From Antedon mediterranea (Eukaryota > Echinodermata > Crinoidea > Comatulida > Antedonidae), in contig NC_092672.1 in the NCBI RefSeq assembly GCF_964355755.1, positions 32,236,501 through 32,300,500 on the forward strand: 64,000 nt of DNA. The letters are read 5' to 3'. Positions 1 to 64,000 of the stretch are shown here, in pieces. A program made the translations under genes and the position numbers. Within the stretch, counting starts at the first letter, position 1; the number at the start of each line of letters is the position of its first letter. Below the pieces are notes generated by a model, which saw only the letters and a list, made by a program, of their open reading frames with translations, was not told where the DNA came from and did not search any database.

Positions 1-200
1 CAATACATCTTTAAATTCACTCCAGTATTGCATTTAAATTTTACCGTACTTAGTACTGGACAGAAATTCCAACTAGATTCCATTCTTAAGATAATTTTGC
101 TCAGATCACCCAAATTCTACTTATTCTTATTCCACGGTAATTCGGATCTTTTATTAAATATTTCTGGCTTTTAAGCATATAGACAATATCATAAACTTAC

Positions 201-3200
201 TGCGTAGATTTTGTGGAATAGAAAGGTGACTGTAATATTCCGGCAGGAAAAGCTGAAATAAAATAATTTCATTATCAAATTCAATTTTACAGTTTACGCT
301 AAACTCGAGCGGAATGCTAACATTAAACAAGAAATATATTAACAATGTGCGCTCTGTAGTCTAGTTGTCCGGATTGTAAATGTTCAAAGACGTAGCATAG
401 ATAAGAAATAAAACATGATTTAAAATAAAAAGTATTACAAATATACTCACTAATAAAATTACTAGCATGATGATAAAAGGCATTCACAACTATGACGGTT
501 GACCCAGGCCACCTGGAATGGTAATTTCATTGAGGTTAAAGCTATTTTACTTTTAGGTTAGTTTTTCTAGTTACAAGCTTGTCAAGATACGAAATAGATA
601 TAAGTATTTATCATTATTATTATATATTCTTTATACTGGGTAGCTTCTTCAGTCTAAGACTGGGCCTAGTACGGTATATTATATGACAAGTTTGTGACAG
701 TGGCTGTGTGTGAATTAGTACATTAGGGTAACCCCCCTACTTGTCTCGAAAGATGTACTAGGTTCTTAAAAGTGTACTTGAGCCAGATGTGTACACTGGT
801 GGAACTACGATTTATAGTCCTTAAATATTGATAATATTACGTAATGAAAGATAATACAAAACTTACTTATATTTGTCGACTGGTTTTCGAAGCTTTATCA
901 TATTTTGCCACGAGTTTTCCGTATACGCTCCAATGACATTCTCGAAGTATTTGGCAGAATCTATGTTTATCTAAGTTTAATCAAATGTACGTATTATTAA
1001 ATACAAAACGCTTCGTCTGAACGCATTTCTTAAACCGTGCATTGGATTCACCCTTGACACTAAAATACATTATATTCGGTGGATTTAAATGTTCGAAAAG
1101 AAACGTGGGTTTTTTAGATACTACACATATTTTGTATTACCATATAATGTTAAATACTATACTATCTTTACTCTGATCCAACACACACAAAACCCAAAAC
1201 AGAAACATTATGACTTACCCTTTCGTATTGCTGATTAATATGGTCGACATCGACCATATAGGGATCGTAACCCACCATCTGCCGTATCGACTTCGCCTGC
1301 CATAATTAATCAACATACATTTTAGAATTAGATAAAAAGATCAAGGAAGAATGAGTGGGACGACGAGCACAAGACTATAAACCTCTGTCTACAATATCAA
1401 ACTACTTTGACAAAAAAAGTGTGATGTGCCCAAATATGGTAGTTGTATGACATCATCATTTCCATATATGAGCACATCACATTTTTGTCACATACAATTT
1501 GATAGTGTAGACAAGGCGTTAGGCCTAATTGCCATATTAAATTCTAAGGTAAAGATATAGAATAATAATAAATATAAACGTCGAAATGCATGGATCTTAC
1601 CAAGAACACTGTTACAGAATATTATTCTCTTTTAGTATTTTGATTCTTTTGATTTATACAATATTTTAAAAATGTAGAGGGCGGTGTACCCCTGTCCAAA
1701 ATTCTGCGATTCATTTCACAACTTTTAGGCCCTAGGCCCCTTATTTCAAAATCATGAATACGGTACCTTTTTTATTGCATTTGTTCTCGTGTAGTCATCC
1801 ATCCAATCCGTTTTATGTATTAGTTCTTCAAGTGAATCTTTTATATCGCCAATCATTTCATCAGCCTATAAACAAAATTAGTACAAACTTTAATGATAAA
1901 AAGGGATATCGAAGATTCGGAACCATCATGGAACAATTTTAAATGATCAAGTAGGCCTATCAAGTATATATTGTGGCTGGGAATATGTTACGTGTATTTG
2001 GGGTTTTTTATGGTGCAATGGTGTGAACACATTGATATTTACGATTCGTTGCCTATTTAAAATGTAACGTAAACATGTGGTTGAAACTGGTGCAATTAAG
2101 TCGTGTGAACACATACTGAAACTTACGACACGTTTGCTTTCTTCGTCAAAGTATTTCTTGATAAACGGATATCCTAGTGCGCCCCCAATGAATCTGTTCG
2201 TTTTGTCGATGCAGAACCTCCACCGAGACGGCTCCTTTTCTTCGCCTCGCGTCACTCGCAGATATTTCTGACGGAACTCGCGTTCATTCTTGCCAAGGTG
2301 AAGTGAGAAGTCTTTGATGAACCTTGCGATTAAGTAATTTGCAACTACTCTGCAATGATCAAGAAATATGTTACATTGATGTAGTCGATCCTGTGTATCT
2401 ATAATTTGTGCAGTAGCATAGGCAAATTATTTGTGTCTAGCAAACTTGAATGTAGGCCTACCTTTTAGGCGTCTGCTGCAAAAGCCCGCCAATTTTCTTA
2501 ACATATGGAATAGAGCAGACGATCAGTGGTTCCATTTCTTCATCAAGATTCAGTTCAGTTTCTTCGAAAATACCATTAAAGTATGGCACCCACTCAATCT
2601 AAGGAAATGAACCAAAAACAGATTTGATAATCTGTTACTCTCTACAAATCTATAATTTAATTTGTATGATCTTTCATCGTCGAAAATGTCTTTTAGTTTC
2701 TTTTTTCCCAAGTAGTTTAGTAAAGACGTAGCAAACTTTGTTTGTTAAGTTAGTAAAACAGTTGAGAGACTGCAGAAAAGTTTCCAGAAGTCGACACTTT
2801 AGTAACTAGATAGATACACATGGCACCAAAACCTACGTATGGTGACATTTCTTTTAATTCCGAAATCGTCTTTTTGTTGTATAAATCCATGATGTTGCGC
2901 CTTGCCGCTTTGTCCTCTGAAATCTGAAGAAAACAATTGATAGTATTTTAAAAGATGATAATGAAAAGATCTGTTCAAAGGGGTTGTTAAAGAAAGGAGA
3001 AAAGGGTGTTTGGTTTCGGTATATAGGACGTAATGCATCAACGGGTGTTTGTGGTAGCCACAATGATCGAAGCAGGGTCCTGGGTATAATGATTTAACGT
3101 ATCTACACCAACAGATTTGTTGGAAATTACTTTCGCTCCAGAATGAATATACGCCCTTATAGCGGATATGTTCTACTTTTTAAAAAACCTACCTCCGCCA

Positions 3201-6200
3201 ACTGTTGCTCAAAGCGGAAAGCATCTAACATACTTTCATACGCCTTTTTTCTATCATGATCTAGGCGTAAGGTTGTTGCCATACTGGTCATGAAATCAAT
3301 ATAAGCCGCAGTAATCTGACAATAAAAAGAAAACATTAGAGAGCCTATGTTCAAGATTTTTTTAAAGCTTTTACTTTTAGACCAGCTTAGAATTTACTAC
3401 TGTGCGTCTTGCGTAAATATTCTAATGCCTCTTCACGTCGCCTAAAGAGACTTCATAGAACTTAATATGGTGCAAACTTGTACATACTCCTTTCACATCG
3501 CCTAGTACAGCCAAGGCAATCTAAAAACAGGATTCTGAGCTCCGGACATCAAATGATTTATATATGGCTGCGACACGATCAGTACCACGCTCTTAAGCGT
3601 GGTTCCCACTAGCGACGCAACGCAAGAACGTAACGCAACGCAAGTGAATTGACCAATCACAAGCGATGGTTCATTCGCTTGTGATTGCTAACTGTCTATA
3701 ATTTCGCTTGTCATTGGTTAAAACGCTTGCGTTGCGTTTACGTCCTTGCGTTACGTCCTAGTGGGAACCAAGCTTTAACAGACACCGCGCGCCGCGCAGA
3801 ACGTACATAGTACAGTACTGTTGCTATTTGTCGCAGCCAGACATAAGATCAAAGGACTGTTACGAGTTCCTATCTTGGCAAGCCAAGCTCAGTGTCCTGT
3901 TGTTAGATTGCCTTGGTAAAACTCCGGAGTTTACATACACATGGCGCGTCAACACCGGCGCTCTGTTGCGCCCCAATGTGTGTAAATTCCGGGGTTTCAC
4001 TAGGCAACGTGAAAGTAGTAGTAAACTACTGAGATCAATATTACGTCCAAAGAAGTCTTTTTACTTCACGTGACAGGATTTGAACCCAGAATAAGAATGT
4101 GATTTAATAGCCAAGCTTTATAACCAACATCTGCACTATTGTCCTCATTGTTTCTGGTCGACAACTGTGTGTGGTATACACAACTAGGCCGGTTTATTAC
4201 CAAAAGATTATAGTAATAAAGCCTCTACTTATGGCAGCCCAGAACCCCAGAGAGCCGCTTAATGTCACATTGCTTTGTTTAGACATAACTATTTTGACAG
4301 ACACATCTTCACATTTGAAAATGAATATAAACTATTGAAATAATTAAACGTTAATAGCTGACCTAAACATTTTAATCTTTGACATTTAGTTTGAATAATT
4401 TTCAATTAATTTTCTCGTGTTTGACATTTAGATATGTAATAATCGCCGATTACCTGCATAGTAGCAATTTATATAAATTGTTGGATAGAAATGTCATTCG
4501 TACTCTACCTTATTTGTAATGTTGGTTTTATAGTATTCGGCGCTTTCAATTCCGAGCTCAGGCTGATCTATCTGAAATATAGTAACGATAGTCTTAATAG
4601 TCGAATACATTTGTTTAATACATTCATTATTGATTTCCGATACAATTTAACCACAGCGTGTATATATCATACACTGTAAACTACAGATCTACTACTAAAG
4701 CTCTGTTTACACTATCAAACTTATATCTGACAACAAATATGTGATGTGTCCATGTATGGACAAGATGATGTCATTTGATCACTACCATTATTTGCGCATC
4801 ACACCTTTTTTTTTTTGTCAAACTAGTTTGATAGTGTAGACAGAGCTTGAGTTTGATATATACCGTGCTGTAATAACATAAAACAAACTATTTAAAAAAA
4901 ATGACACTGGTCATTGGCATTTTCAAGATTTGCCAATTTGTTCAATATTTTCACCACTGTGATTATAAGATTGGTATTAAACAAGCCTATCAGGTTGTTT
5001 AATAATTTAATGTTTGCAAACCGATTCTTTATAGTCTTTGAATATTTCTCCACAAAGTCCATATTTGGTGTTTACCATTCCATGACACTTTGATTTACTA
5101 TATAAAGGTTATATCATTATATAATTGTTGATAAAATGTGATTTTATAAACACGTCAATTAGGATTACAGTTTAGGTTTTACAACCCCCTTTGATTGATT
5201 TACTATCGTTTATTTTTAATTGAATACATTTAAAGTGTGTGGTCTTATTACATTTTGGTCAATGATCTGTGTGCTATGAAACGCGAAAGGGGCAAAACGC
5301 TAGTCGTATTTGTGTGTCGCTTCTTTATTTGGTATCGATGCCCAGCAGCAATGTTCACACCGGATAGAAAGTCTGTCGGTCAGAAGCATTGGTGAAGTTT
5401 AGAGTTAGGTCAAAGAGAGGTTTACAGAGTAACATGTTGTACTTGATTAGTTGACATTTCATTTGCTGTTTGGACAGCGAGGATATTTACGACTTTGTTA
5501 CCGCATGTAATCGTGTCTTTTAAACAATTTCATTATCATCATGTTGCAAGATAACTATAAACTATAGTAGATATTTACAGGACAGTAAGAAGTTTAGCAG
5601 TTTCGTTTAATTTAATCCAAGTACTTGTACAATGTTTACAAATCATTGGATGTATACACTGAGAAAGTGGTCACGCAAAACATAGTGTGGTTAAAGTTTG
5701 TAATAAATGGAAACGTTATCCTATTTACCGTCGTTTCAAGATGTCATTGACACAAATTCGACGCGCGCGTACAAAAACCATTTTCATAAACTTTAGTATA
5801 GTATGTAGTATATAACAGTTTCCCTGAGTTCAAAGCACGCAAAACATACTAATATTATTAAAGTGTGCAGTAATGAATGTGGTATTTTTAAATCATAGTT
5901 CACTAATTCGACGCGCGCGTACAAAAGGTATTTTCAACAATGTATGAACGCGCGCGTAATACTATACAGTATTTGTTTGTTTCTGTTATATTTTTTAGGC
6001 TACCCAAATTGTTAATCTGACTTGTTACTACTTTATTTGTTTATAATTACACGGTAGGTAGGTATCGGTACTAGACCTACTCAAATAAAAAATTAGGTCC
6101 AGCCACAACTCTTGGCATGTAAAAATGCTGTGAATGAGTTATCATTGTCATATTATGTTGCGTTAACCCAAACCATGTGTCATTTTTTAGTTCAGATATC

Positions 6201-9200
6201 ATAGTCAAATTAGTAGACCTACCGATCATAATGTCACTTAACAGCAATATACTGTAAGTGGTAATGGGAGAAGTAATAAAACATAGTGACATTTATTGGT
6301 AGTCACTTTATTTAAAAATTCCCATTACTAGCGATGGATTAACGATAGTAAAACTTTATGACTTAGCACGATATCAGAGGCGGCATCCAATTTCCAACTG
6401 ACTCCATTCCTGAAATGATAATTCTTCTACATATTCTATATTCTGGTGGTGCAGATCAAATATATTTTTTTTTGGCCAAAGAACATAGATACGACATTTT
6501 AACGCTTGAATTTAGGTTGCTGGCAATACAATTTTTACAATAGCAAAAATAGTAGATTATTTACTTTTATTGTCCGACATTATGTGGAAATGTACAGGTC
6601 AACTCGGCCTAAATATGTAGTATGTATCCGATTGGGGATTCTTTGATCAATTAAGCTAGGTTCCCACTAAAAACAACGAGGATGTAAGTGCGTAACAAGC
6701 AATTTGACCAATCACGACGATGAGTCTACGTCTAAAACTCTGTCTACACTATCAACAACAAAAAAGTGTGATGTGCCCATATACGGTAGTGATATGACGT
6801 CATCGTGTCTGTATATGGACACATCACATTATTTTGTCACATAAAGTTTGATAGTGTAGACAGAGCTTAAGTTAGAACCAAGCTGTAAATATTACTCACG
6901 TATATGATATTTAAAATTGAGTTAGCAAAGTCTTCTCCAACTGCTTGACTAAATATGTAATTTTTATCGATTATAAGACGCATTTTGATCAGGATTTCCG
7001 TTAGATTCCACGAATCTTCATCAAACGCTCCGTCCTCCATAACAGGCCAGCCACCAAGTGTGTGTATTAATTGTGTAATTTGCTGGACACTGATACTGTC
7101 TATCAAAGCTGTGAAAGAATATCTCTATTGCATTTACTGGTGAATTTACACAGACGAGCAGTAACGGTAATACAACATTTATAGTTATAGTTATTCCTTA
7201 TGACCATTTACACACAACGCGGAGCCGACGAGCGGTTTCTGCTCAGGATAGACACAGATTTTACGTGGGACAAGCTACGATGTTTACCGCTTACCGTTAC
7301 CGCTTGTCTGTGTAAATAGTCCTTCAGAATGAAAAACTTCTCCTTGGGTTTATAGATATTTTTGTAAACTAAACAGTCGATAATTTACATTGTTGTAATT
7401 ATGTAAGATTTTTGACGCACCTTCATCCATACATGATCTATAAAATTGTTTAGCTTTTACTACAGCTTCTATATCGGTCTCCAAAATATCCTCTTCAATT
7501 ATTCCTACAAAAAATTTGTATATACTGTATACTTGTAAAGTGGCATCATTTCATATAGATCAAGTCTCAAGATATGGTTTTTAAAAAAAGGAAAGAAGAG
7601 AACCAAAACCAGAAGGATAATGGCAAGAGGGTGAAGAAGAAGAGAAATGTACAGTAGTTGTTCTTAGTTGTTATAAAGAGAAAGAGGAAACTAAAGAAAA
7701 GAAAAAGGTTACACAATCAGTTGTTGTACAAGATTATGAAGAGGTTGAGGAAAAGTAACAGGATTATTGAAACACCTTAAGTTGTTGTAAAAAAAAAGAG
7801 AAGGTTGAGGAAAATTAACAGGGGTGACAGTCATCGAAACACCTTAAGTTGTTATAAAAAGAAAGAAGAGGTTGAGGAAAAGGAACAGGAGTGAAAGTCT
7901 TTGAAACACCTTAAGTTGTTATAAAAAGAAAGAGGATATTAGGGAAAAGCAACAGGATTGAAAGTCATTATAACGCCTTATGTTATAAGGAGAAAGAGGA
8001 GGTTGAAGAAAGGCAACGAATTCAGTTATAAAAAGAAAGAAGTTGAGGAAAGTAGTTTTACTGTGGAATACCCTTCCGTCCGAACATGATAGACAAGCAT
8101 TGTAACGGCTTCAGTTGTTGTAAAGTGAAAGACATGGTTGAGAAAAGGGAACCTAGTTTAACGCTTTCAGATATTATACCCTAAGGATCTTACCTTTACA
8201 CATAACATTTAACCTATCAGAGAGTTGTGTGAAGATGAACAAGCCAGCTTCTTCGTCTGGTATGACAGACTTCTCTTTCCAGCCGCCACATGCGTATTCG
8301 TAAAAGTTTTCACAAGGATTTACATCAGTATTCATTTTGGAAATAAGACTTGCGGCTGAATAACAATCCAACAATTCAATAGTTGTTTAGATCAATAATT
8401 GTTAATTAAAAATATTGGTTTTAAAAATTGGAGGATAGTAGGCCTAATTAACTTTCCCTTTCCCATTAACATAGACTTTAAGGAAAAACGTCATGTTTTC
8501 TATTTCTCATCTACTCCATATTACTTCAGAGGTAATTTGGTGTTATCTTTATGGAAATACCTATTATTATTAACTTATTTAAATTACACGACTTCTTCCA
8601 AACACGGATCTAATCAAGATTAAATCATCGTTACACACATTCTTTGACGAACCTTAGACCATTTGATATCATTTCTAGACCTTTCTTATCCCAAAAGAGC
8701 TAAAATATGATGTGGGCATTCAACACGTAGGCCTACACAACCTGGACCCTGAAAATGCAGATTAGACCCATATTTAAATGTGGCAGCAACTACCATTGCC
8801 AGGACACATTTACTCTTTTTGAATAGGCCTACCAAATTGCGGACCAAAACAACAATGTTGAATGTAACTTTATTAAAGAATTAGCACACTAACCTACTTC
8901 GACACAATCTGACGTCATACATACGGGTGATTTGTTCTCGAACTGAAGACCTTGGATTGAACTGCTGTTTTCTTTATCTAAATTACAAAAATTGAAAATA
9001 AAAAATATTGTTTAATATCTAGGGCTACTATTCAATAAACCAAGTAGTGTTAGTTGGCTGGTTTATAATCAGTTTACGTTTTTCGTCTTGCGAAATTACG
9101 CATTCGGCTATTTTATGACGTTTCCTTTGTCATATGGACAGGATGGTTTTGTGTTGTCTTATTTTTCTGTCATTTTTTGCCATTTTTGTAGGAGCCGATT

Positions 9201-12200
9201 CGAGAGGTCTTTAGAGCTTTAATTGATTGCTGATTGATATGTTTTAATGTAGACTTAAACCAAGTTTGTCTTTCTACCTTTGCATTATCATATTCTTCAC
9301 CTTCAACTTTGAATTATTTACCTTTCGGAAGGCACAGCTCGATGATTTTAATTCATTTTATATAATGAAAAACTATCACTCTTCTTGTCTCTTTTGCATG
9401 TAAGCTCCGTTAACGCTACGCTGAACACTTAAGACTCGCTTTTCATTATGTTAACAATTGTTGAAGACTAAGCAATTCGTATTCATCCATCTCGTTAACA
9501 GGCTTGCAGTTATCGTTATTGGAGCCACTAATCAAACTATAGGTTCGATGGCTTTTAAATCGTACTACATAAATCAATTAAAATCGACAGAAGAATAAAC
9601 GAAAGAGAGGAAGATATCACTCGGAAGTTTTTGCTTTCCGGTTGTTCGAATGATATAGGAATATATTGACATTCTTATCAATGTAGTTAATCATTTTTTC
9701 TCTGAACTATTAATCTCTGTTGTATAGGTATCACTTCGAGTAATATTGGTTTGAAGGAAACTTTTAACAACATTAAATATCAACTGACAACTGTTATTAT
9801 TTAAGAAAAAGTAGTTCAATTAAAGGTTGGTTCCCACTCTAGGACGCAACGCAACAACGTGTATAGGTATCAACACATGTGAGTTAACAATCACAACTCG
9901 TCCTGGTGACGAGTTATAATCATCAAAGTAAGGTTGTCATTAGTTGAAGTTCCCACGAATTTTGTAAAGCGAACGTTTTAAGATAGAAATATACCATACC
10001 ATAGTATAGTAATGATATGATAACAATGTTACGAAAATATAAGCGATATCATTGTGTACCTTACGTCACGTTTGAAGTTTTCGTTTATGTATGTCAAGTA
10101 ATGTTTTATTCTAGAATGACGTAATTTTATATGCTCTCTTTCTAATAATCTTTAGAAAAGTAGAGCAACTTTAACCGTTTCATATCATCAGTATAGAAAG
10201 CCATTATATGTTGACTTGTATTGGCTAGTTAAAAACGGTTGGCCTGCCATCCACAGCACTGAGATGGATGATAGATTGAGGAGCTGATGAACGATTAGTA
10301 TGCACACCACGTGTGTTAATATTATTTTCAACGAGCACACTGTTTATACATCTAGAAGACCAAACAAGTGTTACGCACTTATCAACAAAATGAATGTGAG
10401 TAGAAATTGCAGAAATCTAACAGCAACCATTTTAAGAGATTGACGATGGTGTATAAAAATGTTATTTCTTTCATTTTTTTTAGCAGCAGGCCTTACGCAA
10501 TAGACTTGTTATTTCCACAAATGTTTGCGTAAGAAGAATTTTTGTTTAATAATAATAACTTTATTGACAAACACTTTTGTATTAGTGACAACACACTCAT
10601 TAGTGGTGCAGTCAACTTAAACTACATACAAATGAACATTATAAACCAAACATGTATGTATGTACACTCAACGATACATAGACATTAAATACAATAGTAA
10701 AACAAAACCAATGCAGTGGCTTTTCTTAACTTTTGACTTTAACTTTTTAAACTTTTTTTGTTTGTTCTCTCATCTAATTGTGTTTTGAATTCTTGTTCTT
10801 TAAACAAAATATTCTAAAGCTGGTTTTCCACTATAGGCGAATTTGTTCACACGAATCGATAGCGTCAGCTTATACGCATACGTATTCATTTTTTCATCTT
10901 CCAAATACCTCTCTACGCATGCGTATAAGCTGATGCTTTCGATTCGGGCGAACAAATTCGCCTATACTAGTGGAAAATCGGCTTTAACATGGTACTTTTC
11001 GTATTTGACCGCTGCACTATAGTTATAATGTTAAATACTGTATGTTTCCACGGATTTCCCCCGGTTTTACCCGACCTGATCCGACTTTTTGCTGACGTGT
11101 GAACGTACTAAATTGTTGTCTGCTATTAGTACATGGATGTTCACACCACGCACATCATCCCGAGTTGTGAACGTTGCACTATTCCTTTAGTGCGTTCTTT
11201 CTTTGGATTTTCTGATTTTTTTTAGTCGCATGCAAACGCGACTCTACAGCTCACTATGTCGGTCGGTCGGTAAACACTAACTCAAATTTGCGCACGCGAC
11301 TACAGCCATGTATATGGCCTGGTTCTGAGCTGATTCGGATTCTTGGCGCAAATTGCAGCAACGTATGCTAATTGATTGTAAAGCGTGGTTCCCACTAGAA
11401 CGCAACGCAGCGACGTATCGACGAAAAGTGCTGTATTGCGTAATCACAAGTGGAAACCGACGACATAATAGTGCTGCAAACATCGCAGGTTTCATGCAGG
11501 CGGGGGGAAAACACAATTATTGGAAGGGCATTTGCTTATAATGCGTTACGTTGCGTCGCAAGTGGGAACCAAGCTTACAGATGTTTATTAAATGTATTCC
11601 TCCTTTAAGATATAAATGGAATTTGACTGTTTTCGGGTGTAGGAATTTTGTGGTTTATCTTTCGGACTCACACTGCGCGCGTAGAAGAATAGGGCCTATG
11701 GTATGTGTTTTTTTTTTTATCAAACCAAAAGTTCTAGCGCGTATGGCACGGAAATTCCGACATACTAATTCTTCTAATACCAACACGTGAAGAATGAGTT
11801 GACTTCAATTAGTATAAACCTACATAATGTCTTGTTTAAATACGAGATCTGTTAAAAAGCACTTTGATTCTCACTTTATCGTTTCTCTCCCGAGACTCAC
11901 TATGAACTGTGACAGTATTTTTATTTACTACATACAATTGCTTTCTCAACGCGTGACAAACTTAACAATTTAATATTTCCGAAATCTTTTCGATTTATAT
12001 TTAAGTATAATGTTCTTGTTGTAACCTATCCTTCCGTAGTCAATAAGTCACTGAGAAGTACAACATTGTATATTGTAAAGCTTCCCACTAGGCCGCATCG
12101 CAAGAACGTAGATGCAAGCAAGTTGACCAATGGTAAGCGACAGTTCGAATAATCAATCGCTTATGATTGGTCAAATCATTTACGTTGCGCTAACGTACTT

Positions 12201-13224
12201 TGTGTTTGGGAACCAAGCACTAATAATGTAAACGTTACGTGAAACAGGCCTACCAATGAAAGATTATTTTAAAACAACCAATTGAAAGGTTCAATAGAAC
12301 TATAAGGTTCACGCACTATTTATATTGCTATGAGATACTACGTTTTATTTATTTGTCGGCGGTATCTTGGCATCGTCTTAATTAAAATGCCTTCAAATTA
12401 AGTTTAATGGCCTAGCTAGAAAGATATATTTGTTTAGAACCATTTACATCTGGCATATCTGTGACGTGATCATCATCGTATGTTATATCAATAAGCATAC
12501 CTTTCTGATTTATTTTTCAGTGTTATGTTGTATTAGTGACGTGAAAATAGCACTTGGCGCGCATAAAATGACTGATATTAGCGAACTTTCGTTTTGTTCT
12601 AAAACGAAACGGTAATACAAAAGATTAACCTGCGCATGCATTTAAGCAAAAAATACATAGTTTCGTTTATAATCAGAACTGTATTTGATCGATTTTAAAT
12701 TAGCTAACTTAGCTAACAAATCACAAGCGACAGTTCAAATGATTCATCGTGGCGTGATTGGGCAAATTATTTGCAGTGATCTATTTCTTGTGATTGGTTA
12801 AATTGCTCACTTAAAAAATACGCGCATGTGCGCAGTTACCGCCGTGTTACATCGAGGTAGTCTTTACAGGCATTTCTGAGGTCTGTACAAATTACAGAAC
12901 TGTTCCGACTCGATTATTTACAGATCGCTTACGCCTAACGTTGCGTTCAAATGGAAATCAAGCTTAAGATTTCTTGTAAACTTACCTGAGCGTTTGTCAA
13001 TAGCAAGAAACAGAACCAAGATACCACATGCAATAAAAGTTACTAAGAGAAGCAGAAGCAATCTCTTCTCTAACGATGTTCTCCTCGGACAACTGGAACC
13101 GCTGTGCCATATTTTCGGCTCATAGATTTGCCCATCATCATCCATCGAGTCCTGATTTTCCAGTTTTGTTTTCGACTTCAGTGGCACGAACTTCACTTCG
13201 TTGCCATTCAGTTCGAAATCATTT
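201..13224 (-). CDS. Endothelin-converting enzyme-like M13 metallopeptidase (partial, C-terminal catalytic exons outside window)
   Basis: Zinc metallopeptidase of the neprilysin/ECE family (M13), a type II membrane ectoenzyme that cleaves peptides. Fifteen exons with GT/AG borders keep one frame: 12986-13224, 8894-8977, 8194-8355, 7421-7504, 6900-7108, 4509-4571, 3193-3315, 2837-2923, 2462-2598, 2127-2349, 1767-1865, 1219-1296, 867-970, 451-512, 201-252, totalling 1806 nt or 602 codons. The first carries an EKR stop-transfer flank and a leucine-rich membrane anchor like that of ECE-1. Next come the M13 signature NPCENFYEYACGGW, then LGGWPV, IDQPELGIESAEYY, RWRFC, GYPFIKKYF, DWMDDYTR, YFENVIGAY, the substrate-binding NAFY and FPAGILQSPFY. 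The HExxH exon should follow within a few codons but lies left of base 1. The protein start is unresolved, because exon 12986-13224 begins at an acceptor and so needs an upstream exon. The anchor and FPAGILQ region favour ECE over neprilysin or PHEX. Confidence 0.92.
1381..1519. mobile_element. MITE family B copy
   Basis: Palindromic element with ends like (A)GCTCTGTCTACACTATC and internal GTGATGTGCCCATATATGG; flanked by TAA. Lies in an intron of the ECE-like gene. Confidence 0.65.
3511..3916. mobile_element. MITE family C copy, interrupted by MITE A
   Basis: Inverted ends CCAAGGCAATCTAA / TTAGATTGCCTTGG, with TGGCTGCGACACGATCAGT and TCGCAGCCAGACATAAGATC inside. An uninterrupted copy at 18556-18772 shows that the MITE A at 3596-3774 is a later insertion. 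Confidence 0.7.
3596..3774. mobile_element. MITE family A copy nested in family C
   Basis: 179 bp with ends AGCGTGGTTCCCACTAG / CTAGTGGGAACCAAGCT and a TTA duplication (3593-3595, 3775-3777). A 3-bp TWA duplication is typical of PIF/Harbinger elements. Confidence 0.8.
4699..4847. mobile_element. MITE family B copy
   Basis: AGCTCTGTTTACACTATC at the left, GATAGTGTAGACAGAGCT at the right. It lies 128 bp from exon 4509-4571 of the ECE-like gene. Confidence 0.7.
6654..6884. mobile_element. MITE family A copy split by MITE B
   Basis: Left half starts AGCTAGGTTCCCACTA; the right tip is GTTAGAACCAAGCT. The middle is occupied by a family B copy. Ends 15 bp from the donor side of exon 6900-7108. Confidence 0.6.
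6736..6867. mobile_element. MITE family B copy nested in family A
   Basis: Ends AACTCTGTCTACACTATC / GATAGTGTAGACAGAGCT with a perfect TAA duplication (6733-6735, 6868-6870). Confidence 0.75.
7138..7326. mobile_element. Inverted-repeat MITE
   Basis: GAATTTACACAGACGAGCAG at the left matches the reverse of CCGCTTGTCTGTGTAAATAG at the right. A related half appears near 54395-54436. Confidence 0.5.
7650..8140. repeat. Purine-rich tandem repeat, ~70-bp unit
   Basis: About six degenerate units of GTTGTTATAAAAAGAAAGA... GAGGTTGAGGAAAAG...AACAGG...GAAACACCTTAA in an intron of the ECE-like gene. Confidence 0.7.
10818..10983. mobile_element. Palindromic MITE
   Basis: AGCTGGTTTTCCACTATAGG / CCTATACTAGTGGAAAATCG with GCGAATTTGTTC in both arms; flanked by TAA and TTA. 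Confidence 0.65.
11226..11325. repeat. Repeat shared with 63.58-63.68 kb
   Basis: GCGACTCTACAGCTCACTATG, GTAAACACTAACTCAAATTTG and ACGCGACTACAG recur inside the hAT-like MITE at 63476-63736, so this is probably a remnant of that family. Confidence 0.5.
11382..11575. mobile_element. MITE family A copy
   Basis: AGCGTGGTTCCCACTAG / GTGGGAACCAAGCT, flanked by TAA and TAC. Short reading frames here on both strands are artefacts of the palindrome. Confidence 0.65.
12079..12219. mobile_element. MITE family A copy, degenerate
   Basis: AGCTTCCCACTAGG at the left and GGGAACCAAGC at the right, with the family core GACCAATGGTAAGCGACAG. Confidence 0.6.
12700..12968. mobile_element. Degenerate MITE family A remnant
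   Basis: AATCACAAGCGACAGTTCAAAT and CTTGTGATTGGTTAAATTGC cores, ending AAATCAAGCTTAAG close to the donor of exon 12986-13224. Confidence 0.4.
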
Positions 13225-16200
13225 CTAAGGAAACAAAGGGAAATTGATTATGTGAAGTTGGTTTGTGGATTTTTATTTCTGTCATGATATTTTTTTGCAG
13301 GGCGGGCCGAGTTTAATAGAAAAATTAGTTTCTAAATAGTAATGATTCTGCTAAGGAACAGTTTATTTATTGAATAAACCAATAAACGAACAGTTCATAT
13401 CCTCTCAAAGAATATTGTTCTAGTACCGTATAGGCTTGTTGAAACATGACATGAAATCCCGTTACTGATATTTTTATTCTTCTCATAATATTCTATTGCT
13501 CAACTGAAATATTTCATGGGAAAATTGAAAAGAAAGTTAAAGAAATTAGACCGTTGATAAGATTCCACAATTCATTAACAAACAATGATTCTCCTCAGTA
13601 ACTGAGCAAGATATTTTACAGATCGATAGAGGGCGCGCTATTTTATATGTCAGCCTATATTTAAGATACAAATGACTCGAGATTTTAACAAGCTTTTTTG
13701 ACCTTGCCAATTCTATGATTTTCTTGAAAATCAATATGCATGCTCTGTTAGCATATAACTATTAGCTAACAAATATTCAGAAAAAAAACTTTAAAATTGT
13801 AGATGTTATCGTGCAAAAAACATACAAACCAAACATAAGCCTTATATAAATATTTTACAAGCATCAAAATAATAAGCATACTGCAATAATAGGCATCATC
13901 TATTTTTGCAAAAAGCATTCGTTCGTTGAACACTTTAAAACAACTAGCCAGAGGACGGGTAATTAGTATCATACTGATGCCAAATAACCCAGCAGGTCAA
14001 GCGTAATGCCATGCAACCACTGGCCGTAGCTAAATGTATTTATTTCTATTATTGATGTATATATTTAAAGATAATAAAGGGAATATGTATCCCATGGTGA
14101 AGCCTCGTTAAAGATGATACTATTCATCTTCGACGCCATTCAAAAGCGCTAAAACAATATTTATAGGCCCTAGCTTCTCTTAAATTTTAAATGTAACACA
14201 CAAAAAACTATTAAATCATTTTTTCCTTCAAATCTTTATTTCAAACACATTTAATTACATCCATGCAGTAAGTTTACTAATTACATACCTTAAATCATTC
14301 AAGACGCTAACTCATGGATCTAAACAAAACATTACCTCTTGGAAAGATACTAATTATCGAGAATGTATCTGATGACATGCTGATGCTTATGAATTATTCA
14401 TGTGGCGACATATTCTGGTTCATACATATTCATGTAACTTATATATAAATATACGCGTAGGTGCAGCTTTTTCCTATGCATCAGTCCCCTAGGTAACTAT
14501 TATTAAGTTGAGCCTGATTAATAGATCGTATCATATTAAAACTGATAAGGTTACCGTTCACTCAATATTATACCGGATACCCGATATATGCCGATGTTCC
14601 CAAAGTAACAGAACATAATTCGTCATGCCATATAGATCACAAAGAAGACACGCGCGTCCAAAAGCTATAGGCGCGCGCGTTAAAATACCGCGCGCGTATA
14701 AATGCCATATGGACGCCGACGCGCGCGTACAAATTCTATAGGCGCGCCTAGCGATTTCATCTTCGTTTACACGCGTACATCAAAGTTAAAGCCTCACAGC
14801 ATCGTCACAAAGTTTGCCACATTTTAAACCTACATTTATTTCTAAATCCTTTTGCAGATTATTTCTCCAAACAACTCGTCTCTTAATTCCGTTGCCCCTA
14901 TTGAGAGCTTACGTTGAAGAGATAGATAATTGCTTTTCACCCGCCGAGCTGATCTAATGAGCTGAGAGTAATAATAAGTCGACATGTCGGTTATCGACTA
15001 ATTCGAACGCTCGACTTATAATTGTTAAATAATCATGACCTCGCTGGTCGGTCAGCCTTTGAGATATGTGTTCTGTCAGATTTCTAAATTATTAAAAGAT
15101 TGAGATTTGTTTTTGATATTTTCGGAAAGTGTTAATCTTGGATTTTGGTGGGGAATATTTCGAGGTTTCAACCGTACATTTCGTTCCCTCGTAGTAGTAG
15201 GCCAATAACAGTTTATTAAAAATGGTGAAAAATGTATGTTCTGTATTAAGACGACATTTCAATCTATCAAATTCAATGCTTTGGGGCACAATTCAAGAGC
15301 ATTGTAGTATGATGTAATTATAATAATAGATCTCATTGGCCAAATAAGAGGAATACACATATTTTAATTGTTCAGTAGATACCCATGTTGAATAAAATGT
15401 ACCCTCGTATTATTGTTTGCAACAGTGTATGCCTACTTATAACTAATGTGATATCATTTGAAATGAAAGTTATTGTAGGAAGAATCAACTCAGGTTTCGA
15501 CAACGTTTAGTTACCTGTAACTAGCACTTTATTTGTTAAAATCTCAGTTAATTAGACCACTTCAATTAGTTTCAATGTCTGGTGCCCTTTCGGCAAAATG
15601 TTTGCGGCTAGCCTTCTATTCAATTCATTATCAAGTAAAAAGATTAATAATTAGTTATCATTATGTACTTGCAATTATTTTAATAATTTGTCTGACTTCG
15701 AGGCTACGTACATGCACAGATCTAAATAAACTTTAAACGATCTCCTAAAATGCTCGAAAGAGTAAGAATAGCCTATAGCTTCGTACACAGTATGTATGCT
15801 TATAACATTATGCAACTGCCTGTAGTACTGTAGTTAAAACATAATTTAAAAAGATTTTTTGGTGAATATGTCATGTTAATGTCACATTAGTTATCCACTT
15901 TGACCATTAGATCGGGGAAAAAAAATGTATTTACCTGAAAAAAAGTGTAATTTAAAGCAAAAAATAGTCAAATTGACTGCTAGCCAATGGATTTTTGGTT
16001 GAATGTTACCATTTATTTTGTCATTTTATAAGTGAAAACATTGGGTTTTTTTTCTACGGAAGTGATTAACTTGATTAAAACTACAAAATAAGATATTCAA
16101 GGTCTGATTTAATTAATCTTCATTTTTCATGTTTTTTGGGGACAATACATCTTTAAGATAGAAATGCTGCAAATTCACAGCTGTAACAACTAACAACTTC

Positions 16201-19200
16201 TCCATCAAGTTAAGGAGTTTCCTTGTCATTTATCATAGACGATTACCATCACTGATCCATCGTTGTATCGATTGCCTTATTTAATACGTACCGTAGCTTT
16301 TGAAATCCTCACGCCAGCGTTATTACAATAATTCGTCAACGACACCAAATACAAGTTGAACAGCTTGTATAAAAATTCATATCATTTTCATCAAATTTGT
16401 GAACGCGCATCAATATTGGATGGCTGTTTCATGCGGTGTGGGTGTACGAATACGCTGCTGCTATGATCGTTTCTAAATGTTATTTTTTCTGTAAAACATG
16501 AATTTTGAAAACTTCTCAACAAAAATTAGCATTTTCAGTTGAACGATTTAAATTTAAAACACAGTTCTCAACGTTTTATTTTTTTAATAGGTAAAACACT
16601 ATAGAGCAAAATTCTAAGTAGATTCAACTACTTTTGTAAATTAAACAATTTGTTAAATTATAGAATGCGTTTAGGCCTTAAGTCTTGCATCTCGGCTGAG
16701 CTGAGTGGTTAGATGGCTCATGATGGGCCTTAGAGGTTGTTGTATTTCCGGAGAAAAAAGTTTTAGAAACATACAAGGCCTACGAAATGTTAATAAATAA
16801 TATTGAAATGGTAGATTGGTAGAATTGGTAAGATTGTTGTCAGACATGAAAATGCACCGAACCCGTTTGAATAATGTAGCTCGTTCAAAGAAAGAAATAT
16901 TATCATCCATCTTTCTTTGTAAATTACTGTGCATCGTTATTTTTAACAGCTTATTCATTATTTCCACATTTAGATGATAGCTTCCCTCTAACTTGTTTGC
17001 CAGAAGAAAAATAAAATAACGTTAATACAATAGGCCTGGTACATTATTTTAATAATCATCTTAAAAGAGGTGTTTGTTATTACTTTATTCGAAGGTAAAA
17101 TAACTAATTTTAAAATCCAGGTCATGAATCAAATACCAAAAGGTCATAGGTCAATATTAGGCTTGCATTCGTTCGGCAATTCCTACATTTTGACTACTTT
17201 ACCTCATCGGTGCTAATGTATTTCCATATGTTATCTAAGTACATTATAATTCATAATGTTACTATGCTATTTGTTACCATGGCAATCATTTCTTTGAAAC
17301 GAAACAAATTGGGAGAGAAAACAACATTTTAAAAATTCATTTGCCAAAAAAAAACGACGTCTTCAAAATTGATGTATTAAAGGTAAATAACATTTTAACG
17401 ATCATTTCTTGGCATTCAATTGCCAAAATTCCTTTCCGGTTTCCAGATAATAATGTAATTATTTAAACACATCTTGAATTCAATGACAATTTAAAGATTT
17501 TTTTTACCTATCAATTGCCAATTTTCGTTACGGTTTCTAGATAACAGTGATTATGAAATCTGTAAGATTTATTTTTGGTTGAAGTCTCAAATACTCGTGT
17601 TTCCAAATAATGTCATTGTTTTTTTGTATAATGACAAACGTATCGAGGAATTAAGGAATTGTAATGGTACTGTAATTGAACAAATTACATTTACACTATC
17701 TAATAAGGGATTTAAAATCATTAATCAGTTCAGATCATTTCAACATCTAAGATAATTTACTTGTTGTGTAAAAGTTTATCCTCTCGTGATTTACTTTTTT
17801 ACCATTTTTTTCTTCATTTTATTGTTAGTTAGGATAGCCAGATGCTCACATCATTATGACACTTGTTAATTTTATAAGAACGATTTCAATGACAGTTCAC
17901 AGAATTTTATTACCATGTTTTATCTTTATATTTTAATTAACATCATCTTTAAAATTGTAAATAAAAGCATATGGTTTTATATTGAAATCAATCATCTTTT
18001 TATGTAAATATGCTGCATTTAAACTACTTTTAACACTGTACAAATCGTAGTAATATACAATAGAAAAAGAAATATTCATGCAAATAATTAATTGTTACAA
18101 ATGTACCCTTATTTTTTTATATAATATATATATATACATATAAAACAGAGAATTATAATAAAAGTGGGACGACCCCACACAAGACAAAAAAAACATGATG
18201 TAAAAAAAAACAGTGTCTTGTAATTCTCTCACATTATCCATGTGTGACATGCTTATAATGTTCGCCATTAGGGCAATTACGGCAATTACACATACGAACT
18301 ACTAATGAACAATGGTTAACAACATTAATAATCTACTACTAGTAAGTACTACTAGCATATTAGCCTATTTATAAATGTGACATACGCCTAAATCATTTTT
18401 CTAAACCTTTATTTAAAAAGTAATTCTACTAGTAGCCTTCTACTTAAAGCGTTGACTAATGCGTCCTCCTCACAAATTACATTTATTAATTTATGTTCTC
18501 TATTATATTGTTTATTGTATTGTGTGAAACAATAAACTTGAAAACGTGAAGTATAAGCAAGGCAATCTAACAACAGAATGCTGAGCTCCGGAGATCAAGG
18601 GATTTAACTGTGGCTGCGACACGATCAGTTCTACACGACTCGCCGCAGAAAATATGTATATATAAGTACTGTCCGCGTAGTGTTGATATTTATCGCAGCC
18701 AGACATAAGATCAAATGACTGTTACGAGTCTTGCCAAGGCGAGCTCAGTGTTTTATTCTTAGATTGCCTTGGTATATTAAGTATGAATCAATCAGTGAGC
18801 ACATTATTTTGCACTTATCTTTTTGCCAATTAAAAAAAAAAAAAAACTTTTCTGGAAAAGTTAGGACTATCGTCAGAGTGACGCAACGCGCGCGTACAAA
18901 AAATCCATATATCATTAATATCACCGAACTCGCGCTTACGTGTGCATCCATTCGTTATAAACTTTTCAGGTTGTTTTGAAAGTTGATGATAAATATATTA
19001 TATATATGTCCATAAAAAATATACATTTATATATGTACTGTTTAAAGATACCCAACAACCGTGGTGGTTTTTAAATGTAGTTTAAACCCCTCCCAGTACA
19101 ATTCTGATCATTCTTGATGTGTATGATGAATAGCATTGGTATGAGAATTAAACGTACACAATATCTCTCTCCGTAGATTGCTGAAATAAATGTTAAAATG

Positions 19201-19214
19201 AATGCTATACTTAC
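13225..19214. other. Non-coding stretch upstream of the ECE-like anchor exon
   Basis: AT-rich sequence without a supported gene; if the upstream exons are real, it is intron. It holds a CGCGCG-motif cluster (14645-14760), a MITE C copy (18556-18772), a TA-rich microsatellite (18115-18145), and at 16145-16156 the end ACAATACATCTTTAA of an element whose other copy is cut by the window start. Confidence 0.6.
18556..18772. mobile_element. MITE family C copy, uninterrupted
   Basis: GCAAGGCAATCTAAC / TTAGATTGCCTTGG ends, with TATA on both sides. Serves as the empty-site comparison for 3511-3916. Confidence 0.65.
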
Positions 19215-19216
19215 AC

Positions 19217-19327
19217 GTCTGATCTTCTCCCGTTGCTATTTTGGAACATAGTTGGATTATTTGAGGTTCACCACGAACCGTGCCGATGAAGAATACACAA
19301 AGGCCTTCAACCAAGAGTTGTTTATAT
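19217..19327 (-). CDS. Possible upstream cassette exon (ECE-like gene?)
   Basis: An open 111-nt stretch between a pyrimidine-rich acceptor (TTCTCATCTTAAG) and a donor (GTGTAAG, or GTAAGT two bases later). Read in phase 2 it gives 37 residues including LLVEGLCVFFIGTVRGEPQ and IIQLC. If it ends at 19217 its length is a multiple of three and its phases match both the candidate first exon at 25946-26019 and the anchor exon at 12986-13224, so it could be an optional exon. I do not recognise the peptide; IIQLC faintly recalls an exonuclease-domain remnant. Evidence is only openness, splice sites and phase. Confidence 0.25.
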
Positions 19328-19423
19328 CTTAAGATGAGAAAAACGACGATAGTGAAAGAAATATAATGTGTTATAATATCACTCAATTATGTCCAAAGCA
19401 ATTCGTCTCTCACCGCCGCCTAC

Positions 19424-19534
19424 CTGAACTAAATCGGACAATGCGACGCACTCACAGATCCTGTTGTCTTGAATGGCAAGCAGTATCAGCAACACCGCCG
19501 TACATGCAGACGATTTACGAACGACTATTCGCAT
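19424..19534 (-). CDS. Possible first exon with signal-peptide-like start, unassigned
   Basis: ATG at 19534 opens 37 codons ending at a good donor (CAG|GTAGGC). The peptide starts with a basic MRIVVRK, then a hydrophobic TAVLLILLAI, as in a signal peptide or anchor. The surrounding 170 bp is rich in CpG for this AT-rich region, as expected near a promoter. It ends in phase 0, so it cannot join the ECE-like anchor exon or the 19217-19327 exon in frame. It could belong to another small minus-strand gene, be an alternative leader, or be chance. Confidence 0.25.
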
Positions 19535-19785
19535 TCAAACCGATAGACGAATTTATTCCTTATGACGAATAGCATATACTGATTATTCCTCGCACTGTTA
19601 ACCTCGCTGTTAAAGATGTCATTATTAGCTCGTTGCATAACGACGTATTATCTGATTGAACGTGTTGAGTTGTTTCTGACAAGCTAAGCTAAGGAGATAT
19701 AATCTTCGTATATTCACCAAGAAAATGATTGAAGTATGAAGTATTATTATTGTTTTTTGTATATGTTTCTCCTAACGTGATTCCC

Positions 19786-19952
19786 ACTAGCGACGCAACA
19801 CAAGGACGTAACGCAACGCAAGTGAATTGACCAATCACAAGCCATGGCTTATGCGCTTGTGATTGCTAACTGTCTATAACTTCGCTTGTCATTGGTTAAA
19901 ACGCTTGCGTTGCGTTTACGTCCTTGCGTTACGTTCTAGTGGGAACCAAGCT
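19786..19952. mobile_element. MITE family A copy
   Basis: CGTGATTCCCACTAGCG / CTAGTGGGAACCAAGCT with the CAATCACAAGC core; flanked by TAA and TTA. Confidence 0.7.
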
Positions 19953-20055
19953 TTAGGGAGGTGAATAAATTTGAATTTGAATTTAGTGTAAATCGATATA
20001 ATTGTATATTTTAGGGGTGGTATTATTTCCGTCGTAAATCCACATGTCAGCGTTA

Positions 20056-20430
20056 AGTCCCATTTACACTAGGGCGATAACGTCCGACTATAAACATACA
20101 TTTTTCTTGGATAAAACAAAGAAATTAGAACAGTTTTCGTTCTAGAACTATAGGATAATCATTTATGCCATATTTGATCAAAATAATATTTTTTTTAAAT
20201 CCAATCAAATGACGTCATGATCAATAAAAACAATAAAATCGTTGTATTTGTATACGATATTATTGCTCTTACTAATCATGACGTCATTTGATTGGACGTG
20301 TGGAAATAGCAGCATAGATGGTAACCCTATAGTTCTAGGATGAAAACTTTTTAAAATTCTTTTGTTTTAGATATGAAAAATGCATATTTATCTTTTTATC
20401 GTCGATCGTTATCGCCCGGTAAATGGGCCT
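20056..20430. mobile_element. 375-bp MITE with TTA duplication
   Basis: Ends AGTCCCATTTACACTAGGGC and, reversed, AGGCCCATTTACCGGGC, each followed by GATAACG. TTA at 20053-20055 and 20431-20433. Inner inverted AATCAAATGACGTCATGAT near 20205 and 20275. Confidence 0.75.
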
Positions 20431-21840
20431 TTACGGTATCTCACGTGTTATGATTGGTCAGTGCTTAGTAAGCGTGAGGTGTAAGTGTGTAACAGCTCAT
20501 TTCATTACTATTTTTAGGCCTTGGGCGCGCCGCCTCATTTTTTTTAAATTGGACACTGGTAGTGGTACGCGTACAAAAGTTGATAACCGCCGTATGTGTT
20601 TTTTGCACGCGCGCGTAAACTTTATAACCAATACACATCGCGTGATATTTCAATAAGCAACCTTTTGACATTTATTGGATATCCTAATTTATTTTAAGCA
20701 GCTTTAATTTACAGTAAAAATCAAGTGGTTAAGTTGTAATCGGTTGTTGCCATAATCATATTGTTTCGTATCTTACGAATTAATATCGAACACTCAACTA
20801 TATTAGATTTCACTGATAGAGATTATTAACTGGTAATTCAACGGGAACACATTGTTTGCATTAGTCTATACATTGATAGCAACGATAGAAGGGGCTAAGT
20901 TGATTGTCCTTCTGCCAGTTCCAGTATATGTCAATAGGAACTCTAATTCTCACTAAAACGCAACACAATTAATTGATCAAATTAAAAGCGAAAGCTCAAA
21001 TGATCCTTCATTCATTTTATTTGATCAATGTCAACAATCGATTGTGATTGGAAAATTTTGAATTGCCGTTTCGTCCCAACCGAAGGCAAAGGATCTTACG
21101 GCATAGGCCTAGTCCTTTTAATTGTGCATGGACTTATACAATTTATAGGAGGACCATGGTTTTAATGAATGCGCTGCTTGCACAGCATTTATTGTCAAAT
21201 ATATACAAATTTTTAAAATTTGTTGTCTGTACACAGACAAAGCTCTTAAAATTATTTTTTTTTTAATTAAAAAAAAAACATCAACAAAACACGATAATGA
21301 AAAAACACAACAATACAATATTTATGAATAAGGATGAAAGCACGAATTAAAGAACCCAAGACATTGTAGAAACCGAACCTGACGAGATCGAGTGATGCAA
21401 ATATTGTGTAAACGATAAATACATGTCGCACAATTTTGAAAGCCTTGATGAGCGTTATAGTTCCAACATACACGATGTGAATGTCGTATTATATTCGTCA
21501 CAATCTGTATCACCCATCTTGTGTTTGTAGGTTGTAGACCCTTTCATTTTGTGCAAGTGCAATATTAAATTATAAAGTAGGGGGTAGGACAAAATTCTTA
21601 TCAGTTCTACAGATAACGTCTTGAAGTTAAGTGATGAACTGATTTTTTAATGTGATATCTAGCCTGGGTCACCCCTGCGTGTAACCAAATACATTGAACG
21701 TAACTCAATAGATCACACGAAATCTGTCGCTATTAAACGACAGTAATAATAAACCACGGAATGTAATGCGAGCACATTTGCCGTAGGACGTTGACCAATT
21801 TATTATCCGTCTCTCCTCTTCCATATGTTGTCAAACTTTA

Positions 21841-21965
21841 AGCCTTGTCTACACTATCAAACTTTATGTGTCAAAAAGATGTGATGTGCCCATATATGGA
21901 CATGATGATGTCATATCACTACCATATTTAAGCATATCACTACCATATATAGGCAAACTTTAGGC
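21841..21965. mobile_element. Truncated MITE family B copy
   Basis: Starts AGCCTTGTCTACACTATC after TTA and continues through GTGATGTGCCCATATATGG, but the right inverted end is missing. Confidence 0.55.
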
Positions 21966-22224
21966 CTACTTAAATAATAATGAGATTCGACGATGGTGTT
22001 TCTTCAATAGACAACAAAATTGGGGTAACATCATAATTTAACGACTTGCCGATATTTTATATATTATAGGGCCATCTTAAAATGGCTAGCAGCATTTTTG
22101 ATTAAATACCTAGTCCTAATTAATCACCCAAACTTAATTTTGGTGAAACCACCATGCCACCACGTTTACTCTGCCTGTCATTTGTTTTTATTTCAACCGT
22201 CATCGTAAGCTCATACACGCTTTT

Positions 22225-22890
22225 TTCTTAATCGGAGTTAAATTGCGGTCTATCAGAGTTATAGATAAAGAACAAGCGTTTAAGCTTAAGTTAAGAAACA
22301 ACCCCGTGTAAGAACCATCGGCAAACGCACATAACTCTGTCATTTTGCGATGTAAATGCATCGTACGTTATGTTTAGGCACAAGCTATTATCGGAGTTAC
22401 GTTGGTCTATCGGAGTTATAGATAAAGAAAAAGCGTTTAAGCAAGATAGTTAAGGAAGAAACAACCCCGTGTAAGAACCATCGATAAACGTTTGAAAGCA
22501 CTCAACTCTGTCCTTTGTCAATGCATCGTAAGTTATGTTTAGACACTCGCTCTTATCGGAGTTACATCAGTCTATCGGAGTTATAGATAAGAAAAAGCGT
22601 ATAAGTATGATAGTTAAGGAAGAAACAACCCGGTGTAAGAACCATTGGTAAACGTTTGAACGTACTCAACTCTGTCCTTCGTCAAACATGTTTAGGCACG
22701 CGTGCTCTTTTCTTATCGGAGTTATGCTTTGCGGTCTATCGGAGTTACATTGCTGTCTATGTTATGCGTTCAGACACAGTCATTTACGTCCATCGATTTA
22801 GGCCAGTTAATCAAACCCCGTTGTAATCTAGTGTGAAAGCACATATATCGGTTTTCTAACGCACAGAAACCTATCGGAGTTAAATTCGGG
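22225..22890. repeat. Satellite of ~160-bp units, about four copies
   Basis: Units marked by TTATCGGAGTTA...TCTATCGGAGTTATAGATAA, AGAAACAACCCCGTGTAAG and CTCAACTCTGTC; unit starts near 22231, 22390, 22556 and 22716. Confidence 0.75.
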
Positions 22891-23007
22891 TGTAGGCCTA
22901 AATGAGAGTTACGGATGTACATGGAAGTCGCTTGTGATTTGTCAAGTTACTTGCGTTTCGGCTACGGTTACGTTGCAATGGAACCAAGCATGTAGATGTA
23001 CGCTTAA

Positions 23008-23152
23008 TGCTTGGTTCTCACTAGAGACGTAACGCAACGTAAGTGATTTGACCAATCACATGCGATGGATTATGCGAATTGTCGCTTGTCATTGGTCAAC
23101 ACGCTTACGTTCCGTTAACGTCCTTGCGTTGCGTCCTAGTAAAAACCAAGCT
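23008..23152. mobile_element. MITE family A copy
   Basis: TGCTTGGTTCTCACTAG / CTAGTAAAAACCAAGC. A partial copy ending GGAACCAAGCATG precedes it at about 22920-22992. Confidence 0.6.
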
Positions 23153-23167
23153 TGAAGCTATTTAAAC

Positions 23168-23252
23168 TTAACGGAACGGAAGACGGCGCCGTGTTTTTAA
23201 ATAATGGAAAATTATATAGAGAATCGAACGGCGTCGTCTTCCGTTCCGTGAA
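23168..23252. repeat. Hairpin with 22-bp GC-rich arms
   Basis: ACGGAACGGAAGACGGCGCC and the inverse GGCGTCGTCTTCCGTTCCGT surround a 40-base AT-rich loop. Confidence 0.65.
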
Positions 23253-23796
23253 ACCGTGAATGTCTATAGCTTTACTCTACTTGTACAGTACGTGCATTAA
23301 ACATACAAAATGTTTCTTTTGCCATTTAAGTATTATATAGCGTATGTAGCATACGTTACGCAGCGTTGCGTATTGGTATTCCCCTAACACAGTGAAAGAT
23401 AGCCATATCTCAAGCCTAATTGCTAAAAATTATATCGTTACTGTCATCACGTGACAAGGAAAAGTAATCGAATAATAGTATTAATTATGGTTATTTTCGC
23501 TTAAGACTTTTATAAAAGTTAATAGTAACAACTTCAAATATGGGATAATTGTTATTTTAAAGAGAACGTTTGGTTATCACGGGGTTCATATATTTTTTTA
23601 ATGATGCAATTAAATTGAACAAAATGAACAGGAGGCTACCAAGCGTTCATTTGTAATAAATATTATATATTTTAAAAAGCACGATCGATCACATGATGAT
23701 ATTAATACACTTTTCCTTTCTGAGCGGAATATTCTACCATATTATATAAGTAGAGTAAACATCCGATGCACCAAGGTGGGTAAACGGTCTGCCTAA

Positions 23797-23975
23797 AGCT
23801 TGGTTCCCACTAGAACGTAACGCTAAGACGTAAACGCAACGAAAGCGTTTTAACCAATGACAAGCGAAATTATAGACAGTTAGCAATCACAAGCGAATAA
23901 GCCATCGCTTGTGATTGGTCAATTCACTTGCGTTGCGTTACGTCCTTGTGTTGCGTCGCTAGTGGGAACCACGCT
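23797..23975. mobile_element. MITE family A copy, 179 bp with TAA duplication
   Basis: AGCTTGGTTCCCACTAG / CTAGTGGGAACCACGCT with TAA at 23794-23796 and 23976-23978. Same length as the copy at 3596-3774 but inverted. Confidence 0.8.
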
Positions 23976-23983
23976 TAACACCT

Positions 23984-24075
23984 CCGATACTACGATGTAT
24001 CTTCAATGTACTACGATATACCTCCAATGTACTACGATATATAACTCCAATGTACTACGATACTCCGAGATATAT
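23984..24075. repeat. Short tandem repeat (TCCAATGTACTACGATA)
   Basis: Four to five imperfect ~26-bp units next to the MITE A copy. Confidence 0.55.
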
Positions 24076-24248
24076 CCGATATACAACCGATTGAAGAGCT
24101 TTATCTAACTCCGATAATAGAAAAAAAGGCGAAACATAGTAAAAGTAAAAAACATCTGTAACCAGATCAGCAAATGTTTGAAGCCCACATACGCAATGTT
24201 ACGTTCCAACAATACTTTACCCCTGTAACGTTACACCAGGGTCCCAAA

Positions 24249-24453
24249 AGCTTGGTTCCCACTAGAACGAAACTCAAGGACGTAGACGCAACACAAGGAC
24301 GTAGACGCAACGCAAGGACGTAGACGCAACGCAAACAAGTTGATCAATGATAAAAAGCGACAGCAGTCCAAAAAAATCTATCGATTGTGATTGGTCAAAT
24401 TCCTTACATTGCGTTAACGGCGTTGTGTTGCGTCTCTATAGTGGAACCAAGCA
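24249..24453. mobile_element. MITE family A copy with internal 18-bp triplication
   Basis: AGCTTGGTTCCCACTAG / GTGGAACCAAGCA ends. AAGGACGTAGACGCAACG occurs three times in tandem at 24278-24334. Confidence 0.65.
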
Positions 24454-25945
24454 TAACAGTTGTCACGGGTGAATCACGTATAACATCATAGGCCTACCTT
24501 TCTCTACGCGGTGACGCAAAGCTCCACTCCTCAAATAATGGCATTTCACATACAGTGCACTGAAGTCCTTAAACAACTGACATGGGTGAACCACGTCGTC
24601 GTGCCATCGTACATGTAAACGCTCGAGTCAAAATTACCTTTTCTCGACGTGGTGTTCCAACGCAAGATTTCACCCAGACTGTCCAGACAATGGAATCCCC
24701 TCTCTCCAGAGAGTAAACGTAACGCATGCGTTCAAATACATATAAAACATGTTTCGATGTCGTTCACTATTATACCAGGCTTCTGTAAGTTATCACCCCG
24801 GGTCTCAGCTTCATTGGTAACTAACAAAAGGTTTTGATTATAATTACAACTACAAGGTCTAGGTACACTACTTCAAATCGAGTTGCTATTGTGTTTAAGT
24901 AGCTTAGACCATCTAAACTTACAGTAATGCATTGTATTCTTCTTGTCCATAAAGGATTATTTTCTACCACGGGTAAAGTAAGCTCTAAACACGAAAAAAA
25001 AAAACCGTCCTATCTTAATATTCATAGGACCGGTATAACACTTTCAAAATAACTTTTATTCCGCTTTTCTTCTCAATAATATTTATCAATCAATATTTAC
25101 AGCATATAACGAGCCGGACGAAATCCCAAAAAGTTATAATCGGCCTTTTTTTTCTTTTTCATTCGACGACGAACAGTTTTTTTATTTCTTCTTCTTACTT
25201 CTTTTTGTTTTTGCACAATAACAATAAATTGTAAACAAATCTGTGTCTCTTCCTTGCGAGTGAAAAAGGCACTGGTTACTCGGATCGGAGCCAGGAAAGG
25301 TAGGCCTATCGTTGCCAATGTTTAGTAAATAAAGATACTGTATAAGCAGTACAATTTGGGTTACACCCCGGGGACACTAACGGCTAGCTGCCTGCAGCAA
25401 TAGCCCTAATATATTCAGGGGAAACTTAATATACACAATACACACTGCTGATTTTTTTTAAGGTTGGAGACGCACCGCGACGTTTTACTACTACCTACTA
25501 TAACTGCTTTGTGTTTTCAATTAAGTTGCTCTAATACAGACGTATCCAGGTCCCCTCTTTAAAGTCGGCCACGTTGTACAGTGTGTGTATATTGTTATAA
25601 TAATCTGTATGATGGTTAGAAACTATCTAGGAGGATGGCTAGCGCTAATGGGACCTTTCACGCATAGAATCCACACTACCGTATTACGCACCCGAACCGA
25701 CGGATAATTACGTCACCGCTAATATAAACAAATGTCGTGAATCAACCTAATATTATTTATCTTTTTCATCTTACACAACATATGATAATTTGGCAACCTT
25801 CCATATAATATATTATGAAGACTACAGAATGGTGTTTTATACTTGTAATTTTTCTGTTGAAATTATAAAAGCGAGTTCGTTGAATATAGTATCAATATAA
25901 TTATCATACTCATGCTTATTACTATAAATAACATAAACCACTCAC

Positions 25946-26019
25946 CTTTCCACCTCAGTGATAAGGATGACGGTTGCGCTAAATATGAGCTGAACTCCTC
26001 CTCTACGACACGAAAACAT
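25946..26019 (-). CDS. Candidate first coding exon of the ECE-like gene
   Basis: ATG at 26019 opens 24 codons plus two bases (AG) and ends at a consensus donor (GAAAG|GTGAGT). The peptide begins MFSCRRGG and runs into a hydrophobic VQLIFSATVILI. Phase 2 matches the acceptor of exon 12986-13224, giving an AGA arginine across the junction, and also matches the candidate cassette at 19217-19327. Alternative N-terminal exons are usual for ECE-1. The start context is poor (C at -3) and a 12.7-kb intron would be needed, so this is a hypothesis. Confidence 0.3.
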
Positions 26020-28099
26020 AAGTTTCTGAACAATCTCTAGACTCGAAACACACTAAATAGTCCACACTGTAAGTCTCCAAGATCCAACTATTCTTTACGA
26101 AAATTTTTGGTTCACAAGAGGGATAGTTCCTTGAAATGTATGCTACCGTACTATATTTAGTCTGGATGGTGTTTGGGTGCGCAGGAACACCTATCGTCGG
26201 TCACAGCAAAGGCTTGCACGAGAGTCTGTAAACACTGACTTGACGTCACACAACAAATTGTAAACATTCAGAAGATAAAGTTAAAGGGCAGTGTTTACTC
26301 TGTGCACAAAGTCCACGGTGGTCGGAAATGTCCAAATTGTGCCCATCAATAGAGGACAGCACACATGTAGGCCATATATATCCGAAAGATCATGCAACAT
26401 TACGCGCGAACATTTTGAAAAGAAGTAGCCATAATGTGTGCTTATATGCGTATATTTATTGCTATATTGGCGTGTCATACTTTACAAACAACCAATCAAA
26501 TCGTATAATCTTCAGGGCGGTAATGTGTGACACCGTGAAATAGCCGTCGTCGAGTAGATTTTGTAAGAAAATTTACCATAAATAGCAGGGAGTACACTGT
26601 AACTCCGTAAATACTAGGCCCTATATGTTTATAAAAACACAATGTGAATATTGTAAGTTTACTTTATACATTACTAATTGAGAAAAGACCTAATAGCTAG
26701 GGCCTACCTATGCCCAGAAGTTTTCGAGTAGTCTAGTCTAGCCTAGGCCTAGGCCTATCTATTCTAAAATATTAGAACAGGCTAGAATTGAAGGAGGAAC
26801 GGACGCGGCTGTGCTGATATTAGTCGAGTAGCAAGGCCTACTGCTGTAGTGTCAAGGCTACATAGTAGCTAAGTAGGGATTAGGCCAAGTTGAGCCGCCG
26901 ACAAGTTGAGCCGCCGCCAGAAAAACGTTATTTTCTATGAAACGCCAAATGCTTACTTTCGCCGGTGCTCGTTTCTATTTAATAGAAGTTCTATTTATAT
27001 TAATTATTAGATATAATAACGATGTATATTCCAAAGTTTATATATCACGGTTTTTAGTATATATTATTAAATATTATAATTAAAGAGAAATAATTATGAA
27101 TATCTGACTTGTTTGTAGATTCCAAAATATAAGGCCTAAAACATGACCGAAAGTGATCGTTTTTAGCCAAAAATGACGTAAACATGTTTCCCCCTTAGGC
27201 GGCAGTTGTATGAACTAGGCCTACTCCATTTTTCGGTAAAATAATTGCATAAAATCACCGTTTTTTAGTAAAATATTCTGTGTATTAACATTGTAAAATT
27301 CAATCAAATATGATATTAAAAGATAGTAGATAAAAAATAATAATTATTTAACCTCATTCGAAGAGTATCAATACTCTATTACTTATTAGTCCTGAGAGAC
27401 AACGTGATTTTACGCGAGAAAAATATTATGGAGTGCACTGCATTTTTACCTTGAAAGATTAAAAACAATTAAATTATTAAATATGACTACTTTCCTTTGC
27501 TGTGTTGTTATGGCGGTTCAAACCAACAAAATTGTAGTATGTAATTATTATTTATTTTCATGACACAATAAACCTAAAGACCATGAACTTATGTACTAGG
27601 AAACCCCTCTATCACTACGCGAAATGTCGTAAAAGACGCACTGGGCGTTTCATAGAAATTACCGGCGGCTCAACTTGTCGGCGGCCCAACCGGTCATATC
27701 CCCTAAGTAGTACTAGGCATACTACTAGCTTAGTTAGACTAGCTAAGGATAGTTAGTATATTAGTAGTAGACCTAACTTAACCTAGCTAGGCCCCTAATA
27801 AGGAGGCCTCTATCTAATAAGAGAAGACTAGGCGGCCTACTAGAAATAATTAATAATAATATATATTATATCTAGAATAAAATAGGCCTGGCCTAGGCCT
27901 AGATTTTTCAATTTTATAATAGACCAGATATTTTTTTTAGTACAAACAACAAAATCCTGATCCTGTTATTGTATGTATGATTTTAAATGCTTATTATAAG
28001 ATAATAAGATAAGATGCCCTCTAGCCTAGAGAAAATTCTTATTTATCTCAGCAACATTATTCTAAATAGTAAAAAAATATTTATTTTGTTTTATTTTAG
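26020..28099. other. Intergenic stretch between the candidate ECE-like first exon and PPP1R35
   Basis: Apart from the foldback element at 26876-27702 there are AGGCCTA-rich patches (26735-26760, 27780-27905). It may contain a leader exon and promoter of PPP1R35, which I could not place. Confidence 0.45.
26876..27702. mobile_element. Small foldback-type element with subterminal tandem motifs
   Basis: The inverted ends read GGGATTAGGCCAAGTTGAGCC (left) and GGGATATGACCGGTTGGGCC (right, reversed), each followed by GCCGACAAGTTGAGCCGCCG and then TTTCTATGAAACGCC. The 827-bp element is flanked by CTAAGTA(G) at 26869-26876 and 27703-27710, a 7-8-bp direct duplication. Tandem GCCGACAA-type motifs followed by CTATGAAACGCC also occur at the ends of the 11.7-kb element, suggesting kinship. 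The interior is AT-rich without a long frame. Confidence 0.7.
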
Positions 28100-28192
28100 G
28101 GAGTGATTTGATACTACCTGTAATGATGTCCAATAATTTGGTAATCATTTCTTCCAAGTCTTCTTAAAATCTTTACACAAGTACATTGAAGA
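28100..28192 (+). other. PPP1R35: 5' UTR part of the first coding exon of PPP1R35
   Basis: A pyrimidine-rich acceptor, TTTTATTTTAG, ends at 28099, so the exon with the start codon is probably preceded by a non-coding leader exon upstream. I could not place that exon. Confidence 0.45.
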
Positions 28193-29541
28193 ATGGCAGC
28201 AAATGCGACTGATTCGTTGTTGGACGATGGCCTCCCGCTTCTACCTTCAGTGAAAGTCCCAACGCCAATTCTACGCCCTTCATCTCCATTTGGCTCTGAC
28301 CCTGTACTGAATGTCACCCCGGAGAAGAGCAATCCATTCGGACAGTTTAGTAGAAAAGGAAAGGCAAAATGTCATGTACATTTTTTATTGGAGGGTCAGA
28401 GTTCAAAGCATCAATCTGGGAAGGATATATTTGCTGAGATTAAACATCCAAAAAGAGGAAAGTCTAATAAACATAAAGATCACAATGCAAATAAGTCATC
28501 TAACTATAGACATCAATTCATTTCTGAATCTAGAAAAAAGACTGGCTCAGCAGCCAATGAAAAAGAAAGTGCAAAAACTCAACCAAGACATGATGGCACG
28601 ATATATAACGCAAATTTACAAGCCCCACAACTGCATTCCACAGGTGCACTAGAACAGAGGCTACACAATATTGAATTAGAAGAATTTAATGTTGAGGGCG
28701 CTGTTGCAAAGATGCTGGAGCAAACCGAAAGTGTAAGAAACGAGTTTTCCGAACGAATAGCTGAAGCAGTAAATGTTCCGAAAGACTACAAAAAATATTC
28801 TGGTAAATACTGTACATTACATTCGTACTTAGTATAATAATAAGACACGCATTGATTTGAACGTAACCATACCCCGTAACCAAATTCAGTAAATATTTTA
28901 TCACTTTGGTGTTCTTATCTATTTTTCAGGATTAGTGAGTATAGATGTTCCAGCAGATGGAGTAGGAAACTATGTGGTTGAAGAAAAGATAACAAGGCCA
29001 AGAAGAGGCAAGAAAAAGCAATCTGCTAAGGTACAGTCATTGACCTTATTATACCGCCTAGAGGTAGCTGTTGATGCCCCCTTCAAATTGTATTTATTGT
29101 ATATTCTTTATTTTGACGAGCAATGAATTTCCTTTTTGAGGATCAATAAAAGTTATCTTATCTTCCACCCACAGACTTATCTTAATCCTTTGAATTGTTG
29201 TTCAGTATAATCCATAGCTACTAGTGTCTGTTACCTAAAGCTCTGACATCATGTCCATATATGGGCACATTTTTATGTCACATAAAGTTTGATAGTGTAG
29301 ACAGGGCTTTAGTATATGAATGTTTTATTTATAAACTGTATAATATCAACAATATATTTTCTTGCAGCCTTCAACTTCCAAAGAACCGGATATAATGGAG
29401 TGTTTCCGACCAGACTTGGTGACAGATGTGGCTGACTTGTCCTCTGCGAGTCGTTTACCGCACTATAAGATCAAACCGACTGTTGTGCCTGTTGATTCTG
29501 CATTTGATATATACAGGCATATTCAACAATGGCAGTCTTAA
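28193..29541 (+). CDS. PPP1R35: Protein phosphatase 1 regulatory subunit 35
   Basis: Three coding exons (28193-28802, 28930-29030, 29368-29541) give about 294 aa. Human PPP1R35 is a centrosomal, PP1-binding protein needed for centriole elongation and centriole-to-centrosome conversion. The family is recognised from the C-terminal part: a helix (EFNVEGAVAKML), then the conserved NVPKDYKKYSGLVSIDVP, which spans the exon 1/2 junction, and a C-terminal block ending FDIYRHIQQWQS. Residues 59-64 (KCHVHF) resemble a relaxed RVxF PP1-docking motif. The middle (about 65-150) is basic, low in complexity and probably disordered. The start ATG has A at -3 and G at +4. Exons join in phases 1 and 0. AATAAA signals at 29561-29570 lie just after the stop. 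Intron 2 carries a short MITE copy (29239-29308). Confidence 0.9.
29239..29308. mobile_element. Short MITE family B copy in PPP1R35 intron 2
   Basis: AGCTCTGACATCATGTCC / GATAGTGTAGACAGGGCT. The left arm is mostly deleted. Confidence 0.6.
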
Positions 29542-29560
29542 ATTAATGTTTTTTTTTTAA

Positions 29561-29570
29561 AATAAATAAA
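29561..29570 (+). terminator. Polyadenylation signals of PPP1R35
   Basis: Two overlapping AATAAA hexamers lie 20 bases after the TAA stop. Confidence 0.7.
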
Positions 29571-31199
29571 AAAAATTGTATAAATGCCTGTTTTCTAAAT
29601 GATGGATTTTTTGCTGTGTGAATTTTTTATAAAGAATAACCTTAATCTACACTTGCAAACTTTTGTTGTTTTTTTTTTTGCAACTTGATCCCTAGATGTA
29701 TATCGGAGGAGAAGTTGGGAGTGGGGAGACACAATTTCCTTTGCTTAGACTATTATACAGAGAGGCGTGTGTCCAATTACCTACCACATAATGCTGAGAC
29801 TTAGTACAATGAGCTCCTAACAGCTCATTCCTCTACATTCAGAAATGAATATGGGACTTGTATACATTGTTGTTTTGCATTTATTTTGTAAAATCTTCAT
29901 ACTTTATAGAAAAATGTATTTATAATGCCATTTTTGAAACTCTGATTAATACAAATGAATGAGATTAATTGTGATTTGTACATTGTAGTATTAAATAAAC
30001 ATTTACTGTACCACTTCAGTAATGAAAATACTGAATTGACTGAATATATTTACAGTATAAAGCAGAATAGATTTGACCCACATTCAATATGTGTTAAAAA
30101 GAAAATTTTATATGAATAAAAATACTTGCACTCACCCTGCAAAGTTTGGAATTTCTTTCAATTCAATAAAATTATTATCCCAAACTTTGGAACATTTGGT
30201 TTGAAAAGCACACACATATCCAAGCACAACGATCTTGATTTGTGTATATTGTGTTTATATACAGTATGACATGCAGCCTCAACAGAGGCCTTTGGGAACC
30301 AAACAGTGTCCTCTAAGTAGGGGCAAGGTTTGTTGTATTGTGTAGTACTTCAAAGTAGCTTTGCGTCCTGTAGCTAAGTTTCAGTCAAATTTGTCCCTAC
30401 TCTGTATGCAGTACTGTGTATATTAATTGAGTACAGTGAAAAATAATTAAAGTACAACTGTAAATAATCTGACCTGATCCAAAATTAGTTGGTTTTTTTG
30501 CCGTAATTGTTTCGAGTCTTCAGGGTCTGTCATCGTTTTCCTGGTTTTTCATACTGTTTTTTTGTTCAAATCTATACTGTATACAGTCATGCATTATAAT
30601 GCAACTTTATACCGTCTTTATTATGCAACTTATTCGTCTACGTACATCTAATTACCATGTACTCACTGGGATCAATGTACAGTAGTATCAAAGATAAAGT
30701 ACGGTACTGGTCTATTTATTTATTAATTTAGTCAAATTGTTGATGTGCACTTTGATACAAGTCTAGTCGAGGTTTTGACTTAAGTAAAAAGATAAATATT
30801 TTGGCACATATGGCGTTTCATATGTAAACTACTTGAGCTTGTATTTTCATGCAAACATCGAAAGGCCAACTGGTGGAATAACACAAAAATTAAATAAATA
30901 CAGACTTGGGGCAAGTCTAGGATACAATATATACCGTTCAAATAATGATAATGCATACATGCATCTCGAGACAATAAACGACAATACAATGATATAAAAT
31001 GATAACTATGATAATCTTTATTAAAAGTACTGAATTATTAGAACACCTCGAACCAAAAACACTATTTTACAACACCATACCATATTTCAGCGTGCCATAG
31101 ATAACATATCCATAACTTTCTAATATAGTGGGCAACTTTCCAGAAATGAATGTAGTAGAATCCATATTAAGAAGCCACCTTCAGGACCCAACAAAGTGT
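29571..31199. other. Intergenic, AT-rich, no gene seen
   Basis: Rich in TACTGTA/TACAGTA words. CAAAGTTTGG and its inverse near 30140-30190 form a loose inverted repeat. Confidence 0.5.
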
Positions 31200-33856
31200 C
31201 CCCTTAATAGTCCATGGGATTTAGACTTTTAACTCACACAAATTGCAAGAAAAGGTTTTTTTGATGAAATGTGTTCTTTAGACCCTACTGAAGACATTTA
31301 TCAACGTTAGGACATTTTTCGACAACGGGAAGTAGCCTAATTTGCATAATTAAAAATGGCGGCCATTTTTAATAACGTACTATGTATCTTGGAAACCGCT
31401 AGTCACAGATACTTAATTATGGTGTTAAAATCGTTAGAATATATGTATTTATATTCACTTTAATGAAAAAGTTTGTCCAAAAATGAATGGAAGTGCTTTT
31501 TCTAACATTATTGACCTTTGACCTTGATTTATCATATCTCAGCAACCACTAATCGGAGATATACAAATTAGGGCTTAAATTGTTCAGAAACTACACATTT
31601 ATATCCAGTCTAATGGCATGTTTTTGCAAAAAATGGCGGATTCTAACATTATTGACCTTTGACCTTGAGTTATCATATCTTAGCAACCACTAATAGGAGA
31701 GACACAAAATGTGGCTCAAAATGTTCAGAAACTACACATTTATATTTAGTCTAATGGCATGTTTTTGCAAAAAATGGCCGATTCTAACATTATTGACCTT
31801 TGAACTTTACACTACATAAAATCGCATAACTTTGAAAATATTGTACATATGAAATTATTTTTAGTGTCAAATTGTTCAAAACATACATGTTTCTATAGAG
31901 TCCAATGACACATTTTGTCCAATAATGGCCTATTGTATGGTTATTAACATTTGAACTATATTTGAAAAGGATTTAAACCCGGAATCTTCTTCATGTAGGC
32001 ATTCATTAGAACATGTGATTTGGCACTACCGTACTTGTTGTTTAGAATATGGTGGTAATTTAAAGTGCATGTAACCAGTTGATTTAATTTAGTTACTGAA
32101 AATATTCACTTTAAAAAAAATATTAGACTATGTATACATACATTATAGGTTTGGATTATTAATAAATTTTAAATTAGGTCTTACATCTTACTCAGGAGAA
32201 AGTTGGTGTTCACACTATTAACAGAGCCAACAAAGATGTCGTTTTTTTATGATATATTGTACATACTTTAAATAGGCCATGTCATTTTGCAGGTTTATTA
32301 AAGTTTTTTTCAAATTAGTAATTTATTTTTCGATCAAATTAAATTGGCATTAAATGGCATATTCAACAAACAAATTTCTAAAGATTATTTAGTTTATACA
32401 GGGAGTTGTCTAATAACAACTCCCTGGTTTATATTTTGTGTTAAGGATAGCATCACTCTTGAGGGCATTCTTTTAGGTTGAAACATAGTCTTATTAAGAA
32501 GGCCTTTTCTACTACTAGACGCATTGTTGACAACTGGAATTTTAAAAGATCGATATTAATGCAACATATTTAGTTTAGTTTAAATTGGCTATCGAGACTC
32601 ATAATTAGGCTGACCACCACTTGCAATATTTTTACCGTATACAGTAAAAACCTCAGTTTCTTATGGAATTTATTTATTATTTCAATATAAACCATTATTA
32701 TACAGTATGACTACTAGTGGTGTATAGTTTTTAACCTTTTATAATTTGTTTTTGTACTTTTTTTACGTGAATGTATTGTGTATGTACCATGTTTCTATGT
32801 GGTTTAATTTTTACCATTTTTAACCATCAATTTTAATGCTTTTAATATAATTATCTTGTAATTCAGCTTCAGCTGCGAAGACAATAAGAAATAAAATAAA
32901 CAAACGTGTAAACTTGTAGGCAGTTTATGGATGAATGCAATAGTTTATGCTTATAAATTTAATGTACCAATGGCCTACTTTAAACTAAACATAATAAGTC
33001 AACGTTGCAACTCTTACATTTTAGAGTGCCAAATCACATGTTCTAATGGATGTCCATATAAAGAAGATTCCGGGTTTAAATCCTTTTCAAATATCGTTCA
33101 AATGTTAATAACCATACAATAGGCCATTATTGTACATAATGTGTTATTGGACTCTATAGAAACATGTATGTTCTGAACAATTTGACACTAAAAATAATTT
33201 CATATGTACAATATTTTCAAAGTTATGCGATTTTATGTAGTGTAAAGTTCAAAGGTCAATAATGTTAGAATCGGCCATTTTTTGCAAAAACATGCCATTA
33301 GACTAAATATAAATGTGTAGTTTCTGAACATTTTGAGCCATATTTTGTGTCTCTCCTATTAGTGGTTGCTAAGATATGATAACTCAAGGTCAAAGGTCAA
33401 TAATGTTAGAATCCGCCATTTTTTGCAAAAACATGCCATTAGACTGGATATAAATGTGTAGTTTCTGAACAATTTAAGCCCTAATTTGTATATCTCCGAT
33501 TAGTGGTTGCTGAGATATGATAAATCAAGGTCAAAGGTCAATAATGTTAGAAAAAGCACTTCCATTCATTTTTGGACAAACTTTTTCATTAAAGTGAATA
33601 TAAATACATATATTCTAACGATTTTAACACCATAATTAAGTATCTGTGACTAGCGGTTTCCAAGATACATAGTACGTTATTCAAAATGGCCGCCATTTTT
33701 AATTATGCAAATTAGGCTACTTCCCGTTGTCGAAAAATGTCCTAACGTTGATAAATGTCTTCAGTAGGGTCTAAAGAACACATTTCATCAAAAAAACCTT
33801 TTCTTGCAATTTGTGTGAGAAAAGGGTCATTTTTTAGCTAAATCCCATGGACTATA
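31200..33856. mobile_element. 2.7-kb inverted-repeat (foldback) element
   Basis: Two arms of about 830 bp (31200-32027 and 33028-33856) are reverse complements, with matching AGTCCATGGGATTTAG near the outer ends. The arms contain imperfect ~140-bp tandem repeats built on TTCTAACATTATTGACCTTTG and TCTAATGGCATGTTTTTGC. The 1.0-kb AT-rich spacer has no coding sequence. The left tip has lost about 12 bp relative to the right. No convincing target duplication was found. Confidence 0.8.
32399..32426. repeat. Perfect short hairpin in the foldback spacer
   Basis: CAGGGAGTTGT, a six-base loop CTAATA, and ACAACTCCCTG form an 11-bp perfect stem. Confidence 0.6.
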
Positions 33857-35341
33857 ATGGGGGTTGATATTTACAGTTCAAACATCCCTGTAATTAGGTT
33901 AGATTTATGAACATATAAATATATTCCGACCTTAAAATTTATGGTTGAGGACTTTACATGCATAACAAGGAAACGATTTGTTTTTTTCAAATGTAGAATT
34001 AAAATAGAAAATTATTTAATTAATTCACTATTGATGTAATGCGGTGGGAACTTTCTTATTTGGGAAACATAATACACCAGAGCAGGTTTCAGAGACCTAG
34101 GTATCCCCACCCCTGGTTGGCTCATTAGGGACAGGACGGTTAGGGGTGGACGACGAATATCCCTTGTTCGCTAGAGCGTAAAATGTTGACACATAGCCGT
34201 TATTAGTTGCACACCCTTTTGCGCGAAGAGGACCGGCAGTATCTCTCTCCTTCTCCTGTCTCACGGCGCGCCCTTCTGAATTGCTTGGCTCTGGTGATAC
34301 AGCATAGGCCTAGCAGCCTTCCTAGATAGGGTCCTCGCATTCAAACGCCGCGCAAAATGTATCGCTTTTAAGATTTTAACTCCATAAAAATGATATTAAA
34401 TTAGAAGTTCAAATATTATTTAGAGTTTTGAAAATACCACTTTTGAGTGTAATTTGAACTGTATATTTAAGGTTATAAATGTACATTATTGTTAAGTTAA
34501 GACTGAGGTTATAAATGTACATTATTATTAAGTTAAGTTAAGACTGAATTTCACGCTGAGCACCGTCCTGTGGCCTCCCATTCTGTTTCCTAAAGTTCAT
34601 ATTTACTGTAGTACAGTATTGTCCTACAAAATAGTGATTTATTTTTTTGTACATCTTACCTATTTAAAATTCATGCTAAAAATAATAAGAACCTGATAAA
34701 ATAAAATTAATCATCACAAAGTATTAATGTATTTCAATGCTTATTCATTTACGCTAATATGAATAATAATTTCAGAGAAAACAATAAATGAGGGATAGTT
34801 GCACCAAAGTTCTACATGATCTGAAATACATAGTTGGTAATACTCTCTCCAATCATCAGCTGCATTAAAACACTTGATAATACTTCAGGTTCATTCCATA
34901 TCTACAAAAGTAAACAAAGACAAATACAATATATTACCGATAAATAATAAACACTAGTTCTTCTATTCACCTTGCTGTATCTAGGCAAGTGCTGTGATAC
35001 AAGACACAAGTGCATCACATATTACACTACATTTATATATGTATGTATGTAGTATATTCTAGCAGTATATCTAGATATGAAGGCAAAATGGGTTGAATAG
35101 AGGGATTTTTTTCTGTCCAAATACTACACCATTTTACCCTTATGAATACAGTATATAATATTTATATTTTATATGATACATACAAGCCCCCCTGCCCCAG
35201 CTTCTATTAATTAATGTAGCCTTACTCTCTCAGTCTTTAGTGTTATTTGATAACATACCTAAATTAATTATCTAATCAAAAACTTTGGTTTCGAAATTCG
35301 GTTTTTGGGTTTATCACATCACCTGTAAGTCTCATTGCGAA
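33857..35341. other. Intergenic or TARDBP 3' region
   Basis: Contains a GC-rich island of unknown origin (34078-34370) and a tandem duplication of GGTTATAAATGTACATTATT (34450-34535). A longer TARDBP transcript could reach here. Confidence 0.4.
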
Positions 35342-35364
35342 TCACACATTTCACACACACACAA
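35342..35364 (-). promoter_or_regulatory. UG-repeat tract, candidate TDP-43 binding site
   Basis: On the TARDBP sense strand the sequence reads GTGTGTGTGTG AAA TGTGTG, just after the stop of the candidate short-isoform exon. TDP-43 is known to bind UG repeats and to regulate its own mRNA through the 3' region, so this is a plausible autoregulatory site. Confidence 0.5.
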
Positions 35365-35371
35365 TCTTGCA

Positions 35372-35403
35372 TCAACGCCAGTCCCGATGACGATCGTAAC
35401 GTT
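35372..35403 (-). CDS. TARDBP: Candidate alternative last coding exon of TARDBP (short isoform lacking the low-complexity domain)
   Basis: A strong acceptor (TCTCTTTTTCCAG) is followed by AA CGT TAC GAT... TGA. Joined to the exon ending at 38659 (phase 1, G), it completes GAA and encodes ERYDRHRDWR then stop. This charged RD-type tail would replace the glycine-rich domain. A GU-repeat follows the stop within about 10 bases. Vertebrate TARDBP also makes short forms by splicing from the last coding exons into the 3' region, though with a different tail. Acceptor quality, frame, peptide character and the GU tract support it; no transcript evidence is available. Confidence 0.5.
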
Positions 35404-36576
35404 CTGGAAAAAGAGAAAAGAATGTTTTGATACAGCAGATAAAATCCTAAATAAATCTTAAGGTAACAGGCATATATACCGATAAAGTTAAGTATAAAAT
35501 GAGTGAGAAAAGATGTTTTGATAAATAAAATCCTGAATAACTCTTAGGATAACAGGCACACATAATAATAAAGTTAAGTACAAAATGAGTGCTTGGACTA
35601 TTCAGTTCAAATACTAGTTCAAAGTACAAAGATCAAGGCATAAACTTTGGTGGTGCAGACTTATTTTTACATTACAAGCGATGATGAATTTTCACTTTGA
35701 ATGCAAAAATGAATGTTTATTTTTTAATATAGTGTAGGATGCCTTACTAAATTAGTGGTCAAATATATGTGAAATAGAGGTCAAAGGTAAAAAGCTTTGA
35801 TTTAAAAAGTTAATACTCATATTGATACATGATCCAAATATTCATATTTGGCCAATTTAAGTTTCTAAGGTTTTATATAAATTATTCTTACAGAATTGAT
35901 TAATTTGATATTGTGATTGATTGAAAAATATGAATAACCAATTACAGTAAATCATACTTAAGATAATCAATATTGCATTTGCATATCATTTACATGTCAT
36001 TAATTTGATAACTGTGATTAATTGGATAAAATATGAATAACCATCTACTGTATCATTTTCCAATATGTTTTCCTATCATTTTTAACCAATATAATCAATT
36101 TCAATTCTCTTCAAAATTATACTTCCATGCATTTCTATGTTCAAAATATGAATTTAAACAAATTATTTTTTATGTAAAATATTATTCTTGATATACACAT
36201 TCATCACCACACAAGTAATATAAATACTCACATATTTTCGTCCATACAGTATTTTTTAAACTTTCTCATCACCGGCCTCTTAGCCCACCATATCCAGACA
36301 ATATTTCACTCATCGCAAATGTTCGTAGGAAGAAACAATGCAATAACGATCACCCACTTTAAAATAGCAACATCTTCCTCTTCTGTTGACAATAACTGCC
36401 TCTTGTTTTCTTTCATTTACACAACCATCAATTTAATCATCTCTGGTTAAATCTTCTCGCAACCTGTCTAAAACCGTACTTGCCCCTACCTTCAACTATC
36501 AGTTGTAAATATCCCAACATTCCCTGCCATAAGGTCACAGTTCAGATTTTTCTCAAATACTGTACAAACAACCGCA

Positions 36577-36845
36577 TCTGCTCTCATGTTTTAGCAGGAC
36601 ATATCCCAACATTCTCTTCATTTCCTGTCATAAGGTCAGAGTTCAGGTTTCTCTCTAATTACCATATTCTACACATGTGTACGAAAACCCACTAAACATC
36701 TGCTCTCATGTTTTAGCAGGTCATATCCCAACATTCTCTTCATTTCCTGTCATAAGGTCATAGTTCAGGTTTCTCTCTAATTACCATTATTCTACACATG
36801 TGTACGAAAGCCCACTAAACATCTGCTCCCATGTTTTAGCAGCTC
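36577..36845. repeat. 121-bp tandem duplication downstream of TARDBP
   Basis: Two near-identical copies of CTCTCATGTTTTAGCAGG...CCCAACATTCTCTTCATTTC...TACACATGTGTACGAAA, with a degraded partial copy upstream from about 36510. Confidence 0.7.
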
Positions 36846-37562
36846 ATTGCATCCGCAAAATAAACACAATGCACAAACACACGATCACGTCTATCACAAA
36901 AATCATCATTTATTATACAGCATTGTGTCGTTCGTGCTTCGCTCCTAGAAACAACTACGACCATAGCACGCACTTCATGATTTTCATCTTTTAACAATCG
37001 CACTACAACTTAACATATAAACAATATAAAAGTAAACAAGTTTTATTGGCAACCTGTAAACCACATCATCTTTTCCGTACCATTTTTTAGCCACCTTTTA
37101 AAATGTTCTCACAATTTCGCCGACAATATATGAAATATCCATTCTCAATCTTCGCTTGAACACATTGACAAATTATTTTTACACCCTTACATCTTCTATT
37201 GAGTTCTTTCAACATACGGACAAATACGTATACATATATTATTTTTTTTAAATGATACTGTACCACCTACAAACCTCACCGACATTTCCCACAATTCTGA
37301 GTATTATAAACCCTAAAACTAACAAATTACAATAACTGTAAACAATTTAACTGCAACTCCAGCTAACAATTTGAGTAAGACACTTTGAGTCAAGCATATT
37401 CATGATAAATATGCAAATAATATTAAAATTGAAAATGAATTACTTAATGTTTTACTGTACAGCTTGATTAAATTACCAATAAAATAATAATTATTTCAAT
37501 CTCTTTAAATAACTTGTTATCAGCCACTATCCTTCCTAATATTTTTATGTTTATATGTCATC

Positions 37563-37568
37563 TTTATT
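37563..37568 (-). terminator. Candidate polyadenylation signal of the full-length TARDBP transcript
   Basis: AATAAA on the minus strand about 345 bases after the TAA at 37911. A further AATAAA near 34638-34644 could serve a longer transcript that includes the 35.4-kb exon. Confidence 0.35.
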
Positions 37569-37910
37569 TAATTTTAGTTAGTGTATTTCAGATATTAGAG
37601 GGTAGAAGCATACAAACTCGGTAAAAACAGAGGGTAAGTAAAAAGTACAGTAGTATATTTGATAAAAATCCTTCTTTCATGAATTTTTTAAAATATAAAC
37701 ATCTTTCGTACATTAATCTCAATACAACATTAAAAACACACACTTAAATATCCTCACTATTTTTCTTGCTTTTAAATTGGAACTAAAATAGGGCAATTAA
37801 AAATGCACTGTGTTTCGGATCTAACGACCATTACTGTAGTTTAATAGTTTATATGCTGAAACATTGCTTAATATCAACATTTTGGATTCATTACAAGAGA
37901 TGTTGATTAT

Positions 37911-40662
37911 TTACCAGCTACCACCTTCCTTTGATCCGGAGGTAAAAAATCCCCCTCCCATAGTATTCATTGAATTACTATCCTGAGCCCCGGTATTACC
38001 ACCCCAACCAAGAGCATTCTGACCATCCCCGAAAGACCCAGGTTGCTGCTGTGTTGGCTGTGCCTGTTGCTGCTGGCCCTGTACAGCTCCCCCAGTTCCT
38101 TGATTCATCATACCCATCATGTTAAAGTTCTGGGCAAGGGCCTGGGCAGTAGCTGCAACCATAGCATTCAGGGAGAGGTTACCCAACTGATTCATACCAC
38201 CACCACCACTACCTCCTCCTCCTCCTCCCCCACCGCCTTGTCCTCCCCCGCCCCCTCCACCACCACCTCCTGACATCGCACCAGGGTTACCTGAACCTCC
38301 ATAGTTATTTGAACGCCTGTCATCGTAACCACGTCGTGAATTGCTGCTGCGACTACGATCATTGTAGCGGCCATGTCCAGAACCATAGTCTGTAGCAAAG
38401 AATGTGTAGACTTTATATAAAAAGAACTATATTTAATTTTCCATAGGGTGTTAACAACTTGTATCCTTTCTTTCAGATTGCATGTATTGTATTGTACATC
38501 CCGAATAATAGGAGGCATGAGAAACATAAAAATGTGTGTAACCGAGCACTGACACTCCAGGTTCCCTATGACTTTAGCTCGACACCATGGACAAACCCTC
38601 TATGACCAAGTCATGGCACCAAACCCTTTATGGCTTAGCAGTGAGAATGAACTCTTACCTCTTCCTCCGCCACCACCACCTCCATATCCTTGCATCATCT
38701 GCATCATTGGGTTGTTGTCCATGTTTCGTTGCATGAACTGTCTTGAATGCTTGGGTTCTGCTCTGTCAATATGTACACTGTAACCCTGAAATTTACAAAA
38801 GAATCGGCATTCAAAGATTTGCTGAAATGGAGACATGGCATTAACAGCACCGTTGCGGTACCTTAGATATTCCTCTAGGAAACACTAGCACACAAATTAA
38901 CACAAAAATCTGCTCTGTAAGGTAACTTACTTAGGCCTCCAACTAACCTTTATAGTACGATCTTCTCCCAGCAATTTCATGGCATCTTCGGCATCAGCGA
39001 ACGTAACAAAAGCGATGCCTCTGAACGGCGTGGGAATGTAGACGTCTGTAACCTCTCCAAACTGACCAAAGTATGAGTATAGGTCTTCAGAAGTGGTTCC
39101 ATCACCAACACGTCTCAGAAATATCTTTTTACTTTGTTCTCTTTCAGGGTAACCCTGTAAATTTCATTTGTTATGAAATAAATAATTTATTAATGATATA
39201 CCTTTTTATTAGAAATGGTATGGGAATTCAACACTAGCAATTAAGTGTTTAAGATGGACGTGAGCTAAACAAACGTAGGTCTTGGATAACGTCAATACTT
39301 ACACGATCAGGATACCTCACGTCACACCACCTTCCATCAATTTGATGTCGCCTAGAAACAACTTTATCTTGAACTGTAGGGTCTTGAAACCTGACAAACC
39401 CAAATCCTTTGGACTTGCCTGTTATATGGTCATTTTTTATCTAAAAAGAAATAGTTATTTATTAATTTGTTTACAATCATTTGGAAATATTTGTTGCACT
39501 TAAATGTTGTTTAAAGCTCTGTCTATACTTTCAAACTTTATGCGACCAAAAAATTTGATGTGCCCATATATGGACATTATGATGTCATATCACTAACATT
39601 TTTCAGCACATCACACTTTTTTTGTCAAACTAGTTTGATAGTGTAGACAGAGCTTTGGACGTTATGTAATCATCAAGAATTGGCCTAATTATAAGTCATT
39701 TGTCTTTCACACTTGTTCCGGAATATCGGATCACAATGTTTTGTTTTCCCGACACTCTACACGGCTATGCGGTGGAGCGTCGAGAAGACAAAAAATATGA
39801 TGTTTGATTTGATTGGCGCCGAACCAGGACTGTGCCCGAACAGGTTTGAAACACTCTTTACTCCTTACTTCTGCAAGTTCAAGTTCCCCATATTGTTCAA
39901 AGTAGCTTTTCATGTCCTCTGGTTTGGTACGGAATGGCAGACCTAGAACAATTAAATCTGTCGATTTGTTTCTTTCCACTTTTCTTGTTTTTCCTACGGG
40001 ATTGTCTTGTGTCTCTTCTCCTTTTCTTTTGTTATCTACAATAAAAATGTTAATTGAACAATATCTTATTGAAGAATGATGGGATATGATTGTGAATGTT
40101 GGCGGGACTAGCACATTACCCAGTATGCAGCAGAATGTGAATGTAATGATAAAAATAACTGAGAAATGAAGGCATTTTAATCATTCATCCTCTTATCTCC
40201 CAAAAAATTGCAATCCATAACATGGACCATATGGTACTACTGAACCTGCTGTAGGGCCTGCTGACCATGGCCAGCCGGATAGTTAATGATAGATGGCGCC
40301 CCAGCCCAGCAGTTTACTGACTCCACCCATCATAATTTTTGTATTTTGTATAATAAACTGTATTTTGATTTCCTTACTTAGAGTTAGGCCTAGGGCTTAG
40401 TTTATTTACCTGTAACTGTATTTTTAGGGAATGCAGCAATATATAAATAATCATGCCACACATCATCCGGTGGCTGTATTGCGTTTTCTACCAAACGTAG
40501 CCCTCTCATAGCACCAGAATCGGGATTGCGGTATTTTAGCCCAGTCGCGCCCGGGTACTGAGCGTGGAGCGTCGACAACAATATCGTACCATCGGCCTCG
40601 ACTGGGAGTTCCATCGGCTCCGGGTCATTTTCGTCTTCGACTGTACGAACGTACTGCGTCAT
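37911..40662 (-). CDS. TARDBP: TAR DNA-binding protein 43 (TDP-43), complete
   Basis: Nuclear RNA-binding hnRNP that binds UG repeats and controls splicing and RNA stability. Six coding exons: 40410-40662, 39869-40035, 39303-39440, 38948-39154, 38659-38785, 37911-38389; 456 aa against 414 in human. Residues 1-80 form the ubiquitin-like N-terminal domain ([23 protein letters not shown]). A bipartite nuclear localisation signal (KRK...KTRKVER) lies near 87-106. RRM1 covers about 110-185 (RNP2 [11 protein letters not shown]1 KGFGFVRF at 151-158) and RRM2 about 195-265 (FRGIAFVTF). The glycine-rich C-terminal domain includes two runs of 10 and 9 glycines (338-357), a helix-like block near 371-392 matching the vertebrate conserved helix (ending MMGMM), a Q-rich stretch, and a final GGSW. 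The residue aligned with human RRM1 Trp113 is Phe119. Every junction stays in frame. Confidence 0.98.
39515..39654. mobile_element. MITE family B copy in a TARDBP intron
   Basis: AGCTCTGTCTATACTTTC / GATAGTGTAGACAGAGCT, between the two exons that together encode RRM1 (39303-39440 and 39869-40035). Confidence 0.75.
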
Positions 40663-40778
40663 ATTGCTATAAAAAATCACAGAAATTATGCACTCAAGTT
40701 TACTGAAATAAGCTGTATTCTTTAAAAACAAAATTCTTAGCATAAAATACTGTTTAAACTAATATAAAATTAACTTAC

Positions 40779-40850
40779 ATTTTCCTTTTCACACGTGAGC
40801 AAAATGGCGACCCAAGCGTAAATTGTACACAACATAACCAGATGAGGGCG
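40779..40850 (-). other. TARDBP: 5' UTR exon of TARDBP (upstream limit approximate)
   Basis: The first coding exon has an acceptor (TTTTTTATAG) only four bases before the ATG, so a leader exon is needed. A perfect donor (AAAAT|GTAAGT) at 40778 ends such an exon about 110 bp upstream of that acceptor. The exon holds an E-box CACGTG (40792-40797) and AAAATGGCGACC on the plus strand (40801-40812), the kind of YY1 site often found just downstream of metazoan start sites. The upstream limit is estimated. Confidence 0.55.
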
Positions 40851-40884
40851 CTTTTCTGTATTTGTTTTTTCACAAGAAGATCAT
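40792..40884. promoter_or_regulatory. TARDBP half of a former bidirectional promoter
   Basis: Contains the CACGTG box, the YY1-like CAAAATGGCGACC and GATGAGGGCGC, and ends with GAAGATCAT, the left copy of the target-site duplication of the 11.7-kb element. The other half resumes at 52619 and leads into AGTRAP. Confidence 0.5.
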
Positions 40885-41049
40885 GCTTGTGTCAGCTTGT
40901 GTCAAGCTAGCCGACAATAAGCCAGCCGACAATAAGCCAGCCCACTTTTATTTTTTCCAGCCGACAATAACTATGAAACGCCGTTTGTGTATTTTTCACA
41001 TTTTCAGTATTGTTTAAGGTTTTTATAGTATTAGAAATTCAATATTTGT

Positions 41050-44000
41050 GAGAAAATGGCGGATTGCTCCTGGGAGTCACTTGGTGGAATTATATTAGGG
41101 TACCTACTTAGTCGTCCAGTATAAGTTAGGGTGGGACCACTGGTCCCGTTTACTCAGCCCTCATCTTTTAAATCTGAGTGTAACTCAATTCCGATTTTTA
41201 ATATTATAGTGAAATTTGATACTGTATTTGTGAGAAAATGGCGGATTGCTCCTGGGAGTCACTTGGTGGGATTATACTAGGGTACCTCCTTTGTCGTCCA
41301 GTATAAGTTAGAGTAGGACCGCTGGTCCTGTTTACTCAGCCCTCATCTTTTAAATCTGAGTGTAACTCAATTACGATTTTTAATATTATAGTGAAATTTG
41401 ATACTGTATTTGTGAGAAAATGGCGGATTGCTCCTAGGAGTCACTTGGTGGGATTATACTAGGGGACCTCCTTAATCGTCCAGTATAAGTTAGAGTAGGA
41501 CCGCTGGTCCCGTTTACTCAGCCCTCATCTTTTAAATCTGAGTGTAATTCAATTACGATTTTTTATATAGTAAAATTTGATACTGTATTTGTGAGAAAAT
41601 GGAGGATTGCTCCTGGGAGTCACTTGGTGGGATTATACTAGGGTACCTCCTTAGTCGTCCAGTATAAGTTAGAGTAGGACCGACCGCTGGTCTTGTTTAC
41701 TCAGCCCTCATCTTTTAAATCTAAGTGTAACTCAATTACGATTTTTAATATTATAGTAAAATTTGATACTGTATTTGTGAGAAAATGGCGGATTGCTCCT
41801 GGAAGTCACTCGGTGGGATTATACTAGGGTACCTCCTTAGTTGTCCAGTATAAGTTAGAGTAGGACCACTGGTCTTGTTTACTCAGCCCTCATCTTTTAA
41901 ATCTGAGTGTAACTCAATTACGATTTTTAATATTATAGTGAAATTTGATACTGTATTTGTGAGAAAATGGCGGATTGCTCCTGGGAGTCACTTGGTGGGA
42001 TTATACTAGGGTACGTCCTTAGTCGTCCAGTATAAGTTAGGGTGGGACCACTGGTCCCGTTTACTCAGCCCTCATCTTTTAAATCTGAGTGTAACTCAAT
42101 TACGATTTTTAATATTATAGTGAAATTTGATACTGTATTTGTGAGAAAATGGCGGATTGCTCCTGGGAGTCACTTGGTGGGATTATACTAGGGTACCTCC
42201 TTAGTCATCCAGTATAAGTTAGAGTAGGACCACTGGTCCTGTTTACTCAGCCCTCATCTTTTAAATCTGAGTGTAACTCAATTACGATCTTTAATTTTAT
42301 TATAGTGAAATTTGATACTGTATTTGTGAAAAAATGGCGGATTTGTCCTGGGAGTCACTTGGTGGGATTATACTAGGGGACCTCCTTAATCGTCCAGTAT
42401 AAGTTAGAGTAGGACCGCTGGTCCCGTTTACTCAGCCCTCATCTTTTAAATCTGAGTGTAACTCAATTACGATTTTTTATATAGTGAAATTTGATACTGT
42501 ATTTGTGAGAAAATGGCGTATTGCTCCTGGGAGTCACTTCGTGGGATTATACTAGGGTAACTCGTTAGTCGTCCAGTATAAGTTAGGGTGGGACCACTGG
42601 TCCCGTTTACTCAGCCCTCATCTTTTAAATCTGAGTGTAACTCAATTCCGATTTTTAATATTATAGTGAAATTTGATACTGTATTTGTGAGAAAATGGCG
42701 GATTGCTCCTGGGAGTCACTTGGTGGGATTATACTAGGGTACCTCCTTAGTCGTCCAGTATAAGTTAGGGTAGGACCGCTGGCCCTGTTTACTCAGCCCT
42801 CATCTTTTAAATCTGAGTGTAACTCAATTACGATCTTTAATATTATAGTGAAATTTGATACTGTATTTGTGAGAAAATGGCGGATTGCTCCTAGGAGTCA
42901 CTTGGTGGGATTATACTAGGGGACCTCCTTAATCGTCCAGTATAAGTTAGAGTAGGACCGCTGGTCCCGTTTACTCAGCCCTCATCTTTTAAATCTGAGT
43001 GTAAATCAATTACGATCTTTAATATTATAGTGAAATTTGATACTGTATTTGTGAGAAAATGGCGGATTGCTCATAGGATTCACTTGGTGGGATTATACTA
43101 GTGGACCTCCTTAATCGTCCAGTATAAGTTAGAGTAGGACCGCTGGTCTTGTTTATTCAGCCCTCATCTTTTAAATCTGAGTGTAACTCAATTACGATTT
43201 TTAATATTATAGTGAAATTTGATACTGTATTTGTGAGAAAATGGCGGATTGCTCCTGGGAGTCACTTGGTGGGATTATACTTGGGTACCCCCTTAGTCGT
43301 CCAGTATAAGTTAGAGTAGGACCGCTGGCCCTGTTGACTCAGCCCTCATCTTTTAAATCTGAGTGTAACTCAATTACGATCTTTAATATTATAGTGAAAT
43401 TTGATACTGTATTTGTGAGAAAATGGCGGATTGCTCCTAGGAGTCACTTGGTTGGATTATACTAGGGTAACGCCTTAATCGTCCATTATAAGTTATAGTA
43501 GGACCGCTGGTCCCGTTTACTCAGCCCTCATCTTTTAAATCTGAGTGTAACTCAATTACGATTTCTTATATAGTGAAATTTGATACTGTATTTGTGAGAA
43601 AATGGCGGATTGCTCCTGGGAGTCACTTGGTGGGATTATACTAGGGCACCTCCTTAGTCGTCCAGTATAAGTTAGAGTAGGACCACTGGTCTTGTTTACT
43701 TAGCCCTCATCTTTTAAATCTGAGTGTAACTCAATTACGATTTTTAATATTATAGTGAAATTTGATACTGTATTTGTGAGAAAATGGCGGATTGCTCCTG
43801 GGAGTCACTTGGTGGGATTATACTAGTGGACCTCCTTAATCTTCCAGTATAACTTAGAGTAGGACCGCTGGTCCCATTTACTCAGCCCTCATCTTTTAAA
43901 TCTGAGTGTAACTCAACTACGATTTTTTATATAGTGAAATTTGATACTGTATTTGTGAGAAAATGGCGGATTGCTCCTGGGAGTCACTTGGTGAGATTAT

Positions 44001-47000
44001 ACTAGGGTACCTCTTTAGTCGTCCAGTATAAGTTAGAGTAGGACCGCTGGTCTTGTTTACTCAGCCCTCATCTTTTTAAATCTGAGTGTAACTCAATTAC
44101 GATTTTAAATATTATAGTGAAATTTGGTACTGTATTTGTGAGAAAACGGCGGATTGCTCCTGGAAGTCACTCGGTGGGATTATACTAGGGTACCTCCTTA
44201 GTCGTCCAGTATAAGTTAGAGTAGGACCGCTGGTCTTGTTTACTCAGCCCTCATCTTTTAAATCTGAGTGTAACTCAATTACGATTTTTAATATTATAGT
44301 GAAATTTGATACTGTATTTGTGAGAAAATGGCGGATTGCTCCTGGGATTCACTTGGTGGGATTATACTAGGGTACCTCCTTAGTCGTCCAGTATAAGTTA
44401 TGATGGGACCACTGGTCCCGTTTACTCAGCCCTCATCTTTTAAATCTGAGTGTAACTGAATTACGATTTTTAATATTATAGTGAAATTTGATACTGTATT
44501 TGTGAGAAAATGGCGGATTGCTCCTGGGAGTCACTTGGTGGGATTATACTTGGGTACCTCCTTAGTCGTCCAGTATAAGTTAGAGTAGGACCGCTGGCCC
44601 TGTTTACTCAGCCCTCATCTTTTAAATCTGAGTGTAACTCAATTACGATCTTTAATATTATAGTGAAATTTGATACTGTATTTGTGAGAAAATGGCGGAT
44701 TGCTCCTAGGAGTCACTTGGTGGGATTATACTAGGAGACCTCCTTAATCGTCCAGTATAAGTTAGAGTAGGACCGCTGGTCCCGTTTACTCAGCCCTCAT
44801 CTTTTAAATCTGAGTGTAAATCAATTACGATCTTTAATATTATAGTGAAATTTGATACTGTATTTGTGAGAAAATGGCGGATTGCTCATAGGATTCACTT
44901 GGTGGGATTATACTAGTGGACCTCCTTAATCGTCCAGTATAAGTTAGAGTAGGACCGCTGGTCTTGTTTATTCAGCCCTCATCTTTTAAATCTGAGTGTA
45001 ACTCAATTACGATTTTTAATATTATAGTGAAATTTGGTACTGTATTTGTGAGAAAACGGCGGATTGCTCCTGGAAGTCACTCGGTGGGATTATACTAGGG
45101 TACCTCCTTAGTTATCCAGTTAAAGTTAGAGTAGGACCACTGGTCCTGTTTACTCAGCCCTCATCTTTTAAATCTGAGTGTAACTCAATTACGATCTTTA
45201 ATATTATAGTAAAATTTGATACTGTATTTGTGAGAAAATGGCGGATTGCTCCTGGGAGTCACTTGGTGGGATTATACTAGTGGACCTCCTTAATCTTCCA
45301 GTATAACTTAGAGTAGGACCGCTGGTCCCATTTACTCAGCCCTCATCTTTTAAATCTGAGTGTAACTCAACTACGATTTTTTATATAGTGAAATTTGATA
45401 CTGTATTTATGAGAAAATGGCGGATTGCTCCTGGGAGTCACTTGGTGAGATTATACTAGGGTACCTCTTTAGTCGTCCAGTATAAGTTAGAGTAGGACCG
45501 CTGGTCCTGTTTACTCAGCCCTCATCTTTTAAATCTGAGTGTAACTCAATTACGATCTTTAATATTATAGTAAAATTTGATACTGTATTTGTGAGAAAAT
45601 GGCGGATTGCTCCTGGGAGTCACTTGGTGGGATTATACTAGTGGACCTCCTTAATCTTCCAGTATAACTTAGAGTAGGACCGCTGGTCCCATTTACTCAG
45701 CCCTCATCTTTTAAATCTGAGTGTAACTCAACTACGATTTTTTATATAGTGAAATTTGATACTGTATTTGTGAGAAAATGGCGGATTGCTCCTGGGAGTC
45801 ACTTGGTGAGATTATACTAGGGTACCTCTTTAGTCGTCCAGTATAAGTTAGAGTAGGACCGCTGGTCCTGTTTACTCAGCCCTCATCTTTTTAAATCTGA
45901 GTGTAACTCAATTACGATTTTAAATATTATAGTGAAATTTGGTACTGTATTTGTGAGAAAACGGCGGATTGCTCCTGGAAGTCACTCGGTGGGATTATAC
46001 TAGGGTACCTCCTTAGTCGTCCAGTATAAGTTAGAGTAGGACTGCTGGTCCTGTTTACTCAGCCCTCATCTTTTAAATCTGAGTGTAACTCAATTACGAT
46101 TTTTAATATTATAGTGAAATTTGATACTGTATTTGTGAGAAAATGGCGGATTGCTCCTGGGAGTCACTTGGTGGGATTATACTAGGGTACCTCCTTAGTC
46201 GTCCAGTATAAGTTATGGTGGGACCACTGGTCCCGTTTACTCAGCCCTCATCTTTTAAATCTGAGTGTAACTGAATTACGATTTTTAATATTATAGTGAA
46301 ATTTGATACTGTATTTGTGAGAAAATGGCGGATTGCTCCTGGGAGTCACTTGGTCGGATTATACTAGGGTACCTCCTTAGTCGTCCAGTATAAGTTAGAG
46401 TAGGACCACTGGTCCTGTTTACTCAGCCCTCATCTTTTAAATCTGAGTGTAACTCAATTACGATTTTTAATATTATACTGAAATTTGATACTGTATTTGT
46501 GAGAAAATGGCGGATTGCTCCTGGGAGTCACTCGGTGGGATTATACTTGGGTACCTCCTTAGTCGTCCAGTATAAGTTAGAGTAGGACCGCTGGCCCTGT
46601 TTACTCAGCCCTCATCTTTTAAATCTGAGTGTAACTCAATTACGATCTTTATTATTATAGTGAAATTTGATACTGTATTTGTGAGAAAATGGCGGATTGC
46701 TCCTAGGAGTCACTTGGTGGGATTATACTAGGGGACCTCCTTAATGGTCCAGTATAAGTTAGAGTAGGACCGCTGGCCCTGTTTACTCAGCCCTCATCTT
46801 TTAAATCTGAGTGTAACTCAATTACGATCTTTAATATTATAGTGAAATTTGATACTGTATTTGTGAGAAAATGGCGGATTGCTCCTGGGAGTCACTTGGT
46901 GGGATTATACTAGTGGACCTCCTTAATCGTCCAGTATAAGTTAGAGTAGGACCGCTGGTCCCGTTTACTCAGCCCTCATCTTTTAAATCTGAGTGTAACT

Positions 47001-48780
47001 CAATTACGATTTTTTATATAGTGAAATTTGATACTGTATTTGTGAGAAAATGGCGGATTGCTCCTGGGAGTCACTTGGTGAGATTATACTAGGGTACCTC
47101 CTTAGTCGTCCAGTATAAGTTAGAGTAAGACCGCTGGTCCTGTTTACTCAGCCCTCATCTTTTAAATCTGAGTGTAACTCAATTACAATTTTTTATATAA
47201 TGAAATTTGATACTGTATTTGTGAGAAAACGGCGGATTGCTCCTGGAAGTCACTCGGTGGGATTATACTAGGGTACCTCCTTAGTCGTCCAGTATAAGTT
47301 AGAGTAGGACCACTGGTCCTTTTTACTCAGCCCTCATCTTTTAAATCTGAGTGTAACTCAATTACGGTTTATAATATTATAGTGAAATTTGATACTGTAT
47401 TTGTGAGAAAATAGCGGATTGCTCCTGGGAGTCACTTGGTCGGAGTATACTAGGGTACCTCCTTAGTCGTCCAGTATAAGTTAGAGTAGGACCACTGGTC
47501 CTGTTTACTCAGCCCTCATCTTTTAATCTGAGTGTAACTCAATTACGATTTTAAATATTATAGTGAAATTTGGTACTGTTGTGAGAAAACGGCGTATTGC
47601 TCCTGGAAGTCACTCGGTGGGATTATACTAGGGTACCTCCTCAGTCGTCTAGTATAAGTTAGAGTAGGACCGCTGGTCTTGTTTACTCAGCCCTCATCTT
47701 TTAAATCTGAGTGTAACTCAATTACGATTTTTAATATTATAGTGAAATTTGGTACTTGTTTTGTGAGAAAACGGCGGATTGCTCCTATGAGTCACTTGGT
47801 GGGATTAGACTAGGGGACCTCCTTAATCGTCCAGTATAAGTTAGAGTAGGACCGCTGGTCCCGTTTACTCAGCCCTCATCTTTTAAATCTGAGTGTAACT
47901 CCATTACGATTTTTAATATTATAGTGAAATTTGATACTGTATTTGTGAGAAAATGGCGGATTGCTCCTGGGAATCACTTGGTGGGATTATACTAGGGTAC
48001 CTCCTTAGTCGTCCAGTATAAGTTAGAGTAGGACCGCTGGTCCCGTTTACTCAGCCCTCATCTTTTTAAATATGAGTGTAACTCAATTACGATTTTAAAT
48101 ATTATAGTGAAATTTGGTACTGTATTTGTGAGAAAACGGCGGATTGCTCCTGGAAGTCACTCGGTGGGATTATACTAGGGTACCTCCTTAGTCGTCCAGT
48201 ATAAGTTAGAGTAGGACCGCTGGCCCTGTTTACTCAGCCCTCATCTTTTAAATCTGAGTGTAACTCAATTACGATCTTTAATATTATAGTGAATTTTGAT
48301 ACTGTATTTGTGAGAAAATGGGGGATTGCTCCTGGGAGTCACTAGGTGGGATTATACTAGGGGACCTCCTTAATCGTCCAGTATAAGTTAGAGTAGGACC
48401 GCTGGTCCCGTTTACTCAGCCTTCATCTTTTAAATCTGAGTGAAACTCAATTACAATTTTTTATATAGTGAAATTTGATACTGTATTTGTGAGAAAATGG
48501 CGGATTGCTCCTGGGAGTCACTTGGTAGGATTATACTAGGGTACCTCCTTAGTCGTCCAGTATAAGTTAGGGTGTGACCACTGGTCCCGTTTACTCAGCC
48601 CTCATCTAATAAATCTGAGTGTAACTCAATTACGATCTTTAATATTATAGTGAAATTTGATACTGTATTTGTGAGAAAATGGCGGATTGCTCCTGGGAGT
48701 CACTTGGTGGGATTATACTAGGGGACCTCCTTAATTGTCCAGTATAAGTTAGAGTAGGACCGCTGGTCCCGTTTACTCAG
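41050..48780 (+). repeat. Left array of the foldback element: about 42 tandem ~181-bp units
   Basis: Each unit starts GAGAAAATGGCGGATTGCTCC, contains GGGATTATACTAGGG, GTCCAGTATAAGTTAG, the near-palindrome GGACCACTGGTCC and CTCAGCCCTCATC, and ends ACTGTATTTGT. Units differ by a few percent and some share variants two units apart (the CTTCCAGTATAACTTAG type near 45,290 and 45,650), showing local duplication. No reading frame persists through the array. Confidence 0.92.
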
Positions 48781-51700
48781 GAGCAATCCGCCATTTTCTC
48801 ACAAATACAGTATCAAATTTCACTATATAAAAAATCGTAATTGAGTTACACTAAGATTTAAAAGATGAGGGCTGAGTAAACGGGACCAGCGGTCCCACCC
48901 AAACTTATACTGGACGACTAAGGAGGTCCCCTAGTATAATCCCACCATGTGACTCCCAGGAGCAATCCGCCATTTTCTCACAAATACAGTATCAAATTTC
49001 ACGATAATATTAAAGATCGTAATTGAGTTACACTCAGATTTAAAAGATGAGGGCTGAGTAAACAGGACCAGTGGTCCTACTCTAACTTATACTGGACGAC
49101 TAAGAAGGTACCCTAGTATAATCCCACCAAGTGACTCCCAGGAGCAATCCGCCATTTTCTCACAAATACAGTATCAAATTTCACTATAATATTAAAAATC
49201 GTAATTGAGTTACACTCAAATTTAAAGGATGAGGGCTGAGTAAACGGGACCAGTGGTTTCACCCTAACTTATACTGGACGACTAAGGAGGTACCCTAGTA
49301 TAATCCCACCAAGTGACTCCCAGGAGCAATCCGCCATTTTCTCACAAATACAGTATCAATTTTCACTATAATATTAAAAATCGTAATTGAGTTACACTCA
49401 GATTTAAAAGATGATTGCTGAGTAAACAAAACCAGCGGTCCTACTCTCACTTATACTGGACATCTAAGGAAGTACCCTAGTATAATCCCACCGAGTGACT
49501 TCCAGGAGCAATCCGCCGTTTTCTCACAAATACAGTACAAAATTTCACTATAATATTAAAAATCTTAATTGAGTTACACTCAGATTTAAAAGATCTCCTG
49601 GGAGTCACTTGGTGGGATTATACTAGGGGACCTCCTTAATTGTCCAGTATAAGTTAGAGTAGGACCGCTGGTCCCGTTTACTCAGGAGCAATCCGCCATT
49701 TTCTCACAAATACAGTATCAAATTTCACTATATAAAAAATCGTAATTGAGTTACACTAAGATTTAAAAGATAAGGGCTGAGTAAACGGGACCAGCGGTCC
49801 CACCCAAACTTATACTGGACGACTAAGGAGGTCCCCTAGTATAATCCCACCAAGTGACTCCCAGGAGCAATCCGCCATTTTCACACAAATACAGTATCAA
49901 ATTTCACGATAATATTAAAGATCGTAATTGAGTTACACTCAGATTTAAAAGATGAGGGCTGAATAAACAAGACCAGTGGTCCTACTCTAACTTATACTGG
50001 ACAACTAAGGAGGTACCCTAGTATAATCCCACCAAGTGACTCCCAGGAGCAATCCGCCATTTTCTCACAAATACAGTATCAAATTTCACTATAATATTAA
50101 AAATCGTAATTGAGTTGCACTCAAATTTAAAAGATGAGGGCTGAGTAAACGGGACCAGTGGTCCCACCCTAACTTATAATGGACGACTAAGGAGGTACCC
50201 TAGTATAATCCCACCAAGTGACTCTCAGGAGCAATCCGCCATTTTCTCACAAATACAGTATCAACCTTCACTATAATATTAAAAATCGTAATTGAGTTAC
50301 ACTCAGATTTAAAATATGCTTGCTGAGTAAACAAAACCAGCGGTCCTACTCTCACTTTTACTGGACATCTAAGGAAGTACCCTAGTATAATCCCACCGAG
50401 TGACTTCCAGGAGCAATCCGCCGTTTTCTCACAAATACAGTACCAAATTTCACTATAATATTAAAAATTGTAATTGAGTTACACTCAGATTTAAAAGATG
50501 AGGGCTGAGTAAACATAACCAGCGGTCCTACTCTCACTTATACTGGACAACTAAGGAGGTACCCTAGTATAATCCCACCGAGTGACTTCCAGGAGCAATC
50601 CGCCGTTTTCTTACAAATACAGTATCAAATTTCACTATAATATTAAAAATCGTAATTGAGGTACACTAAGATTTAAAAGATGAGGGCTGAGTAAACAAGA
50701 CCAGCGGTCCTACTCTAACTTATACTGAACAACTAAGGAGGTACCCTAGTATAGTCGCACCGAGTGACTTCCAGGAGCAATCCGCCGTTTTCTCACAAAT
50801 ACAGTACCAAATTTCACTATAATATTTAAAATCGTAATTGAGTTACACTCAGATTTAAAAGATGAGGGCTGAGTAAACGGGACCAGTGGTCCCACCCTAA
50901 CTTATACTGGACGACTAAGGAGGTACCCTAGTATAATCCCACCAAGTGACTCCCAGGAGCAATCGGCCATTTTCTCACAAATACAGTATCAAATTTCACT
51001 ATAATATTAAAAATCGTAATTGAGTTACACTCTGTTTTAAAAGATGAGGGCTGAGTAAACAAGACCAGCGGTCCTACTCTAACTTATACTGGACGACTAA
51101 GGAGGTACCCTAGTATAATCCCACCAAGTGACTCCCAGGAGCAATCCGCCATTTTCTCACAAATACAGTATCAAATTTCACTATATAAAAAATCGTAATT
51201 GAGTTACACTCAGATTTAAAAGATGAGGGCTGAGTAAACGGGACCAGTGGTCCCACCCTAACTTATACTGGACGACTAAGGAGGTACCCTAGTATAATCC
51301 CACCAAGTGACTCCCGGGAGCAATCCGCCATTTTCTCACAAATACAGTATCAAATTTCACTATAATATTAAAAATCGTAATTGAGTTACACTCAGATTTA
51401 AAAGATGAGGGCTGAGTAAACAAGACCAGCGGTCCTACTCTAACTTATACTGGACGACTAAGGAGGTACCCTAGTATAATCCCACCAAGTGACTCCCAGG
51501 AGCAATCCGCCATTTTCTCACAAATACAGTATCAAATTTCACTATATAAAAAATTGTAATTGAGTTACACTCAGATTTAAAAGATGAGGGCTGAGTAAAC
51601 GGAACCAGCGGTCCTACTCTAACTTATACTGGACGATTAAGGAGGTCCCCATGTATAATCCCACCAAGTGACTCCCAGGAGCAATCCGCCATTTTCTCAC

Positions 51701-52461
51701 AAATACAGTATCAAATGTCATTATAATATTAAAGATCGTAATTGAGTTACACTCAGATTTAAAAGATGAGGGCTGAGTAAACAGGGCCAGCGGTCCTACT
51801 CTAACTTATACTGAACGACTAAGGAGGTACCCAAGTATAATCCCACCAAGTGACTCTCAGGAGCAATCCGCCATTTTCTCACATATACAGTATCAAATTT
51901 CACTATAATATTAAAAATCGTAATTGAGTTACACTCAGATTTTAAAGATGAGGGCTGAGTAAACAAGACCAGCGGTCCTACTCTAACTTATACTGGACGA
52001 CTAAGGAGGTACCCTAGTATAATCCCACCAAGTGACTCCCAGGAGCAATCCGCCATTTTCTCACAAATACAGTATCAAATTTCACTATATAAAAAATCGT
52101 AATTGAGTTACACTCAGATTTAAAAGATGAGGGCTGAGTAAACGGGACTAGTGGTCCCACCCTAACTTATACTGGACGACTAAGGAGGTACCCTAGTATA
52201 ATCTCACCAAGTGACTCCCAGGAGCAATCCGCCATTTTCTCACAAATACAATATCAAATTTCACTATAATATTAAAAGGTGCCAATGTAATTGGGCACTG
52301 AGTGTAACTCAATGATTGAGTTACACTCAGATTGAAAAGATGAGGGCTGAGTAAACAGGACCAGCGGTCCTACTCTAACTTATACTGGACGACTAAGGAG
52401 GTACCCTAGTATAATCCCACCAAGTGACTCCCAGGAGCAATCCGCCATTTTCTCACAAATA
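48781..52461 (-). repeat. Right array of the foldback element: about 20 units in opposite orientation
   Basis: The same ~181-bp unit reads on the minus strand. The switch is at 48780/48781, where CTCAG of the left array runs straight into GAGCAATCCGCC. A ~90-bp plus-oriented piece recurs at about 49594-49685, and a two-block disturbance (GTGCCAATGTAATTGGGCAC) occurs near 52277. Confidence 0.92.
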
Positions 52462-52618
52462 TTGAATTTCTAATACTATAAAAACCTTAAGCAATACTGA
52501 AAATGTAAAAAATACACAAACGGCGTTTCATAGTTATTGTCGGCTGGAAAAAATAAAAGTGGGCTGGCTTATTGTCGGCTGGCTTATTGTCGGCTAGCTT
52601 GACACAAGCGAAGATCAT

Positions 52619-52755
52619 GTGCAAGTGACGCGATATCGTCGTTGTGTTTGCGTGGAAAAATAAACCGATTTTAGGCCTAAAGATTTTAAAACAAAATACA
52701 AGACTAAATTTTTCCAAATTTTATGAAATAGAATAAAACAAGTTCTTATTTTGTA
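52619..52755 (+). promoter_or_regulatory. AGTRAP promoter and 5' UTR region
   Basis: Short stretch between the right copy of the target duplication and the AGTRAP start codon. It begins with CpG-bearing GTGACGCGATATCGTCG and turns AT-rich toward the ATG. Without the element it would join the TARDBP leader region directly. Confidence 0.45.
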
Positions 52756-55700
52756 ATGGATGGTCAATTTGATTCTAATCCTCTAGCTCGTGTTCCACTA
52801 AAGGTTAGTTTTGGTGCTTCAAATTGTTTTGAGCATATGTTTATCGACTCTTTTTCCCATCAAAATTTAGCTAGGCCTAGCTAGGCCCTCTATCTAGTAG
52901 CCTAGGCTGTACTATCTACTAAGGCCTAGCCTAGGTAGAAGTGCAGTAAGTGGATTACAGTAGTTTGGGCTTGGTCTACAGTCAGTAGGCTAGCCTAGCG
53001 TGTTATCACAGGGAACATGTGGTTACTAATAACCTACTGTAGTAGTAGTGGTGGTGGGCGTGCTATAGTAATATTAATGAAATAAGAAAACTGTTCTTCT
53101 TACATGTTGTCTTTTTCTTTATGTAATGTACATTTTAGTGAGAATTTGAATAAATAAAAAAAAATAAATATTTTTTTCAAGTTTTGCCTTTTGAATTTTG
53201 TTGAGAGTCCACTGTATACACAGTATATGATGGGCCTTTAAATTTTAAATCGTCGTTTTTACTCACGGCATTGCCCCATTGTCTTTATTGAGTACAACTT
53301 ACAATACAATGTCTGGCTGGCTTTACACACTATTGTCTTTTTTACTCACGATATGCATGGATTTGTTTTTTTTTATTACTGTAAGTACGTTCTTTACAGG
53401 GCACTCAATAGTAGTACACAAAATATCAATTAGAAGATACAACAGATTTCATGAATGATATCGTCGTAAAGTGATGAACAATTTTTTTATATTAAAGCCC
53501 CATTCCCTACGTTTTTTAGATCTAATTTAAGATCACAAACTATATTTAATGTAAAAATAATACTATATGGTCCTATTGCGATAACTTTTTTTGTCTTTAA
53601 ACGGTTAAAAATGTGAAAAATAAGTCGATTTTAATCATTATAGCGGCCCGCTATAAATCCCAAAATGCATTGCGCGCGGATTGATATTTTTGTTTTTCAC
53701 CTGTAATTCGCCCACTTTTCGATCGATCGTGAGGCCAAAACAAATGGAAGACTCCTAACTTTTCAGCGAAAATACCGGGTTTTCCCCAATTTGTATCAAC
53801 GGAGTCTGGCAAAAATAGAAAGACAATTAATGCAGCAACTATACAACGTCAGGCTAGGTATATAGCTAGCGTACGATGTTCGTACGTTACCGATATTTAC
53901 CAGCTAGGCCTACAAAACTAAGCCTAGCCAGGCTAGGCCTAAGACCGTCCACGAGAGGTCGATCGCCGCGAGCTACTTAGGTAGTGCATTGTTTCTCACT
54001 TTTTATCATAATTTACCATAAAACGTACATTAAGACAAGGAATGACATGGTTTAATGTTTTTAAAGTGATATATATGTATTATTTTCCAAAAAACGTCCA
54101 AAATTGCAGGGAAGGGGTCTTTAAACAAATGTTTTTTTAAAGCTTTGTATAATTCTAAAAGGTTCTGAGCCTGAGGTAAGACCAATTTACAAAGACAAGT
54201 GGTAAAACGGTACGTGCAGAAAATCGCGTAGCTTGTCTTAGACTGGAAACCCACTCGGGATAGATACCTGGGTTTTACAGTATGTGGCCCACATAAAACC
54301 CAGGTATTAACCTGAACAGGTTTACGATAAGCTGTCTGCTTCACGTTGTGTGTGAATGGTAATAAGAAATAACACACTGTAGATTCTATTTTGTTTTCCG
54401 CTTACTGTTACCGCTTTCCTGTGTAAATTGGCCTTTAGACCTTAATTGTATTATGCATGAATTGTGCATTGGAGCGTAAATAATGACCCATGAAGCGCTG
54501 CGTAATGTTCAATTACAGAACAGTTGCACCTAAGGAATACGGTAGACTAGTAACTATCATTAGTTCTGAACACAACAATTACTGTACGTACTAATATATA
54601 CAGTACCAGTTGCTGACAAATATGAAGTGATGATGATATCACCTCTGTCCACACTCCTTTTAGCCAGGAGAGAAATCTGTATAAACCTCTGTTCACACAT
54701 AGAGTCTGTACAACAAACATGCTTTTGCTAATGTATGTTAACTTGAACAGGATTACATTGCAGAAGTACACAGCATCCTCTCTTAATTTTTTCTATGAAC
54801 CATTTTAATAACTAATACTTTCGACAACGGATGAAATTTATGAAAATTGACATACAATTATATTATATAAACAAAGAGGTGAAGAAAAAAAATTTACTCA
54901 ATTTTGACATCAAACTAATTTTTTCTCAATTGTGGTTTTTTTTTAATATTCTTGTTTTTAAAATCTTGTCTTACAGGCGGTTGTCATCATACATTTTGTA
55001 TTAACAATATGGTATGTAAAATTTTGTTGTCATTCGTTTTTTGCGTTTGTTTGTTCATTGTGTGTTGAGTGCCTTATGCATGTCAGCCTCAGCTGTCAGA
55101 ACCACCCTCATTAAACAAAGTTTAATGAAAAAATAAATTAAAAAAAACAAAGCTACTGTACACTACAGTAGTGTTACCATGGACCTATAAATGTTATAAT
55201 TTACAGGGGCGGATTGCTATAAAACAGTCTTAACTAATGGTCTTAACTCCCCGATTAAAGCCGGCTTTATCTGATAGATGGTCTTACTAAAGCCACCCCT
55301 GTTAGACCATTGCTATAAAACAGTCTTAGATAAGACCGCGTAAAGTAACAAATTGAGGGCGTACTTTGCGCGTAGAATACCAAATAAGGTAATGTTCGTC
55401 ACGCTTGTTCAATTCACAATCATAACAGTACGTACATTTCTACGCAAGAAAATCTATTCTAGGGCTATATAAGAATAAAATCACCGTTATTATTTGATTT
55501 AACACTTAAAACTCGTTCTATTGGTTGTCTTTGACGATAAATAATACGTAAAAGCAACAAAAATAGAGGTTTAAGACTGTTTTAAGACTCCTTTGAGTAG
55601 GCTTTAATTTTAAAGACCGTTTACAGGTTAGACCGCGGTATAGCAATGGTCTATAATGTAAGACTGGGACTACTTGCTACGTCACGAATTATAGCCGGCT

Positions 55701-58700
55701 AAGCGCTAAGACCGGTTATAGACCGCTTATAGCAATCCGCCCCTGGTCTATGGTGTTACTTAGTAACATTCTTGTATAGTAACTATGTAAATAATACAGT
55801 AAACAGGGTACTGTACAGTATTTACTCTGTATTTAGATGTGGAAGGTGCAACACCCACCTTTCAGCCAAATATACAGTAATTGTACAGATTACAATTAAG
55901 CTTTATATAATGGATGAAGCTGTAACAGGGTTTTCCCCTCTTAGATTCCAATTCTACCTTCTTGTAATACAGTACCGTAGCTGCTGCAGGCCCCCATAGC
56001 CAGAATTTTGATGGAGGAGTTCGAATTTGGAAAAAGTTGCTGGACCAACAACCATGGCTAATTGTATTATAAAAGATCATAGTTTATGGAGAGGGTATGG
56101 TACAATCAAACCATATCCATGCCCCCAGACCATCATAATAACAGTATATACCACCAAATTGAAACTTTCTTTTAGTATTACACTTTAAAAATATTAAATA
56201 CTTCAAATTTATAATTGTTTTTTTTTAATATATTTTTTTGGCCATTAAATGTGTGTGACCACTAGGTAAAACGTTTGTTTGTTGAAACCTCCCCAACCTT
56301 CTGGCTACAGGCCAGTGTGCTGTTTGTTTAACCACAGTATTACAAAATACAGGCTTATGATCGACAGTACCTTATTACAGTAGTACGTTTTATGGTTCCA
56401 AGCAGGCAGTGTTATATTCAGGACATTCAACATCATTTTGGTTAACATTCCTCCCTTTATTTTTTGTAGGGCTTCACAAAGTGGGTTTTTACCCGATGCG
56501 TACTTAATAATGAACATCACCATAATATTTTGCGGCCTGTGGGCTATCGCACACTCTGAGTCAATCGACAGTATACAAATGGTAAGAATTGTACAGTAAT
56601 CCCGGTATTATAATGGTAAAAGTGACCGTAATGTGAAATTCAATATGGCAACTTATGGTGTTTTATACTTGAGACTGAGTGTAAACTGTATTCATTATTC
56701 ACTCTCCACTCTCTTACGGAATCTACTGTAAGTATCAATATAGTGAAATTATTATAAAGAGAAATATCTCCCTTGAATATGATCATTGCCTGGTTATTAT
56801 TTTATAACTTGCACTACAGTACATAATTATGTTTTACATCATCATCAAATATTAGTGTTAAATGTTTGTTTATGTTTTTTTTTAGTACCTCTTCTTACAT
56901 GTAATAAGCATTGCAATGGATATAATCTTTCTTGCTGTATTTTTTGATACACCTTATAAAGACTGTAAGTATAAACACATTCTGTTCTCCTCTCCATTTC
57001 CTATCAATAATTTCCCCCACATTCCTTCCACCCCACCCCCACGCCACCCACTTTATTACTGCAGTAAAGCAAGATACAGTACATTCAAACATACAGTACT
57101 ATACTGTAGTGCTCATAAAATATTTGTGCTCTCACAGCACTTTAGTAGTGTGCAATAGAGTACACACAGTACTATGGCTCCTATTGGATATTTTAAATTA
57201 ATTTTTTTTTTATTTCTTCCTTTTATGCCTTTCAACTTGGGGTTTGGCTACTAATTTCCTATCTTTTGCATTGTAAATAATTCAGAGCAGTCCCTGGCCG
57301 ATTAATTATCATTAATAATTCTACTAATTAATGATTCATATTCTGTACTCCTTGTTTTTGCTTTATCAAATTTTATATATTAATTATTTTTTTTCACTAT
57401 AGCAAGTTCTGTGAAATTCAGCAAGACGTATCCTTTTACTTTCATATATAAATTGTAGACTACAGTAGTACAATATCATTTAATGATAACCTGAGAAATG
57501 TTATTTTAATACTGCTACGGTAACTAAGGTCATCTAAAAATAGCACCTTATTATAGAAGATGACTTCTACCATCAATAATTTCCCCTTTAAGTGCTATAT
57601 GCACATCGGTTCTCGTCAGATCACCGAAGTTAAGCAACGTTGGGCCTGGTTAGAGCTTGGATGGGAGATCATCTGGGACTATATCAGGTGCTGTATATGG
57701 AGCTGGGGTCCCATTGGGCATTTGAAATCAGCACTGCTGGCTATTATGGCAGCCTCTGCATCTAGTATCTGCCTCAGACATATTGGCCCATGCCTTTCCT
57801 CTAGCCAAGACAGAGCACTGGACAAGAGAAGCCCTTGATCAATGATAGGACCAGCCAAGGTGCTTTAAACAGTCCTGGCTTACAGTAGTTTTATCCGTCA
57901 TACAGATGAATGTCATTGAACTAATTAGTTATCCGCATTCAGCGGATAACTCCTTGTAACTGTCCTGTTTCATCATCTTTTTAGTTATCCGCACTTGGCG
58001 GATAACTCCTTGTTATTGTATGGGATCTTTTTCCTTTTCTGTATTATTCTTCTGTCTTTCTTCCTTTTTTTGTGAGCCCTGTTTCTCTAAAATGTGTAAA
58101 CAGAACATATCGTAACTTTGTCAAAATATAGACATTTACGTGAAGTTGTGCACCTCCTATTTTTGAAAAACGTCAGAGTTGCGCAACGTGACTTGCACGC
58201 AATTTTATGAATTTAAATTATTGATCATAGATTAAAAACCAAAAGTCGATTTGTATTGAGACTTGGTGAAAATTTAATTTATATCAAGAGTCAATTTTCT
58301 GTGGATTAAAAATGGCATGTTTCACACAAAGTTACGCGCGCACGCGCATTTAAAATTTCAAAATGCGCAAAATTAATTTCTAATCAACTTTTTACGCGTT
58401 TCATGTAATTTTAAGCATGTCAAAAATTCCCACGCGCCCGCAAATTTTTACGTGCGCATGTAGCGTTAAAAACATATTTTTTTCTCGTGATTTATGTTTT
58501 TCTAGCTTTTTTTAGTAATTTTATCAACTTTTAAACAATTTCGACTTAAAATCACGTCATATGAGCACGTCGAATTAAACAATTTGTGCGCTTTTTTGAT
58601 GAAAAAGTTCAAAAATTTGTCAAAATTATGCCTTTTTTTAAACAGTCGTAATTTCTAAACTGCACGGTCAACTTTTTGTGGATAACATATTCTGGAAGTT

Positions 58701-60213
58701 GATTAGTTGTATATATCGGATCATGTATTAATATGGCTAACCGGACATTATGACGTCATCGTATGGCCACGCAAATATAAAATAAAGGATTTTTGTATCT
58801 TTCGTTATAGGTCATCACATTTAATAGAGCGCATCTCAACTTAGCCGTTTTCCATTTTCACCCCGATTTTTATATTGTCTAGGTCAATCAACTATCTTTC
58901 GCATGAGTTACAAATATTTTAATTTTTATGACGTCATCATGCCTAAAAATTTAAATTACGTGTGGCATTAATTTCATCTTTACAGTAAATTTTAATCTGT
59001 TATAGCTCGTAAGAATAAAATGTGATAATCACGATTAAAACGTTTTCTAGTAGCTATTGGATTGTAGATAGGAAATCATGTGAAAATTTTGCCAATCGGA
59101 TGTTGTGATGTCATCATATGAATAGTTAAATAAAAAAAGTCGTATTTTCATCTTTTGCGTCATAATTTATTACATTTAAAAGAGCGCGCATCAATATTTT
59201 ACGTATTTTAATTTCTTCTACACATTAATATGTTGTTGACGAGATAATTTCCTTCCGAAATTGCTATCTTAGTGTTTAATTTGAATACCGTCGCCATGTT
59301 AAAAAGTGGAATAAACGGTGGGTCCCGTAATTCCACCTATTCTACACTGTATGTAATATGTATACAGATTATACTGTATATACTATATGACACAAAATAG
59401 ACAGAATTCAGCACTAACAATACATGATATTCTTCAGTTCAGGTCATAATGCCATAATCTTTTTATGTGTGCAATATTCCAACGTATGACGTGCACGTGG
59501 CGTTTCTCGTGCGGATAACTAACTCGTCAAAGTGACGAGTTTCATGTCTAGTTGACATTGTCATTTGCGACAGACGTCATTTGCGACAGACGTCATTGTC
59601 ATTTGCGACAGACGTCATTGTCATTTGCCACAGGCGTCATTGTCATTTGCGACAGACGCGTCATTGTCATTTGCGACAGACGTCATTGTCATTTGCGACA
59701 GACGTCATTGTCATTTGCGACAGACGTCATTGTCATTTGCGACAGACGTCGGCCATAAACTATATAACAGTATTTGTACGAAGTTGAGATAGTGAGTAGA
59801 ATTTCGACATTCCCAATGAACTCTCAAATCAACAAATAGTAACACAAGTGTAAGAAATGGGATTGTGTTATATTTGTGGATTGTACCATTTTTATATGGG
59901 GGTATTCAATTAATTGAATTTAAGCATTCAGTGTTGTGTTATCCATGTACACCCCTTTTCCATGTGCACATCTTTTTATTTGTGTATATTCCTTAACCAA
60001 TGTTTTAGTATGTCTATTATCAACCTCCTGGTGAAGCCTCTGTCCTCGTTCATTTTGCTTGTGCATTTCCGTAATCGAGGCGGTCAGTACAGCAGCTATC
60101 CGTCTCCTTCAGCTAGCGGCTACGAGAATGTTGACCAACCGCTGCCTTCGAACAGCCAAGTGGAAGCAGCCAACTCTCCAACCTCTTTCCAGAAGCCGTA
60201 CATACCACAGTAA
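52756..60213 (+). CDS. AGTRAP: Type-1 angiotensin II receptor-associated protein (ATRAP)
   Basis: Small multi-pass membrane protein; in mammals it binds the AT1 receptor tail and promotes its internalisation. Six coding exons, all phase-consistent: 52756-52803, 54977-55011, 56470-56581, 56886-56964, 57403-57427 and 60009-60213, giving 167 aa (human 159). Landmarks against human: PLKAVVIIHFVLTIW at the exon 1/2 border for NLKVILLGHW-LLTTW; IFCGLWAIAHSESIDSIQM for ALGVWAVAQRDSIDAISM; and MSIINLLVKPLSSF...RNRGG for GMAILSLLLKPLS...RERGG. Four hydrophobic segments lie near residues 17-35, 40-55, 66-88 and 101-121. The cytoplasmic tail is Ser/Pro-rich with a YENVD motif. Exon 5 is only 25 nt. Start context has G at -3 and +4. 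Introns hold a 0.6-kb TTAA-flanked element, a hAT-like MITE, a 5S-like element and a 22-bp minisatellite. Confidence 0.92.
53496..54120. mobile_element. 0.6-kb non-autonomous element in AGTRAP intron 1
   Basis: Ends AGCCCCATTCCCTACGTTTTTTAGA and, reversed, AGACCCCTTCCCTGC...GGACGTTTTTTGGA; TTAA on both sides (53492-53495, 54121-54124). Confidence 0.65.
55204..55745. mobile_element. hAT-like MITE in AGTRAP intron 2
   Basis: Perfect 17-bp inverted ends CAGGGGCGGATTGCTAT / ATAGCAATCCGCCCCTG, with many internal TAAGACCG-type words. No clear 8-bp duplication was seen, so the superfamily call is tentative. Confidence 0.7.
57592..57895 (+). mobile_element. 5S rRNA-derived element (SINE3-like) or 5S pseudogene in AGTRAP intron 5
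   Basis: 57592-57700 follows 5S rRNA: CGGTTCTCGTCAGATCACCG, AAGTTAAGCAACGTTGGGCC and GCTTGGATGGGAGATCATC keep the internal pol III promoter. The outer stem is altered (GCTATATGC instead of a normal 5S end). A ~190-bp non-5S body follows, as in 5S-headed SINEs. Too many changes for a functional 5S gene. Confidence 0.65.
57920..59550. mobile_element. Probable non-autonomous transposon in AGTRAP intron 5
   Basis: Two successive hairpins, GTTATCCGCATTCAGCGGATAAC (57930-57952) and GTTATCCGCACTTGGCGGATAAC, followed by CTCCTTGT, open the region; GCGGATAACTAACTCGTC with TGACGAG closes it near 59510-59540. The interior is AT-rich without coding capacity. Boundaries are approximate. Confidence 0.4.
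59556..59749. repeat. 22-bp minisatellite, about nine units
   Basis: Unit ATTGTCATTTGCGACAGACGTC; one unit has GCCACAGGC and one a 2-bp insertion (ACGCGTC). Overlapping short frames rich in RRHCHLRQ are a by-product. Confidence 0.85.
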
Positions 60214-60874
60214 ATGATGTTTGAAATTAAGAAAAAAACTTGTAAAAACCCAAGAGTCAAGAGAATGATTTTTTACCCATACTACTGTATGAAGAAGGTG
60301 ATAGATAGATATTTACACTGTTGACAAGTACTGTATATGTACCATTGGGTCAATACATTATGATAATAGGTACTTGATCCACAATGTAAACTCAGTTTTC
60401 CTACTTTCATTCTAGACTCCATTTTTGCAAATGAGAACAATGTTGTTAGCGCACGTTAATAACATACAGTAATGCATACAAGTTTGCATAATAGCGCATA
60501 TTAATAATATAAAATCGATATTGGGATATTCGGTTAAAGTTTAATGTCGTGGATCATATTAATGATTTGACCTTTTTCTATGTTCGTATTTAAAAACTAT
60601 AAGAGTCAAAGGTCATATTGAAGTTACCTACTACTACACAGAATTATAAATGTCACATTAATTGAAATATTAGTGTTAACAACTACATGATATTAACAAG
60701 CAAATGTATGAATTAAAAAAAATTAAATAATAAAAAATAAATGTTGATCTTGCATACATAGGTTAACTAATATGAATTGTTTAAATGTTTTTTTAGTTTG
60801 AAAGTTATTAAGAATGAAAATTGTTTGTTTTTCTGGGGCTAAGCTTTTTATGTTTTTTTTATTTTCTCATTTGC

Positions 60875-60880
60875 AATAAA
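60875..60880 (+). terminator. Candidate polyadenylation signal of AGTRAP
   Basis: AATAAA about 660 bases after the stop codon; other A-rich candidates lie near 60727-60740. Confidence 0.4.
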
Positions 60881-61112
60881 ATTTCTTTTTCATTTTTTAA
60901 ATAGATTATTATTATAATAATTTGTTAGGGTTTTTCCAAATTATCAAAGCACATTACTACCACTGTTTGAAACAGAATATAATGCTAATATTTCTCCCGA
61001 TAAGTTTCGCACTTCGAGGCAATGTTAAAACTTACACAATGTAAAATATATAGTCATCACTTCTCTCAAAACTGAACATCCTTGTCAAGAATGGTCAGTT
61101 TTCGAAACCTAA

Positions 61113-61348
61113 AGCCTGTTTCCACTAGGTGAATGTATTCGCGGAAAAATTTTGTTATCCTTTTTATTATTTTCTACTGCAAAAGCAAATATATGCAGTT
61201 GTTGTTTTGATTACTCATTTCCGGAACTCTGATTGGTTGTGCAATTTTTTTGCTTTGCAAAATGTAGAAACAGTTTAAAAAAATGCAAAAGACTAAAATA
61301 TATACATCTTCGATTCATTTATGAAATCTGCTTAGTGGAAACAGACTT
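61113..61348. mobile_element. MITE with CCTGTTTCCACTA ends
   Basis: AGCCTGTTTCCACTAGG and, reversed, AGTCTGTTTCCACTAAG, after TAA. The ends resemble those of family A. Confidence 0.6.
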
Positions 61349-61717
61349 TTAAGATTTCTGCATTAAGAGAGTCTGGTTTTGGGAAGGTCAGTGTATGGAA
61401 GGCCAGGGTATGGAAGGCCAAATGAGAAAATATTGAATAAAACATAAGCTTAACACCTCTTGCCAATTAGTGCCCTTCCAGTACATTCCAAAATGGTGCA
61501 TTTTAGCGTTCAGTTGGTTTGTGTATTAGAATATAGTGTGTTAGATTGAAATAGAAATTTTCAAAAATTAGTTTTACATTAATTTTATATATTTCGTTAA
61601 TATTGTTGTAAATTCATATATGAATGGATTAGAGTTGCCTTGTAGATATAGTACTGTATTTGATTTTATATAATTTAATAGTAATACCTCTATCTTAGAA
61701 TCGTGTTAAAATTTTTC

Positions 61718-61976
61718 TACTGCAGTAACTACATTTTTACTGTACATTAGTAACTACATTTTTACTGCAGTAACTACATCTTTACTGCAGTAACTACATC
61801 TTTACTGCAGTAACTACATCTTTACTGCAGTATAACTACATCTTTACTGCAGTAACTACATCTTTACTGCAGTAACTACATCTTTACTGCAGTAACTACA
61901 TCTTTACTGCAGTAACTACATTTTTACTGCAGTAACTACATTTTTACTGCAGTAACTACATTTTTACTGCAGTAAC
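61718..61976. repeat. 20-bp minisatellite, about 12 units
   Basis: Unit ACTGCAGTAACTACATCTTT (or TTTTT); every unit carries the 8-bp palindrome ACTGCAGT, and one early unit is diverged (ACTGTACATTAG). Confidence 0.9.
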
Positions 61977-62237
61977 ATGGTTCAATTTGTTTGAATGAAA
62001 AAGTTAACTTGCTAAATAATTTATAATTAGGCTTAAAATTTTAATAACATGTAGTTCTGCAGAAACTGCAGTAGAATAATGTTCACATGGTTATTATTGA
62101 TCGTATTTAAATAATTATTAGTTAGTGCAAATAATGACTGTTCAATATAACGTATTATACACATAGCAGAAGTATAAACTGTATAGGGGTTTTTGAAAAT
62201 ATATAATTTGCAATTTTCTGTCAATGTTAGTGAGTTA

Positions 62238-62361
62238 AGCTCTGTCTACACTGTGATGTGCCCATATATGGACATGATGACTAACATATTTGGGCATATC
62301 ACTTCAATATTTGAGCATATCACATTTTTTGTCAAACTAGTTTGATAGCGTAGACAGAGCT
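62238..62361. mobile_element. MITE family B copy with TTA duplication
   Basis: AGCTCTGTCTACACTGTG / GATAGCGTAGACAGAGCT; TTA at 62235-62237 and 62362-62364. The left arm is shortened. Confidence 0.75.
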
Positions 62362-62956
62362 TTATACAATGTTAGTTAATGTAAAAATATTTGTCACATT
62401 TAAACTTTTAATCTGAAATACATTTTATACAATTATAAGACAATTAATACAGAATTAATAGATATATTATTGTACTGACGTATAGGTGCCTGGAGAATAC
62501 AAAAATAACCCCCTAAAAATAATTTACAGTCAAAATGTACCACAGTAAACAACGACCAACCCTAAAGTGGGAACTATGATTTAAATTCCATACCAGTATT
62601 TATATATTTTTTTAAAAATACTATACTATTTGGAATAATAACACAATTTACAAATGACTGTATTTATAAATATTCAAAAAAACATGTTACAAATATTTTA
62701 ACATTGTACATTTAGTCACATGTTACCAAAAACAATTAAAAAAAACATTTCTATCATATTTATATAGATTCATCGAAAAATTTCAATTTTTGGTTAATTA
62801 TTATTTTTTCAAACGTTGCAGTTCAAAAAATGTTTCAATTTGTTGTATGATTTTTTTTTTAAATCATAAATTGGTGTAAATCTTTGATTTTAATTTATTT
62901 TCAGTATATAATATATTTTATTTCTTTACAAGCATGGTTGACTTGAGAATAATTTT

Positions 62957-63235
62957 GTGAGGGCGTGTGTCGCAGTGTGTTGGATTACCGATCATAGGTT
63001 TGAATCCAACTCTCGCCGCATTGCTTGTATCCTTAGGCAAGAAACTTTACTTACATTTGCCTCTCTCCACCCAGGTGTGTAAATGAGTACCCGGTTAGAT
63101 CAAGACGCAGCTTTGCGCTGATTACTAGCTGCATTATGGGAGTATGTTTCTATGTGTTTGATTTTTTTAAATGGTTAATAATGTGAAGCGTTTAGAAGCA
63201 TTGTGCAATAAGCGCTACAAATATTATTATTATTA
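62957..63235 (+). mobile_element. tRNA-derived SINE
   Basis: Begins GTGAGGGCGTGTGTCGCAG with a B-box-like GGTTTGAATCC, then the shared body CCTTAGGCAAGAAACTTTAC, CTCTCCACCCAGGTGT and GAGTACCCGG. The end AATAAGCGCTACAAATATTATTATTATTA is typical of marine-invertebrate SINEs. Confidence 0.75.
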
Positions 63236-63475
63236 GTGATTGTTCTTTCATAGTACAGGTTTAGAATTTTATATTTACTTATTCATTTTGTTCATCTAGG
63301 ATTCTTTCAAATTTTTTTTTTTTGTGAAATGGTGGAGGTTCATTTATAGATTGGTTGATTATTGAAATATAATTTTAAAAGTTTGTAGCCAAGCGATATT
63401 CTAACAAAACCCTCTTTCCTGAAGTGCCCTTTTCAGATTAAAGATCAGCTGAGCAAGTATGGTAAATAATATAGG

Positions 63476-63736
63476 CAGTGGCGTAACACAGAGGCCTGAG
63501 GCCCCTGGTTTAGGAACCCTACACTGGAAGCCTCAGACCTTTTTAGCCTTTTTCAACATATTTTAATGCCTGTTTTTATTCGCATGCAACGCGACTCTAC
63601 AGCTCACTATGTTGGTTGGTAAACACTAACTCAAATTTGAGTACGCGACTGCAGTCATGTAATGGCCTTGTTCCACTGCACACTGCTGAGACGAGATGGG
63701 TTTAGCCAGTGAGCGCTCATAGCCGTTACGCCACTG
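63476..63736. mobile_element. hAT-like MITE
   Basis: Perfect 12-bp ends CAGTGGCGTAAC / GTTACGCCACTG. Flanks AATATAGG and ACTATAGG match at 7 of 8 positions, as for a hAT 8-bp duplication. Confidence 0.75.
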
Positions 63737-64000
63737 ACTATAGGCCTAACTAGCCCAGCTCATGACAATTTTTGGCCTCTGGCTACAGGCTTGTGTAACT
63801 TATTACTCTAATAAATATTGTTATTTGTAAACATAATGTATTTTAACCATGTTATAATATAGCAAATATAGAACGTTTAAGGAATAGTGTGTAAAAAGAA
63901 GAATAACTTAAATATTATATGTTTATTCTTTATCAACTGTACTTAGACATGAATTTTACACCAAAATTGATATATAGCATATAAATATATATATATTGTC

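Follow-up and report, generated by a model that had tools for sequence, protein, structure and literature searches.

A large foldback-type insert with satellite arms between the divergent genes TARDBP and AGTRAP of Antedon mediterranea

Foldback transposons with tandem repeats in their ends

Several transposons with long inverted ends carry tandem repeats within these ends. As given in the available part of its description, Tetris of Drosophila virilis has inverted ends of up to 1,735 bp, in which an external flanking domain is followed by tandem repeats of ~220 bp; it further possesses inner and middle domains, lacks conserved ORFs and generates target duplications of 8-10 bp, on the length of which it was assigned toward the Mutator superfamily (PMC4079207). 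Its repeats also expand to arrays of kilobase size, and the large Tetris-derived arrays lie in beta-heterochromatin (same part of PMC4079207). Tm1 of root-knot nematodes, in what could be consulted of its description, measures ~1-2.6 kb, has composite inverted ends, which include short tandem repeats of 13-15 bp, and asymmetric terminal motifs, makes mostly 9-bp duplications and has a known Mutator-like transposase (PMC3169594). For Drosophila Galileo, the accessible text gives inverted ends of up to ~1.26 kb with direct repeats of ~210 bp that vary independently between the ends, 7-bp target sequences and a P-superfamily transposase (PMC3573991), and secondary transposase binding sites have been placed in its terminal tandem repeats (PMC3573991; PMC4079207, both in part).

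We have analysed a window of 64 kb, by which we mean the whole stretch of 64,000 nucleotides, from the crinoid Antedon mediterranea. Among echinoderms, the TU elements of the sea urchin have inverted repeats with an outer domain of 15-bp tandem repeats, as has the insert described here, a likeness by description only; their duplications are 8 bp long, compared to 9 bp in the insert. Literature searches for foldback elements in echinoderms and for TU elements of sea urchin returned no paper, and a search for foldback and sea urchin returned only the paper on Tetris (PMC4079207).

The insert has long terminal inverted repeats with tandem repeats in them and a flanking target site duplication, as foldback elements do. 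It is most likely a real insertion and a large example of this known kind, and we hold it to be highly probable that it is a non-autonomous foldback DNA transposon which landed between the divergent starts of TARDBP and AGTRAP. With Tetris it shares the order of external domain and tandem repeats, the lack of conserved ORFs, the range of duplication length and the growth of repeats to kilobase arrays, as judged by description (PMC4079207, in part). However, its two arrays meet directly without inner and middle domains, and they lie beside genes rather than in beta-heterochromatin. Tm1 resembles it in the composite ends, the asymmetric terminal motifs and the duplication length, but is smaller, and no transposase was found for the insert; Galileo resembles it in the long inverted ends with independently varying direct repeats, but differs in target length, transposase and size of the ends. 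With arms of 7.9 kb (left) and 3.8 kb (right), the insert exceeds the longest inverted ends given for Tetris and Galileo in the consulted parts of both papers by a factor of ~2-6 (PMC4079207, PMC3573991). What is notable about it is thus the length of its arms and its place between two divergent genes.

The insert, its ends and a probable relative

The insert is 11,725 bp long and occupies positions 40885-52609 of the window. Its parts and the genes on either side are as follows.

37912-40662, reverse strand: coding exons of TARDBP (TDP-43), six as read from splice sites, with the ATG at 40662
40876-40884, forward strand: left target site duplication, GAAGATCAT, perfect 9-bp repeat
40885-40894, forward strand: 10 extra bp, GCTTGTGTCA, repeating in tandem the 10 bp with which the terminus begins
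40895-41049, forward strand: left terminus outside the array, with 15-bp direct repeats, CTATGAAACGCC at 40971-40982 and a unique stretch
41043-48780, forward strand: left array, 42.6 copies (~43) of a 182-bp unit, the last one, at the centre, truncated to 108 bp
48781-52454, reverse strand: right array, ~20 inverted units of 182 bp
52455-52609, reverse strand: right terminus beyond the array, matching 40895-41049 in inverted orientation except at 2 of 155 bases
52610-52618, forward strand: right target site duplication, GAAGATCAT, perfect 9-bp repeat
52756-60210, forward strand: AGTRAP, ATG at 52756, exons 1-3 at 52756-52803, 54977-55011 and 56470-56581, last-exon ORF ending at 60210

An earlier note on this DNA had claimed an 11.7-kb foldback element at 40876..52618, with a perfect 9-bp duplication exactly at the outer edges of inverted ends, and this description was borne out. 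When both strands of the window are scanned, GAAGATCAT occurs only twice, once at each edge of the insert. Its copy number alone is not rare, as at least two copies were present in 5 of 100 shuffles of the window (mean 0.47); rather, the pair is significant because of its placement at both edges. Such paired matches are rare: when 200,000 pairs of loci were drawn at random from elsewhere in the window and compared at 13 offsets, 79 shared a 9-mer. The right end, read inward, is identical to the left end, read from 40895, at 153 of the 155 bases outside the array, and the inverted match continues into the first satellite unit. The 15-bp direct repeat is present in 2.6 copies in each terminus, together with CTATGAAACGCC. 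A feature overlooked in the earlier note is the extra copy of GCTTGTGTCA, which is present at the left end only; these 10 bases are a point against a simple insertion, which does not predict them.

The interior of the insert contains no stop-to-stop ORF of at least 90 amino acids. In the 64-kb window, no Rfam match attained the gathering score of its family, no tRNA was found, and no second element with the ends of the insert was seen. Scans of viral_contigs with two patterns gave no match.

A smaller element, here called element C, has a similar design.

26877-27702, no strand assigned: element C, ~826 bp, inverted ends, 16-bp direct repeats, CTATGAAACGCC once per arm, flanked by CTAAGTAG

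The flanking CTAAGTAG, 8 bp long, is found four times in the window, and the element with its flanks extends over 26869-27710. The 12-mer CTATGAAACGCC has four exact copies in the 64 kb, two in element C and two in the insert, one per arm. If one mismatch is tolerated the number rises to six, compared to a shuffle mean of 0.16; the two additional copies, at 5274 and 30812-30823, gave no impression of being further relatives. Aligned with the ends of element C, the insert terminus scored 52 (left) and 61.5 (right), and the best of 500 shuffles, which were made for the left end, scored 44. When the window was scanned with the right end of element C, the two insert arms were the top matches outside element C itself (61.5 and 57.5), followed by 47.5 outside both. 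The reverse scan, with the insert terminus, did not single out element C: a stretch at 8201 scored 74 versus 72.5, and ~70 was reached by numerous units of the insert itself. Because one of the two scans fails in this way, the kinship is probable, not proven: judged by sequence, element C is probably a smaller relative of the insert and not a copy of it. An ORF that matches PPP1R35_C has its first ATG at 28193, and element C ends ~480 bp 5′ of this codon.

A second foldback-like element lies at 31200-33860. Its inverted arms of 804 nt are 98% complementary and contain 2.2 copies each of a 141-bp unit, AAAATGGCGGATT is common to this element and the 182-bp unit, and the CpG observed/expected ratio over 31224-33828 is 0.62. 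No common word of at least 6 bp was found in the flanks tested.

With respect to the superfamily, target duplications of ~9 bp are typical of Mutator. Duplications of the P superfamily are 8 bp long, or 7-8 bp with Galileo included, and do not agree with the 9 bp of the insert, though this mismatch is not absolute, because element C, the probable relative, has 8-bp flanking repeats. The length of the duplication thus favours Mutator, an argument that the available part of the Tetris paper uses as well (PMC4079207); as no transposase was found, the assignment is a guess from the repeat length.

Structure and history of the satellite arrays

Nearly all of the interior of the insert is satellite, and the left and right arrays adjoin directly at its centre. 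For the right array a tandem repeat finder gave 19.3 copies over 48778-52277, but the number of units in the insert is uncertain, because long inverted arrays are easily misassembled. Inside the right array, a short forward piece at ~49594-49686 is a second copy of the central junction, a recurrence that is expected given a tandem duplication of the centre. In both arrays the CpG observed/expected ratio is ~0.6, whereas the remainder of the window gives 0.97 and 0.81. Columns of the 182-bp unit that contain CpG are more variable than the others (8.5% versus 3.8%). However, TpG plus CpA is not raised (0.81-0.87 in the arrays versus 1.12-1.16), which leaves decay through methylation as no more than a possible explanation.

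The units were compared using 42 from the left and 18 from the right arm, with L43, R01 and R16 omitted as partial or aberrant. The mean number of changes between two units is 11.3 for pairs from the left arm, 12.8 for pairs from the right arm and 12.4 for pairs with one unit from each. In a permutation test with the 42 left units and R02-R15, the order of unit variants was not common to the two arms (the observed score was reached in 99 of 300 permutations), and inverted collinearity of the arms was not found, the anti-order control scoring 12.4 and thus higher than the expected order (10.7). Ten units after units 10-12 and 16-19 of the left arm, recent copies of them are found, and each of these carries 0-2 changes. 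In the right arm, units 12-15 recur as units 17-20 with 3-6 changes each; the central duplication amounts to 18 changes over four unit pairs. As the arms have no common unit order, each has probably grown and been reshuffled separately, by what we infer to be unequal exchange.

Did the insert arrive with its array? The ~11-13 changes per 182 bp between units, set against 2 in 155 between the ends, suggest that most unit variants pre-date the insertion, although the counts are small and either homogenisation of the ends or faster variation of the units could mislead. Alternatively, what inserted may at first have been a small foldback element in which 182-bp units were few or absent, the arrays being built in place afterwards. 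This would fit the recent block duplications within the arms and the small size of element C, for which no array of the 182-bp type is listed, and independent change of the two arms is also reported for Galileo in the part of that paper available to us (PMC3573991). The central duplication is compatible with arrays from before or after the insertion. Given the apparent age of most variants, subject to the same two reservations about ends and units, we regard this order of events as unlikely.

A transposon may also be dispensed with altogether, if an ordinary satellite array was inverted by a rearrangement and the 9-bp repeat arose by chance or microhomology. The almost purely satellite interior would be expected in such a case, but the near-identical inverted ends outside the array, with 15-bp repeats of their own, would not, nor would the position of the 9-bp repeat at both edges or the recurrence of the same end design in element C, and we consider such an origin very unlikely.

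The gap between TARDBP and AGTRAP

The names given to the two flanking genes in the earlier note proved correct. The six exons of TARDBP yield a complete coding frame, the first 280 residues of which match TDP-43_N (3.1e-27) and RRM_1 (1.5e-24), and when the second RRM exon is compared with PDB, the four top-ranking entries are all TDP-43. Exons 1-3 of AGTRAP match the Pfam family AGTRAP with 5.8e-14 and the last exon does so with 5.7e-09; the ORF holding exon 2, taken alone, had no match, and the piece between exon 3 and the last exon was looked for and not located. The claim that both genes are intact therefore stands for the coding frame of TARDBP, while for AGTRAP it covers exons 1-3 and the last exon.

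An AGTRAP intron contains a stretch resembling 5S rRNA (57579-57699; 37.8 bits, the gathering score being 38), which is possibly a 5S-derived SINE. Short tandem arrays are located at 59560-59750 (22-bp unit) and 61718-61976 (20-bp unit).

TARDBP on the reverse and AGTRAP on the forward strand diverge from the insert between them. As had been noted earlier, the ATG of AGTRAP lies 138 bp past the right 9-bp repeat. With the insert taken out together with one of the two repeat copies, the two ATGs are 359 bp apart, and from the end of the TARDBP leader exon, which we place at 40779, to the AGTRAP ATG there are 243 bp, in agreement with the ~245 bp previously given. Divergent genes with such close starts have the arrangement of a bidirectional promoter pair. 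The rejoined 500 bp has a CpG observed/expected ratio of 1.27, a value reached by 28% of 148 background windows and hence unremarkable. Thus, of the earlier claim that the insert split a bidirectional promoter, the divergent layout and the target duplication stand, and it is from the layout, not from CpG content, that the gap may be taken as one such promoter. A literature search on a bidirectional promoter of AGTRAP and TARDBP found no paper.

The location between two divergent starts, together with the YY1-like word AAAATGGCGG, of which the insert has 48 exact copies, could be taken to mean that the insert was co-opted as a boundary or as part of the promoter of TARDBP or AGTRAP; the earlier note had named co-option as one possibility. 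However, this received no support: AAAATGGCGG is not specially conserved, with a mean deviation of 2.8% compared to 4.0% for the 182-bp unit and rank 96 of 182 ten-mers, and co-option strikes us as highly improbable. A more specific version, to which we likewise give very little credence, is that the transposon-borne satellite of ~60 units might serve as a length-variable spacer or boundary that uncouples transcription of TDP-43 and AGTRAP, with unit-number alleles tuning the effect. Least probable of all is an artefact of sequencing or assembly, to which long inverted arrays are generally prone, since the arms differ by several per cent (the longest inverted pairs between them are 92-96% complementary) and in unit order, whereas the arms produced by a fold-back read are collinear and nearly identical.

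For the transposon insertion that we favour, the following course may be envisaged. A transposase supplied from elsewhere, probably of the Mutator type in view of the 9-bp duplication, would have moved the non-autonomous insert, already carrying an array of several units, into the gap of ~360 bp between the starts of TARDBP and AGTRAP, the most likely reason being the open state of DNA at gene starts. Unequal exchange would later have enlarged and reshuffled each arm, and the insert would serve no role for the host. In this context, the preference of maize Mu for gene starts, as given in the part of PMC2774946 available, would account for the position of the insert without invoking a host function.

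The locus looks like a foldback transposon whose satellite array of kilobase scale lies beside genes and not in heterochromatin, and it thus bears on the question of how transposons seed satellites. Should the insertion be polymorphic, its alleles would provide a natural test of whether two divergent genes can withstand a separation of more than 11 kb.
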